Origin: Hanleya hanleyi
Taxonomy: Eukaryota > Mollusca > Polyplacophora > Lepidopleurida > Hanleyidae
Direction: 5' to 3'
NCBI GenBank assembly: GCA_036873755.1
Contig: JAVTVY010017392.1
Coordinates: forward strand, 124,001 to 188,000
DNA: 64,000 bases
Below, piece after piece: positions 1-64,000 of the stretch; position 1 is the stretch's first letter; each line of letters opens with the position of its first letter. The notes below the pieces were generated by a model that was given only the letters and a program-made list of their open reading frames with translations, searched no databases and was not told the origin of the DNA. The position numbers and the translations under genes are program-made.

Positions 1-483
1 CCATACAGTCATTTTCCCCTATAGATGCAAATGTTCGAATCGTTCTCCTATTGTTGAGGGAAAGTCCGTGTTCCGCATTTTATATTTTCGGAGACAAGTC
101 CTCTTTTTACATGCACTCACCCAAGACTTGATCGCCCTGGACGAGCGCTCCACGTTGACACCTCACTCGACCCAATCGGTTGACTAGGGGCTCCTCTCGC
201 TCCGAAAATGTCCCAAAGATTGGCGAAGATTGCCGGAGAATTTCCGCTGGCTCCCGCGTACATGTATTTGGGACTACATTCTGTCCACCGAGGTTTTTCC
301 CCCGTGACCGTATCGCCGCCAGACCGCATCACCGCGGAGGAATACATGCCCCAAAGGTCACGTGACCGGAAGTCCCGGAACTATAGTGACCTTAACCTCT
401 TGATCACGTGATCTCCCCAAAAATGACGAAAGGTCAAGTTGACTATATTCGTCCTTTACGTACTACTTATGTCTTCACGTTGT
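1..483. other. Gene-free left flank with two CACGTG palindromes
   Basis: I see no convincing gene here; the open frames lack coding character. Two perfect 12-bp palindromes centred on CACGTG are present, GGTCACGTGACC at 356-367 and GATCACGTGATC at 402-413. Confidence 0.5.
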
Positions 484-1010
484 GCACGTTTAGGCGTAGC
501 CTCTATACACAATTAGGCGCATTTCCACAGTTAGACGCAAATTTTCTACACGATTAGGCGCAGTTCCACAATTAGGCGCAAAATGATTTCCACGATTAGG
601 CGCAGTTCCACAATTAGGAGCATATTTCTCACACGAATAAGCGCATTTCCACAATTAGGAGCAAATCTCCTACACGATTAGGCACAGTTCCACAATTAGG
701 AGCATTTTTTCTACACGATTAGGCGCAACGAAAAATTAGGCGCAAGATCGTTAAAATGATTAGGAGCAGTTACATGATTAGACGCAGCCTCCTTACACGA
801 TTAGGCGCATTTACACAAATAGGCGCAAATTCCGTACACGATTAGGCGCAGTTCCACAATTAAGCGCAAGTTTGGTACACGATTAGGCGCAGTTCCACCG
901 TTAACCGCAAATTTCCTACACGATTAGGCGCAACACGTTTTTAGGCGCAATTTTGTTACACGATTTGGCGCTGACACGATTAGGCGCAAATACACGATTA
1001 GGCCCCCCAC
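484..1010. repeat. TTAGGCGCA minisatellite
   Basis: About 25 degenerate copies of a roughly 20-bp half-unit centred on CACGATTAGGCGCA or CACAATTAGGCGCA, alternating so that the full period is about 41 bp. Copies become more diverged at both ends. No coding content. Confidence 0.9.
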
Positions 1011-1014
1011 AAGG

Positions 1015-1600
1015 GTCCCTTGGGTCAGTGGCACTTGATTTAGGAACTGGGTTAATAATAGCCAATGACCATGTACTAGATGTCATACCATTCTCAAAAC
1101 AAACGTTAAATAGTCTATGTAAAAAAATAGCAACGTTATCGTTTCTTAAAACTTCAATAGGTATAGAGTCAATTCCCATTGCTTTCCCATTTTTTGCACC
1201 ACTTATTGCTTCATATATTACCTGCAATTATATAATACTTCCCAATTCATCCGTATCAGAAATGTCCCACTCAGGTTCATCATCAGATGAGGCAGTTACA
1301 TTTGAAGTTTCACTGGGATTTAACAAATTACAAAAACGTCCTTCCATCGATCTAAGACAAGTTTAGGCTCGGTCAAAATTCTATCATTTAACTTAACTTC
1401 CTTTGGGATGTGCTTAAGTCTATCTTCACCCACACCTATTTTACCCATCTTTTTCAATAGAAGTTTTGGACTACCAGCCCTCAAGTTTATAAATTCCTGT
1501 TGTTGACTTTACCAGTAATATCTTTTGTGGCGCTGTACAGCTCGGTCGAACGATTTACGTTTCTGATTGAATACAGATTTTAAAGTCTTCTTGAGACTAT
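1015..1600 (-). pseudogene. LINE (non-LTR) reverse transcriptase fragment
   Basis: On the minus strand, pieces in more than one frame read like the region just before and into the reverse-transcriptase domain of an animal LINE. The visible motifs are a W-x-D-x-F linker, then GKAMGIDSIPIEVL (fingers motif), LFNVCFENG, and IINPVPK followed by DPRDP. There is an in-frame stop near 1230 and the fragment ends abruptly at about 1015 against the minisatellite, before the catalytic YxDD motif. It is a truncated, dead copy. The exact clade (RTE or CR1-like) cannot be settled from this piece. Confidence 0.8.
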
Positions 1601-1785
1601 CTATCTATCTGGCTATCTGATTCATTGCTAGTGAAACCTTGCTTGAATTTTCAGGATACTCGCCTAACTTGTTTCAGGCATTTATAAGCTGGAAATAAGT
1701 AATAAGACATACTTATGGACAAGCACTTAATGCATAAATTATTACTCGGCCACGTACACGTTCCATGACAGATTCTGGGAGTGTA

Positions 1786-2443
1786 AAAGCGTACCTGAGA
1801 TACAACACATATCACGAATCGTTAGATTCTTGGTATGTGCTTTAGAATAGGTTAACCAGAAGACTATTCTGTGAAGTCATGTGACGCAGTCAGTATGTCG
1901 GCACCTCTTCCCACTTCCCTTATATGTGTTGTAATTTTTCCTGTATATGGCGAGATTCTGCTGGTGGACGTTTCGTGCCCGAGGCCCGCCTGTACAGACC
2001 TTTTGGTCTTTGATATATGTTGGCACTTGTGGGAAGTTGATGCTGGGTCGACATCGGGCCTTACAGACTAGTCGTTTGTGTTAAATGCCGTCATTTACAT
2101 CTGACGACGATACAACTCACCAATCTCCAATGTACGAGTTGTCACAGCGAAACAGCTCACCAATTACCAGTATACGAGTTGTCAGAGCATTTCCATCATA
2201 GCTCTCTAGATTTGTATCTAATACCGCTTATGCCGGTGCTAGGGGCCGTGTGGTCATATCATCCAAGTTGCCACATGAACAGGTACAATAAAAGCGTACC
2301 TGAGATACAACACATATCACGAATCGTTAGATTCTTGGTATGTGCTTTAGAATAGGTTAACCAGAAGACTATTCTGTGAAGTCATGTGACGCAGTCAGTA
2401 TGTCGGCACCTCTTCCCACTACCCTTATATGTGTTGTAATTAT
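1786..2443 (+). repeat. Duplicated 155-bp segment
   Basis: The stretch at about 1786-1935 (beginning AAAAGCGTACCTGAGATACA) recurs nearly identically at about 2288-2443. The copies are 502 bp apart with unrelated sequence between them. It is probably a small interspersed repeat; no coding function seen. Confidence 0.8.
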
Positions 2444-2449
2444 ACCCCT

Positions 2450-3935
2450 AGAACGGTTCATGTTGGTAAATATAATAAGTAATACAAGTAGTCCAAGTCT
2501 TTGCAAAATGTTATACCATTTTCACGAAGTACATGCAGACCTTCGACTTGACAATGGCTCAGATCGGCGATCAACGCTACGGGAGGTTACGTGGCAATAA
2601 CCACTTCGAATACACAACGACTAATCGCTCGACAGCAGTCTTGGGCAAGTCCCTGAGACGCATGCGCATGAAATCGAATGCTGTGGAACGAAAGCCGAAC
2701 ATGACCGAGCCCGATAAAGTCTCTCAGGTTGATCCGCTGTACCCCGCTGTGTCGGCAGCGTACATTGAACACCTTCATTCTCAGAAAGTGTGTCTCTTTT
2801 ATCTCTACCTCCATGACAACATGAGCATTCAGAGGCACCTGTATGTCCGTTCCAATTTGTCATCTCAGTCCCAAAGAATGCTCTGTTTACATACTGCTGT
2901 ATTATACATAATACTATCAGGTGATTTGACTGGTGCTACGAATCTACCTCTGGTTCTGCTTAGAGTCTCACTGGTATTAGTTTTAAAAAGTTTAATCCAC
3001 ATGCATCTTTTTCTTATAGTTATTAACATTATTGACATAATTTTGCTATAAATTATCACTGGTATCCAAGAAGAATAAAATTGCTTCCAAGTACTCTTGT
3101 CCAAGACCCATTCTCATGGCATCAGATTGTATATCCCCTATTGTCGTTTTTACTCTCTGATGTCAAAGTGGGGCTAATTGCGGCGCGCAGCTTTTCTGCG
3201 CATGGCTCTCGCCCAATCAACAGCCTCCGTTACTAAATGAAGCGAACTTGTTGAGATTACCGAATGGGGCCGATGATTTCCGAAAACACAGCTCCTAATG
3301 TCACGCGACTGGATAAACATTAAGAATCCATTTGATGATTTATGAGATCCTCGGTGATGTAGGAATCAATATACGGATACGGCATGCTATGATGTGCCTA
3401 CAATCTTCCATTGGCAGCTGGTTGGAGAAAAGATCGCGATAGGAAGTACTCATGACGTTATACCGTTGCATAACCAATTGGTGTTAGCGTGTCTCTTTGT
3501 CTTAAATATTTGCGCAAGTGTTTGAAACTCATTTCTTTATGAAACTTTCATTACCAATTACAATTCGACTTTTATACCGTAAACATTGCATAACCAGCAT
3601 CGTTTGATCTGAGAGAGGCTGTCATGCAGTAGCGTGATAACTCCACACGCGATCTGCTGCTGATAAACGTAGTTCAGATAACAGGTAATGCCATTATACT
3701 CAGGGGCAAGCAGAACAAGTATACAGTAACGTTATAATGTGCGCTGATGCTATCATTTTAACATAGGAAATCCCCGACTTATGGCTACAGATGAACTGCG
3801 TGGTAGGGTAAGAGCTTAGAAAATGAGACGAAATATGAATGGTTTTGAGCAACGAAAGAAGGAAACATTCAACTACCTTGGACAATATACAGATGATTAG
3901 TGTACATTCATAAGACAATAAACTGTTTACGTATA
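2450..3935. other. No supported gene
   Basis: A 172-codon ATG frame at 2533-3051 is the longest opening. Its second half translates to low-complexity hydrophobic sequence and I recognise no domain, so I do not call it a gene. The rest is AT-rich with no repeat or RNA that I can identify. Confidence 0.4.
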
Positions 3936-4120
3936 TAACACAATGCTATTCCTTGGATAACAACTTCTTTATTGCTGTGGAGCTGACGTTTCGTTGGAGA
4001 TACTTCCAACTTTTTCAAAGCTAATGAAAAAGCTTTGAAAAAGTTGGAAGTATCTCCAATGAAACGTCAGCTCCACAGCAATTACGAAGTTGTTCATAGA
4101 ATAGCATTGTGTTATATACG
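3936..4120. mobile_element. Palindromic MITE-like element
   Basis: A near-perfect inverted repeat of about 185 bp. The arms read GCTGTGGAGCTGACGTTTCG and onward, and meet near 4023 around AAAAGCTTTGAAAAAGTTGG. The outer ends ACACAATGCTATTC and GAATAGCATTGTGT are exact reverse complements. This fits a fold-back MITE. A related half-site (GGATAACAACTTC, GACGTTTCG) lies at 10228-10275. Confidence 0.8.
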
Positions 4121-4280
4121 CCAACTTCTAAATGCCTGTCAAAGAAAAAAAATGTTTACGTATAATCGCTTCAGGAGTTGATATCCAACACGCTGGTCAA
4201 AACAGTCGAACAAGCAGGAGGTTCTGTTGGAAGCAGCCGTCCGTGTGTCTATTTTTGTGTAATTGGAACTATTTCAAAGA

Positions 4281-4925
4281 CAATGTGTCCAGACCATATA
4301 TCAACCGACAATTCCACTTTGGTGTTAGGGACAAACAACACTGAACCAGGAAGGAACGTTTTTGTGGAGTTAGGGATATTATTCAGCATCCATGTTTATT
4401 TTTTCTCCGTTTTCTTCGTCGCAATCGCAGCCTTATTGTGGCCGTGTTGTGTAACAGCTTGTTGGCAAAGTCACCAAACCACTAATCGTTTTTCCGCCAG
4501 CCTCCTCGTGATGTTACTCACTTTCACCTTACCGAGAGCAATTGTGATGTTTGTGGATCCTTACTTTTCTAACAAATCATTAGACCTGTTGACCTTTTAC
4601 CTTATTATGTCATTGGCTTTTCCCGCTCTCACGTCTGCCTATTGCATTCTTCTCCTCGCCATTCTGGATTCCACACGGCTGTCACTCTGTCCTCCAAAGT
4701 TTCAAAGACTTCGAACGATATCATTAACTACATTATTGCATTACAGCGTCTACGCTGTGACTTCAATCTTAGTGTATTTTGAACAAGACAGTTATTATTT
4801 CATCACAATATGCCATTCATTATCTTCGGTCTGGGGACTCGTAGTTGCTATCGGTTACACAGTGGCGGCGTACAGGCTTCGAAGGAATATCATGCCGGTT
4901 ACACCAAACCAAACCAGGAAACAAG
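4281..4925 (+). CDS. Multi-pass membrane protein exon (PRRT3/4-like)
   Basis: An open coding exon that ends at a consensus splice donor (CAAG|GTAAGA, 4925/4926) in phase 1. From MCPDHIST near 4283 it encodes a short segment with two N-glycosylation sequons (NST, NNT), then five hydrophobic helices: FVELGILFSIHVYFF, LLVMLLTFTLPRAIVMF, LTFYLIMSLAFPALTSAY, LTTLLHYSVYAVTSI and a last one containing VWGLVVAIGYTVAAY. The VDPYF and LLLAILDSTRL motifs between helices resemble the membrane domain of proline-rich transmembrane proteins 3/4, recognised from memory only. The left limit is uncertain: the frame is open to 4178, and an AG acceptor just before 4281 is weak. The next exon is at 5481. Confidence 0.6.
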
Positions 4926-5480
4926 GTAAGATAGCAACCGTCAGATCCGACATAAAATATTCAGCCGTTGTTCATAGAACAATTCCCGCGTCAATAATTG
5001 AAAGACCTCTTCGGTATGATTGCAACAATTCCAAAATGTGCATGAAATAGAAATGATAAACACACAAGATGGTTTCCTGTAATAGGGAAGCGTTCAACTA
5101 TCTTCAATGTCAGCAAGACATAATGATGTTCTTTGTATAAAGTCCTAATGCCTGACCATTATTCTTTATCAAAATGAATTTCCAAGTCGTTTCTAGAGTA
5201 TGTATCTCCTGCCGCTTTGAGTGAGATTGTTCACGTGAAAACCATGGAGATGCGAAACACAACCTCTGCATTGTATTCCGCAAATGGCTTGCCTTTCGGG
5301 TTATTTTTCGTAATATTAACGCGTAATTTGTAGTCAACATGGCCGGTTGGTTCATTGCTAATAAAACCTTGCTTGAAGCTCCGCGATTGCGAATTAAATA
5401 GATCTAGTAAGGAAGAATACTCGTCTGGCCGTTCGTTCTTAATTTCACAAATTCTGTTTATATTTCATGTTCCCGATAAG

Positions 5481-5791
5481 ACAGCACACAAAGACGGATT
5501 CGCAAGCTAGTCACAGTTCTCTATGTCTGTGCCTTAGTTGGAATTGTGGGAACCGGTGTGACGTTATTTGGTGCTGTTGGTGCCAGACTGCCCTGGATGG
5601 ACTCTAGTGAAAATCCTTTGTCTTGGTTGATATTCCAGACGCTATCACGACTGGTGGAAGTTTCCTCTTCTATGTTGGTCTTGTTTGTAGCGTCCAGATC
5701 ACAGCAAAAATGGATGTTTCCTTGTCCGTGGAATTCTTTATGTAAACGGCTGAATAAAAACTGTGGAACTTCTTCGAGTGAATCAGAATAA
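5481..5791 (+). CDS. Terminal exon of the same membrane protein
   Basis: An acceptor AG at 5479-5480 followed by a phase-1 continuation makes an uninterrupted join with the exon ending at 4925 (intron about 555 bp). The exon begins STQRRIRKLVTV and adds two more hydrophobic helices (LYVCALVGIVGTGVTLFGAV and WLIFQTLSRLVEVSSSMLVL), giving about seven in total. A short Cys- and Ser-rich tail ends in ESE and a TAA. FQTLSRLVEV matches the style of the last helix of PRRT3/4-type proteins. It appears to be an intact host gene 3' end. Confidence 0.6.
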
Positions 5792-6149
5792 GGATAGTCA
5801 CTGAAATGACGATTTAGAGTTAGCTTGTATCACCAGCAAGGAGACGGATGATGCAGGTAGAACAAAACACAAGTCAACTGACTGACAAGGATCCATCCAA
5901 CAAGTATATAGCATCAAACATATGATCACAGGTATGTCGCAAGTTCTTCAAAACCATCAGAAATTTCGACATCCACATACAGTGTAACTTATATTTACAG
6001 CAATTGTCAACGAAATTGTGCCGGGTGATCCCTAAGTCTATTAAAATTCTCTGGATGTATAATGTCGGTTTCAGGTGCATATTTTTGCATAAGAAATCCT
6101 CCAGATAAATGACTCAAACATACCAAACTAGAATAGGTAAAGATTATTA

Positions 6150-6720
6150 GTTATTCAGGTTTTCCCCGGTTGTATGGAAAGTTACGACTCTTCCTGAAGC
6201 TCATCCACCATGAGGCGTTAACGAATTTATTACCCCTCAAGCCTTTTTTTATCTTATAGTAAAAATACTGAAAAGGTCTATCACTTATAACCAACGGTAC
6301 AACGGACAAAATCCAACGGGTCATTTCGATTACGAACTGCTCACTTTTTGCTACTGCACTGTGAGAAAGGCGCGCGCAACAACACAATCCATCCATCGTG
6401 CGGAAATCGACTTTTATTTTTGGAACAAATTACACGTTTTGGTGATTTATGAAACGTCGGAAACTTCAGTGAAAGTAATGCAGTATGACTTTATTCCATT
6501 AAATTTTGACGAGTGAGCGAAAGTCGTTCCATAATATTGAGATATGATCAGCTTAACTTTCGAAGCCAGAGCGTCGTTTCCAATCGGACGTGAGTTGTTT
6601 TCTATATGCCCGGAGTAACAAGACATCACTCGGGGTATATGGGTACGAACCGACCTTTTACCTAATCACAATCCCGATATTGAATACAAATTCGCTTGTG
6701 GGGTAATATATACAATCTCG
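6150..6720 (+). mobile_element. Non-autonomous repeat, copy 1
   Basis: Shares long stretches with 9010-9600 (same strand) and 8460-8900 (opposite strand). Shared landmarks are CTTTATTCCATTAAATTTTG, GACGAGTGAG, CTTTCGAAG, GAGCGTCGTTTCCAATCG and CCCGATATTGAATACAAAT. No open frame is conserved between copies, so it is probably a non-autonomous transposon or SINE-like unit. Confidence 0.75.
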
Positions 6721-8459
6721 GTCACATTGGTTGTTGCATTGGTAAAATAAATCGAACTTTTAACAGAATAGTGTAGTTCTGGCTAATTCGATTGATTTTT
6801 TAGTATTTCTTTCTACTTTTCGCGAGAAAACATGTTTCGTGAGACTACATGCTTCCTCGAGCTTTGTACGACAATCTGCCTGTATTGAATTTGGAACAGT
6901 TTTTAATTTCAGATGAACTATCATTAATCTAATGACAATTAGAACAAGACAATGCTAATGAAAAGCATTTTTCCCGTGAGAAAGTTACACTGATAACCAT
7001 TTGGAATTAAAAACTGTTTGGGATCACACAGTAGTCAGTTAACGTTCCTTGGTATGTTGGTTTACTAATATAGGCGTCGCGTAAAACGCCACGGTATGCT
7101 TGCCGGAAGGTTTCGTAACCCAATAATGAAGAAATTTTCTCATGCGGTCGCAACAGCGGCTTCAATTTGCTTTAGAAGAACAGTGTGAACACGCATTTGG
7201 CATAAATATACAGTTCGGCTGCACGGATAAGTCTTCTCTAGTGTTTGAATAAGGGGGTATAAGAGACTGGGGTCAGACCGCACAACTTGGTTGTTCACCA
7301 AGATGTGTCCCGGACAGCTTAACTACGTCACAGATCCTGACGAAAAGAGGGTGCCAGGATGCGAGTTCAATTTAACCCAACATCGTCGACGTCTCGTATC
7401 GGCCCCATATGGACGTTGTCTCGCACCTCGTCGGCGGTTTCAGCATGTTGTTGCTGTCGAGCTCAGGTTCTCTTCTCCGAAGAGAGGCATGACAATTAAA
7501 GCTCGGCGTATTGTACCGCAAACACGAGAACAAAGTGTCGATCACAATACACTTCTTCTGATAATCTAATCTTAACTCTCAACAAATGCCACTAGGGCGC
7601 GTCTCCGGAATGCGTACGAGAGGAATATCATTGTTTGCCTTCGGAAAGCGTTTGATGACTTGTATGCAAGATAGAAAACTAAATGCACCTATTCGTCAGA
7701 GTCGCATGTTGAGGAATTTTCTTTAATCCATTATGTAAAAACAATAGCCTGTCATACAGGCTCCTCAGATTTCAATTTCACGGAACACATGCATTTGCGG
7801 CAAGGGATGTTGACACGATACATTTGAAACGATTGTAAGCGGCATGCCATGGCGTTTTGGGTCAATAATGGCATTTGCTGTGGAAACGCAGCATAACATT
7901 GAATATCGACTGACTACTATGTGGTTGCAAGCAATTTTTATACTCCAAAAATTTCCATTGAATTCCAATACAGGTACATATAGATTGTTGACCAAAGCTA
8001 AAAAAAAACAGGTGATCCTTCGGAGATTCATGAACCGTCGACAAAAATACTCAGGAATCAATCTAATACGCCAGAAATACGCGCTTCTGTCATGTTTCGA
8101 TATTTTTTTACTAATGCACCAACCAATGTGGCCGAAACTGTATCGACCTTCTTGCAGAAAGGCCTTGGCCTAAACGTTTGTAAATCGAGTATAAATAAAG
8201 CCAATTATTATTATTGTTATTATTATTATCACTATTATTTTTATTATTATTATTACATGTTGCTATGGCCATGATGCCGGTAATATATTTTAGCTCATTA
8301 GGCTTGCCCGCGCAGATATATGACGACTATACAGTGCTACCCTATTTGGTATACATGGGAATTCATTGATATCAATCATACTTCCGTATTTCGATGGAGA
8401 GAATAGCGGTTTGGCTAGACAATCGATGGGCATACATGTAGTGTACTAAGTGTCATGTA
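6721..8459. other. No supported gene; TTA microsatellite at 8204-8262
   Basis: AT-rich DNA. The short open frames at about 7303-7569 and 7844-8173 have no recognisable domain. A (TTA)n tract occupies about 8204-8262. Confidence 0.4.
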
Positions 8460-8900
8460 TGGTGGTATCATATTTTATTATCCCACAAGCAAATTTGTAT
8501 TCAATATCGGGATTATGATTGATTAAAAGGTCGGGTCATATAAACCTATTCACCCCGAGTGATGTCTGCAACTCGAGGTAAATAAAAAAAAACCTCAGGT
8601 GCGATTGGAGACAACTATCTCGCTTCGAAAGTTCTGCTGTGCATATCTAAATAGTTATATAATAACTTTCGCTCACTCGTCTAAATTTAATGGAATGAAG
8701 TCAAAGTGCATCGTATTCACTGAAGTTACATTTGTAGTTATTCAACATATTCACTTGTGTCCCGCATATAACTCACCAAGATGTGTCCTTTGTTTCAAAA
8801 ATAAAAGTTCGTTTCCGAAAGGAACAGATCGAAATAGATACGTGAAATGGATTGATGTTAATTATGCTGCGGCGCGTTTCTCGCAGCGTACTGGTAAAAT
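8460..8900 (-). mobile_element. Non-autonomous repeat, copy 2 (inverted)
   Basis: The reverse complement of part of the unit at 6150-6720 and 9010-9600. ATTTGTATTCAATATCGGGA and TTTAATGGAATGAAGTC can be matched by eye. Diverged and rearranged relative to the other two. Confidence 0.7.
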
Positions 8901-9009
8901 GCTGACAGTTTCATAACCAAAATGACCCGAAGAATTTGTTCGTCGTACCGTTGGTAGACCTTTTTTCAATATTTTTGCCATAAGATAAAAAAGCTTCTGG
9001 GATAACACA

Positions 9010-9600
9010 TTCGCCCCTGGGTGTATGGAATGTTACGTCCCTTCTTGAAATTCATATTCCCTTCGGCGAATATACTGTGTATTATGATGACATCATTGAA
9101 ATCACGGAGACATCCAGGTTAATGTCATCCTAGTCAAGGTCACTGCAACCTTGACTCTCAACATTCTACCAAAAACCTCCACATATACAGACCACCACGG
9201 AGGAGTGTCCGCATTTTGCTACTACGCTGTGAGAAACGCGCCAAAACACAATCCATTTCGATCTGCTTTAGTTCAGAAATCGACTTTATTTTTGGAACCA
9301 ATGACACCTTTTGGTGAGTTATGTGTCGGAAACTTAACTGAAAATAATGCATTATGACTTTATTCCACTAAATTTTGACGAGTGAGTGAAAGTTATTCAT
9401 TCAGTATTGAGACAGGGTCAGCTGACCTTTCGAAGCGAGAGCGTCGTTTCCAATCGCCCGTGAGTTTTTATATACCCCGAGTAGCAAGACATCACTCGGG
9501 GTATATGGGTTTACACGACCCGGCCTTTTAACCAATCACAATCCCGATATTGAATACAAATTTGCTTGTGGGGTAATAATACAATATACAACCCACTGTC
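9010..9600 (+). mobile_element. Non-autonomous repeat, copy 3
   Basis: A third copy of the unit at 6150-6720. It includes GTGTCGGAAACTTAACTGAA, ACGAGTGAG, CTTTCGAAG and a hairpin made of TATACCCCGAGT and ACTCGGGGTATA near 9472-9510. Confidence 0.75.
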
Positions 9601-10859
9601 TGAGTATTAATTCCCAAAATATAGGCCAATTCGGATTCCATACAGCTGCAAAAAAAGCGCGGTTGAGATTCCAAGGCTACGTCTATGAATCCCCCATAGT
9701 CTATACTGGATCTGTGGTGTTGAGAGAGATTTTCCTTTGGAGTGATATAGTTGGTTTCAGTCGCCAGACGTCGTAACTTTTGCCCACCTCTTACATATCT
9801 TACCAAGTGCGGTCACGAATATGATTAGAAACCCCTATAGATCTCACGGCTGGTTTTTCATATGGCAGACCGGGTCTCCAGCATGGTACGGCGTTATCAG
9901 GCAAGTGTCTATCAAGTGAAACGTTAATACCAATCATGAACAACAAACTATCGTCAGTGAAAATGAACGACACAGCACCTGGCATCATGACCGATTCGGT
10001 GTTCAGACAGTGAGGTTGTAAGTGTGATTCGGGGTAAACAAGAAGCATTAGTGATAAGAAGATAACACATCATGTAAAATCCCAGAGATAGGGCAGACCT
10101 ACGAATATACTTTGTTGTTTTCTCTGTATGTTTTCTCTGTAAAATTATATATAAAAGGTTCGGCGTTGAAGCATGCACCTTCACCTTTATCACTCTCATT
10201 GATCTTCAGTTTATAAATAAACAAATTGCTTATGGATAACAACTTCTAGTTTATTCAGGACGACGTTTCGATACAGGTACTAGTATCGTTCTCAAGTCAA
10301 TGAAGAAACGATCTTCAGTTTTCTTCGAAATATGTTGTTTCCTCGCAGAATTTGTGGCGAAGATGTTCGCATGACTAACACGCCGTTACTAATTCACAGT
10401 TCCAACTCTCAGTCTTTCTAACAAGGATTTCATTGTATCACTGATATTGAACACACCCTGTATACAGCCCTAGTGTACATGGATATTCGGTATTCAGCCG
10501 GTGTGCATATTTCCCTACAACAGGTAATAGTGTGTGTTGGAAATTTGGATTTCGTTATCATTTCTTCCAAGGTTGACTGGACTTCGGTTATCTCACCTTT
10601 CCTCTGCAAAAATAATTCCCCGTGTGTGACTTGAACCCGCGTCCTCAGAGTTTGGCATCAAATTGCCAGCAGTAAATGCAAGCGCTCTAAATCATTGACA
10701 ACCACTACAACTTGGATGAGATGGGACTGGCCCATCCAGCACAGCTAATTTGTGCTGTACCAAGAAAGCGTCATCTTAAAAATAATTGGATATAAATGTT
10801 ACCTAATTTCTAAATGGCATTAGGATATGAAGACAAAAGCCAGCAAATGTTTGCGTTAG
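9601..10859. other. No supported gene
   Basis: Only short frames without recognisable domains. A partial MITE-like end occurs at about 10228-10310 (GATAACAACTTC, GACGTTTCG, with an internal inverted repeat). Confidence 0.4.
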
Positions 10860-11925
10860 GCCCTGTCACACTCACCCGCGATCATGCTGGCGCTCCCACT
10901 ACGACCTGAAAAGTATGAAAGCGTGAGGCAAAGCGCAGTAAGGTCTCTGAGAACGATTTGGTGACGCAGTGGAAACTGTCAAGGACGGGAGAGGGTCGCC
11001 ATGAGCTACCTTGAGCGCCAAACCTCGGCGCTTGTTTTGTGCATGCACAAAACAAGCGCAGCGGGTCGGCGCTCTGACGAGAACGATGTAATGACGCAGT
11101 AATGTTGCCATGGCAGCGCAAAGCGAACTACATGAGCATATCGTGGACGTAGCAACAACGCATAGAAGCGACTTGGGGTCGCAGAAATCGTCCCCTGCGA
11201 CTGGTGTGCGACTGCTGTACGCTAATTGTGCTCTCAATACGTGCCTCTTGCGTTCTTATTGCGCTGCTACTGCACCTCTACTACGCTTTGTGGGCTTGTT
11301 TGCGCTCATTCTACGTCCACACTGCGCTGCCATTGAGACTATGACGCTCGTTATACGTCCAACGCGTTGTTCCGACGTTTGCAATAGGTTCACAGTGCGT
11401 TCTTATTACAATCCCACTTCCACTGACCCCCCCACACACATTTTGGTATAAATACAGCTCCATCGTCTATACACAATCAGTGTGCATCTGCTTTTGACCA
11501 TGGCCGCAGGCAAGCAGAATGTGCGGACTTCTTGGTTTTTGGCCTGCTGAAAGTAGACTGATGCCCTGGTCGCAGGAGGCTCTATTTTTATACACGCCGC
11601 ACATGCGCAATGAGCGAGTTGCAAAGGTATTGAGAGCGCAGTGAGAGCGCAGCGGCAGCGACTTGGACGCACTGAGAGCGCACTGAGAGCACACAGAACG
11701 CAGTGGAAGCGCATTGAGAGCGCACTGATGATCAAACTGGGAACGCATAGGGTCGCAGTGAGAGCGTAATAAGCGAGTCAAGAACGTACTGTAAGCTACT
11801 GTAAGTTACCTGGTGTCATGGATTTCACAATTTTCAGCGATGTCACTGCGCTTTGGTGAAAAATTTCAAAGTCCAGGAGCGCAAAGCGATCGACGGCTGA
11901 TCGCAGTAGAGTGTGACAGGGGTAT
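10860..11925. mobile_element. Fold-back / non-autonomous DNA transposon
   Basis: Bounded by inverted ends CCCTGTCACACTC (from about 10861) and GAGTGTGACAGGGG (to about 11925). The GCGATCA homology continues inward on both sides. The interior is GC-rich compared with the flanks and dominated by GAGCGCA/TGCGCTC runs, in opposite orientation on the left (11220-11340) and right (11630-11770), so it could fold back. The six-frame openings inside are simple consequences of the repeats. I could not find a clean target-site duplication. Confidence 0.65.
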
Positions 11926-12740
11926 TACTGTTAACTTCGTTTCACCTTTTCAAATCTGATGCTTATCTTCGATCCCATTATGTGCTGTGTATCCTTAAGG
12001 ACTTAAAAGAGGATGCCATTCAATAACCACGAACATAAACTTGTATGTGTATACAAAACATTGGTGTATTGTGTACCCATATCCACTCACTGATCGGTGT
12101 TCAATTATAGTGAAATATACCGTCGTCTATTTAACACAACATAAAATTAGCACAGCCAGATGGGAAAGATGATAGAGCTGTAATTTGTATGTATATCCGG
12201 TTATATACAGGACTTCACTCTTTGGTGCACTTGCATCGTGCACTACTACTGTTCTCGGCGAAAAATCCTCGGACCTGCATTTAACTAATTAAAATTAATA
12301 TAGACGTCATTCATTACAGAAGAATAATGTTCGTATAGTGCACCATTATTCGTCTGTAGGCATCATTACTTTCTGTAGACTTAATCATTTTTCGAGGCAA
12401 GGAGCATCATACCTATAAATGCTGGGCAATTCAAGAGATGGGTAATAAATACTTGCGGTCGGACTATCTTTCCTAACTGTCGGCAATCATACCTAGCGAG
12501 TAGACTATCATTTCTGGAGTCGAACAGCCATTCCTAGTGGGGACTATAATTCTTGCAGGTTGGACAATCATTCCCCTATGCCGGACAATCCCTGAGGATT
12601 GGAATTGGGTTCGACACGGATAAGGTAGTATATGCACAATAATCTGTATCCATTAATGATTCATTCAAAATGCGCGTTGAACTAATTAACAAACATGAAT
12701 CATTCTCTGGACCTGGAATAATTGTAGCAAGTCCTACATA

Positions 12741-12951
12741 CTGCAATTGTAAACATTTGTGTTACCAGATTGAAAATTGCTTCAGTTGAGAGCTAACCTC
12801 ATTCGGATTAAGTTGCGGGTAGAGGAAAGGGAATTTTCCCTATTTCTGCAATTGTAATCATTTGTGTTACCGAATTGAAAATTGCTTCAGTTGAGAGCTA
12901 ACCTCATTCGGATTAAGTTGCGGGTAGAGGAAGGGGAATTTTTCCCTATTT
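12741..12951 (+). repeat. 106-bp tandem duplication
   Basis: Two nearly identical units, about 12741-12846 and 12847-12951, each containing TTGCTTCAGTTGAGAGCTAA and GATTAAGTTGCGGGTAGAGG. Confidence 0.9.
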
Positions 12952-14190
12952 CCCCTATCAAATATTTCGCTGTCAAATCATGGGTGGAATTGTTGTGTAT
13001 ACGCTGAAGCTTTCCGACGTGATAAGTTATTATGTTACGGTCACTTTGGGATATTTGCCTAGTAGTAATAAGTACAAATCATCATGGAAAATTACAACAT
13101 TTGCGTCTTTACGTTTTCTGTCTAATTTGTTGCGCGCACTTATCTTGCTTCAAGGCTCATGAAATGAATTTGTGTTAATATACTGATATATTTCAATAAC
13201 GTGTAAGGACTATTATTTTCTGATGGCATTGGTTGTTGTATCTATTCACACAGCTAAGAGATAACGCGCGCAAGTTTGGACCTAAACAATGTTTTCTGCT
13301 TAAAAACTAAGAAACTAAGGTTAGCATATGAATTAGCAAACAAGCACTTTGCGTTAAATTTGGGACTGATTGTAGAAGCGACGAGATAGGGGTGGTGGCG
13401 GGTATGGTGGCCGATAAGGGCCACCGCAAGCAACCGAACACAATCGACATCACAAAACACGAAATCAGCATTCCTTCTAAAATTTGTAATATTCGTACAA
13501 TGGGACATATTAGCACTAAGCAATCATCAAGTTTACCTTTGTAAGATTGTCTGAATTAGCTGTAACTGAAGTTGCAAAAGGTCAATCCATGTTGAAAGAG
13601 ACGGACAATGAAACTGTACAATTAATGGGTTCCTCTTTTTCTTTATGGTAATATATTTAATTTTAGCAGTGTACGCGGCCGTCCTCGTGAACAACCGACT
13701 ATACACAGGATATAGGTTCAGACATGGGAATCTGATTAAACATTCAGTAGGCAAACATCGCCCATGAAGAACTTGCTCCTCCCAAATGCGTTTCTCATTA
13801 TACATGAATGTTGACACCCACCGCAATGTACGTATGAAACACACCTGTAGAAATACAAGATTCTTGCAAGAAATAAAGCCTTCAAGTCCAGTGTTGCCTA
13901 CAAAATAACATACAATAAGTAAACAACCACACATCGCGCTTGCACCACTGAATCACTCGCCCTTCACACTGACAAGCAAAGGGTATTTCCAGGTATTCCC
14001 TAGACCAATGGTCTGACATCCTTTAATTGACATTCTCCTAACCCTGAGATATTTCGCCTAGTACAAGTATATTTTTTGGTATGTAATATTCGTCATCCAA
14101 CCAGAGGCCCACTTGACGAACATACTTCTTTTATAATCGATGTGATACAGTCATGCTGAAAGGATGCATCAATTGGTCGTACTCACACAA
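12952..14190. other. No supported gene
   Basis: AT-rich host DNA up to the Polinton insertion. A 133-codon minus-strand frame (13533-13934) translates to an unremarkable mixture with no domain, and I do not call it. Confidence 0.4.
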
Positions 14191-14191
14191 A

Positions 14192-14197
14192 GGCGTA
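14192..14197 (+). repeat. Left target-site duplication GGCGTA
   Basis: GGCGTA immediately precedes the left terminus (AGTAGTAGTGTAAGAG) and recurs exactly after the right terminus at 32455-32460. Six-bp duplications are the rule for Polinton integrases. Confidence 0.93.
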
Positions 14198-14546
14198 AGT
14201 AGTAGTGTAAGAGTAAATTGATGCCCGTTGACCTTTGACCTCAGAAATTTGCATATGACGTCACTTCCGGTTGGGCCGACTGAGGCGTGACCTTTGGATA
14301 TGTCCAGACTTATTTGTTATGTACTGGAGTTTTTCCCTGGCATGCCGCCATGTTGTAGGCGCCATGTTGTAGCCGCCATGTTGGACAATTGTTGTAGAAA
14401 AACGTATAAAAGGAGGAGATTTTTAGTGGTTTGGTGTATTCATTGCACTACCCTACGGAGCTCTCTGACCTACCTTTCTGCTTGCCTAGCCTGCTTGCCT
14501 GCCTGCCTGCCTGCTTGCCTGTATGAGACGTGGAGAAGGTTTTCAT
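14198..14546 (+). repeat. Left terminal inverted repeat
   Basis: Matches the reverse complement of 32023-32454. Inside are an octamer ATTTGCAT (14247-14254), CRE TGACGTCA (14256-14263), an adjoining ETS-like CTTCCGG, three GCCGCCATGTTG-type units (from about 14341), TATAAAAG (14405-14412), and a CCTG-rich leader up to the ATG at 14523. The repeat runs past that ATG: ATGAGACGTG, AGAAG and TTTTC are shared with the start of the polymerase gene. Confidence 0.93.
14405..14412 (+). promoter_or_regulatory. TATA box in left TIR
   Basis: TATAAAAG, within the TIR and about 110 bp upstream of the CARD-gene ATG at 14523. The same box on the opposite strand (32191-32198) serves the polymerase gene. Confidence 0.7.
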
Positions 14547-15227
14547 TTTACCAGTGCAACTTCACCAGCCTATTACACCGTAGCAGCTACTGACCAGCCT
14601 GAGCCCACAGTCATGGAGTCACCCCAGCGAGTTAAGCTTCAACAGCACCGTGTTCGCCTCATTGATGAGATGCAGCATGTGGCCGAACTATGTGATCTGC
14701 TTATGGAGGAAAACATACTCCTGAAACACGGTGTCGAAGATATCATGGCGCAGAACACCACTTCACGACAAAACAGAGCCCTCGTCGACGATCTACTGCG
14801 CCGTGGCCCCTATGCATTTCTAGCCTTCGTGGAGGCGCTGAAGAAGACGGGAAATGAAGAACTAGCAGATCTACTTCAAGCCCAGGATTCAGAAGATGAT
14901 ATCTTAGTCATGGACATCACCGACCAGCGTACAGCTACCAAACTTCAAGAAGTAGCAGATCTACTTGAAACCCAGGAGCGTACAGCTAGCAAACGTACGC
15001 ACCCAGAGTCTGGTGTACCTGCCAAACGCGGTGCACGATCCAAACGACCCCGACTAACACATTTAGAAATACCTGAGCAAGTGCTTCAGCCAATGTCCCA
15101 GCAAGTGCCTGAGCCAGCGAAAGAAGAAGAGGTGCAACTTCCTATGTCTGTGCAGGAGATCAATGACATTATCAACAGGCCTACCAGGCTGCCCACACGA
15201 ACACTTGGGAGCTCTCACCCTATTTAA
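14523..15227 (+). CDS. CARD-domain protein
   Basis: A 234-residue protein. Residues about 31-120 read as a caspase-recruitment domain: the pattern L-x2-H-R-V-x-L-I-D-E-M, then LCDLLMEENIL, GVEDIMAQ, NRALVDDLLRRGPYAFLAFV and EALKKTG. It closely matches the six-helix CARD of adaptors and caspases such as CRADD and caspase-9. The rest is charged and probably disordered, with a basic nuclear-localisation-like patch (KRGARSKRPR, near residue 172). CARDs mediate homotypic binding in apoptosis and innate-immune complexes, so a host-modulating decoy role is my inference. The start lies in TIR-derived sequence; a second in-frame ATG at 14613 precedes the domain and may be the true start, since the first 28 codons recur at 18174-18258 inside another gene. 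Confidence 0.85.
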   Translation: MRRGEGFHFTSATSPAYYTVAATDQPEPTVMESPQRVKLQQHRVRLIDEMQHVAELCDLLMEENILLKHGVEDIMAQNTTSRQNRALVDDLLRRGPYAFLAFVEALKKTGNEELADLLQAQDSEDDILVMDITDQRTATKLQEVADLLETQERTASKRTHPESGVPAKRGARSKRPRLTHLEIPEQVLQPMSQQVPEPAKEEEVQLPMSVQEINDIINRPTRLPTRTLGSSHPI

Positions 15228-15229
15228 CT

Positions 15230-15910
15230 GTGAGTGTCAAAGACGAGGAAGTGCATTTTAACGCTCCGGCCTGGGACGGCAAACCAGCTAAGCATATCGC
15301 CTTGACGTTCGACACCTGGCTAAAACTACAGACCATTGATTACGCCATCGATGCGGTCATTGACCACCAGGGGAGTGACGAAGCGAAATTTTATGTGGGT
15401 GACGACATCTTTGTCAGCTGTTCTAGATTCAACGACATGCTCCTGGTGCATATACGGAAATGGAAAATGAGGTCAGATACGCAAGAGCGTGTTCCTTGTC
15501 CCCAGGGCGTCACCTTGAAAATAACGGCGTGGCGGAAGCTGCAGAGTCTCACAGCTATAATTTATGAAGCCCTGTCTGACCAGGTGTCTCAGTATATTTA
15601 TAAAAAGTACATCGACACATTCCTGGATCATCTCAGACCTCGCATTCGACACTTGCGTATACAGCAATGTGCAGGCTGTGTGAACAAGGACGGGGTCTTC
15701 AACACGCATACGTGTGTGGACAATAGTATACCATCAGATGCGCTCATCACTCAGGCACTACAGGACGTGACCGAGTTGCAAATTGCCCTGGCATTGGAAG
15801 CTGCCTGTCCACCCAGAATTCCACGTGAACAGATTGCTACCTTCATGTACGTGCACAAGGGGCGGAAAGACGATGATGAGTTCAAACAAGTCTTGTTGCA
15901 TAAATATTGA
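15230..15910 (+). CDS. PC4-like ssDNA-binding repeat protein
   Basis: About 226 codons. The central part (FYVGDDIFVSCSRFNDMLLV, IRKW, GVTLKITAWRKLQSL) follows the PC4/Sub1 fold pattern: beta strands, a V-x-I-R-x-W/Y strand, a G-x-x-L-x-x-x-x-W turn, then a helix. The N-terminal part repeats the second half (HIALTFDTWLKLQTIDYAID). PC4 proteins bind single-stranded DNA and act in transcription or replication. There is no ATG at the front: the frame opens on GTG and continues upstream, overlapping the end of the CARD frame, so it may once have been fused to it or need splicing. A Cys pair (QQCAGC) and C-terminal helices follow. The stop lies inside a tandem duplication. Confidence 0.6.
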   Translation: MSVKDEEVHFNAPAWDGKPAKHIALTFDTWLKLQTIDYAIDAVIDHQGSDEAKFYVGDDIFVSCSRFNDMLLVHIRKWKMRSDTQERVPCPQGVTLKITAWRKLQSLTAIIYEALSDQVSQYIYKKYIDTFLDHLRPRIRHLRIQQCAGCVNKDGVFNTHTCVDNSIPSDALITQALQDVTELQIALALEAACPPRIPREQIATFMYVHKGRKDDDEFKQVLLHKY

Positions 15911-16256
15911 ACATTTCAAGTCTTGTTGCATTGAAAACATTCAGACATTACCGTATTCCTACATTCTATGTTCATTCTACGTTCATTGAAGCGCCTTGAT
16001 AGCGTATAATTGTATTTAAAAAATTCAATACCCAGAGTCTACTGTGGTGAAGACGTTCATTCTACTGTGTTAGTCTTGTTGCATAAATATTGAACATTTC
16101 AAGTCTTGTTGCATTGAAACATTCAGACATTATCGTATTCCTACATTCTATGTTCATTCTATGTTCATTGAAGCGCCTTGATAGCGTATAATTGTATTAA
16201 AATTCAATACCCAGAGTCTACTGTGGTGAAGACGTTCATTCTATTATGTTAATAAA
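15889..16256 (+). repeat. 183-bp tandem duplication with polyA signal
   Basis: Two copies (about 15889-16071 and 16072-16250) of a segment beginning CAAGTCTTGTTGCATAAATA, which includes the last codons and stop of the PC4-like frame. AATAAA at 16251-16256 follows the second copy and probably ends that transcript. Confidence 0.85.
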
Positions 16257-16466
16257 AATAGTAGAAAATTCAATATGGGTGTTAGTGTTCATTGAGTGTG
16301 GTGATGGGAGCTGGTGTTTTTTGTGCTTTGAGTTAGAAGTTTCCTCTTTCGAAAAGATTGGTGGCCCTGAAAAGGGACTTTGAAAAGTGTTTTATCACAC
16401 TGTTTTACGGGCGGTAAATTTTCTTCACCCCGGACACCCACACCGTACACACAGGACACTTTATCT

Positions 16467-17099
16467 TTAAATGCAGTTCCTCCGTCTCACTGCACTGGCA
16501 CGCCCCCCTATACATGTTAGGGATACCCAGCATTCCCGACATAGGCATAGGTGACCGCACGGGAATAGGGCGTACATGGTCTCTTCGATGTTACACACGC
16601 TACAGGTGGATTTATTCTCTTCCTTAGTCAGATCTCGACGTAGTTTACACTTCTCCTCTTCCAATTGATCAATGTGTTCGTTCATTTGATCAATCTGTTC
16701 GTTCAGGCGGACCATCTCGGTCCAAGAGGGTGGTGTTGTCATTCCTGTTGTTGTTGTAGCTGGCGTTGTGGTAACCGGCGTTGTCATTCCTGTTTCCGTA
16801 GCCGGCGTTGTGGTAGCTGGCGTTTGGGTAGCCGCTGTATTTGCTGGGGGTCTACTGTTTAACCACTCTATCTCGGGGAGTTCTTCATCGTCCGTGACAT
16901 CCTCATCGTCCATAGCGTCCCTGACCTCTTGGTCTTGTTGTTCACTTCGCCGTCTCAACGTATCGGCAATATGATGTTCATGCACCCGCTGTAAGCTGGT
17001 AATTATTGTCACATGATCGCCATCTTCTTCACTGGTAATCACCTCCCTACGTTCTCTAGGATCTTGTGCGTTGAATAACCTCCGTCTGGTAGTCATCAT
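16467..17099 (-). pseudogene. RING-finger protein (leftward paralogue, frame-broken)
   Basis: A 210-codon minus-strand frame. The N-terminus is charged (EEDGDHV, DDEDVTDDEELPEIEW). The middle is a Thr/Pro repeat (TTPATTTTG) and a coiled coil (LNEQIDQMNEHIDQLEEEK). It then enters a RING: CSVC, 11 residues, FPCGHLCLCREC. The distal zinc ligands (CPVC) are not in this frame but occur just downstream in another frame near 16454-16465. The break falls at a run of six G/C at about 16505-16510, so it is either a recent indel or a sequencing error. The RING resembles the C-terminal E3-ligase RING of IAP proteins. It is the mirror-image paralogue of the gene at 17829-18682. Confidence 0.7.
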
Positions 17100-17138
17100 G
17101 TAGTTGTGAATGAATGGCTAGATACTGCGCGTTATTTA

Positions 17139-17148
17139 TAGTCTAGGC
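17139..17148 (-). promoter_or_regulatory. TATA-type promoter of leftward RING gene
   Basis: On the minus strand, ACTATAAATA lies about 45 bp upstream of the ATG at 17099. The leader between them (GTATCTAGCCATTCATTCAC) is identical to that of the rightward gene at 17829. Confidence 0.7.
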
Positions 17149-17149
17149 G

Positions 17150-17188
17150 GCCATGTTGTAGCCGCCATGTTGTAGCCGCCATGTTGGA
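17150..17188. repeat. GCCGCCATGTTGTA units between the RING genes
   Basis: Three 14-bp units of the same type as in both TIRs, immediately upstream of the leftward RING promoter. The core matches the known YY1 consensus GCCGCCATNTTG. Confidence 0.75.
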
Positions 17189-17206
17189 AAATGGCGCGCG
17201 GACGTC

Positions 17207-17602
17207 GATTTTTAGACCCGTAACGTTATGGATAGGTTGGTGTGGAAAACCCAGTACACTTGAAATAAATCGGTTTACCTCCGTAAAAATACGTGAGGTG
17301 TGTTCCTCACAGCCTTATAATGTCACCCTGAAAATTGCAGCAGGTTTATCGAAAGAAAAGTAGGAATTTTTATCCTATCACGCGGGCTACGGTAACACAG
17401 CCATTGACATGCATAGCTGTACTCACATTTGCCTTCACACTGTATAGTGCTGTGTTACCGTAGCCCTGCTGCGATTTTCAGGGTGACATTATAAGGCTGT
17501 CAGGAACACACCTCACGTATTTTTACGGAGGTAAACCGATTTATTTCAAGTGTACCGGGTTTTCCACACCACCCTATCCATAACGTTACGGGTCTAAAAA
17601 TC
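17207..17602. repeat. Large inverted repeat between divergent RING genes
   Basis: Left arm about 17207-17401 and right arm about 17448-17602 are reverse complements, for example ACCCGTAACGTTATGGATAG against CTATCCATAACGTTACGGGT, and CTACGGTAACACAGC against GCTGTGTTACCGTAG. The central spacer is about 46 bp, and the left arm has about 40 bp that the right lacks. Homology resumes outside the arms, through the two promoters and genes. Confidence 0.9.
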
Positions 17603-17782
17603 TAGTTGCCCTAGTTCAAGTTGAAATGAATTTTACACGTCCACTCGCATTTATTGCAAAATGACACCGGTTTAAAGTTGCAAAAGAAACACAAAATTTC
17701 TGCGAGCCTAAGCCAGCGCAGTATTTTGATGGAGAGATTTCGCTGACGTCCGCGCGCTCATGCGCGTGCTCTACGGTTAGAC

Positions 17783-17790
17783 TATAAAAA
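17783..17790 (+). promoter_or_regulatory. TATA-type promoter of rightward RING locus
   Basis: ACTATAAAAAAA lies about 45 bp upstream of the ATG at 17829, with the same leader as the leftward gene. A GACGTCCGCGCGC element at about 17745-17757 sits just upstream; it recurs in the tandem repeats at 20050-20870. Confidence 0.7.
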
Positions 17791-17828
17791 AAGCGCGCAG
17801 TATCTAGCCATTCATTCACAACTACATC

Positions 17829-18389
17829 ATGGATATGGCTGAAACCATGGATATTGATGGAGCCATTGATAACCTATTACAAGAGCTATTGATAGATAAT
17901 GAACTACAACACCAACCGGTAGAGAAGAATTTCATCGATATGGTACACGATGAAGATTGGATGGGTAATATATTACGAGACCTATTCATAGATGAACAAC
18001 AACAACAACAACACCAACCGATACAGGGTGGCGATATTGAACACGACGAAGGAGCACAAGTGGCAGCGGATGTCACCGCACTCCAATACCAACGGTTTGA
18101 CCGAGTGCTAGAAGATATCTTCCAACAACATGAAGAACAAAGCCTCCAAGCTCAACGCCTACCCGATGAATTTATGAAACGTGGAGCTTTTCATTTTACC
18201 AGTGCAACTTCATCAGCCTATTACACCGTAGCAGCTACTGACCAGCCTGAACCCACAGAAAAAGGGGGGAAAAAAGAACAAGAACAGATGGCTATTTTAC
18301 AGCCGCCATTACTGGGAGAAGACCAAGAAAAAACAGAAAAAACAGAAAAGAGATGTTTAAAAGAGACAAAAGAGACAAGAAACAACTAG
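17829..18389 (+). CDS. Acidic Gln-rich protein, N-terminal part of RING locus
   Basis: 186 codons from the first ATG of a strong TATA-driven leader. Acidic and helical (DGAIDNLLQELLIDNELQ) with a Gln run (DEQQQQQHQ), then FQQHEEQSLQAQRL. Codons about 116-143 (18174-18258) are a near copy of the start of the CARD gene (shared FHFTSATS and AYYTVAATDQPEPT). The frame then runs into a Lys/Glu-rich stretch and stops, while a RING begins in an overlapping frame at 18353. By analogy with the leftward paralogue, whose N-terminal region and RING share one frame, this was probably one protein. The frame change lies in the A- and G-rich runs at 18258-18350. Confidence 0.6.
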   Translation: MDMAETMDIDGAIDNLLQELLIDNELQHQPVEKNFIDMVHDEDWMGNILRDLFIDEQQQQQHQPIQGGDIEHDEGAQVAADVTALQYQRFDRVLEDIFQQHEEQSLQAQRLPDEFMKRGAFHFTSATSSAYYTVAATDQPEPTEKGGKKEQEQMAILQPPLLGEDQEKTEKTEKRCLKETKETRNN

Positions 18390-18682
18390 AACACATTCAA
18401 GAAATGGAGGACTACTCTACCGCAATAAGAAGAAGACTGGCACCAGACGCAATATGGAAACCACCACAGTATTTACGCTGTGTGGAATGCTCTAGAGGCT
18501 TTGCTAAATATGCCATTTTTCCATGCGGCCATCAAGCCCTGTGTCCATCCTGTATTCACAGACATGCCCACCGAACAACAGAGCAGCCTATGTCCACTGA
18601 CACCCCCCTAGAGTGTAAACTCATCGTCCTCGACTGTCCGGTGTGTGCCCAGAGGCGAAGAAACCTGACCCGAACGATGTAA
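18353..18682 (+). CDS. RING-finger E3-like domain, rightward copy
   Basis: 109 codons. After a basic start (MFKRDKRDKKQ) comes a complete RING set: CVEC, 9 residues, FPCGH, QALCPSC, a long 27-residue loop, then CPVC. The FPCGH-x2-LC-x2-C form is like IAP-type E3 ligase RINGs, apart from the unusually long loop before the last pair. E3 activity is inferred from the fold, not shown. It overlaps the end of the upstream acidic frame by 37 bases in another frame, so it may be its displaced C-terminus. A GGCCCTTTTCAGGGCC hairpin lies just downstream. Confidence 0.7.
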   Translation: MFKRDKRDKKQLEHIQEMEDYSTAIRRRLAPDAIWKPPQYLRCVECSRGFAKYAIFPCGHQALCPSCIHRHAHRTTEQPMSTDTPLECKLIVLDCPVCAQRRRNLTRTM

Positions 18683-18689
18683 CCCCTTA

Positions 18690-19424
18690 CATTTTCCAAA
18701 GGCCCTTTTCAGGGCCACCCAATCTTTCGAAAGAGGATGAAGCTTCTAATTCAAAGCACAAAATAACACCAACTCCTGCACATGCGCACACACACACACA
18801 CACACACACCTAGGTAACAATAGGTAACAATAGGTAAATAACACTTAGTCAATGAAAAACTTCCTACTAACAGCGCCCAGGTATTAGTATGAATGTACGG
18901 TAACCGAATAATGCCGGAAATAGCCGAGTGTAAAAAAAAATTCGTGGTGGGGAGATGGGTAAATGAGAGAGGGTGAGGAGATTGAGTACTACAGAGGTGG
19001 GTCCCGGAAATAGCCGAGTGTAAAAAAAATTGTTTTGATGGGTGAGGTGAGGGAGATTGGTAAAATCATAGAGGGGGAGAGGGGGCATTTTGCGAGGGTT
19101 GGCCCTGATAAAAAGGAGGACGGTTTAGGGGTTGGCCCTGAATTTTGTTTGCATGGGTTGGCCCTGAACACTGAGAAAAAAAACTGTGTGTTGGAAGGCG
19201 AAGGGTTTGGCCCTGAAAAGGACCGTTAAGGGGCAGGGATTTTTTGGGGGGTTGGAGATTGGTAATCATAGAATATAGAGGAGAGGAGATTCACCCATGT
19301 AGGACCTGATTTGAATTCAATGTGCCAAGTTAGAAGTTCCCCTTTCGGTAGATTGGGGTGGCCCTGAAAAGGGCCGTTAAGGTCAATTTGTTTACCCTGT
19401 TTTATTCAGGGGGAGTTTGCCTGT
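18690..19424. repeat. Low-complexity spacer with GGCCCTGA hairpin motifs
   Basis: No gene. It holds a (CA)n tract (about 18787-18808), TAGGTAACAA repeats, two copies of CCGGAAATAGCCGAGTGTAA about 86 bp apart (18917 and 19003), and several GGTTGGCCCTGA motifs (about 19097-19220). A GGCCCTGAAAAGGGCC hairpin is centred at about 19365-19380. Confidence 0.7.
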
Positions 19425-19847
19425 TTACTCCAAACTGCTGACGGAAAAGTAGCGGCCAGGTTCCAACCGGTAACGGTGTTGTTGTTGTTGGTCATCGACA
19501 TCATCTATGGGGAGATCGTCTACAAACGATGCGGGTTGTATTTGTCCGATGTCGATGAATTCCGGCTGGACTTGTGGACGAGGTTGTCGTTGTTGTTGTA
19601 CCTCATCCAGGGTCTCTCGCAGATGGATCAACCACTCCTCATCCGACAGAGTTCTAGCTAGCACGATGAGGGCGTGGAGAACTGTCCCTGCTTCCCGTGT
19701 GAAGTTGTTGTTCACTTGCCGGCACCATTGCTGTATTTCCCCTAGCCAGAAGGCTTTAATGGCTTTCGCCACCTCGGCTCTCTGCCTCTTCGCCTCTACC
19801 ATCCGCCCCGAAGCCTTGGTCGTGGACATCTTGGCCACCCTGTTCAT
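19425..19847 (-). CDS. Hypothetical helical protein
   Basis: A 140-residue minus-strand protein, not recognised. It is basic at the N-terminus (KASGRMVEAKRQRAEVAKAI), predicted helical through WCRQVNNNFTREAGTVLHAL and ARTLSDEEWLIHLRETLDEV, then Gln-rich and acidic (DDLPIDDVDDQQQQ). It has its own TATA box (TATAAAAT near 19923-19930, minus strand) about 75 bp upstream and the GGCCCTGAAAAGGGCC hairpin just downstream, which supports a real transcription unit. The small all-helical size would suit an adaptor-type domain, but I see no diagnostic motif. Confidence 0.55.
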   Translation of the reverse strand: MNRVAKMSTTKASGRMVEAKRQRAEVAKAIKAFWLGEIQQWCRQVNNNFTREAGTVLHALIVLARTLSDEEWLIHLRETLDEVQQQRQPRPQVQPEFIDIGQIQPASFVDDLPIDDVDDQQQQHRYRLEPGRYFSVSSLE

Positions 19848-20049
19848 TTTTTCCTGCTGCAGTCTATAGATCTTGACAGTCTGGCAAAGGTATTTGGAAT
19901 GACGCTTGCCACGCGGCCCCGGATTTTATACTGAAAGTAGAGTAGATTTTCATTGGCTGTTTCAACGGAGGTGATGCTCCTTCATTGGTTCTTTTATCGA
20001 TCGCTCATTTGTTTTTTATCGATAGCTCTTTGGCTCTTTTTGTCGACTG

Positions 20050-20870
20050 CTGATTGGCCAATATAGCGCGTAGCATACCTTCCTGGGTTAATTTTCAATC
20101 CTCACATTTTGCACAAAATTGGCTATGGCAAATTCCCATGTTAAATCCATTCGTATCTCTATAACATTAGGGTTGGCCCTGAAACATTTTTTCGTTGTGG
20201 GTCTCAGCCAGCGCGCGGACGTCGGTGCAATTCGCGACGTCCGCGCGCACATACCTTCCTGGGTTAATTTTCAATCCTCACATTTTGCACAAAATTGGCT
20301 ATGGCAAATTCCCATGTTAAATCCATTCGTATCTCTATAACATTAGGGTTGGCCCTGAACAATTTTCCGTTGTGGGTCTCAGCCAGCGCGCGGACGTCAG
20401 CGAAAGTCGCCACGTCCGCGCGCACATACCTTCCTGGGTTAATTTTCAATCCTCACATTTTACATAAAATTGCTATAGCAAATTCCTATGTTAAATCCAT
20501 TCGTATCTCTATAACATTAGAGTTGAACTACGCGTCGCTGATTGGTCCAATTTTAGGCGCCACTGATGCCTGCTGGGTCACGTCAGAATCCTCACTTTTT
20601 GCGCAAAATTGCTATGGCAAATTCCCAGGTTAAATCCATTCATATCTTTATAACATTAGGGCTGGCCCTGAAAATTTTTCAGCTGGTCTGAGCCAGCGCG
20701 CGGACGTCAGCGAAATTCGCGACGTTCGCGCGCTCTAGCCGAATGCATGTGCAGCTATGTATTGGTGCGAGTGATGCATCCTGGGTCACGTCAGAATCCT
20801 CTGATTTTGCACAAAATTGGCTATGGCAAATTCCCAGGTTAAATCCATTCCTATCTCTATAATATTACAG
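20050..20870 (+). repeat. About 175-bp tandem repeats with GC-rich palindromes
   Basis: Five units, starting near 20074, 20250, 20424, 20564 and 20772. They share CCTCACATTTTGCACAAAAT, GCTATGGCAAATTCCC, GTTAAATCCATTC and TTGGCCCTGAA. Three carry a palindrome built on GCGCGCGGACGTC: 20211-20248 (14-bp perfect arms), 20386-20423 and 20696-20733. Noncoding; a candidate origin or enhancer. Confidence 0.9.
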
Positions 20871-21106
20871 CCCGAATGATCACCGACTTTCAAGAAGGTA
20901 GGGGAAAAATAAAAAAAACTATAACGTATACGGGTACGGATAGAGAGAGGCGCGAAAAAAATTATAACGTGTACGGCTACGGACTAGGGGTTTAATAGAC
21001 ACTACCGAGTGATCACGGACTTTCACGAAGGGGGGAAAAAACCCCCACAACTTGGACCCTTCAATATATACAGGCCTGCCTCGTCGGTGTTTTGTCATTC
21101 ACCACC
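20871..21106 (+). promoter_or_regulatory. Promoter region of second PC4-like gene
   Basis: Contains duplicated blocks (ATAACGTATACGG and ATAACGTGTACGG; GATCACCGACTTTC and GATCACGGACTTTC). An AATATATA TATA-like box at 21063-21070 lies about 40 bp before the ATG. Confidence 0.55.
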
Positions 21107-21790
21107 ATGGCAGCGCACGGAGCACTTGGGGAGCTTGCCTTGTTCCAACTCACTCCCCACGTCACCCTGATCGTCTATGACCATCAACTGCAGCTCATCG
21201 AAGAACAACCCCGAGAGGTGAAGCTATGTTTAACCCTAGCAGGATGGACTCTATTGACACGGTTGTTACAGGGAAAAGATCCCGAAGTCGATTTCATGCA
21301 CGTGGGAGTAGGTGTCTACCTACGAAGTGGTAGAGATGATTCTTTTTTTCCCCGGTTAGACGAGCGTGGTGGTCCCTCTATCATACTCCGTCCGGCATTA
21401 TGGCAGGCGCTGAAAGCTATTATCACCGACGTCCACGACTTACTGTACCCCGACGCGAACTCTGTGGCGATCCGCACTCTTACACCTGGCTGCACCCTAT
21501 TGTTGTACCCCAAACGAGTGGAGCTCATCGATGACGACAGTAGGTGTTGGTGTACGTCTGAACCAGCGCGTGTCTCTTTGTCACCGGAAGGCTGGACTAC
21601 CTTGAAACGGGTGTTGTTGGGTGACCTGGACGGTGATAGCATTCACCTGTGTGACGACGTCTACATTTTCCGCGGTCCCTATTTTGCTGGACTCCTCTGT
21701 CTGAAGCGAGGTGGTTTTACTCTGGACCCTGATCTATGGACAGCCTTGGAAAAAGTAATCCCCATTGTCGATGAAGTACTATATCTATAG
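21107..21790 (+). CDS. PC4-like repeat protein
   Basis: 227 residues from an ATG in strong Kozak context (ACCACCATGG). It shows four repeats of a PC4-type second half: a strand, then L-x-x-x-x-W-x-x-L and a helix. They read VKLCLTLAGWTLLTRLL, PSIILRPALWQALKAII, RVSLSPEGWTTLKRVLL and GGFTLDPDLWTALEKVI. Each is preceded by beta-rich sequence such as IHLCDDVYIFRG. I read it as two tandem PC4-like units, related in plan to the protein at 15230-15910 though diverged. A single-stranded DNA-binding or transcription role is inferred only from this resemblance. Intact; stop TAG at 21788. Confidence 0.6.
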   Translation: MAAHGALGELALFQLTPHVTLIVYDHQLQLIEEQPREVKLCLTLAGWTLLTRLLQGKDPEVDFMHVGVGVYLRSGRDDSFFPRLDERGGPSIILRPALWQALKAIITDVHDLLYPDANSVAIRTLTPGCTLLLYPKRVELIDDDSRCWCTSEPARVSLSPEGWTTLKRVLLGDLDGDSIHLCDDVYIFRGPYFAGLLCLKRGGFTLDPDLWTALEKVIPIVDEVLYL

Positions 21791-21823
21791 GGTGCACACA
21801 GGCTAGAGTGTCAGTGTCTACTC

Positions 21824-22198
21824 ATGAAGCGAACACACCACAGCGCAAGGAAAAGGGGCACCCAGATGAGGGGCACCCCAAAGGGAACGAGAAAAGGTGG
21901 GCGGCAGGAATCCACGTGGCGTACCACTGTGAACAAGGTGTTAACAGATTTGTATTACAACCCTACCAGTCCAGCCGCTTATAGCGCTGTGGGAGCGCTC
22001 GCTCGAGCTGCACATTCCCAAGGCATCAGTCGAACTGAAGTTCGAGAATGGTTTAAAACCCAAGACACTTATAGCTTACATCGAGCAGCCCGACGACATT
22101 TTCGCCGTAACCGAGTCATCGTAGGAGGCGTAGACGCAAAATGGCAGGCTGATTTGGTCGATTTGCACCCCACAAAGATGGACATCGGTACATGTTGA
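21824..22198 (+). pseudogene. Integrase, N-terminal part (frame-broken)
   Basis: 124 codons. A basic start (KRGTQMRGTPKGTRKGGRQ) is followed by the Polinton integrase N-terminal region (PTSPAAYSAVGALARAA, VREWFKTQ, YSLHRAARRHFRRN). The first catalytic Asp follows in DAKWQADLVDL. The frame is lost within about 22160-22195 and the core continues in another frame at 22192. The break sits between the first and second catalytic acidic residues, so this copy cannot make a full integrase without a frame change. Confidence 0.85.
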
Positions 22199-22914
22199 CC
22201 TGTATCGATATTTTATCCAAGTACGCATGGGTACTGCCCATCCGGACCAAAACAGGAGAGAATCTGGTACGGGCGTTCCAGCAGATTTTCAAGACAGGAC
22301 GCAAACCCCTCTATTTGCAAACGGATGAAGGCACAGAATTTCTCAACCGTCACTTTCAAGCCTTTCTTAAGAAACAGAAGGTGTTTTTCTTCCATACGTA
22401 CAACGAGACCAAAGCCTCTGTCGTGGAACGATTCAATCGCACCTTCAAAGGACGAATGTACAAGTATTTTACCGCCAAAAACACCCGACGGTACATCGAT
22501 GTGCTACCTCAACTGGTCCAAGGGTACAATCGAGCCTATCATCGCAGTATCCAGCGAGCTCCCCTCGATGTGACAGAACGCAACGAACATCAAGTGCGCC
22601 GTACGCTGTACTCGATAGACCCCAGTCCACTCACGTCACCCCGTTACAAACGCGGAGATGTGGTACGGATCAGTAAAGTCAAAGGGCAATTTGAGAAAAG
22701 TTACTTGCCCAACTGGAGTGTCGAGCACTTTGTCGTCGTTCGCCATAAGGCAGAATTACAACCGGTGGTGAAAACACGTAAAGACTACTACACGGTGGAA
22801 AAGATTTTGAAAACGCAACGTCGACGTGGCATCCCCTATCATTTCGTCAAATGGCAAGGTTGGCCCAGTTCGTTTAATTCCTGGATGTCAGGCCGTGACA
22901 TGAAACGACTATAA
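22192..22914 (+). CDS. Integrase core and chromodomain (C-terminal part)
   Basis: 240 codons of an rve-type (retroviral DDE) integrase, starting inside the catalytic core. The second Asp is in LQTDEGTEF and the Glu in SVVERFNRTFK, with spacing usual for the family. An SH3-like segment (RYKRGDVVRISKVKG) follows. The C-terminus is a chromodomain (YYTVEKILKTQRRRG, YHFVKWQGW), typical of Polinton integrases and thought to guide insertion through chromatin marks. It joins the target DNA and makes 6-bp duplications, matching the GGCGTA repeats seen here. The first ATG of this frame is internal to the domain. Confidence 0.9.
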   Translation: MLTCIDILSKYAWVLPIRTKTGENLVRAFQQIFKTGRKPLYLQTDEGTEFLNRHFQAFLKKQKVFFFHTYNETKASVVERFNRTFKGRMYKYFTAKNTRRYIDVLPQLVQGYNRAYHRSIQRAPLDVTERNEHQVRRTLYSIDPSPLTSPRYKRGDVVRISKVKGQFEKSYLPNWSVEHFVVVRHKAELQPVVKTRKDYYTVEKILKTQRRRGIPYHFVKWQGWPSSFNSWMSGRDMKRL

Positions 22915-22958
22915 ATTCTACCTCACATCGCCTACATCCTTCAGTGTAGGGTTGTACC

Positions 22959-23138
22959 ATGGATAGTGCACATCTACCCTTACTGCTACGGACTCGAAAA
23001 AGACAAGTCGGTACCGTGGTGTGTCTAGTAGTGCTTCTGTGTACCTTATTTGGAGGAGTCTTCTACGATTTGGCGTACCTGATATCCTGTTTCAACACCA
23101 TTCGTCCAAGTGCTGCTCCACCTCAACGTCAAGTGTAA
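22959..23138 (+). CDS. Small single-pass membrane protein
   Basis: 59 residues. A short polar and basic N-terminus (RTRKRQ) is followed by one long hydrophobic segment, about residues 17-45 (VGTVVCLVVLLCTLFGGVFY and on), and a Pro-rich tail. ATG context is ACCATGG. Small membrane proteins are common between integrase and ATPase genes in Polintons and adintoviruses; function unknown. The Pro-rich open sequence that follows in other frames (to about 23546, ending at a stop that overlaps AATAAA) suggests a once longer protein, now frame-broken. Confidence 0.55.
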   Translation: MDSAHLPLLLRTRKRQVGTVVCLVVLLCTLFGGVFYDLAYLISCFNTIRPSAAPPQRQV

Positions 23139-23550
23139 TCACCCAACACCACCACCACCATCACCGCCACCACTACTCTCTCTCCTACGACGCTGCGATC
23201 ACCCTACACCCAGTCTACGACGCGGTCTAGTCCTCTTTTCATCCGCCAGCCTCCTGTATCAACCCTCAGACTACGGACCCTATCACCACACACACTCAGC
23301 CCCACGACGCGGTCTAGTCCTCTTTTCATCCCGCCAGCCTCCCCCGTATCATCCCTCAGAAGCGACGAACCCTCCGAGGCACCCCGATCACGACAACCAC
23401 CCAGTACACCTACCAACACCACGACGCTAACACTTAGAGTGGGATCCGGTGAATCACGTTTACCGCGGCAACGGTACCCGTTCGACTACGATCCCCGGTG
23501 GGATCCACGACAACGGTGGTGGGCCTCTGAACCTCAAATCACCAAATAAA
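23139..23550 (+). pseudogene. Pro/Arg-rich remnant with an 88-bp duplication
   Basis: Open but ATG-less frames rich in Pro, His and Arg. Two copies of CGCGGTCTAGTCCTCTTTTC lie about 88 bp apart (near 23220 and 23308). The end (RWDPRQRWWASEP, then TAA within CCAAATAAA, AATAAA 23545-23550) looks coding. Probably the displaced C-terminal part of the membrane protein. Confidence 0.4.
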
Positions 23551-23559
23551 AAAAACGCT

Positions 23560-24174
23560 ATGGATCCTCGGTGGTAGCATCCTTTCACGTGTCTCATCGC
23601 TGGACCGACTGGGTCGGGAAAAACACACTTCGTTCAACGGCTCATCCAACACGGGTCAGCCCTCATTTCACCTCCCGTGGCTCGCATCCTGTGGTGTTAT
23701 GGAGCTTGGCAACCGGCGTACGAGGAACTGGCACGCCTCCCTGGACTCACCTTGGTGGAAGGATTACCTCCCGAGGATACGCCAGAAGACACGTTGGTCG
23801 TGGTAGACGATCTCATGACCGAAACGGACAGTCGAATCACCCGTCTCTTTACCAAAGGAAGCCATCATCGTCGGTTGAGCAACATCTACATCGTCCAGAA
23901 TCTCTTCAGTAAGAACAAAGAGCACAGGAACATTAGTTTGAATGCTCAGTATGTGGTCTTATTCAAATACCCCAGAGACGCATCACAAATTATGCATCTG
24001 GCAAAACAGATGTACCCTAAAAACACGGCCTTTGTGTGGGAAGCTTTTGAAGATGCCACCCAAGGGGCTCACGGGTATCTACTCATCGACTTGAAACAAG
24101 AGACACCCTCGGCACTTCGATTGCGCACCCGCATTTTTCCCGGTGAGTTGCAGACGGTGTACACACCCAAATAA
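23560..24174 (+). pseudogene. FtsK/HerA-class packaging ATPase (premature stop)
   Basis: The frame opens at ATG 23560, but codon 6 is TAG (23575-23577). After it the frame is open to 24174. Walker A is GPTGSGKTHF near 23603-23632. Walker B is TLVVVDDLM near 23793-23819. LYIVQNLF-type and ARILWCYG strands complete the A32-like genome-packaging ATPase of Polintons and adintoviruses. The total of about 204 codons is normal for the family. The enzyme would pump DNA into capsids. There is no usable ATG between the stop and Walker A, so the gene is probably dead, barring readthrough or sequencing error. The stop overlaps AATAAA (24170-24175). Confidence 0.85.
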
Positions 24175-24213
24175 AAGAAGAAGACACAACCCTCTAGTAT
24201 TCACTTCCTCGTC

Positions 24214-24552
24214 ATGTCTGCACGGATACGTAAGCACGTGCCGGCCCTCCGCGTATTACGCAGCGCGCCACCGGCGGTGGGCCGGGCCCTGGTGCGCGGC
24301 GCGGACCCAGACTTGGTACGGTGTTTGTGTGAAGTGGCTCATAATGTGTTAAAAGGGAATGTTCCTCTCAGTCCTCTGCAGAAAGGGAAATTGCAACGGC
24401 ACAAGACGGGTCTCCGAACGCTGGTGAAGAAGACGGGCAATGTCAAGAAAAAGAAACAGGTGTTACAGCGAGATGGATTTCTCGGCGTACTCCCCGCACC
24501 CTTAGCCGCTACCGTACTGGGACCGTTAGTAGGCTCCATCTTGGGACGCTAA
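24214..24552 (+). CDS. Small basic Polinton protein (core-protein-like)
   Basis: 112 residues, intact. Recognisable as a conserved small Polinton/adintovirus protein: ADPDLVRCLCEVAHNVLKGN, PLSPLQKGKLQRHKTGLRTL, a Lys run (KKKKQVLQ), and a hydrophobic Gly/Leu tail (LAATVLGPLVGSILG). It is strongly basic, compatible with DNA or virion-core binding. Likeness to adenovirus core protein X is a suggestion from size, charge and gene order. Its stop is one base before the next ATG. Confidence 0.7.
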   Translation: MSARIRKHVPALRVLRSAPPAVGRALVRGADPDLVRCLCEVAHNVLKGNVPLSPLQKGKLQRHKTGLRTLVKKTGNVKKKKQVLQRDGFLGVLPAPLAATVLGPLVGSILGR

Positions 24553-24553
24553 C

Positions 24554-25165
24554 ATGGAACATACGAAAAAAATGATGCTGGTCGAACCTCGACTGTTACA
24601 GAGTTTGCAATCACCCTATACCGTACCTGCCACGGTGCAACAACTCCAGTCTCTCGACGAAGAGATGAATAGTATATTCCAACGTCGACTACCCGATCAC
24701 GAGGAAATTCAACTTTACCATCACACGCTGAACCAGTACAAGACGTTTATGGATCAATATAGGGGTAGTACACCCCTACTACCCGCAGCGCCCACGCTCA
24801 CACCACCCACACCCACACCACCACCACCATCATCCTCTGCCTCACCTCAGCTCGAAGAGGAAGTGTTGGCCAGTGTCCCTAGAGCATTCAAGACCAAAGC
24901 TCGTTTATTGTTGGACCGGGTGAAACAGAATCCTAATATGGGTTGGACCGACCAGGGGCAGCTGCTGATTGGAAACCGAGCGGTACCGGGGTCTCATATC
25001 ACCGATCTGATCAACGGTACGGTACGTTCTCGCAAACACTCTAATCCACCGGGGTGGGAAGCCTTTGCTCAGGGGTTGAAAGACACACACACCCCTCGAG
25101 AATTGATAGGAAATCGTGAACGCTGGAACTGGATGCAAGCACCCTCTCGACTTCTCCATACCTGA
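24554..25165 (+). CDS. Conserved Polinton virion-associated protein (putative)
   Basis: 203 residues. The helical N-terminus (MMLVEPRLLQSL, LQSLDEEMNSIFQRRLPD, LYHHTLNQYKTFMDQY) is typical of a hypothetical protein found between ATPase and minor capsid genes in Polintons. A Pro/Thr-rich linker (TPPTPTPPPP) follows. The C-terminal segment (RLLLDRVKQNP, GQLLIGNRAVPGSHITDLI) may be a small folded module. Function is unknown. In another frame, coding-like sequence continues to about 25313 and ends KAWEPY, so the natural C-terminus may have been displaced by an indel near 25120-25165. Confidence 0.6.
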   Translation: MEHTKKMMLVEPRLLQSLQSPYTVPATVQQLQSLDEEMNSIFQRRLPDHEEIQLYHHTLNQYKTFMDQYRGSTPLLPAAPTLTPPTPTPPPPSSSASPQLEEEVLASVPRAFKTKARLLLDRVKQNPNMGWTDQGQLLIGNRAVPGSHITDLINGTVRSRKHSNPPGWEAFAQGLKDTHTPRELIGNRERWNWMQAPSRLLHT

Positions 25166-25315
25166 GAACGTGAATCGCAACCGCAGACTCCTCCCAAAAC
25201 ACCCTCACGGCGGGGACGTTCTTTTCACCCCTATGCAACCTCTATGCCGGCCACCTCTATGCCGGCCCCACCGTCGCGACGATCACAACGCCAAGGTCAG
25301 CCGCCCAAGGCGTGG

Positions 25316-25386
25316 GAGCCCTACTAGGGAACCCTACTAGGGAACCCTATTAAAGCCCGGTGCAGAAGCCAGAAAGCTCAGTCGTC
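25316..25386 (+). promoter_or_regulatory. 14-bp repeats and TATA-like box before the minor capsid gene
   Basis: Three tandem GGAACCCTACTAG-type units (25316-25349) run into TATTAAAG (about 25349-25356), which lies 31-38 bp before the minor capsid ATG. Confidence 0.5.
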
Positions 25387-26175
25387 ATGTTTTACCTCGC
25401 GTTGCCCAGTAACAGTTCACTCGATGTGTTTCCTGACAACATCTTGGCCAAGTACGTGACCCAATTACCACAACCGTTGCATTTACCTGGCCGGTGGGAA
25501 TGTGGACTGATGGATATTCAATACCCTTACTCGTGCTACAACGTACGAGACCAAGAAGTATGGTACGAAGTGACCTACGAAGGCAAAGTACACCGACTCA
25601 CTCTGCCCGAAGGCCAATACGATACGCCCCAGGCGTTCATAGAGGGTCTGCTCACCTTGTTGCAGTACAAGTCTCTACGGGAGGTGACGAATAATTCAAG
25701 ACCCCTGAAAGCTTATCCCTTCAAGAATCACGTGATCTTCGATGTCAACGCACACAACGACAAGTCCTGTATCCTGCTCAACCCCAACGTGGGTGTGAAA
25801 CTCAGTCCTAGACTACAACAAATGTTAGGTCTGCCTTACAGCGTCTACACGGGGCCCACCACCGACAACGGTGACGTTGTGATGGATATGAAAGTAGGTA
25901 TGTACGGACTCTACGTCTACTCGGACGCAGTGGACAGCCATATTGTGGGCGATGTGAACACACCTCTGTTACGGGTGGTACCCATTAGAAAGAAGTATGG
26001 TGATCAAGTCAACCAGAGTTTCAACCATATACTCTACCTACCCGTACGACATACCGATATCAACATGATCACGGTGGATATAAGAGATGACACGGGACAC
26101 CCGGTCGCATTCGAACGAGGGAAAGTGGTGCTGACACTTCATTTCCGACAAGCCCGTTCTCCTCACTTCGTATAA
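25387..26175 (+). CDS. Minor capsid protein (penton, single jelly roll)
   Basis: 262 residues, intact. The first in-frame ATG is 25387; the upstream GTG is not needed. The start MFYLALPSNSSLDVFPDNIL and the following WECGLMDIQYPYSCYNV are characteristic of the Polinton penton-like protein that forms capsid vertices. The C-terminal half (PLLRVVPIRKKYGDQ, HILYLPVRHTDINMITVDIR, VVLTLHFR) is the predicted jelly-roll part. Its stop overlaps the next start (TAATG, 26173-26177), so the two are probably translated from coupled or overlapping transcripts. Confidence 0.9.
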   Translation: MFYLALPSNSSLDVFPDNILAKYVTQLPQPLHLPGRWECGLMDIQYPYSCYNVRDQEVWYEVTYEGKVHRLTLPEGQYDTPQAFIEGLLTLLQYKSLREVTNNSRPLKAYPFKNHVIFDVNAHNDKSCILLNPNVGVKLSPRLQQMLGLPYSVYTGPTTDNGDVVMDMKVGMYGLYVYSDAVDSHIVGDVNTPLLRVVPIRKKYGDQVNQSFNHILYLPVRHTDINMITVDIRDDTGHPVAFERGKVVLTLHFRQARSPHFV

Positions 26176-26579
26176 TGTACGTGCCTTACCAGTGCCATAC
26201 GCCCAGCTATGCCGACTACTACAAGAAACAAACGGGAGGGAGCTTGCCCATCTTTAGCGGTGCACGCATGCAACGAGGTCACGGATTGGGGAACATACTG
26301 GGCAGCATTGTGAAAACGTTCTTGCCCTTGGTGACACGGGGTGTCAAAGCGGTGGGTAAACAAGCGGTACGCAGTGGATTGCACGTGGCCGGTGATGTCT
26401 TGGGAGGCACAGCACCCCGACAAGCCTTCAAACGACGGGCTAAAGAAGCAGGCAGCGTCTTGATCGCCAAAGCCCTTAAAAGACAACCACGGGTACAGCG
26501 AAGAGTCATTCGACGACAGACACACCGACGACGCACACCCCGGAAGAAGAAGAAGAGTAGGAGAGACATCTTCGCATAA
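26175..26579 (+). CDS. Basic capsid-associated protein (pVI/pX-like)
   Basis: 134 residues, intact. The N-terminal YYKKQTGGSLPIFSG and QRGHGLGNILGSIV are followed by an amphipathic Gly/Ala helix region (VKAVGKQAVRSGLHVAGDVL), then a strongly basic tail (RRQTHRRRTPRKKKKSRRD) ending DIFA. This layout is standard in Polintons just before the major capsid gene, and recalls adenovirus minor proteins VI or X with amphipathic and protease-processed segments. The precise equivalence is inference. Both neighbours overlap it by the TAATG arrangement. Confidence 0.75.
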   Translation: MYVPYQCHTPSYADYYKKQTGGSLPIFSGARMQRGHGLGNILGSIVKTFLPLVTRGVKAVGKQAVRSGLHVAGDVLGGTAPRQAFKRRAKEAGSVLIAKALKRQPRVQRRVIRRQTHRRRTPRKKKKSRRDIFA

Positions 26580-27619
26580 TGGCATTCATTCACTCCGAGT
26601 CGTGTCCGTCTACCAACAGTGAATTGGATTTGTGGACTATTCCACCCACCCAGACCAGTGTGGCCTAAGGACGTTGGGTAGAACATCGACCCCTGGCTAG
26701 CCTGACGGGGTCGGGACCCCTGGAATTTACCATTGAAAACAAAGATACGGCCTACCTGGATTTAGCCCACACCTACTTGTACGTGAAAGCCAAAATAGTG
26801 GACGCAGCGGTGGGTCGGGAACGATGCGGTGGTAGGCCCGGTGAATCTTTGGCTGCACTCCTTGTTCCAACAGGTGGATATAGGTCTGAACGATAAACTC
26901 ATCAGTACGTCCACCAATACGTACCCGTACCGAGCCTACATGGAGACGCTGTTGTCGTACGGCGAAGATGCCAAAAAATCACACTTACAAGCCGCGCTGT
27001 ACTTCAGGGATACACCCGGATACATGAATAGCGTCACCGCTACCAATAATGGGTTCGGCCATCGCAGACAGTTGACAACCAATAGCAAGTCCGTCGATAT
27101 GATGGGACGACTGCACGCCGATCTGATCCTGCAAGACCGCTACATGATGAACGGTGTATCCATCAAGATCAAGTTGATCCGTTCCACACCAATGTTCGCC
27201 TTGATGGCCGATGGAGATGCTGGTCCCCAATACAAGATCATCATTGAAGATGCAGCCCTGTTTTTCCGTACGGTGGATTTGCAACAGGGGGTGTTGCTGA
27301 GTCACATGGAAGCCTTATCGAAAAAACCAGCCCTGTACCCCATCCGACGCGTACAGACCAAGGTGTTCTCTGTGCCAGCAGGTACGATGATGGCCAATCT
27401 TAAAAATTTATTTCTAGGGGATCTTCCTAAACGTCTTACCCTGGCGTGTGTGACCAACACCGCTTTCAATGGACAGTGGAGTGAGAATCCGTTCCAATTT
27501 CAACATTTCAACCTCAACTTTTTGGCACTGCAGGTGGCCGGCCATCAAATTCCAGCCCGCCCATTACAACCGGATTTTGGTAACCAAAACTATGTGCGAA
27601 GCTACCTGAACCTGTTTAC
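26579..27619 (+). pseudogene. Major capsid protein, 5' part (frame-broken)
   Basis: Starts at ATG 26579 (overlapping the preceding stop). The opening residues (ELDLWTIPPTQTS) are classic for the Polinton double-jelly-roll hexon. The frame stops at 26666 and coding resemblance moves to a second frame (about 26668-26820, PLEFTIENKDTAYLDLAHTY). It then moves to a third (about 26829 onward, VNLWLHSLFQQVDIGLNDKL, LFFRTVDLQQGVLLSHM, PFQFQHFNLNFLALQVAG). At least two indels are therefore present. At about 27619 the gene is cut by a retroelement insertion, and the C-terminus resumes at 28367. The major capsid protein builds the icosahedral shell. Confidence 0.9.
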
Positions 27620-28366
27620 ATTACAAGCGTCTAGTCCGTCATTCATAATCCAGCCGTCGTCCATTAGAGAATATCCGCGTCCATAATCCAAAGACCTATT
27701 CCATTTCCATATAACAGTATTAGCACCAAATTCAAAAAGACAAAAGTATACATAAACATAGGCTTGTTTCCTGCAAGAGAGAAGCGGTCAACAGTTTTCA
27801 ATGATACCGGCAAGACATCATGATGTTCCAAAACATCAAATCCGTATCGCTGATCAGTATTCTTAATCCATGATATTCGTTATAGAGTCGTCATCTAAAA
27901 ATAATGTACCTCAGTCACGCTTTGATTGTGACTGTTCATATGAGTACCATGAGGATCTTGAAGTACATGGGCTCATACGGCCCCTAGCCCCGGGTTAAGC
28001 GGAATTAGACACATGTTACGAAACGTAGCGCCATAGATCTTGCACGCTACGTTCGTATTTTGCTATCAGCATGCGATATGTATCGCCAAATTTGAGAAAC
28101 TTTGAGTGGAGGCGCTTGGTGGAATAGCCCTGTTTTATAAGTTTCTGCAACAATGTTTTGTGACGTTGATTAAAATCATCACATTTAACACAGGATCTAG
28201 CAAATGCTACTAAGCGAGATATGTATACGCCATATGCAGGTCCCACTGGAATATTACTATCCAGAAAGGGATAGTTTACGATGTCGAAATTGTAATCATC
28301 TCTTTTGTCATAAAGTCGACGAGAGAGAATGCCCGCTTCATTTTTATAGAGGTAGAGATCTAAATA
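27620..28366 (-). mobile_element. 5'-truncated Penelope-like retroelement inside the capsid gene
   Basis: About 747 bp that closely matches the 3' part of the element at 57473-59640, including the shared GTCCATTAGAGAATATCCGC and AACAATGTTTTGTGACGTTG. On the minus strand it encodes only the RT C-terminal thumb region (KRDDYNFDIVNYPFLDSNIP, GPAYGVYISRLVAFARSC, FNQRHKTLLQKLIKQGYS), ending RYVS. Similarity to the other copy stops at about 28367, the typical 5' truncation of a target-primed insertion. It interrupts the major capsid gene. Confidence 0.85.
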
Positions 28367-28604
28367 AGGAAATAACATCACTCGACGAGACTTTATGAAG
28401 GGGTACACGTTGTTCGCCTTCGACCTCTCCCCCACCTTGGAACACGATCATCAACTGGCCTTGCTCAAGAAAGGAAACCTACGGTTGGAACTGCGTTTCG
28501 CCGTCGATCTAGCCCAGACCATTAACGTGACTTGCTACGCCGAGTTTGATAACGTCATCAGCGTGGATCAGCAAAGAAACGTCCTGTGTGACTACGCCAG
28601 CTAG
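28367..28604 (+). pseudogene. Major capsid protein, 3' part after insertion
   Basis: Resumes immediately after the retroelement with GYTLFAFDLSPTLEHDHQLA, then GNLRLELRFAVDLAQTINV and CYAEFDNVISVD. This is the final jelly-roll strand region of the Polinton hexon, and it ends RNVLCDYAS. No start of its own is expected; the ATG at 28395 is internal. This confirms that the retroelement landed in a formerly continuous capsid gene. Confidence 0.88.
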
Positions 28605-28608
28605 AGTC

Positions 28609-29085
28609 ATGGATACAGAGCAGCTGATGGGCATACTCCAGCAAGATCCTCGGGTACCCTTTCGAGGTGTGTTTCCACGCAATGTGTTTCCCACCCACTC
28701 CACCACCCCAGCAGCCTACATCCTGAATACAGACCCTGGGTCTCGACCCGGTGAACATTGGGTGGCTGTGTACGTGGACACCCTAGGCCAAGGCGAATAC
28801 TTTGATTCCTACGGACTTGCACCCCTGCATCCCGATTTGGTGAAATTCATGGACCTATCTACTACAGTGTGGCGTTGGAATACTCAAAGATTACAAGGAC
28901 CCTTGAGTAGTGTCTGCGGACAGTACTGTGTGTTTTATCTCACTCACCGGAGTAGAGGACATTCTATGCAAACGATCGTACACATGTTTGATGATTATTG
29001 TCAAGCCGAAGACCGTGATGTACTCGTCTATGACTGGACTGCCTCTCGTTTTAATGTGCATGCTCCATTTCTCTGGTTAACTTAA
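28609..29085 (+). CDS. Adenain-like maturation cysteine protease
   Basis: 158 residues from ATG 28609, intact. The catalytic triad pattern of the adenain/ULP1 (C5/C48) fold is visible: His in GEHWVAVYV, Asp in EYFDSYG, Gln/Cys in SSVCGQYCVFYL. The N-terminal F-x-x-V-F-P-x-N/D segment (RGVFPRNVFPTHSTTPAAYI) is the family's substrate-groove part. It would cleave capsid precursors during maturation. It lies four bases after the capsid gene stop; AATAAA follows at 29170-29175. Confidence 0.92.
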   Translation: MDTEQLMGILQQDPRVPFRGVFPRNVFPTHSTTPAAYILNTDPGSRPGEHWVAVYVDTLGQGEYFDSYGLAPLHPDLVKFMDLSTTVWRWNTQRLQGPLSSVCGQYCVFYLTHRSRGHSMQTIVHMFDDYCQAEDRDVLVYDWTASRFNVHAPFLWLT

Positions 29086-29169
29086 TTCAATGCACTGCGC
29101 AGTACTATTGCTTTTTATTATTATGACGTTGTTGTTCTGACGTTGTTGTTCTGACGTTCATTGATGTTC

Positions 29170-29175
29170 AATAAA
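29170..29175 (+). terminator. Polyadenylation signal after protease gene
   Basis: AATAAA, 85 bp after the protease stop, preceded by T-rich GACGTTGTTGTTCT repeats. It probably ends the rightward late-gene transcript. Confidence 0.6.
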
Positions 29176-29305
29176 AAAAGATTCATGAAAACACAACATG
29201 ATGGTTTTGACTTTTTTTATTTAAGTGATCAAGAAGGGTTAGACTATGTACAATAGAATACAGGTGGTATGTACAATAGAATACAAGTGGTATGTACAAA
29301 TAACC

Positions 29306-29391
29306 TGTCAGGAGTAGGATTCGAACCTACGTTCTGCATTTCGCAGACCAGCACAGTTAACCGGCGCCTTAGACCACTCGGCCATCCTGAT
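29306..29391 (-). tRNA. tRNA-Leu-like gene (type II, odd anticodon loop)
   Basis: 86 nt folding as a type II tRNA. The acceptor strands TCAGGA and TCCTGA pair, with an A:C mismatch at the first pair. The D arm is TGGCCGAGTGGTCTAAGGC. The anticodon stem is CCGGT/GCTGG, the long variable arm CTGCGAAATGCAG, the T arm GTAGGTTCGAATCCTAC, and the discriminator A. Body identity is strongly tRNA-Leu. The seven-base loop TAACTGT lacks U33 and does not present a leucine anticodon, so it may be a pseudogene, a recoded tRNA or a tRNA-derived promoter. No T-run terminator lies close by. It sits between the convergent protease and polymerase genes. Confidence 0.75.
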
Positions 29392-29440
29392 TTTACAGTT
29401 TTTAACTCGTGTATCAAAAGTGATATAGTGTTCAAAATTT

Positions 29441-30058
29441 TCACAAGTCCAGGTAAGTGGTACTGATGCCATCGGGAAGGACTTTCCGTTTCGGGTAAAA
29501 GAAAGTAAAGGCGTCTCGTTGCTGGATGTACGTCCGCATCTGGTGGTCCACCACCCGAAATCCTCGGTTAGTCCCACTCGCATTGGCCTGGCTTTGCAGC
29601 ACGTTCAGGTACAAGGCTTTGTCGATGTTGGGATCGCGCCGGTTTACCCCTTTGTAGCTAAACTTATTTTCGTCTCCCCCGTAACAGTAATACGTCTTGG
29701 AGGAGAGAGCAATCATAGCATCCCCACTCCACTCCAGCTTGAAGAGGCCCGGCGTACGCTTATCGTACTGGTAATGGTCACGTCGAGGTAGCCGCTGGTC
29801 CCGTTCCACCTCATACTGTGCACGTAACTCAGGTTTCACCAGGGACTCCCAATCCGCATTAGAGACGGCCATGTAGGCCGAGTCCGTATCCATCTCCATG
29901 AGTTGCCAGTCTGATGGGTTAAAATACACACCCATGACATCATATAGAAACTGGAGCATCCTCAGCTTGGCCACCTGGTATACCATACATCCAATCTGCA
30001 GGGGCAGGTTGTAACGGATAGTCTTTTTAGCTAAAGTAAATTTCATACGTGTCGTCAT
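29441..30058 (-). pseudogene. PolB, C-terminal part (motif C)
   Basis: 205 codons. It contains palm motif C (METDSAYM in general form; here DTDS at about 29881-29892) with the preceding QVAKLRMLQFLYD helix and NPSDWQLM. It then carries thumb sequence (GLFKLEWSGDAMIALSSKTY) and ends STTYLDL. The frame is offset from the preceding part, with an overlap at 30027-30058, so an indel near 30045 broke the gene. Confidence 0.9.
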
Positions 30059-30944
30059 CGATGACCTCCACGGACTGAAACAGAGGAGAATTCACTTTTT
30101 TGTGGGCTTGTGAGGTAGTACAGATGTTCACGTTCACGTGCTTATCCTGGTTCGTGACCGTTTTGCCATAATAGCCATTGCCCGTCAATTTCCACGATTC
30201 ACCGATGATGGCCTTACTCGGGTCTTGATCACCTTGACGACGGGCAGACGTCACGATGTCAGCATTCTCCGCAAAACAGGCGTTGGGTACGTACTGTATC
30301 ACTTGGTATATTTTCGTAATTTCCAGACCGTGGCTCATGTACCACTGCAGCAGAGGAGTGCCCAGCAAGATTTTCTCTGCCCACATACTGCCAATCAACA
30401 TCCGTCGAGGTCGAGGCAAACACTCGTGTTGCTCAGCATAGGCCCCCATGGTGTCTCCAATATCATCCCGACCCACCAGCGTGTTCTTAAAGATGGGTGG
30501 GCACTGGGCGAAGTCATATCGCCCCGAGTTGAAACCGAGCACCGGTAACTGGCCTTTGTATTGTAGGAAGCGCGCTTTCAATTTCTCCGCATACGGTTTA
30601 GGTAAAGGCACATCCTGCGACTGCATGGGCTCCGGCTGCGACTCCGACTCTGACTCGGACTCGGACTCTTCATCGTCACTAAACGATACACCCGGTATAG
30701 GAATCCGATCGTCCAGTTGGTCCAGTACGTCCTGCAACTTGGACACCAACAACTCCGTACTGGCCGCACTGACTTCCTCTAAATACTCCATCATGCGGGT
30801 GATCAACTCATGGGAATCTCCGGTGGACACGAAACAAACCGGTGCAGCGTCATAGCCGGGTACGTTGCTGGAAATACTCACACTCAGGGGAATATGGCGC
30901 TGCGTCCACTGCGTTTTCGCTGAAAACATGTCCATGGGCTCCAA
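30027..30944 (-). pseudogene. PolB, central part (exonuclease I-II and motif B; internal deletion)
   Basis: 305 codons, extended upstream in this frame by the ExoI DFE triplet at 30951-30959. A Ser/Glu low-complexity insert (DDEESESESES) follows, then ExoII-like GFNSGRYD (about 30514-30537). The next residues already belong to the region after palm motif A (PPIFKNT, CLPRPRRMLIGSMWAEKI), followed by motif B (KLTGNGYYGKT, about 30163-30195). ExoIII, the TPR insertions and motif A with its catalytic Asp are absent. This is a large in-frame deletion at about 30510, so the polymerase cannot be active. Confidence 0.9.
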
Positions 30945-30951
30945 CAGGGCC

Positions 30952-32046
30952 TCAAAATCGTAATACGCCCGGTATGATCAGACCCTCATCGGCCAGTTCC
31001 TCGAAAATAGTAGGCGTATTATGATACACACCACCAGGAAATTTTCGCTTCACACTGTTGTCACAACTCTTCTGGTGTCGATGTAAGTTGGTGGAACGGT
31101 GAAACACGCGATGGCATTGGGCACAACTGTAAGACTGGGCGTACTGGCTCATATTGTAGATCAGCGAAAAATGACTCACGCCATTGTAGTCTAAGACATT
31201 GACTTTTATGGTAGAAGCATACCGTTCTGTTGAGCGATGAACCAATTCAGCCACAAATGTATCCTCCTTGCATCGTAATCGGTATATAAAGATATTGATG
31301 TTGAACAGAGTTTCCACGACCTCCAAATTCTTGAACGGGACTCCACGGAAGTGCCGCTCATCCAAGTCTTGCGCCTGTAAATACTGTTTCCAATAGTCAT
31401 TGGCCACTCTGTCACAACCCCGGGGATTACACTCGTCCAGATGCACGGCCAAACACCGAAACAGACATTTCCGGTCTTTGTAGGGTCCATTTTTCCCTCT
31501 CGTTAATGCATACAGTCCGTGTCGATGAAGCAACCAAGGGGGTAGTAGTACAGGAGCACCGATAGGATGATCTCTCATTTTCGTGACGAAAAATGTGACG
31601 TTGGTCACCATTTCCACAAGCCATTTGGTATTGGGGCGTTGCAACCGGGCCCATTCCAATGGATCCAACGTATTCAGTTGGTCGATGAGTGGCTCCAGAG
31701 AAATCGCATCCGTCACCGTGAATGGCTGGTCAAACACATAGGTATTATTGCTGGGATAATAATACCGCACCTGATCCGCCTCCTTGTGCCGTAAAATGTA
31801 CCCGAATGTCATATTCAACTTGATCTCTGTCTCCTGGTATGTGAAAATGTTCTCGGCATAAGTAGACAAATACGTGAGGTCCTGCAGTGGATAGTTATAC
31901 AAGTCCAATAGACGACGGTGACGGTGAAAACAATGGCGTATGGTAGCCCAGAGACGTCGATAAATGTCACTCACACGCTCGTCTTCAGACAAGACTTCAA
32001 CCGAAGGTGCTGCTGGGTCCAATGGAAAATCTTCTGCACGTCTCAT
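30952..32046 (-). pseudogene. PolB, N-terminal part
   Basis: 364 codons from an ATG at the inner edge of the right TIR. It includes the Polinton PolB N-terminal domain with KCLFRCLAVHLDE, resembling the Cys-containing start of OTU-like domains. A C2H2 zinc finger follows (CAQC with HRHQKSC, about 31055-31120), then the approach to ExoI (GLIIPGVLRF). A one-base shift near 30960 moves the ExoI residues into the next frame. The family polymerase replicates the element by protein priming from the TIR ends. Its promoter is the TATAAAAG inside the TIR (32191-32198, minus strand). Confidence 0.88.
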
Positions 32047-32454
32047 GCTTTCTCTCCTCCTCTCGTGAGAACAAGCTGGTCAGGCAGGCAGGCAGGCAGG
32101 CAGGCAGGTCAGGCTGGTCAGGCAGGCTGGTAGGTCCGAGAGCTCCGTAGGGTAGTGCTATGAATACACCAAACCACTAAAAATTTCCTCCTTTTATACG
32201 TTTTTCTACAACAATTTTCCAACATGGCGGCTACAACATGGCGGCTACAACATGGCGCCTACAACATGACGGCTACAACATGGCGCCTACAACATGGCGG
32301 CTACAACATGGCGGCATGCCAGGGAAAAACCCCAGTACATAACAAACAAGTCTGGACATGTCCAAAGGTCACGCCTCAGTCACCCCAACCGGAAGTGACG
32401 TCATATGCAAATTTCAAAGGTCAACGGGCATCAATTTACTCTTACACTATTACT
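32023..32454 (-). repeat. Right terminal inverted repeat
   Basis: The reverse complement of the left TIR, ending CTCTTACACTATTACT. It carries ATGCAAAT (32405-32412), TGACGTCA (32396-32403), CCGGAAG, TATAAAAG (minus strand, 32191-32198) and a GGCAGGCAGG-rich leader. It is longer than the left TIR mainly because it has about seven copies of the 14-bp ATGGCGGCTACAAC unit (32224-32315) instead of three. Confidence 0.93.
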
Positions 32455-32460
32455 GGCGTA
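32455..32460 (+). repeat. Right target-site duplication GGCGTA
   Basis: An exact copy of 14192-14197, directly abutting the right terminus. Confidence 0.93.
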
Positions 32461-32523
32461 TAATCGGAGAAGATGGCATATAGGTTGATGCAACAAAAAC
32501 GAAGGTATAGGAAGGAGTCAAAA

Positions 32524-35500
32524 AATAGAATACAGAACCCATTCCTGCACGAGTAAGGATTACGGTCTGCACGAATAGGGGTTACGGTCTGCACGAGTAA
32601 GGGTTACGGTCTGCACGAGTAGGGGTTACGGTCTGCACGAGTAGGAGTTACGATCTGCATGAGTAGGGGTTACGGTCTGCACGGGGGGTTACGGTCTGCA
32701 CGAGTAGGGATTACAGTGCACGAGAAGGGTTACGGTCTGCACAATTAGGGGTTACGGTCTGCACGTGTAGGGGTTACGCTCTGCACGAGTAGGGGTTACG
32801 GTCTGCACGAGTAGGGGTTACGGTCTGCAGGAGTAGGGGTTGCGATTTGCACAAGTCGAGGTTACGGTCTGCACGAGTAGGGGTTACGGTCTGCACGAGT
32901 AGGGATTACGGTCTACACGAGTAGGGTTACGGTCTGCACGAGTAGGAGTTACGGTCTGCACGAGTAGGGGTTACTATCAGCACGAGTACGGGTTACTATC
33001 TGCACGAGTAGGGGTTACTATCTGCACGAGTAGGGGTTACGGTCTGCACGAGTAGGGGTTACGATCAGCACGAGTAGGGGTTACAATCTGCACGAGTAGT
33101 GATTACGGTCTGCACCAGTAGCTAAATAGAATACAGAACCAATTCCTGGGACAAGAAACTACATATCTGTCGGTAAGCATATCTGGGTCATCTTCAAAAG
33201 AACCCTGGTTACGGTCTGCACGAGTATGGGTTACGGTCTGCACGAGTGGGAGCCACGGTCTGCAAGAGTAGGGGTTGCGATCTGCATGGGTAGGGGTGAC
33301 GATCTGCACGAGTAGGGGTTACGGTCGGCACAAGTAGGGGTTACGATCTGCACGAGTAGGGGTTACTATCTGCACGAGTAGGGGTGACGGTTTGCACGAG
33401 TAGGGGTTAGGATCTGCACGAGTAGGGGTGAGGATCTGCACGAGTATGGGTTACGGTCTGCACGAGTAGGGGTTACGGTCTGCACGAGTAGGGTTACTGT
33501 CTGCACGAGTCGGCTGACGGTCTGCCCGAGTAGGGGTTACGGTCTGCACGAGTTGGGGTTACGGTCTGTACGAGTAGCGGTTATGGTTTGCACGAATAGG
33601 GTGACGATCTGCACGAGTAGGGGTTACGATCTGCACGAGTAGGGGTTATGATCTGCAGGAGTAGCGGTTATGGTCTGCACGAGTAGGGATTATGATCTGC
33701 ACGAGTGGGGCGACGGTCTGCACGAGTAGGGGTTACTATCTGCACGAGTAGGGGTTACGGTCTGCACGAGTAGGGGTTACGATCAGCACGAGTAGGGGTT
33801 ACAATCTGCACGAGTAGGGGTTACGGTCTGCACGAGTAGGAAAATAGAATACAGAACCAATTCCAGGGACAAGAAACTACATATCTGTCGGTAAGCATAT
33901 CTGGGTCAGCTTCAATGGAACCCTGGTTACGGTCTGCACGAGTAGGGGTTACGGTCTGCACGAGTAGGGGCCACGGTTTGCACGAGTATGGGTTACGATC
34001 TGCACGAGTAGGGGTGACGATCTGCACGAGTAGGGGTTGCGGTCTGCACAAGCAGGGGTTACGATCTGCACGCATAGGGGTACCTATCTGCACGAGTAGG
34101 GGTTAGGATCTGCACGAGTAGGGATGAGAGTCCGCACGAGTAGGGGTTGCGGTCTGCACGAGTGGGCTGACGGTCTGCACGAGTAGGGGTTACGGTCTGC
34201 ACGAGTAGGGGTAGCGGTCTGCACGAGTAGCGGTTATGGTCTGCAGGAGTAGGGGTTACGATCTGCACGTCTAGGGGATACGATCTGCACGAGTAGGTGT
34301 TACGATCTGCAGGAGTAGCGGCTATGGTCTGCACGAGTAGGAATTATGATTTGCACGAGTAGGGGCGACGGTCTGCACGAGTAGGTGCAACGGTCTGCAC
34401 AAGTAAGGGTTACGGTCTGCACGAGTAGCGGTTATGGTCTGCACGATCAGGGATGACGATGTGCACGACTAGGAATGACGGTCTGCGCGAGTAGGGGTTA
34501 CGATCTGCACGAGTAGGGGTTACGATCTGCACGAGTATGGGTTTACGATCTGCACAAGCAGGGGTTACGGTCTGCACGAGTAGGGATTACGGTCTGCACG
34601 AGTAGGAGTTACGATCTGCACGAGTAGGGTTTACGGTCTGCACGGGGGGTTACGGTCTGCACGAGTAGGGGTTACAGTCTGCACGAGTAGGAGTTACGAT
34701 CTGCACGAGTAGGGGTTACGGTCTGCACGGGGGGTTACGATTTGCACGAGTAGGGGCTACAGTGCACGAGAAGGGTTACGGTCTGCACAAGTAGGGGTTA
34801 CGGTCTGCAGGAGTAGGGGTTACGCTGTGAACGAGTAGGGGTTACGGTCTGCACGAGTAGGGGTTAGGTCTGCAGGAGTAGGGGTTGCGATCTGCACAAC
34901 TCGGGGTTACGGTCTGCACGAGTAGGGGTTACGGTCTGCACGAGTAGGGATTACGGTCTACACGAGTAGGGGTTACGGTCTGCACGAGTAGGGGTTACGG
35001 TCTGCACGAGTAGGGGTTACTATCATCACGAGTACGGGTTACTGTCTGCACGAGTAGGTTTACTATCTGCACGAGTAGGGGTTACGATCTGCACGAGTAG
35101 GGGTTACGATCAGCACGAGTAGGGGTTACAATCTGCACGAGTAGTGGTTATGGTCTGCACGAGTAGGAAAATAGAATACAGAACCAATTCCTGGGACAAG
35201 AAACTACATATCTGTCGGTAAGAATATCTGGGTCAGCTTCAAAAGAACCCTGGTTACGGTCTGCGCGAGTATGGGTTGCGGTCTGCACGAGTGGGGGCCA
35301 CGATCTGCGAGAGTAGGGGTTGCGATCTCCATGAGTAGGGGTGACGATCTGCACGAGTAGGGGCTACGGTCGGCACAAGTAGGGGTTACGATCTGCACGA
35401 GTAGGGGTTACGATCTGCACGCGTAGGGGTACCTATCTGCATGAGTAGGGGTTAGGATCTGCAGGAGTAGGGGTGAGGATCTGCACGAGTATGGGTTACG

Positions 35501-38500
35501 AGTATGTACGAGTCGGCTGACGGTCTGCCCGAGTAGGGGTTACGGTCTGCACGAGTAGGGGTTACGGTCTGTACGGGCAGCGGTTATGGTCTGCACGAGT
35601 AGGGTTACGATCTGCACGAGTAGGGGTTGCGATCTGCACGAGTAGGGGTTATGATCAGCAGGAGTAGCGGTTATGGTCTGCACGAGTAGGGATTATGATC
35701 TGCACGAGTACGGGCGACGGTCTGCACGAGTAGGGGTTACTATCTGCACGAGTAGGGGTTACGATCAGCACGAGTAGGGGTTACAATCTGCACGAGTAGG
35801 TGTTACGATCTGCACGCGTAGGGGTACCTGTCTGCACGAGTAGGGGTTAGGATCTGCAGGAGTAGCGGTTATGGTCTGCACGAGTAGGGGTTACGATCTG
35901 CACGAGTAGGTGTTACGATCTGCAGGAGCAGCGGCTATGGTCTGCACAAGTAGGAATTATGATCTGCGCGAGTAGGGGCGACGGTCTGCTCGAGTAGGGG
36001 TAACGGTCTGCACGAGTAGGGGTTACGGTCTGCACAAGTAGCGGTTATGGTCTGCACGAGTAGGGGTTACGATCTGCACGACTAGGAATGACGGTCTGCG
36101 CGAGTAGGGGTTACGATCTGCACGAGTAGGGGTTATGATCTGCACGAGTATGGGTTTACGATCTGCACAAGCAGGGGTTACGGTCTGCACGAGTAGAGAT
36201 TACGGTCTGCACGGGTAGAAATTACGATTTGCATGAGTAGAGGTTACGGTCTGCACGAGTAGGGCTTATGGTCTGCACGATTAGGAGTTACGATCTGCAC
36301 GATTAGGGGTTACGGTCTGCACGGGGGGTTACGGTCTGCACGAGTAGGGGTTACAGTGCACGAGAAGGGTTACGGTCTGCACGAGTAGGGGATGCGATCT
36401 GCACGAGTAGGGGTTACGGTCTGCACGGGTAGAGGTTACGGTCTGCAGGAGTAGGGGTTGCGATCTGCACAAGTACGGGTTACGGTCTGCACGAGTAGGG
36501 GTTACGGTCTGCACGAGTAGGGATTACGGTCTACACGAGTAGGGGTTACGGTCTGCACGAGTAGGGGTTACGGTCTGCACGAGTAGGTGTTACGATCAGC
36601 ACGAGTACGGGTTACTATCTACACGAGTAGGGTTACTATCTGCACGAGTAGGGATTACGGTCTGCACGAGTACGGGTTACGATCCGCGCGAGTAGGCGTT
36701 ACAATCTGCACGAGTAGTGGGTACGGTCTGCACGAGTAGGAAAATAGAATACAGAACAAATTCCTGGGACAAGAAACTACATATCTGTCGGCAAGCATAT
36801 CTGGGTCAGCTTCAAAGGAACCCTGGTTACGGTCTGCACGAGTATGGGTTACGGTCTGCACGAGTGGGGGCCACGGTCTGCAAGAGTAGGGGTTGCGATC
36901 TGCATGAGTAGGGGTGACGATCTGCACGAGTAGGGGTTACGGTCGGCACAAGTAGGGGTTACGATCTGCACGAGTAGGGGTTACTATCTGCACGAGTAGG
37001 GGTGACGGTCTGCACGAGTAGAGGTTAGGATCTGCACGAATAGGGGTGAGGGTTTGCACGAGTATGGGTTACGGTCTGCACGAGTAGGGGTTACAATCTG
37101 CACGAGTAGCGGTTATGGTCTGCAGGAGTAGGGGTCACGATCTGCACGAGTAGGGGTTACGATCTGCACGAGTAGGGGTTACGATCTGCAGGAGTAGCGG
37201 CTATGGTCTGCACGAGTTTGAATTATGATCTGCACGAGTAGGGGTTACGATCTGCACGATTAGCGATGACTGTCTGCGCGAGTAGAGGCTACGATCTGCA
37301 CGAGTAGGGGTTACGATCTGCACGACTTTGGGTTACGATCTGCTCCAGTATGCGTTACGGTCTGCACGAGTTTGGGTTACTATCTGCACGAGTAGGGGTT
37401 ACAATCTGCACGAGTAGCGGTTATGGTCTGCAGGAGTAGGGGTCACGATCTGCACGAGTAGGGGTTACGATCTGCACGAGTAGGGGTTACGATCTGCAGG
37501 AGTAGCGGCTATGGTCTGCACGAGTTTGAATTATGATCTGCACGAGTAGGGGCGACGGTCTGCACGAGTAGGGGTCACGGTCCGCACGAGTAGCGGTTAT
37601 GTTCTGCACGAGTAGGGGTTACGATCTGCAGGAGTAGCGGCTATGGTCTGCACGAGTAGGGATTATGATCTGCACGAGTAGGGGCGACTGTCTGCACGGG
37701 TAGGGGTTTCGGACTGCACGAGTAGGGGTTACGGTCCGCACGAGTAGAGGTTATGTTCTGCACGAGTAGGGGTTACGATCTGCACGATTAGCGATGACTG
37801 TCTGCGCGAGTAGAGGCTACGATCTGCACGAGTAGGGGTTACGATCTGCACGAGTAGGGGTTACGATCTGCACGAGTAGGGGTTACGGTCTGCACGAGTA
37901 GGGGTTAGGATCTCCACGAGTAGAGGTTACGGTCTGCACGAGTAGCGGTTACGGTCCGCACGAGTAGCGGTTATGTTCTGCACGAGTAGGGGTTACGATC
38001 TGCACGATTAGCGATGACCGTCTGCGCGAGTAGAGGCTACGATCTGCACGAGTAGGGGTTACGATCTGCACGACTTTGGGTTACGATCTGCTCCAGTATG
38101 GGTTACGGTCTGCACGAGTTTGGGTTACTATCTGCACGAGTAGGGGTTACTATCTGCACGAGTAGGGGTTACAATCTGCACGAGTAGGGGTTACGGTCTG
38201 CACGAGTAGGAAAATAGAATGCAGAACCAATTCCTGGGACAAGAAACTATATATCTGTCGGTAAGCATATCTGGGTCAGCTTCAAAGGAACCCTGGTTAC
38301 GGTCTGCACGAGTAGGGGTTACGGTCTGCATGAGTAGGGGCCACGGTCTGCACGAGTATGGGTGACGATCTGCACGAGTAGGGGTTACGGTCTGCACAAG
38401 CAGGGGTTACGGTCTGCACAAGCAGGGGTTACGATCTGCACGCGTAGGGGTACCTATCTGCACGAGTAGGGGTGACGGTCTGCACGAGTAGGGGTTAGGA

Positions 38501-41500
38501 TCTGCACGAGTAGGGGTGAGGGTCCGCACGAGTAGTGGTTACGGTCTGCACGAGTGAGCTGACGGTCTGCACGAGTAGGGGTTACGGTCCGCACGAATAG
38601 GGGTAACGGTCTGCACGAGTAGCGGTTATGGTCTGCAGGAGTAGGGGACACGATCTGGACGAGTAGGGGTTACGATCTGCACGAATAGGGGTTACGATCT
38701 GCACGAGTAGGGGTTACGATCTGCACGAGTAGCGGCTATTGTCTGCACGAGTAGGAATTATGATCTGCACGAGTAGGGGCGACGGTCTGCACGAGTAGGG
38801 GTTACGGTCCGCACGAGTAGCGGTTATGTTCTGCACGAGTAGGGGTTCGATCTGCACAACTAGCGATGACTGTCTGCGCGAATAGGGGTTACGATCTGCA
38901 CGAGTAAGGGTTACGATCTGCACGAGTAGGGGTTATGATCTGCAGGAGTAGCAGTTATGGTCTGCACGAGTAGGGATTATGATCTGCACGAGTAGGTGCG
39001 ACGGTCTGCGCGCGTAGGGGTTTCGGACTGCACGAGTAGTGGTTACGGTCCGCACGAGTAGCGGTTATGTTCTGCACGAGTAGGGGTTACGATCTGCACG
39101 ATTAACGATGACTGTCTGCGCGAGTAGAGGCTACGATCTGCACGAGTAGGGGTTACGATCTGCACGACTTTGGGTTACGATCTGCTCCAGTATGGGTTAC
39201 GGTCTGCACGAGTTTGGGTTACTATCTGCACGAGTAGGGATTACAATCTGCACGAGTAGGGGTTACGGTCTGCACGAGTAGGAAAATAGAATGCAGAACC
39301 AATTCCTGGGACAAGAAACTACATATCTGTCGGTAAGCATATCTGGGTCAGCTTCAAAGGAACCCTGGTTACGGTCTGCACGAGTAGGGGTTACGATCTG
39401 CACGAGTAGAGGTTATGATCTGCAGGACTAGCGGTTATGGTCTGCACGAGTAGGGATTATGTTCTGCACGAGTAGGGGCGACGGTCTGCACGAGTTGGGG
39501 TTACTACCTGCACAAGTAGGGTTTACGGTCTGCACGAGTAGTTGTTACGATCAGCACGAGTAGGGGTTACAATCTACACGAGTAGGGGTCACGGTCTGCA
39601 CGAGTAGGAAAATAGAATACAGAACCAATTCCTGGGACAAGAAACTGCATATCTGTCGGTAAGCATATCTGGGTCAGCTTCAAAGGAACCCTGGTTACGG
39701 TCTGCACGCGTAGGGGTTACGGTCTGCACGAGTAGGGGCCACGGTCTGCACGAGTAGGGGTTACGATCTGCACGAGAAGGGGTGACGATCTTCACGCGTG
39801 GGTGTTACGGTCTGCACAAGCAGGGGTTACGATCTGCACGAGTAGGGGTTACTATCTGCACGAGTAGGGGTGACGGTCTGCACGAGTAGGGGTTAGGATC
39901 TGCACGAGTAGGGGTGAGGGTCCGCACGAGTAGGGGGTACGGTCTGCACGGGTGGGGTTATTATCTGCATGAGTAGCGGTTATGGTCTGCACGAGTAAGG
40001 ATTATGATCTGGACGAGTAGGGGCGACGGTCTGCACGAGTAGGGATTACGGTCTGCACGAGTAGGGTTACTGTCTGCACGAGTCAGCTGACGGTCTGCCC
40101 GAGTAGGGGTTACGGTCTGCACGAGTAGGGGTTACGGTCTGTACGTGTAGCGGTTATGGTCTGCATGAGTAGGGTTACGATCTGCACGAGTAGGGGTTAC
40201 GATCTGCACGAGTAGGGGTTATGATCTGCAGGAGTAGCGGTTATGGTCTGCACGAGTAGGGATTATGATCTGCACGAGTAGGGGCGACGGTCTGCACGAG
40301 TAGGGGTTACGATCAGCACGAGTAGGGGTTACAATCTGCACGAGTAGGGGTTACGGTCTGCACGAGTAGGAAAATAGAATGCAGAACCAATTCCTGGGAC
40401 AAGAAACTACATATCTGTCGGTAAGCATATCTGGGTCAGCTTCAAAGGAACCCTGGTTACGGTCTGCACGAGTAGGGGTTACGGTCTGCACGAGTAGGGG
40501 CCACGGTCTGCACGAGTATGGGTTACGATCTGCACGAGTAGGGGTGACGATCTGCACGAGTAGGGGTGACGGTCTGCACGAGTAGGGGTGAGGGTCCGCA
40601 CGAGTAGGGGTTACGGTCTGCACGAGTGAGCTGACGGTCTGCACGAGTAGGGGTAACGGTCTGCACGAATAGGGGTAACGGTCTGCACGAGTAGCGGTTA
40701 TGGTCTGCAGGAGTAGGGGTCACGATCTGCACGAGTAGGGGTTACGATCTGCACGAGTAGGGGTTACGATCTGCAGGAGTAGCGGCTATGGTCTGCACGA
40801 GTTTGAATTATGATCTGCACGAGTAGGGGCGATGGTCTGCACGAGTAGGGGTTACGGTCCGCACGAGTAGCGGTTATGTTCTGCACGAGTAGGGGTTACG
40901 ATCTGCAGGAGTAGCGGCTATGGTCTGCACGAGTAGGGATTATGATCTGCACGAGTAGGGGCGACTGTCTGCACGGGTAGGGGTTTCGGACTGCACGAGT
41001 AGGGGTTACGGTCCGCACGAGTAGAGGTTATGTTCTGCACGAGTAGGGGTTACGATCTGCACGATTAGCGATGACTGTCTGCGCGAGTAGAGGCTACGAT
41101 CTGCACGAGTAGGGGTTACGATCTGCACGAGTAGGGGTTACGATCTACACGAGTAGGGGTTACGGTCTGCACGAGTAGGGGTTAGGATCTCCACGAGTAG
41201 AGGTTACGGTCTGCACGAGTAGCGGTTACGGTCCGCACGAGTAGCGGTTATGTTCTGCACGAGTAGGGGTTACGATCTGCACGATTAGCGATGACTGTCT
41301 GCGCGAGTAGAGGCTACGATCTGCACGAGTAGGGGTTACGATCTGCACGACTTTGGGTTACGATCTGCTCCAGTATGGGTTACGGTCTGCACGAGTTTGG
41401 GTTACTATCTGCACGAGTAGGGGTTACTATCTGCACGAGTAGGGGTTACAATCTGCACGAGTAGGGGTTACGGTCTGCACGAGTAGGAAAATAGAATGCA

Positions 41501-44500
41501 GAACCAATTCCTGGGACAAGAAACTATATATCTGTCGGTAAGCATATCTGGGTCAGCTTCAAAGGAACCCTGGTTACGGTCTGCACGAGTAGGGGTTACG
41601 GTCTGCATGAGTAGGGGCCACGGTCTGCACGAGTATGGGTGACGATCTGCACGAGTAGGGGTTACGGTCTGCACAAGCAGGGGTTACGATCTGCACGCGT
41701 AGGGGTACCTATCTGCACGAGTAGGGGTGACGGTCTGCACGAGTAGGGGTTAGGATCTGCACGAGTAGGGGTGAGGGTCCGCACGAGTAGTGGTTACGGT
41801 CTGCACGAGTGAGCTGACGGTCTGCACGAGTAGGGGTTACGGTCCGCACGAATAGGGGTAACGGTCTGCACGAGTAGCGGTTATGGTCTGCAGGAGTAGG
41901 GGACACGATCTGGACGAGTAGGGGTTACGATCTGCACGAATAGGGGTTACGATCTGCACGAGTAGGGGTTACGATCTGCACGAGTAGCGGCTATTGTCTG
42001 CACGAGTAGGAATTATGATCTGCACGAGTAGGGGCGACGGTCTGCACGAGTAGGGGTTACGGTCCGCACGAGTAGCGGTTATGTTCTGCACGAGTAGGGG
42101 TTACGATCTGCACAACTAGCGATGACTGTCTGCGCGAGTAGGGGTTACCATCTGCACGAGTAAGGGTTACGATCTGCACGAGTAGGGGTTATGATCTGCA
42201 GGAGTAGCAGTTATGGTCTGCACGAGTAGGGATTATGATCTGCACGAGTAGGTGCGACGGTCTGCGCGAGTAGGGGTTTCGGACTGCACGAGTAGTGGTT
42301 ACGGTCCGCACGAGTAGCGGTTATGTTCTGCACGAGTAGGGGTTACGATCTGCACGATTAACGATGACTGTCTGCGCGAGTAGAGGCTACGATCTGCACG
42401 AGTAGGGGTTACGATCTGCACGAGTAGGGGTTATGATCTGCAGGAGTAGCGGTTATGGTCTGCACGAGTAGGGATTATGATCTGCACGAGTAGGGGCGAC
42501 GGTCTGCGCGAGTAGGGGTTTCGGACTGCACGAGTAGGGGTTACGGACCGCACGAGTAGCGGTTATGTTCTGCACGAGTAGGGGTTACGATCTGCACGAT
42601 TAGCGATGACTGTCTGCGCGAGTAGGGGCTACGATCTGCACGAGTAGGGGTTACGAACTGCACGAGTAGGGGTCACGGTCTGCACGAGTAGGGGTTAGGA
42701 TCTCCACGAGTAGAGGTTACGGTCTGCACGAGTAGCGGTTATGGTCTGCACGAGTAGGGGTTACGATCTGCACGACTTTGGGTTACGATCTGCTCCAGTA
42801 TGGCTTACGGTCTGCACGAGTAGGGGTACCTATCTGCACGAGTAGGGGTGACGGTCTGCACGAGTAGGGGTTAGGATCTGCACGAGTAGGGGTGAGGGTC
42901 TGCACGAGTAGGGGTTACGGTCTGCACGAATAGGGGTAACGGTCTGCACGAGTAGCGGTTATGGTCTGCAGGAGTAGGGGACACGATCTGCACGAGTAGG
43001 GGTTACCATCTGCACGAGTAGGGGTTACGATCTGCACGAGTAGGGGTAACGATCTGCAGGAGTAGCGGCTATTGTCTGCACGAGTAGGAATTATGATCTG
43101 CACGAGTAGGGGCGACGGTCTGGACGAGTACGGGTTACGGTCCGCACGAGTAGCGGTTATGTTCTGCACGAGTAGGGGTTACGATCTGCACAACTAGCCA
43201 TGACCGTCTGCGCGAGTAGGGGTTACGATCTGCACGAGTAAGGGTTACGATCTGCACGAGTACGGTTATGATCTGCAGGAGTAGCGGTTATGATCTGCAC
43301 GAGTAGGGATTATGATCTGCACGAGTAGGGGCGACGGCCTGCACGAGTAGGGGTTTCGGACTGCACGAGTAGGGGTTACGGTCCGCACGAGTAGCGGTTA
43401 TGTTCTGCACGAGTAGGGGTTACGATCTGCACGATTAACGGTGACTGTCTGCGCGAGTAGAGGCTACGATCTGCACGAGTAGGGGTTACGATCTGCACGA
43501 GTAAGGGTTACGGTCTGCACGAGTAGGGGTTAGGATCTCCACGAGTAGAGGTTACGGTCTGCACGAGTAGCGGTTATGGTCTGCACGAGTAGGGGTTACG
43601 ATCTGCACGACTTTGGGTTACGATCTGCTCCAGTATGGGGTACGGTCTGCACGAGTTTGTGTTACTATCTGCACGAGTAGGGGTTACTATCTGCACGAGT
43701 AGGGGTTACGGTCTGCACAACTAGCGATGACTGTCTGCGCGAGTAGGGGTTGCGATCTGCACGAGTAAGGGTTACGATCTCCACGAGTAGGGGTTATGAT
43801 CTGCAGGAGTAGCGGTTATGGTCTGCACGAGTAGGGATTATGATCTGCACGAGTAGGGGCGACGGTCTGCACGAGTAGGGGTTTCGGACTGCACGAGTAG
43901 GGGATACGGTCCGCACGAGTAGCGGTTATGTTCTGCACGAGTAGGGGTTACGATCTGCACGATTAACGATGACTGTCTGCGCGAGTACAGGCTACGATCT
44001 GCACGACTAGGGGTTACGATCTGCACGAGTAGGGGTTACGGTCTGCAGGAGTAGTGGTTAGGAACTCCACGAGTAGAGGTTACGGTCTGCACGAGTAGCG
44101 GTTATGGTCTGCACGAGTAGGGGTTACGATCTGCACGACTTTGGGTTACGATCTGCTCCAGTATGGGGTACGGTCTGCACGAGTTTGTGTTACTATCTGC
44201 ACGAGTAGGGGTTACTATCTGCACGAGTAGGGGTTACGGTCTGCACAACTAGCGATGACTGTCTGCGCGAGTAGGGGTTGCGATCTGCACGAGTAAGGGT
44301 TACGATCTCCACGAGTAGGGGTTATGATCTGCAGGAGTAGCGGTTATGGTCTGCACGAGTAGGGATTATGATCTGCACGAGTAGGGGCGACGGTCTGCAC
44401 GAGTAGGGGTTTCGGACTGCACGAGTAGGGGATACGGTCCGCACGAGTAGCGGTTATGTTCTGCACGAGTAGGGGTTACGATCTGCACGATTAACGATGA

Positions 44501-47500
44501 CTGTCTGCGCGAGTACAGGCTACGATCTGCACGACTAGGGGTTACGATCTGCACGAGTAGGGGTTACGGTCTGCAGGAGTAGTGGTTAGGAACTCCACGA
44601 GTAGAGGTTACGGTCTGCACGAGTAGCGGTTATGGTCTGCACGAGTAGGGGTTACGATCTGCACGACTTTGGGTTACGATCTGCTCCAGTATGGGTTACG
44701 GTCTGCACGAGTTTGGGTTACTATCTGCACGAGTAGGGGTTACTATCTGCACGAGTAGGGGTTACGGTCTGCACGAGTAGGGGTTACGATCAGCACGAGT
44801 AGGGGTTACAATCTGCAAGAGTATGGGTTACGGTCTGCACAAGTAGGAAAATAGAATACAGAACCAATTCCTGGGAAAAGAAACTACACATCTGTCGGTA
44901 AGCATATCTGGGTCAGCTTCAAAGGAACCCTGGTTACGGTCTACACGATTAGGGGATACGGTCTACACGAGTAGGGGTTACGATCTGCACGAGTAGGCGT
45001 GACGATCTGCACGAGTAGGGGTTACGGTCTGCACAAGCAGGGGTTACGATCTGCACGAGTAGGAGTTACTATCTGCACGAGTAGGGGTGACGGTCTGCAC
45101 GAGTAGGGGTTACGATCTGTACGACTTTGGGTCACGATCTGCACGAGTATGGGTTACGGTCTGCACGAGTTTGGGTTATGGTCTGCACGAGTAGGGGTTA
45201 CGATCTGCATGAGTATGGTGTACGGTCTGCACGAGCTTGGTTTACGATCTGCACGAGTATCGGGTACGGTCTGCACGAGTAGGGGTTACGGTCTGCACGA
45301 GTTGGGTTTACGGTCTGCACGAGTATGGGTTACGGTCTGCACGAGTAGGGGTTACGGTCAGCACGAGTAGGGGTTACGATCTGCACGAGTATGGGTTACG
45401 GTCTGCACGAGACGGGGTTACGATCTGCACGAGTAGGGGTGACGGTCTGCACGAGTAAGGATTAGGATCTGCACGAATAGGGGTTACGATTTGCAAGAGT
45501 AGGGGTGACGATCTGCACGAGTAGGGGTTACGGTCTGCACAAGCAGGGGATACAATCTGCACGAGTAGGGGTTACTTTCTGCACGAGTAGAGGTGACGGT
45601 CTGCACGAGTAGGGGTTAGGATCTGCACGAGTAGTGGTGAGGGTCTGCACGAGTATGGGTTACGGTCTGCACGAGTAGGTGTTTCGGTCTGCACGAGTAG
45701 GGTTACGGTCTGCACGAGTGGGCTGACGGTCTGCACGAGTAGGGGTTACGGTCTGCACGAGTAGGAGTAAGGGTCTGCACTGGTAGCGGTTATGGTCTGC
45801 ACGAGTAAGGGCGACGGTCTGCACGAGTAGGGGTTACGGTTTACACGAGTAGGGTTTACGATCTGCACGAGTAGGGGTTACTATCTGTACCAGTAGGGGT
45901 TACGATCTGCACGAGTAGGGGTTAGGATCTGCAGGAGTAGGGGTTACGGTCTGCACGAGTAGGGGTGACGATCTGCACGAGCAGGGGTGACGATCTGCAC
46001 GAGTAGGGGTGACGGTCTGCACGAGTAGGGATTAGGATCTGCACGAGTAGGGGTGAGGGTCCGCACGAGTAGGGGTTACGGTCTGCACGAGTGAGCTGAC
46101 GGTCTGCACGAGTAGGGGTAACGGTCTGCACGAATAGGGGTAACGGTCTGCACGAGTAGCGGTTATGGTCTGCAGGAGTAGGGGTCACGATCTGCATGAG
46201 TAGGGGTTACGATCTGCACGAGTAGGGGTTACGATCTGCAGGAGTAGCGGCTATGGTCTGCACGAGTTTGAATTATGATCTGCACCAGTAGGGGCGACGG
46301 TCTGCACGAGTAGGGATTACGGTCCGCACGAGTAGCGGTTATGTTCTGCACGAGTAGGGGTTACGATCTACACAACTAGCGATGACTGTCTGCGCGAGTA
46401 GGGGTTACGATCTGCACGAGTAAGGGTTACGATCTGCACGAGTAGGGGTTACGATCTGCACGAGTAGGGGTTACGGTCCGCACGAGTAGCAGTTATGTTC
46501 TGCACGAGTAGGGGTTACGATCTGCACGATTAGCGATGACTGTCTGCGAGAGTAGAGGCTACGATCTGCACGAGTAGGGGTTACGATCTGCACGAGTAGG
46601 GGTTACGGTCTGCACGAATAGGGGTTAGGATCTCCACGAGTAGAGGTTACGGTCTGCACGAGTAGCGGTTACGGTCCGCACGAGTAGCGGTTATGTTCTG
46701 CACGAGCAGGGGTTACGATCTGCACGATTAGCGATGACTGTCTGCGCGAGTAGAGGCTACGATCTGCACGAGTAGGGGTTACGATCTGCACGACTTTGGG
46801 TTACGATCTGCTCCAGTATGGGTTACGGTCTGCACGAGTTTGGGTTACTATCTGCACGAGTAGGGGTTACTATCTGCACGAGTAGGGGTTACAATCTGCA
46901 CGAGTAGGGGTTACGGTCTGCAAGAGTAGGAAAATAGAATGCAGAACCAATTCCTGGGACAAGAAACTACATATCTGTCGGTAAGCATATCTGGGTCAGC
47001 TTCAAAGGAACCCTGGTTACGGTCTGCACGAGTAAGGGTTACGGTCTGCATGAGTAGGGGCGACGATCTGCACGAGTAGGGGTTACGGTCTGCACAAGCA
47101 GGGGTTACGATCTGCACGCGTAGGGGTACCTATCTGCACGAGTAGGGTTGACGGTCTGCACGAGTAGGGGTTAGGATCTGCACGAGTAGGGGTGAGGGTC
47201 CGCACGAATAGGGGTTACGGTCTGCACGAGTGAGCTGACGGTCTGCACGAGTAGGGGTTACGATCTGCACGATTAGCGATGACTGTCTGCGCGAGTAGAG
47301 GCTACGATCTGCACGAGTAGGGGTTACGAACTGCACGAGTAGGGGTCACGGTCTGCACGAGTAGGGGTTAGGATCTCCACGAGTAGAGGTTACGGTCTGC
47401 ACGAGTAGCGGTTATGGTCTGCACGAGTAGGGTTTACGATCTGCACGACTTTGGGTTACGATCTGCTCCAGTATGGGTTACGGTCTGCACGAGTTTGGGT

Positions 47501-48026
47501 TACTATCTGCACGAGTAGGGGTTACGGTCTGCACGAGTAGGAAAATAGAATGCAGAACCAATTCATGGGACAAGAAACTACATATCTGTCGGTAAGCATA
47601 TCTGGGTCAGCTTCAAAGGAACCCTGGTTACGGTACGAGCAGTGGTACGGTCTGCACGAGTAGCGGTTATGGTCTGCACGAGTAAGGGTTACGATGTGCA
47701 CGACTTTGGGTTACGATCTGCACGACTATGGGTTATGGTCTGCACGAGTAGGGGTTACGATCTGCACGAGTTTGGGTTACGATCTGCACGAGTATGGTTT
47801 ACGGTCTGCACGAGTATGGGTTACGGTCTGCACGAGTAGGTGTTACCATCTGCACGAGTTTGGGTTACGATCTGCACGAGTATGAGTTACGGTCTGCACG
47901 AGTAGGGGTTATGGTCTGCACGAGTAGGGTTTACGGTCTGCACCAGTAGGGGTTACGGTCTGCACGAGTATGGGTTACGGTCTGCACGAGTTTGGGTTAC
48001 GATCTGCACGAGTAGTGGTGACGGTG
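32524..48026 (+). repeat. 22-bp satellite array, 15.5 kb
   Basis: Hundreds of copies of a 22-bp unit with core GCACGAGTAGGGGTTACGG. Variants at the fourth G (GTATGGG, GTTTGGG, GTAGCGG) and in the GGTCTGC/GATCTGC part are arranged in higher-order blocks. A different segment of about 90 bp interrupts it 12 times. All open frames here are repeat artefacts: 22 is not a multiple of 3, so a stop-free unit opens every frame with a 22-residue peptide period. Confidence 0.97.
33123..47632 (+). repeat. About 90-bp spacer segment recurring 12 times in the satellite
   Basis: A segment starting AATAGAATACAGAACCAATT and containing GGGACAAGAAACTAC, ATCTGTCGGTAAGCATATCT and AAAGGAACCCTGGTTACGG. Copies begin near 33123, 33841, 35166, 36739, 38211, 39284, 39606, 40370, 41486, 44846, 46928 and 47541. 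A truncated one starts the array at 32524. Copies are highly similar. It has no ORF. Confidence 0.93.
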
Positions 48027-49386
48027 TGGAAGCAACCGTGGTCCGCCAGACATGAGGGTCCGGTGACCATGGTCGGGCACCCAGATCCAGATACGAAAGT
48101 CCTCTCTCGGAAACAGTTGTCCCCCTATCAGCAGAAACCAGGGTCCTGATATCGTTGGTGTCCGGGTCACTGAAATCTAGACAGGAATGTCCCTTCTCAT
48201 ATATATAGGGCCCGGACCATGGCATCTGGCGGACTATGGGCGCTTCCACAGCTATGGAAGTCCTCAGAGTCCTGCATACCTCAGAGTCCGGTTGACCTAT
48301 ATATGAAACTAAGGGAATAGTAAAGACTAGAAATTCCGAACAAAGGTTCGGCCAGCAAATCGGTGGTGCAGTCGGTAAAGGCATAGACGGTGGACAGTAC
48401 AGCAGTAGGGCAGAAGTCGGGGTCAGTTGAAAATGTTTGATTTTCTCTATTTCTCATGTACAGCTTTAGTACGTTTTTTAAAGTTATACCGTCACATCTT
48501 TGTTAAATATATATATTTTTTTAGAAAAAAAATAATTTTATGTATTTAGGTCAATATAGACATCTTTACAGTGGCGCATATACGACATGCTATTAATTTT
48601 AGTTTTGTTCATATTTTTTCAGTTTGGGTGGGGGAGGGGGGGGGGGTTCTTTCACTCCCCCTAAGTTTAGACCCAGGTGCAAACGTTTTCACCGAGGTGA
48701 ACAGGTTTTCACCTGGGCGCAAACGTTATCACCCTGGTGGAAACCTGTTTTAACCCAGGTGAAATCCTGTTTTCACCCAGGTGAAAATCTTCTCACTCTG
48801 GTGTACAGGTACAATGAATCCTTCTTTCTGCAGTTAATTTTCGCACGCATATGATTTTGTGAATGTTGTGAAATCAGAAAGAAACACGAGATATTGAGAT
48901 ATCTAATGAAAATGTATATCACCTTTCTGACATCAGTAAATATTGAGGAAATTGTCATGTCGGAGATCTCTATTACTGTTATAATTAATGTTACTCTAAA
49001 ATGACCACGCTTGTCCGCTGGTACTTACGACTTCTCACATACTCAGGGCGAAATTAGAATATTTTCTTTCATATTCGGTCCGTATCTTCCGAATGCGGGA
49101 TATTGTGAACGATCTCTCCGGACATTTCAAGCTGACTCGCCGTTCTTGAAGTAGGATCCGGTCATTTGTTTGCATAGGGGATACCATAAAATATAAGTTT
49201 TAATTTGTTTTCACATTAACCGTAAAGGGGCGCATCTGATATCATTAAAAGAATAATCAAATAAATAAAACTTAACATAAATGCAAAATAAAAATTGCCA
49301 TGAGATCTACATGCATCTGATTACTGCATTCATATATGGCACATCTGCGAAATTAATGGATTATACTGAGTAACTGACCAGGTGTG
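48027..49386. other. No supported gene; CAGGTG palindrome cluster
   Basis: Host DNA. At 48667-48795 are about seven near-palindromic copies of TTTTCACCCAGGTGAAA. The rest is AT-rich, with a G-run near 48630-48646. Confidence 0.5.
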
Positions 49387-49394
49387 TATAAAAG
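49387..49394 (+). promoter_or_regulatory. TATA box
   Basis: TATAAAAG, 36-43 bp before the ATG at 49430. A leader this short is unusual but fits a core promoter plus small exon. Confidence 0.45.
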
Positions 49395-49429
49395 CTGACC
49401 TCCACATTTTCCTGTCCACAATCAGACCC

Positions 49430-49554
49430 ATGTCATTCGTAGATCCTGCCGATATTCTGCGATATTTGGCCAACAATATCGACAAGTACGAAGCCGAGAA
49501 AAGTCAGCAAGAGAATCGTTCCGTATACGTCGAGCTGCTCAAAGGAATTATCAG
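49430..49554 (+). CDS. Possible first coding exon (about 42 codons)
   Basis: An ATG frame with coding-like composition (MSFVDPADILRYLANNIDKY, EAEKSQQENRS, VYVELLKGII). It ends either at TAG (49556-49558) or, more plausibly, at the donor CAG|GTAGCA (49554/49555, phase 2). Together with the TATA box it looks like a genuine first exon. No domain recognised. A downstream exon was not identified; the open frame at about 54790-55104 is one speculative candidate. Confidence 0.4.
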
Positions 49555-50394
49555 GTAGCAGTATGCCAACAAAATTCCGTTGTTTTGATCATTGAAAGTG
49601 AATATATTTATTATGAGTTTTATCTTTGATTGTTTGAGCGAGATACTATTCTTTGTTGGTATCATCCATATAGAAATGGGGAACGTGAATCATTGTGACC
49701 CGCAATTAATATATTTTCTAGACTTCATATATGGCTAATATGTATACATTATCGGTAGTTCAACCTAAGGCGCTCGCAAACTATTGGTGTATTCATGACA
49801 AACATAGGGTATATTTGCCTATTCCATCCAAGATTGAATAAGGGTGGCCCATAGGGGACATCATTACATTTTCTGCATTTATTGGGGATGTTCTTGATTT
49901 TCGTCTATTTTCTACAAACAGATTTTAGTTGATCACATGTTTTCTTTACATTTTTGTCATTTCTAGTAACGCCGTCATAAATGACTTTATCGGGGGGGAG
50001 GGGGGGGGGGGATTTCAACGAAAGCCAAACAAAACTCTTGGAAACGTTTACACCGTTTACACCGCAGAGTAAACCTTTAAACCGTCGAGTTTGCTGATTG
50101 TCCGAGGATACGTGTTTGTTTTTATTTATATAATGTTCTCGCCGCTTACATTCATATCAACATTCACCAGCTTCTTTAACTTATATTCGTATGTATAATC
50201 GAATTGTTTACTGCAGGGATAGAACAAGCCCCCTGGGCGAATTTGCTTCCCCTTAGGTGTGATGCAGTCTTATCTGGCTATTTCTTAGCATAAATTTCAA
50301 GATTTTCTGTTAAACTTCTCTTGTTTTTTCATTTCATTTACGTCCTCACTCACATCCTGGGTAGGAGGTAGCGACAGGGAGAGGGGGGCTTAGC

Positions 50395-51905
50395 GCGTTA
50401 TTGACCTACTTACAACCGGTGACGTCAACAGATCACTTTCCGCTGACCTTTGTGAAGTCACTCTCGGTTCCGGTCACGTGATCGGAAGTGCACAATAGTG
50501 GAAATGCGCACAATAGCTTTTTTGATTGAAATTGTAGTTTAAGGGCCGCTTCCCATTCGGATTTCGCGGCCCATCAACTCAATGTTTTATTCGATTCTCG
50601 CGGTACATTACGTTATTTATTGAATATCTTTTCCAGCGCTAAATATATAAATAAATAAATATATAAACAAATAGATAAATAATAAATAACAATGAGTGAT
50701 TAGTAGGAGATATAAATAGAAGTAAATAAGAATCGCTATATGTACAAGTTCGTAAGTCTCTTTCTGTTTTTGTTTTGTTTTTTTTTGTTAAGTTATACTG
50801 GTAATTGGGAGTTCACTGTAATCGCGTGTATGATTCCTTTGACTTGGTACCCCATAGTACGCACAAAGCCGTCCAGAAAAAACTGGGAGAACCAGGGCGT
50901 CTTCAGGATTCTTAGAGCCTACTTCCTGACTGACGCCCTCGGGAACAGGGCGGGGTCCTTCCAGAAATCTGTGCCTGTAACAATTGCTTGGAGTGTGTAT
51001 TGGGGTACAGAACGGCAGGTCTACGTTCTATATTGCGTGAAAGTCAAAGGATCATATTCTGTGTTGAGGCGTCAGTTGGGTAACATCAAATGGGGTAGCG
51101 TGTCCGGAATGGTCTAGGGTCGAGTATTCTGATTCTGGGTGTTCTTGCTATGTGGCGTTGTCACTCAAGGCGCGGTTAGTATTCTTGTACTCGTCATCCG
51201 TCTTCTGTTTTAGGTCTTGTCCAACTCGTCTGTGGTCTTCGGTGTGCCTGTATCATATGAAATAGAAGGCTTGTAGTCATTCTTGTTTTCTATTGTTTTT
51301 CGATGCAATAATTTGATATATCTTCCTCCCAACAACAGGCACCCCCCGACCGTCGGTCACATAATATGAATAGCAATATATAATTGGGTAAAAAGATCGA
51401 CAAATGGATAAATAAATAAACATTTCGATGGATTCAGTACTTGGTGAATACACAAATAAACAGCTCTGTATTATTTCTGAATGCATTATCGTTTGATGGC
51501 CATAACAAATTTGTAGGACAATGAGATAGACGGCACTCAGTATCAAGGTAACTCCGCCATCACCATTTCCTATATTTTATGCCGAATAATGCTCGCTATA
51601 TGCGATTTGGCCGTGCTATTGTTGTCGTGAATTCAGTTAGATTTGGCCATCGTTTGTTTTGTAGGACAGTGAAACAGACGGCCCTCAGTATCAAGGTAAC
51701 TCCGTTGTTGCCATGCCTATTTTATTTCTAAATGAGTCTGTGACATTTTGGCCGGATGTTATGTATGGATAGTTACAATAGCGGAAATCATGCGCAGGGT
51801 TAAAGGTCACTTTATGTCACATGACCGGAACCGGAAGTGACTTCACAAAGGTCAGACGGAAATGATCTGTTGGCGCCACCTGTCGGAAGTAGGTCAATAA
51901 CACTG
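50395..51905. mobile_element. Inverted-repeat element, 1.5 kb
   Basis: The ends are inverted copies over about 110 bp: TTATTGACCTACTT, CCGCTGACCTTTGTGAAGTC and GTTCCGGTCA at 50397-50485, against their reverse complements at 51780-51902. The interior holds one 125-codon frame and an 85-bp direct duplication (about 51475-51545 and 51650-51720, sharing CTCAGTATCAAGGTAACTCC). Probably a non-autonomous DNA transposon. Confidence 0.7.
50740..51117 (+). CDS. Hypothetical secreted/membrane protein in inverted-repeat element
   Basis: 125 codons from an ATG 24-30 bp downstream of a TATAAATA (50710-50717). The N-terminus is strongly hydrophobic (FVSLFLFLFCFFLLSY), like a signal peptide or anchor. A second hydrophobic patch follows, then a mixed region with WENQGVFRILRAYFL and VYWGTERQVYVLYCVKV. 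No family recognised. Its length within AT-poor surroundings and the upstream box are the only support. Confidence 0.35.
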   Translation: MYKFVSLFLFLFCFFLLSYTGNWEFTVIACMIPLTWYPIVRTKPSRKNWENQGVFRILRAYFLTDALGNRAGSFQKSVPVTIAWSVYWGTERQVYVLYCVKVKGSYSVLRRQLGNIKWGSVSGMV

Positions 51906-52149
51906 TAACTTCCCTTTCTATACTACTCTCTGGTAAACATGTTCACGTGTAAACTGGATGGAAAATCGGAAGTAGTAATCGAGACGGACACTGGGCTCCA
52001 GGGTAGGACTTTCGTCTCCTGGAAGCCAGTGTCCCAGGACATACAAATCCAGACCTGAATGCCTGACGGACAATTGAATCCAGATACGTCTAGACGCGAG
52101 TGTCCCCCGGACACTGGATGCATCGGGCCACCGTTTCCGTCACACCGGT

Positions 52150-52483
52150 CTGGACGAGTAGGGCTTACGAAAATCTGCACGAATAGGGGTTACGATCTTC
52201 ACAAGTAGGGGTTACGGTCTGCACGAGTAGGGGTTACGATCTGCACGAGTAGCGGCTATGGTCTGTACGAGTAGGGGTTACGATCTGCACGAGTAGGGAT
52301 GACGGTCTGCGCGAGTATGGGTTACGGTCTGCACGAGTTTGGATTACGATCTGCACGAGTAGGGATTACGATCTGCACGAGTTTGGGGTACGGTCTGCAC
52401 GAGTAGGGGTTACGGTCTGCACGAGTAGGGTCACGGTCTTCACGAGTTGGGGTTACGGTCTGCACGAGTAGGGGTTTTTAATC
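52150..52483 (+). repeat. Second small block of the 22-bp satellite
   Basis: About 15 copies of the GCACGAGTAGGGGTTACGG unit, 4.1 kb beyond the end of the main array, with the same variant types (GTTTGG, GTAGCGG). Confidence 0.95.
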
Positions 52484-52805
52484 TGTAATCCATCTCTCTA
52501 ATCCTATTACTGCTAAAACAAAAATTCACAGTTTGCCAAGGGTTAACTTGATCTTTTCTATGTAGTAGCTGAGTCCGGAAACGTATGAATGAAACTTTCG
52601 ATCTACTGTTCCAGAATGCACATGTGTCCCTTCCAACACAGACAACGAAGGAACTCGAAACAGCTCCCGTGGATCCTTAATTCAGAACAGAACGTTCAGC
52701 CTTTTAACACTCTCTGTAATAGTTCCGATCATTCAAGATTTCTCTCAATGTACTGGTGAGATTATCATGTCAACATTTTGCTTTCATTTGATCTTGGGCA
52801 AAGAA

Positions 52806-55693
52806 GGTCCGTGTAACCTTGCACAATTCAATTTTCGCTTGTTTTTGTTTTTGGTTTCTCAAAATCAAAAATTGACATTTGACCGTCAATGTTCAATTTT
52901 CATTAATCGTTTTCGGTTTCTCAAAACCAAAAATTGAAATTTGACATTCAATTTTCGTTTTTCGTTTTACTTCGCGCAAAAATGAAAATCAAATATTGAA
53001 AATTGCCTCGACTTGTCCGTTTTTCGTTTTTGTCGGGTTTACCAAGGGTAAACCCTACATTAGTATCACTCTTCAGTTTTTCTTTTTTCTTCTGCACATG
53101 TGTAGTTTTGATCTCCTGCCCGGAGACTGTTCTCATTTGATGCCCCTTACAACATTCATAAAAAAGTATCGTTCTTCTGTCTGACAGTCATAAACATATT
53201 TACAATGCATGGTAGCTTGTGCATTTAACTTGATAATGTGAACATTATCGCAGTAAAGTTGATCTTTCCAATTTCTTTTAAAATTTGCCTTTCCATTCTA
53301 TTTTATCCGGTATCATTTGTTACGGCGGGAAGGGTCATTCTCCACGGTCCATTCTCCACACCCGATGTTGATCAGATCTATCGTTGTTCAGATCAGGCAG
53401 TTCGTCTTTGAGCAGTGATTGTGGTTAAGTTTATTATTTATCACAGATGAGTTCTTTTCAAAAGCTTACTTCTCTATAATGTAGACAAATTCGTAATTAT
53501 CTGATAATCAAAGTTGTGCGTCAACAACCTGACTGTGTGGGGAGTGATAGCACACCGACAGGCGACAGTGACCGTCCAGTCTTGAAGAAGAATTTTTTTG
53601 CAGGAAATAAATGACGGTGGAGTTGATATATCTGGGGGTGTTAAAAGCGAAACAGTCCTGGAGCTGAAGCAATCTTGAGTTGATCTATTTTGCTGAAAAC
53701 GGGAGTTAAAACAGGTATTGAAAACAGGAGTTTGAAACAGGTGTTGAAACAGGTATTGAACTGAAAGAAAAAATTTGAACCATACACAGTAAACTACTGC
53801 ATATAACAAAATGGGAGTTTCTTTGGAACAGTATAGACTTTGCATCGGCAAACATAATATTATTTGCCACTCTATACAAAGTAAGTTATCACAGCTTATG
53901 CTTCCAATTATCTATGCATTTCTACATTACTATATCTTAAACGCCACAGTGAATACAATTCAAGTAAACCCGACATCAGTACTTTAAGTACTTTGATTTG
54001 CTTTTAACTTTGACTCGTCAGTGTTAACTGCGCACGCGCACGGCTTATGATGTCACTTTCGTTTCGCGGAGTAATATGGAAAGCGCAAATCGGATTGTTT
54101 AGGCAGGTGTGGAGCATAATATGGAAAACCAATAGGGAGAAAGATATGGGAGTTTCACTACACTATAGATCCCTGGAGCCAGGCATTCGAGCTAGATTAT
54201 AATGGGTCAACAGCGCATGTGCAGAAGAGAGTAGACATTCGTGCAGCAGGTGTGAAGAATTATATGGAGAACAACGGGGCTGATACACATGAGATTGTGT
54301 AGTAGGGTAGTATAATAAATACGTGGGTACCCTAATCATAACCCCCAAAAGGAAATTCCCGCGTCGATGCGTTGAAGCGTTTGACACCCGCACTTAAAGC
54401 GTTGAAGCGTTTTTGACGCTGAACGTTGACGGGCATCTGAACGTTCCAACGATCTAGGTCCCAAAAATAGAGAATGAAGATTGGACCTGAAGCGTTGAAG
54501 CATTCAGACGTCTGGCATGAAATGTGGCGATTGGTGTGCTTGTTTGAAATGGTGGTTTACGGGGCGCTTGCCATATACTGATTTCGTGGCACATCACCAC
54601 GATGTTTAGTCTTATTGGTATTACATCTTAGTTGGTATCTTTATAAATACTATATTTCAAATCAATAACAAATAGCGGCTGTGTGCATGAATGCTGTTCG
54701 CTTTTGTAGCGCTCTGAACATCTATTTTCAAAAATGAGAAAATCTGAGATTGCGTCCTGATTGGCTTAGGCCTCAATGCCAATAACCAGTGAGACCAGCG
54801 GGATGTCACCTATCCAGAACAGCTTGGTGCAGCTTCACAAGTCCAGGAAAATCGTGAATCCTCGCACAGTGCTTACTTGGACATTTTTGGTGATTCGAGT
54901 GAGTGCTCGAGTCGTTGCCTCAATCTCGAACATTTCATCCCCCGCGGTTATTTTGAATTAGCATGCCGGTATCCCAAGCCGGCGGTCTCTGCTTTGACTC
55001 TCGATGTCGATTTCAGCCCGAGACAAAGTTATGCCAGCGATGTCACATCTCAAACCGTGCAGCTAGTGAATTGGCGTAATGAGGTAGCTGAGCCTGTTCA
55101 ATAATTGATTTGATTTAGAGGATACCCCTTGATCTTTTTTTATCCAGAACTACCGTGGGCAACTATCCAAGGCAATGTATAGCTACCCCAATACATCGAT
55201 CAATACACCGTCTTCCGAGGATGACCTGATGGGCCACATGCCTCTCACGCTCCACACCTCTTATACGACACGATTTGCGTTTTCTATTCTACTCGTCTTA
55301 TCGGAAGTGACATCATAACCCTTCCACGTGCGAACTTAACATTGATGCCTCAAAGTTAAAATCAAAAAAACGAAAAACGGACAAGTCGAGGCCATTATTT
55401 TCATTTTTACGCGAAGCAAAACGAAAAACGAAAATTGAAAATTGACTGTCAAATATCAATTTTCATTTTTTGTTTTTGTAATCCCAAAATCAAAAATTGA
55501 CGGTCAAATTTCAATTTTTGATTTTGAGATCACAAAAACAAAAAACGAAAATTTAAAATTGACGGTCAAATTTCAATTTTTGATTTTGAGATTACAGAAA
55601 CAAAAAACGAAAACTGAAAATTGACGGTCAAATTTCAAGTTTTGATTTTGAGAAACCAAAAACGAAAATTGAACTGTGCAAGGTTACACGGAT
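52806..55693. mobile_element. Inverted-repeat element, about 2.9 kb
   Basis: The outer ends are TCCGTGTAACCTTGCACA (left) and its near-perfect complement TGTGCAAGGTTACACGGA (right). The A/T-rich arms continue inward about 200 bp (left) and 330 bp (right) with repeated CAAAAATTGA and TTTGACNGTCAA units, and both reach GACAAGTCGAGG. The interior is diverse and includes one coding-like stretch. I find no transposase; a non-autonomous DNA transposon is likely. Confidence 0.75.
54793..55104 (+). other. Coding-like open frame without ATG (possible exon)
   Basis: About 103 codons ending at TAA 55102-55104 with balanced composition (YLDIFGDSSECSSRCLNLEH, FIPRGYFELACRYP, VSALTLDVDFSPRQ, VQLVNWRNEVAEPV). 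It has no ATG at the front, but AG acceptors lie upstream (for example before 54793). It could be a terminal exon caught inside the inverted-repeat element. No domain is recognised. Confidence 0.3.
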
Positions 55694-55804
55694 CCTCCTA
55701 GGGTTATGTGTTTGAAACTTTGTGTCGAGTTCTACTAGTAACATTTGCGCAATTTTTTCGGTCAGATTTGTCTCCAATGTAATAAAAGGACTGTCAGCTC
55801 TCAA

Positions 55805-57470
55805 GTTTCCGTCGTTCCAGAGATAGGCGCAACCAAAGACAGGCCGGGGCGGGAGGCAGGGGTGCTCCCCCTTCGACCAGGTAGGGTTAATATAAGGCCA
55901 TTTCCAAACTTGAACCCCACAGTACTTCTCGTGTAGTCGAAGTTCTATGATTGAAAACAGTTCTTTTCGTGTCAGGCCGAGAGACAAAACAGTTGTTTTC
56001 TGCGCCTCTTCTCTGGGCTTCACAGCCTTTCATATAAATCTGAGAGCATAAAGTTGGAAAGTACGAAATCGAGTGCATTGTTTCCATGCATATGCTGACT
56101 GTTGAACTGCATGAGGCCTTGATTTTTATTACAAATTTCAGGAAATCTCGAAGAGCTATTTGTTTCCCATTTCAAGTCTCCCAAATTAAAATAACCATGA
56201 AAAAGAATGAAATATTGAGACGCCTTTCTGTGAGGAATCACTAACATCCAGCAAACACACAGCTGTATTATCTGGGGGGGGGGGGCATATATATACAACC
56301 GAGAACCAGAATTCCTTTGCACATTTCATCTCGTATCCGTAATCCCTTTTATGCCTCTGAAAGTGTCCCTTCTAAAACAGCCAACGATGACATTTGGATA
56401 TGGACATTTTGACATTTGGATATGGCTCACACGTGACGTTACACGATTGGATTACAGAACCAAATCAAGATGGTATATAACCCTGTCATTATTAGCGAGT
56501 AATACGTGACGCAGTTCAGACGAATTGGGCCATTAATAAGATCGATCAGGTCGCTAAAGTCATCTACCTTATTTTGTCACTTGGGCAGCAATAACAAAAA
56601 TTCTCCCTCTTTGAAACTCTACCTCCACCTTGGCTGATACCATCTGCTCTGGACGATTTGGGGTGTACCGCAGCATACAGGGAGGGCAGAAAGTGCCCCC
56701 TATATATTTTCGCTATCCCTAGGGCTAGAGTGCTAAAAACTTACCAGACTATATATTTGGGTCAAGCTCTACTAGAAAATGTAAAAAAAAAATCAAGATG
56801 GCCTTCATGGTGATGTTACAATGACGTCATTTTTGTCAGATTTTTCGAATTTTTTATTCATGTGATTTCTTCGCAAAAACTGACTGATTATTTATTTTTT
56901 ACTCACTTTTCCATGCCAAAAAGTAAGAATTTTGAAGAAACCTGATTAAAATGTCAGTTTCTGGTACCCCGCATGGTCGCCATTTTGAATTTACCCATGA
57001 TCCTCTGCTCGGCGGTCAGGCAAATAGGCTCAAAATGAATCCAATATGATAAACTAAATTCAAGTTTTTGTCGTTCCAGAGATAGGAGCAAACAACCAAC
57101 AGGCAGGTTAAATAAGGCCATTTCCCAACTTGGGCTCCACAGTACTTCTCATGTAATCGAAGTTTTATGATTGAAAACAGTTTTGTTCCTGTCGGGCCGA
57201 GAGACAAAACAGTTGTCTTCTGCACCTCTTTTCTGGGCTTCACATCCTTTCATATCAATCTGAGATTGTAAAGTTGGAAAGTACTAAATCGAGTGTATTG
57301 TTTTCATGCGTATGCTGACGGTTGAACTGCATGAGGCCATGATTTTTTATTACAAATTTCAAGAAATTTCGAAGAAATATTCCTTTCCCATTTCAAGATT
57401 CTCAAATTAAAATAACGATGTAAAATGAAGTATTGAGTCGCGCATTAATGCTACTTTCAGTAAAGAATCA
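55805..57470. repeat. Duplicated repeat of about 390 bp (two copies)
   Basis: Copy 1 is about 55805-56310 and copy 2 about 57062-57470. Both contain GTCGTTCCAGAGATAGG, ATAAGGCCATTTCC, GATTGAAAACAGTT and GAGAGACAAAACAGTTGT. The sequence between them (56310-57060) shows no gene. Copy 2 is cut by the retroelement and continues at about 59650 (ACACAGCTGTATTATCTGGG). Confidence 0.8.
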
Positions 57471-57472
57471 AA

Positions 57473-59640
57473 TTACAAGCATCTGGTCCGTCATTCGTAA
57501 TTCAGCTGTCGTCCATTAGAGAATATCCGCGTCCATAATCCAAAGACCAATTCCATATTCCATATAACAGTATTAGCACGTAATTCAAAAAGACAATCAT
57601 AGTATACATAAACATAGGCTTGTTTCTTGCAAGAGAGAAGCGGTCAACAGTTTTCAATGCTGCCAGCAAGACATCATGATGTTCTACAAATATCAAATCC
57701 GTATCGCTGAACAGTATTCTTAATCCATAATATTCGTTTTAAAGTCGTCATCTAAAGAATGATGTATCTCAGTCACGCTTTGATTGTGATTCTTCATATG
57801 AGTACCGTGAGGATCTTGAAGTAAATGGGTGCATACGGCCCCTAGCGTCGGGTTAAGCGAAATTAGACACAAGTTACGAAACGTAACGCCATAGATCTTG
57901 CACGCTACGCTCGCATTTTGCAATCAGCATGCGATATGTATCGCCAAATTTGAGAAACTTTGAGTGGAGGCACTTGGTGGTGTAGCCCTGTTTTATAAGT
58001 TTCTGCAACAATGTTTTGTGACGTTGATTAAAATCGTCACATTTAACACAGGATCTAGCAAATGCTACTAGGCGTGATATGTATACGCCATATGCAGGTC
58101 CCACTGGAATATTACTGTCCAGAAAGGGATAGTTTACGATGTCGAAATTGTAATCATCTCTTTTGTCATACAGTCGACGAGAGAGAAGGCCCGCTTCATT
58201 TTTTATAGGGATATAGGTCTAAATACGATGTGCCTGTAGGGTTATCTGTAGTTTTCTTCAAATCCAGTGAAGGTGGATATATATCCTTCACTGCGTCATT
58301 CATATAGCGATTATCCACAGCGAGAAGTTCGTCTATATAGCGTTTGGTGAATGAGAAGGAACGGGCTTTGAATGGATCGGTTTTTGAAAGCGCCTGCATA
58401 TAGTCATATTCATAAGAGAACAGATACAGGTCAGCCAACAGGGGTGCACAATTAGTACTCATTGGAATACCTATATGCTGCTGATATATTGTGTTGCCAA
58501 ATTTCACATAGATATTATTAATGAGAAATTCAAGCAACTCTATAAACAAAGAAACATCCCATGAATGATATCTCTTGTATGTAGTAGAGCTAAAGAATGC
58601 TTTACGGCATCCGACATTAATGTATCTACGATCAGTTTTCTTGAATACAGATACTATTAATGAACTTAGACGGTCAATAAGGTCCTGATGAGGGATTGTA
58701 GTATAGAGAGTTGAGAAATCCCATGTGGATACATGTCTATACGGTATTTGACCTTTAGCATCAAGTTCTTCTGTAAGAATATCCACATACATTCAACGCC
58801 AGAGTTTTTAGAAATAATGGCGCAATACCTTTCCCAAAATGTTTTTACCTCCTGAAGGGCCCTCGTCAGCTTGGTGGTGCAGCTTCTAGAACCAGCTATG
58901 AATCTAGTTCTGTATGGTGATTTATGCATTTTGGGGGTCCAGTATACTTTTGGTATATCATTATGTTTGATTGGAATACAAATACCTCTTTCCTTGAGAA
59001 ACGTTTTGTGATTGTTAAATAAATCTTCCAGAGTAAATGTAGTTTGAGAGTAAGTAGACGTATTTGATGACGATATGATTACACTCAATTCTTCAATCAG
59101 CACCTGGTAATAGTAATATTTACATATGAATATTATATTATTTGGAGCTGTGTCTGCTGGGACTATGACGAATTTACTCTGGAGATTTGCTAGAACTTCT
59201 TGCGAATTGGGGCTTCTCTCAGTACCTGTTTTGCTTGGGGAAGGGTACTTGTCAATATGGTGGATTGTTTCAACGACCTTGCTCTTGGTGAGGTCCAACC
59301 AATCAGCGAGTACTGTAGGTTCAACTTTTTCTCCCTTAGAACCAATCAATAACGTACTGTTCCAAAGCAGACATGGCTATCTTCTGGTCGGCCTTCAGAT
59401 TTATATTTCTCGGCTCTCTATATTTAGGTCCCCTCATCAGGAGTAATCTTAGGTTCTTATCACTCACCAATCACAACATGTTTGCATGGTGTATAGATAA
59501 AGTTCGACGATTCACAATCACAACTATAGCCCCCCGACGTGTATAAGTTCCAGTCAAATTCCTTGACAGCATTAGAGTAATTGAATATTTTTTGTGGCTA
59601 TAGATTTAGTATACTTATATGAAATGCAAGGAGGTTTTGT
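57473..59640 (-). mobile_element. Penelope-like retroelement, longer copy
   Basis: About 2.17 kb on the minus strand, inserted into copy 2 of the flanking repeat. Its 3' end matches the insertion in the Polinton capsid gene. The reverse transcriptase lies in three shifted frames, so this copy is dead. Assignment to Penelope-like elements rests on the overall RT style and is moderate. Confidence 0.7.
57874..59349 (-). pseudogene. Reverse transcriptase of Penelope-like type (frame-broken)
   Basis: Three minus-strand pieces. The first, 59349-58666, has LPKVYW-type PKVYWTPKMHKSPYRTRFIA and ends in fingers sequence. The second, 58792-58196, has STLYTTIPHQDL, GIPMSTNCAPLLADLYLFSY and the palm box KRYIDELL. 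The third, 58104-57874, is the thumb, with GVYISRLVAFARSC and ending RYVS. The catalytic YxDD is YIDE here (about 58327-58336), so even the palm is altered. No GIY-YIG endonuclease domain is visible. Confidence 0.75.
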
Positions 59641-59705
59641 AAACTTAAAATAGTTACACAGCTGTATTATCTGGGGGCATATTTTACACAACCGAGCATC
59701 AGGCA

Positions 59706-60427
59706 ATGTTGATAGAATGTGAAATCGGTTGTCGTTCTTATTCGTCTAAGCAAGAAGTTATAAATAGTGACCTATCAGAGTAAATCATTTTGATTTCAAT
59801 CCTAAACGTAAAATAGTCGGTTTTACCATCATTTTCTCAATTCGAATATAAACAAATATGTAATATGTTTCGTCAACATGTCCATAACAACTGACTTAAT
59901 ATGCAATAGTCATAGAACCCCGGTACTCGAGTGTTTATAAACTTTATCAATTGTTCACTTGCTTATTCATACTATCGATTTACACGATGTCTGATCTGTA
60001 GTCAGTTGTATGGTTTAATATTCATTTCTCAGTACCCTTGTAGCCTCTTTGCGTAAAGATTATACCAGTTGGAAAGTGGAATAAGCAGATTTGAATGGAT
60101 TCAAATATCCTATATGGAACGTACTGTATGCACACCATACGGGAAATTATTTGCAGTCTTGTCAGTATCAACGCTTACGAGATCCTCAGACATTTGACCA
60201 CTTCGACAATTTGGCAAAGCACGAAAACGTATAGTGGAGATATTGGCCTATAGCTGCTGTTTTCTTATCTGTTTTCACACAAATTGGAATCTACCATGTT
60301 ATATCTGGGCAGGAATAAATCGACCAGTCAAATGGCACAACGGAGCATGCGCTACAAAGTAATATAGCACATTGTCTTGACGGTGTTAGAGATATCTTTC
60401 TTCATTCGTCGTTTGGGAAATTGAATA
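59706..60427. other. No supported gene; likely promoter flank of the exon at 60428
   Basis: AT-rich, with no domain-bearing frame. No clear TATA box immediately before 60428. Confidence 0.4.
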
Positions 60428-60674
60428 ATGGTCACGAAAAGAAGTAGACTGTTGGTCCTTCTCGTCTTTATACTGAGACTACAACAACGAGGATGTACAG
60501 GTGAACCAACTACAAATCCGCCCATGACTGAACTGCGGTGGCTTAAACAACAGATAGAACAGCTACAGGAGACAATTTCAGAGGAGCGAGGGCAAAGAAT
60601 TCGTCTAGAGAATGCGATGGCCAATTTGACAGAACAGATTAATGAACTAAAATTGAGGCAAAACAAACCTCAAG
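60428..60674 (+). CDS. First exon of a secreted coiled-coil protein
   Basis: An ATG frame of 82 codons ending in phase 1 at a good donor (CAAG|GTAAAT, 60674/60675). Residues 1-25 are a signal peptide (basic MVTKRSR, hydrophobic LLVLLVFIL, then CTG). A coiled coil follows (LKQQIEQLQETISEERGQRI, LENAMANLTEQINELKLRQ). This is how many invertebrate C1q-domain or fibrinogen-related lectin genes begin, with the recognition domain on a later exon. That domain is not visible in the window, so the family is inference. An intron would begin at 60675 and contain the satellite. Confidence 0.6.
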
Positions 60675-61240
60675 GTAAATATTACATTGGATAACTATTG
60701 TTAACAAGAATTTCGATGAATTATGATTCAGACAACAGCAGGCAGTTACATGTATGAAGGATTAGACCTAACAGTGATGAAATCGCTGTTAATAATAAAT
60801 CTTGTCCGCAAATAGGCATTAAAACAGACCCAGATTCCTACAAGCCATGCGTGCAGGCTTCTAGATCTAGTAGAAGTAGTGACTGGACAGATCCGGTCAG
60901 ATGCTGAAATATACGGGTACACGTGACAATTTGGGGATTTTGATATTGTTTTATATTCTGTAGCACAGAATACATATAAATTTCGAGAAACAAAAGTAGC
61001 TCATATAGCTGTTCGGTCCGCCATGTCCGCTGGAGCACTGGATCGCATAATGTGTTATGATTATCATACTGAATCAAGTAGGGATCTATAAGCATGGGAG
61101 AACTGTAGAACGTCTGCTTGGAGATATAAATTTTCGCTACACTATCTACATGTAATCCGTGTAAATATCATCTTAAAAATGTTTCACGGGGTTTCTATAA
61201 AATCAGTTTTATTTGCTTACAGAAATCCCCGAGAAGTCTC
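60675..61240. other. Putative intron sequence, nothing recognised
   Basis: Follows the donor at 60674. No exon, RNA or repeat recognised before the degenerate satellite begins. Confidence 0.4.
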
Positions 61241-61249
61241 CGGTCAAGT

Positions 61250-64000
61250 TCCATAAAAGTCTAGGACCCAATCTCTATTATAGAAGAATTTGTATAGAAT
61301 AATGTTCTATAGACTCCAATAATACATATAGAATATTTGTTATATACTTCAACATTGCCTATAGAATGATGTTCGAAAGACTCCAATTATAATGCCTACA
61401 GAAAGGTGTTTTTTAGATTCCAGTAATGCCTATAGAATAATGTTTCATAGACTCCAATAATGCATATAGAACACCTTTCTGAATAATCCAATGATTCCTA
61501 GAGAACACATGTTTTATATAATCCAGCAATGCACAGAGAATACTGATCTGTGGGCTTCATTAAAGCATATAGTTCTATAAACCCCAACAATACATATATA
61601 ATACCTTTCTCTATAATCTCATGATTCCTATGGAATAGATGTCCTATATAATCCATCAATGCCTATTCCATAGATTCAATGGAACCCAATAATGCTCATA
61701 GAACACTTTTCTGTAGATACTCATAATCCATAATGCCTAGAGAATACTGTCTCATACATTTCAATAATGCCTATAGAATACTGGTATATGAACCCCAATA
61801 ATGCATATAGAATACTGATCTGTAGACTACAGTCATGTCAACGGAATAGTTTTCTATAAACTATAATAATACCTATAGAATACCTTTTATATTATCCCGT
61901 GATTCGTGTAGATTTCTGTTTTATGAAGTCCAACTATGACTACAGAATATAAAATTACATGATTCTTATAGAATGCGGTTCCACACACTCTAATAATGCC
62001 TGAAGTACAATGCTCTATAAACTTCAATAATGCATATATAATACTTTCCCATAAAAGTCCATAAGATAAGATACTGCGTTATGTCCTCCAATAACGCCAA
62101 CAGATTCCTGTTTTATAAACGCCAATAATGCCAACAGAATCTTGCACTATAAACTCCAATAACGCTAACAGAATCCTGTTCTATGAGTTCCAATAATGCC
62201 ACAGAATCCTGTTTTATAAACCCCAATATTGCCAACAGAATCCAAGTCTATAAACTCCAATAATGCCAACAGAATCCTGCTTCATAGACCTCAAAAATGC
62301 CACAGAATCCTGTTTTATAAACCCCAATAACGCCAAAAGAATCCTCCTCCATAAACCCCAATAATGCCAACAGAATCCTGCTCTATAAACCCCCAAAATG
62401 CCATAGAATCCTGTTCTATCAACTCCAATAATGCCAACAGAATTTTGTTCTATAAACCCCAGTAATGCCAACAGAATCCTGTTCTATAAACTCCAATAAT
62501 GCCAACAGAATCCTGCTCTATAAACTCCAATAATGTCACAGAATCCTGTTCTATAAACTCCAGTAATGCCAATAGAATCCTTTTCTATAAACTTCAATAA
62601 TTCCAACAGAATCCTGTTCTATAAACCCCAATAATGCCAACAGAATCCTGTTCTATACACCCCAATAATGCCAATAGAACCCTGCTCTATGAACTTCAAT
62701 AATGCCATCATGATCCTGTTCTATAAACTCCAACAATGCCAATAGACTCCTGTTCTATCAACTTCAATAATGCCAACAGAATCTTGCTCTATAAACCCCA
62801 ATAATGCCAACAGCATCCTGTTCTATAAACTCCAATAATGCCAACATGATCCTGTTCTATAAACTCCAATAATGCCAACAGAAACCTGTTCTATACACCC
62901 CAATAATGCCAACAGAATCCTGTTCTATAAACTTCAATAAAGCCAACAGAATCCTGCTCTACAAACCCAAATAATGCCAACAGAATCCTGTTCTATAAAC
63001 CCCAATAACGCTAACAGAATCCTGTTCTATACACCCCAATAATGCCAACAGAATCATGTTCAATACACCTCAATAATGCCAACAGACTCCTGTTCTATAA
63101 ACTTCAATAATGCCAACAGAATCCTGCTCTACAAACCCAAATAATGCTAACAGAATCCTGTTCTATAAACCCCAATAATGGCAACAGAATTCTGTTCTAT
63201 ACACCTCAATAATGCCAATAAAATCCTGTTCTATAAATTTCAATAATGCCAACAGAATCCAGCTCTATAAACTCCAATAATGCCACAGAATGCTGTTCTA
63301 TAAACTTCAATAATGCCAACAGAATCCTGCTCTACAAACCCCAATAATGCCAACAGAATCCTGTTCTATAAACCCCAATAATGCCAACAGAATCTTGTTC
63401 TATACACCCCAATAATGCCAATAGAACCCTGCTCTATGAACTTCAATAATGCCACCATAATCCTGTTCTATAAACTCCAATAATGCCAATAGACTCCTGT
63501 TCTATCAACTTCAATAATGCCAACAGAATTCTGCTCTACAAACTCCAATAATGCCAACAGCATCCTGTTCTATAAACTCCAATAATGCCAACAGAATCCT
63601 GCTCTATAAACTCCAATAATGCCACAGAATGCTGTTCTATAAACTTCAATAATGCCAACAGAATCCAGCTCTACAAACCCCAATAATGCCAACAGAATCC
63701 TGTTCTATACACCCCAATAAAGCCACAGAATCCTGTTCTATAAACTCCAATAATGCCACAGAATTCTGTTCTATAAACTCCAATAATGCCAACAGAATCC
63801 TGCTCTACAAACCCCAATAATGCCAACAGAATCCTGTTCTACACACCCGAATAATGCCAACAGAATCCTGTTCTATAAACTTCAATAATGCCAAGAGAAT
63901 CCTGCTCTACAAACCCCAATAATGCCAACAGAATCCTGTTCTATAAACCCCAATAACGCCAACAGAATCCTGTTCTATACACCCCAATAATGCCAACAGA
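61250..64000 (+). repeat. 34-bp satellite, running off the window
   Basis: Tandem 34-bp units with core AATGCCAACAGAATCCTG and TTCTATAAACTCCAAT. Very degenerate from 61250 to about 62080 and regular from there to the window end, a gradient typical of array edges. Some units lose the AAC of CCAACAG. Non-coding. Confidence 0.95.

Follow-up and report, generated by a model that had tools for sequence, protein, structure and literature searches.

The window, a stretch of 64,000 nucleotides from the polyplacophoran Hanleya hanleyi (contig JAVTVY010017392.1, positions 124,001 to 188,000 of the forward strand), contains an 18,257-bp Polinton at 14198-32454, with AGT termini and a perfect 6-bp target duplication; by its ends, the element is complete. 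The initial annotation had called it a Polinton, and this was borne out by its terminal inverted repeats (TIRs), its target-site duplication, an integrase with a chromodomain and an adenain-type protease. The element and its genes are laid out as follows:

14192-14197, no strand: left target-site duplication GGCGTA, identical to the 6 bp at 32455-32460.
14198-14521, plus strand: left TIR, beginning AGTAGTAG, with a TATA box at 14405 (blastn and inverted-repeat search).
14523-14612, plus strand: leader of the CARD gene, with the same start context as the PolB-like gene at 32046.
14613-14885, plus strand: CARD, residues 31-121, Pfam stretch 38-120 (PF00619 and PDB).
14886-15173, plus strand: linker, to about residue 217 (sister alignment and motif scans).
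15167-15910, plus strand: PC4 half of the CARD gene (PF02229, E=1.4e-7), out of frame here.
16467-17099, minus strand: RING1 gene (PF13920, E=3e-7), its C-terminus lost in the window copy.
17829-18682, plus strand: acidic ORF4 and RING2, two overlapping frames; a single ORF in sister copies (270 aa in L021, for example).
21824-22914, plus strand: integrase with chromodomain (PF00665, PF00385), split here between two ORFs; sister L015 has it as a single ORF of 383 aa.
23677-24174, plus strand: packaging-ATPase-like ORF, its N-terminus outside this frame.
25360-26175, plus strand: minor-capsid-like ORF, placed by gene order and by eye; no Pfam match.
26829-27686, plus strand: major-capsid-like ORF, placed by gene order and by eye; no Pfam match.
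28546-29085, plus strand: adenain-type protease (PF00770, 21.5 bits, narrowly passing the cut-off of 21.3).
29441-32046, minus strand: PolB-like gene in three separate ORFs, with a DTDS motif seen by eye.
32081-32454, minus strand: right TIR, beginning AGTAATAG inward, with a TATA box at 32198 (minus strand).
32455-32460, no strand: right target-site duplication GGCGTA.

The integrase matched PF00665 (E=1.6e-7) at 31.9 bits, narrowly missing the cut-off of 32.6, and its chromodomain matched PF00385 at 27.8 bits, above the cut-off of 25.1. The best 120 of 1458 integrase matches include proteins of chiton, acorn worm and amphioxus; within these 120, the ten best relatives are 60-64% identical, all ten with both domains, and the best named match is from the chiton Liolophura sinensis (62%). 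No Pfam match to a double jelly-roll major capsid protein, a minor capsid protein or a packaging ATPase was found among the window ORFs, and the PolB-like gene matched no polymerase in Pfam (three pieces) or in the PDB (two pieces). The capsid-like and ATPase-like assignments rest on gene order, reading by eye or weak matches: the packaging-ATPase-like ORF is 39% identical to an ORF of a sister element (L010) that has sub-cut-off matches to Pox_A32 and Adeno_IVa2, and the major-capsid-like ORF is shortened by an inserted repeat from about 27620. Both RING genes that had been reported for the element exist, RING1 exceeding the Pfam cut-off of 27 (30.5 bits) and RING2 falling just below it (24.6 bits), as it does in two sister copies (24.1 and 26.6 bits). 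By eye, the RING1 ORF of the window (210 aa) stops before the last pair of zinc ligands; the ORFs of two sister copies (250 and 258 aa) cover the profile to position 46 of 49. CARD-PC4, the integrase, the PolB-like gene and RING1 are all broken in the window copy.

Several other sequences lie in or near the element. An interspersed repeat of about 750 bp occupies 27620-28366, between the capsid-like ORF and the protease, and is nearly whole, at 87-97% identity, in six of 20 long sister loci (L014, L016, L018, L022, L023 and L026). An ORF at 28016-28435, which matched no Pfam family above cut-off, was dropped as a piece of the PolB-like gene since it lies mostly within this repeat, which recurs in other loci. 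The ORF at 21092-21787 (plus strand, 232 aa) has two PC4-like repeats by eye and no Pfam match, and both of its halves match one and the same stretch in L015 and L020. A tRNA-Ser-like gene with anticodon ACT is located within the Polinton at 29306-29391 (minus strand), and a palindrome-like inverted stretch containing a piece of the terminal repeat separates the divergent RING1 and ORF4 genes (17094-17831). A 15.5-kb satellite array with a 22-bp unit (32545-48025) starts about 90 bp past the right end of the Polinton. A 5S rRNA match (55.7 bits, above the gathering score) is found near a sister Polinton, at 6815-6919 (plus strand) of L021.

The ORF at 14523-15227 runs, as had been annotated, from an ATG at 14523 to a stop codon at 15225-15227 and encodes 234 aa. 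The CARD that had been proposed for residues 31-120 or so was confirmed by a match to PF00619 over residues 38-120 (E=2.2e-16; 60.1 bits against a cut-off of 23.9; profile positions 3-84 of 85), and residues 31-121 by themselves matched at E=2.7e-17. Nine shuffles of the domain were made and five were scanned; CARD was matched by none of the five, two of which weakly matched other families, and the E-value together with this control rules out a chance match as the source of the call. In a phmmer search of the PDB the best match of the window ORF was the CARD of caspase-9 (8.8e-9), followed with declining scores by CED-3, RAIDD, cIAP1 and Apaf-1. The profile search that had been recommended as a check found the CARD both with Pfam and with a profile of 15 sister proteins, which matched 50 distinct PDB sequences at E<=0.01: 44 that contain a CARD (caspase-9 at 7e-13, CED-3 at 5.6e-10, cIAP1 at 2.1e-9, RAIDD at 2.2e-9, Apaf-1 at 1.4e-5, and also the CARDs of MDA5/IFIH1), three designed proteins, one of them described as derived from a CARD template, and three PC4 proteins (2e-4).

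AlphaFold models made without relatives were weak (pLDDT 52.9 and 72.5, with helices 1-3 merged), and Foldseek searches with these single-sequence models gave nothing at E<=0.001, the best match being the CARD of Apaf-1 (E=2.5). Neither the CARD ORF nor the CARD alone had a match among 5.8 billion proteins at E<=0.001 or E<=1, which is weak evidence because that search admitted only lengths of 0.55-1.75 times the query, so that proteins of 447-484 aa fell outside it. No relative turned up in the viral contigs scanned, and searches of PHROGs and NCBIfam gave nothing useful.

Almost certainly, the window ORF covers just the N-terminal half of a longer gene, CARD-linker-PC4, which the Polintons of this animal regularly carry as an accessory. 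The initial annotation was right that the Polinton carries a CARD, but the gene is not CARD-only: it is a CARD-linker-PC4 fusion, frameshifted in the window copy. The window frame tracks the sister proteins to about residue 217, where the match passes to the frame of the next ORF; because of the frameshift, the last 17 or so residues of the 234-aa ORF are not native. The PC4 frame (15167-15910) has no ATG near its start and matched PF02229 at 31.4 bits (cut-off 25), and the PC4 part of the sister alignment matched PC4 in the PDB at 9.8e-8 (solved PC4, 1pcf, at E=2e-7). PC4 is the fold of a coactivator that binds single-stranded DNA.

A first look at the 2.48-Gb genome gave 4025 CARD candidates, of which the best 150, the CARD of the window included, were scored; all 150 exceeded the cut-off, and the gene is therefore regular in this Polinton lineage. 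For contrast, the caspase domain gave 71 first-look candidates in the same genome, all of them scored, and 52 matches. The loci read, 20 of about 10 kb and 16 short ones, were drawn from these 150 in a way that favoured long open frames; eight further stretches of 3.25 kb (L001-L008, class 3 as defined below, partly the same places as L009-L011) stand outside this count of 36, and three of them with ORFs listed have an ORF of 281 aa in two cases and a broken one in the third. In 35 of the 36 loci the ORF that holds the CARD is 150 aa or longer. In this sample biased to long frames, a single ORF encodes both CARD and PC4 in 30 loci, with PC4 cut short in three of these (L039, L040 and L041); five have no PC4 in the CARD ORF (L022, L023, L025, L026 and L027), and L028 has CARD and PC4 in separate frames. 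In each of the 20 loci of about 10 kb, PC4 is encoded downstream of the CARD and on its strand; the distance is at most about 260 bp in 19 of them and about 1 kb, across an insert, in L022. All 15 aligned sister proteins match both PF00619 (E<=0.01) and PF02229, and among 14 Polinton-type loci RING1 is near CARD-PC4 in 12 and RING2 in 10. The initial annotation had advised looking for the same gene at the same position in other Polintons, and sister Polintons do have it at the equal place; its view that the gene is not standard for Polintons does not hold for this host, in which the gene is standard and no one-off. Thus CARD-PC4 has spread with the transposons. A host gene merely near a Polinton is ruled out by the position of the CARD gene within the TIR and target-site limits, and further by a leader and start context that it has in common with genes of the element, alongside which it recurs.

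The 36 CARDs fall into three classes: class 1 with 20 members (the window copy included), class 2 with 10 and class 3 with six. Mean CARD identity is 84% within class 1 and 55% between classes 1 and 2, and class 3 is 43% and 42.5% identical to the other two; PC4 is present in all three. The class-3 genes are found in small elements no longer than about 6 kb. In five of the six loci the gene is flanked by inverted repeats that measure 235 to about 1180 bp, and the sixth (L024) has only short ones. In L010 the element (121-6314) has repeats of about 980 bp (121-1098 and 5338-6314) that enclose three genes: one for PC4, one for an ATPase that has a C2H2 zinc finger and weak matches to Pox_A32 and Adeno_IVa2 below cut-off, and CARD-PC4. 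L011-L013 gave the same three matches (PC4, P-loop ATPase and CARD-PC4), and with the window ORFs as queries no polymerase, integrase or capsid was recognised between the repeats of L010-L013. A shorter element in L009 (2678-6428) interrupts the minor-capsid gene of a Polinton; read from the printed flanks, its ends are AGTAG and the duplication is 6 bp long (CTCACC). These class-3 elements look like satellites that may be moved by a Polinton integrase.

Counting inward from the left TIR, the CARD gene comes first, and a TATA scan found TATAAAAGG in both TIRs, at 14405 and 32198. The CARD gene and the PolB-like gene, at opposite ends of the element, have in common a 22-base start context; the pattern built from the two sites had two matches, compared with at most one in each of 100 shuffles, and the predicted proteins begin with MRRGEGF and MRRAEDF, respectively. 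Most of the CARD leader (14522-14610) is duplicated within ORF4, at 18173-18258. Of the 20 loci of about 10 kb, six of which are class-3 copies close to each other, 19 have a TATA box in the 500 bp upstream of the CARD, against 572 of 2000 pieces of 500 bp taken at random from these loci. Because the TIR TATA box and the start context are common to both, the CARD gene and the PolB-like gene are probably expressed together and early.

Control by the element bears on one reading of the fusion, that it is a pro-death or sensing device whose DNA-bound CARD triggers host caspases on exposed element DNA, or a sensor adopted by the host. Its combination of a CARD with nucleic-acid binding does resemble the CARD-carrying nucleic-acid sensors, MDA5/IFIH1 being among the matches above. 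Early killing of the cell would be useless to the element, however, and the gene has a TATA box of the element upstream of it and travels with the element; we consider this reading very improbable.

Histone-type 3' stem-loops (RF00032) were predicted after three accessory genes of the window copy, with scores on both sides of the gathering score of 34:

16338-16383, minus strand: after RING1 (26.5 bits, E=8.3e-4, below the gathering score).
18696-18742, plus strand: after RING2 (38.2 bits, E=3.5e-8).
19335-19380, minus strand: after the ORF at 19425-19847 (33.7 bits, E=1.8e-6, just under the gathering score).

The core of the stem-loop has four matches in the window, against 0.04 expected. Sister copies have six RF00032 matches above the gathering score, in five of 14 loci, and 19 matches to the core, in 12 of 14 Polinton-type loci (L014, L016-L023, L025, L027 and L028); the core is absent from L015, L026 and the six class-3 loci. 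This suggests that the three accessory genes may make histone-like, non-polyadenylated mRNAs of S phase. Among the literature matches listed, none connects Polinton-type elements to a histone stem-loop.

Twenty-five CARD positions are invariant among the 36 CARDs, including basic R85 and R94 and acidic E72 and D73. The equivalent of caspase-9 R56 is arginine in all 36 and that of R13 in 31, and all 36 have an arginine at one of two positions near R51/R52; R13, R52 and R56 are arginines by which caspase-9 binds Apaf-1. The linker of the window copy contains an acidic-hydrophobic stretch, EDDILVMD (residues 124-131), that can be read as SIM-like, and a basic stretch, KRPRL (residues 174-178), that can be read as NLS-like. 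KRPRL or KRPQL is found in 26 of 35 ORFs, being absent from the six of class 3 and from three short ones, and an EDDILVMD-like stretch is present in all 19 class-1 ORFs and in a single one (class 2) of the other 16.

Rough estimates of selection were obtained by parsimony on FastTree trees of 30 CARD and 22 PC4 sequences, a set that omits the six class-3 copies and PC4 parts under 85% length, and in which copies decayed after insertion and may have exchanged sequence. PC4 has dN/dS ratios of 0.49 on internal and 0.47 on terminal branches, and the CARD has 0.89 and 0.58; within class 1 they are 0.50 and 0.41 for PC4 and 1.13 and 0.66 for the CARD, the N-terminal half of which is strongly variable in this class. 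On internal branches class 2 has the reverse (CARD 0.31, from four changes; PC4 0.65), and the contrast between CARD and PC4 on internal branches is not significant (p=0.06 overall, p=0.08 in class 1). Pairwise median dN/dS is 0.71 for the CARD and 0.43 for PC4. PC4 is thus under constraint, and the weaker constraint on the CARD can reflect either an arms race or relaxation.

These data also bear on whether the gene is a functionless relic of one host-gene capture, as the frameshift in the window copy, the other broken genes of the element, the five of 36 loci without PC4 in the CARD ORF and the one with separate frames could imply. A relic would not be expected to have CARD and PC4 in one ORF at 30 of 36 loci (even with the bias to long frames), to keep both domains in each of three classes only 42-55% identical, or to have a PC4 dN/dS well under 1. 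In-frame sister copies disfavour the relic of a single capture, which we regard as very improbable.

The initial annotation had suggested that the gene serves to block or divert host cell death, and the caspase-9-like CARD with its conserved basic patch makes this plausible. The most likely role of CARD-PC4, at somewhat less than an even chance, is that of an early, nuclear, DNA-bound decoy against signalling of the caspase-9/Apaf-1 type. The TIR TATA box and the start context would drive early expression along with the PolB-like gene; the conserved basic KRPRL/KRPQL would bring the protein into the nucleus; the PC4 domain, to judge from its family, would tether it on single-stranded or promoter DNA of the element or of the host; and the initiator-caspase-type CARD would occupy host CARD partners, either an Apaf-1-like adaptor or a caspase-9-like prodomain, so that death or alarm signalling would be blocked while the element replicates. 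The caspase-9-like CARD, the basic patch, the constraint on PC4 and the iridovirus CARD precedent (below) would all count for such a decoy. Against it, the CARD is the less constrained half, a pure decoy would need no constant DNA-binding fusion, KRP[RQ]L is missing in nine of 35 ORFs and the acidic-hydrophobic motif is nearly confined to class 1. Three Polinton CARDs recognised no CARD in 12 host caspase loci (of the 52 matches), stretches of only 3.2-3.8 kb, because of which distant exons are missed. Two caspase loci on one contig, L045 and L046, lie 71 kb apart with near-equal caspase-domain matches and stop-free frames of 955 aa.

Retention of PC4, and survival of the gene in satellites, are better explained if the CARD is an assembly module and CARD-PC4 a single-stranded-DNA-binding or late-transcription protein of the Polinton: PC4 would coat the displaced strand of protein-primed replication, and CARD-CARD contacts would build filaments or replication foci. 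PC4 accompanies the CARD in every long locus (20/20 downstream; 15/15 aligned proteins) and is the more constrained half overall; satellites L010-L013, without recognised polymerase, capsid or integrase, retain CARD-PC4 and a second PC4 gene; the invariant R85, R94, E72 and D73 are residues that a self-polymerising CARD would need; and the start and TATA module is common to the CARD gene and the PolB-like gene. In our estimation this assembly role is the main rival of the decoy, though less likely than it. Against it, the nearest CARDs are initiator-caspase prodomains, the variable N-terminal half of the class-1 CARD would be odd for a pure self-assembly surface, and we know of no CARD used as a DNA-coating assembly module. 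Somewhat more doubtful again is a dual reading, in which CARD-PC4 coats or organises element DNA by CARD polymerisation while tying up host apoptosome partners, and CARD genes are spread genome-wide by autonomous Polintons and their satellites; if it is true, a death-signalling fold has become part of the DNA machinery of a transposon-virus, and a large pool of new CARDs is on offer to the host.

The findings point to a large amplification of CARDs in an animal genome, one that could be misread in annotation as an expansion of immune genes. A fusion of a CARD to a DNA-binding domain as a regular Polinton gene, in three divergent classes that include satellites, would show that these virus-like integrating elements either combat host death signalling or make use of it, and provides a testable link between Polinton replication and apoptosis. 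Viral death-fold decoys are, to our knowledge, known mainly from large DNA viruses, and we have not met the pairing of CARD with PC4 elsewhere. Literature on Polinton, Maverick or adintovirus yielded no CARD or CARD-PC4 among the matches listed, and the portions available of PMC10812802 and PMC8363768 contain no pairing of a CARD with Polinton-type elements.

The nearest working precedent is the iridovirus CARD (GIV-CARD and its ranavirus relatives), which is likewise a CARD borne by an animal DNA virus; it is reported to be the product of an early gene, to enter the nucleus and to lower caspase-8 and caspase-9 activity (PMC4457926). Unlike this vCARD, the caspase-9-like CARD of H. hanleyi is fused to PC4 and is carried by an integrating Polinton. 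A CARD-only viral decoy of the vCARD type is ruled out by the PC4 fusion in sister copies, and because of this fusion CARD-PC4 is not filed as a vCARD. Vertebrate Mavericks, in which (AGT)2 ends are reported to be the commonest, differ in that the word "card" is absent from the main text of their description (PMC8097293), whereas the accessory gene here is CARD-PC4. The element resembles the adintoviruses in combining a PolB-like gene, a chromodomain integrase and candidate adenovirus-like virion genes; homologs of anti-apoptotic genes are mentioned for these viruses, but "card" and "caspase" are absent from the main text and the PC4 fusion falls outside that comparison (PMC11071296). As in the coactivator PC4/SUB1 (p15), the PC4 core aligns to the solved structure 1pcf (E=2e-7), but here it is embedded behind a CARD in a protein of about 450 aa. 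Finally, CARD-PC4 has a CARD without protease or NTPase, like the CARD-only and CARD-plus-tail inhibitors ICEBERG and ARC, and differs from them in its DNA-binding partner domain and its origin in a mobile element.
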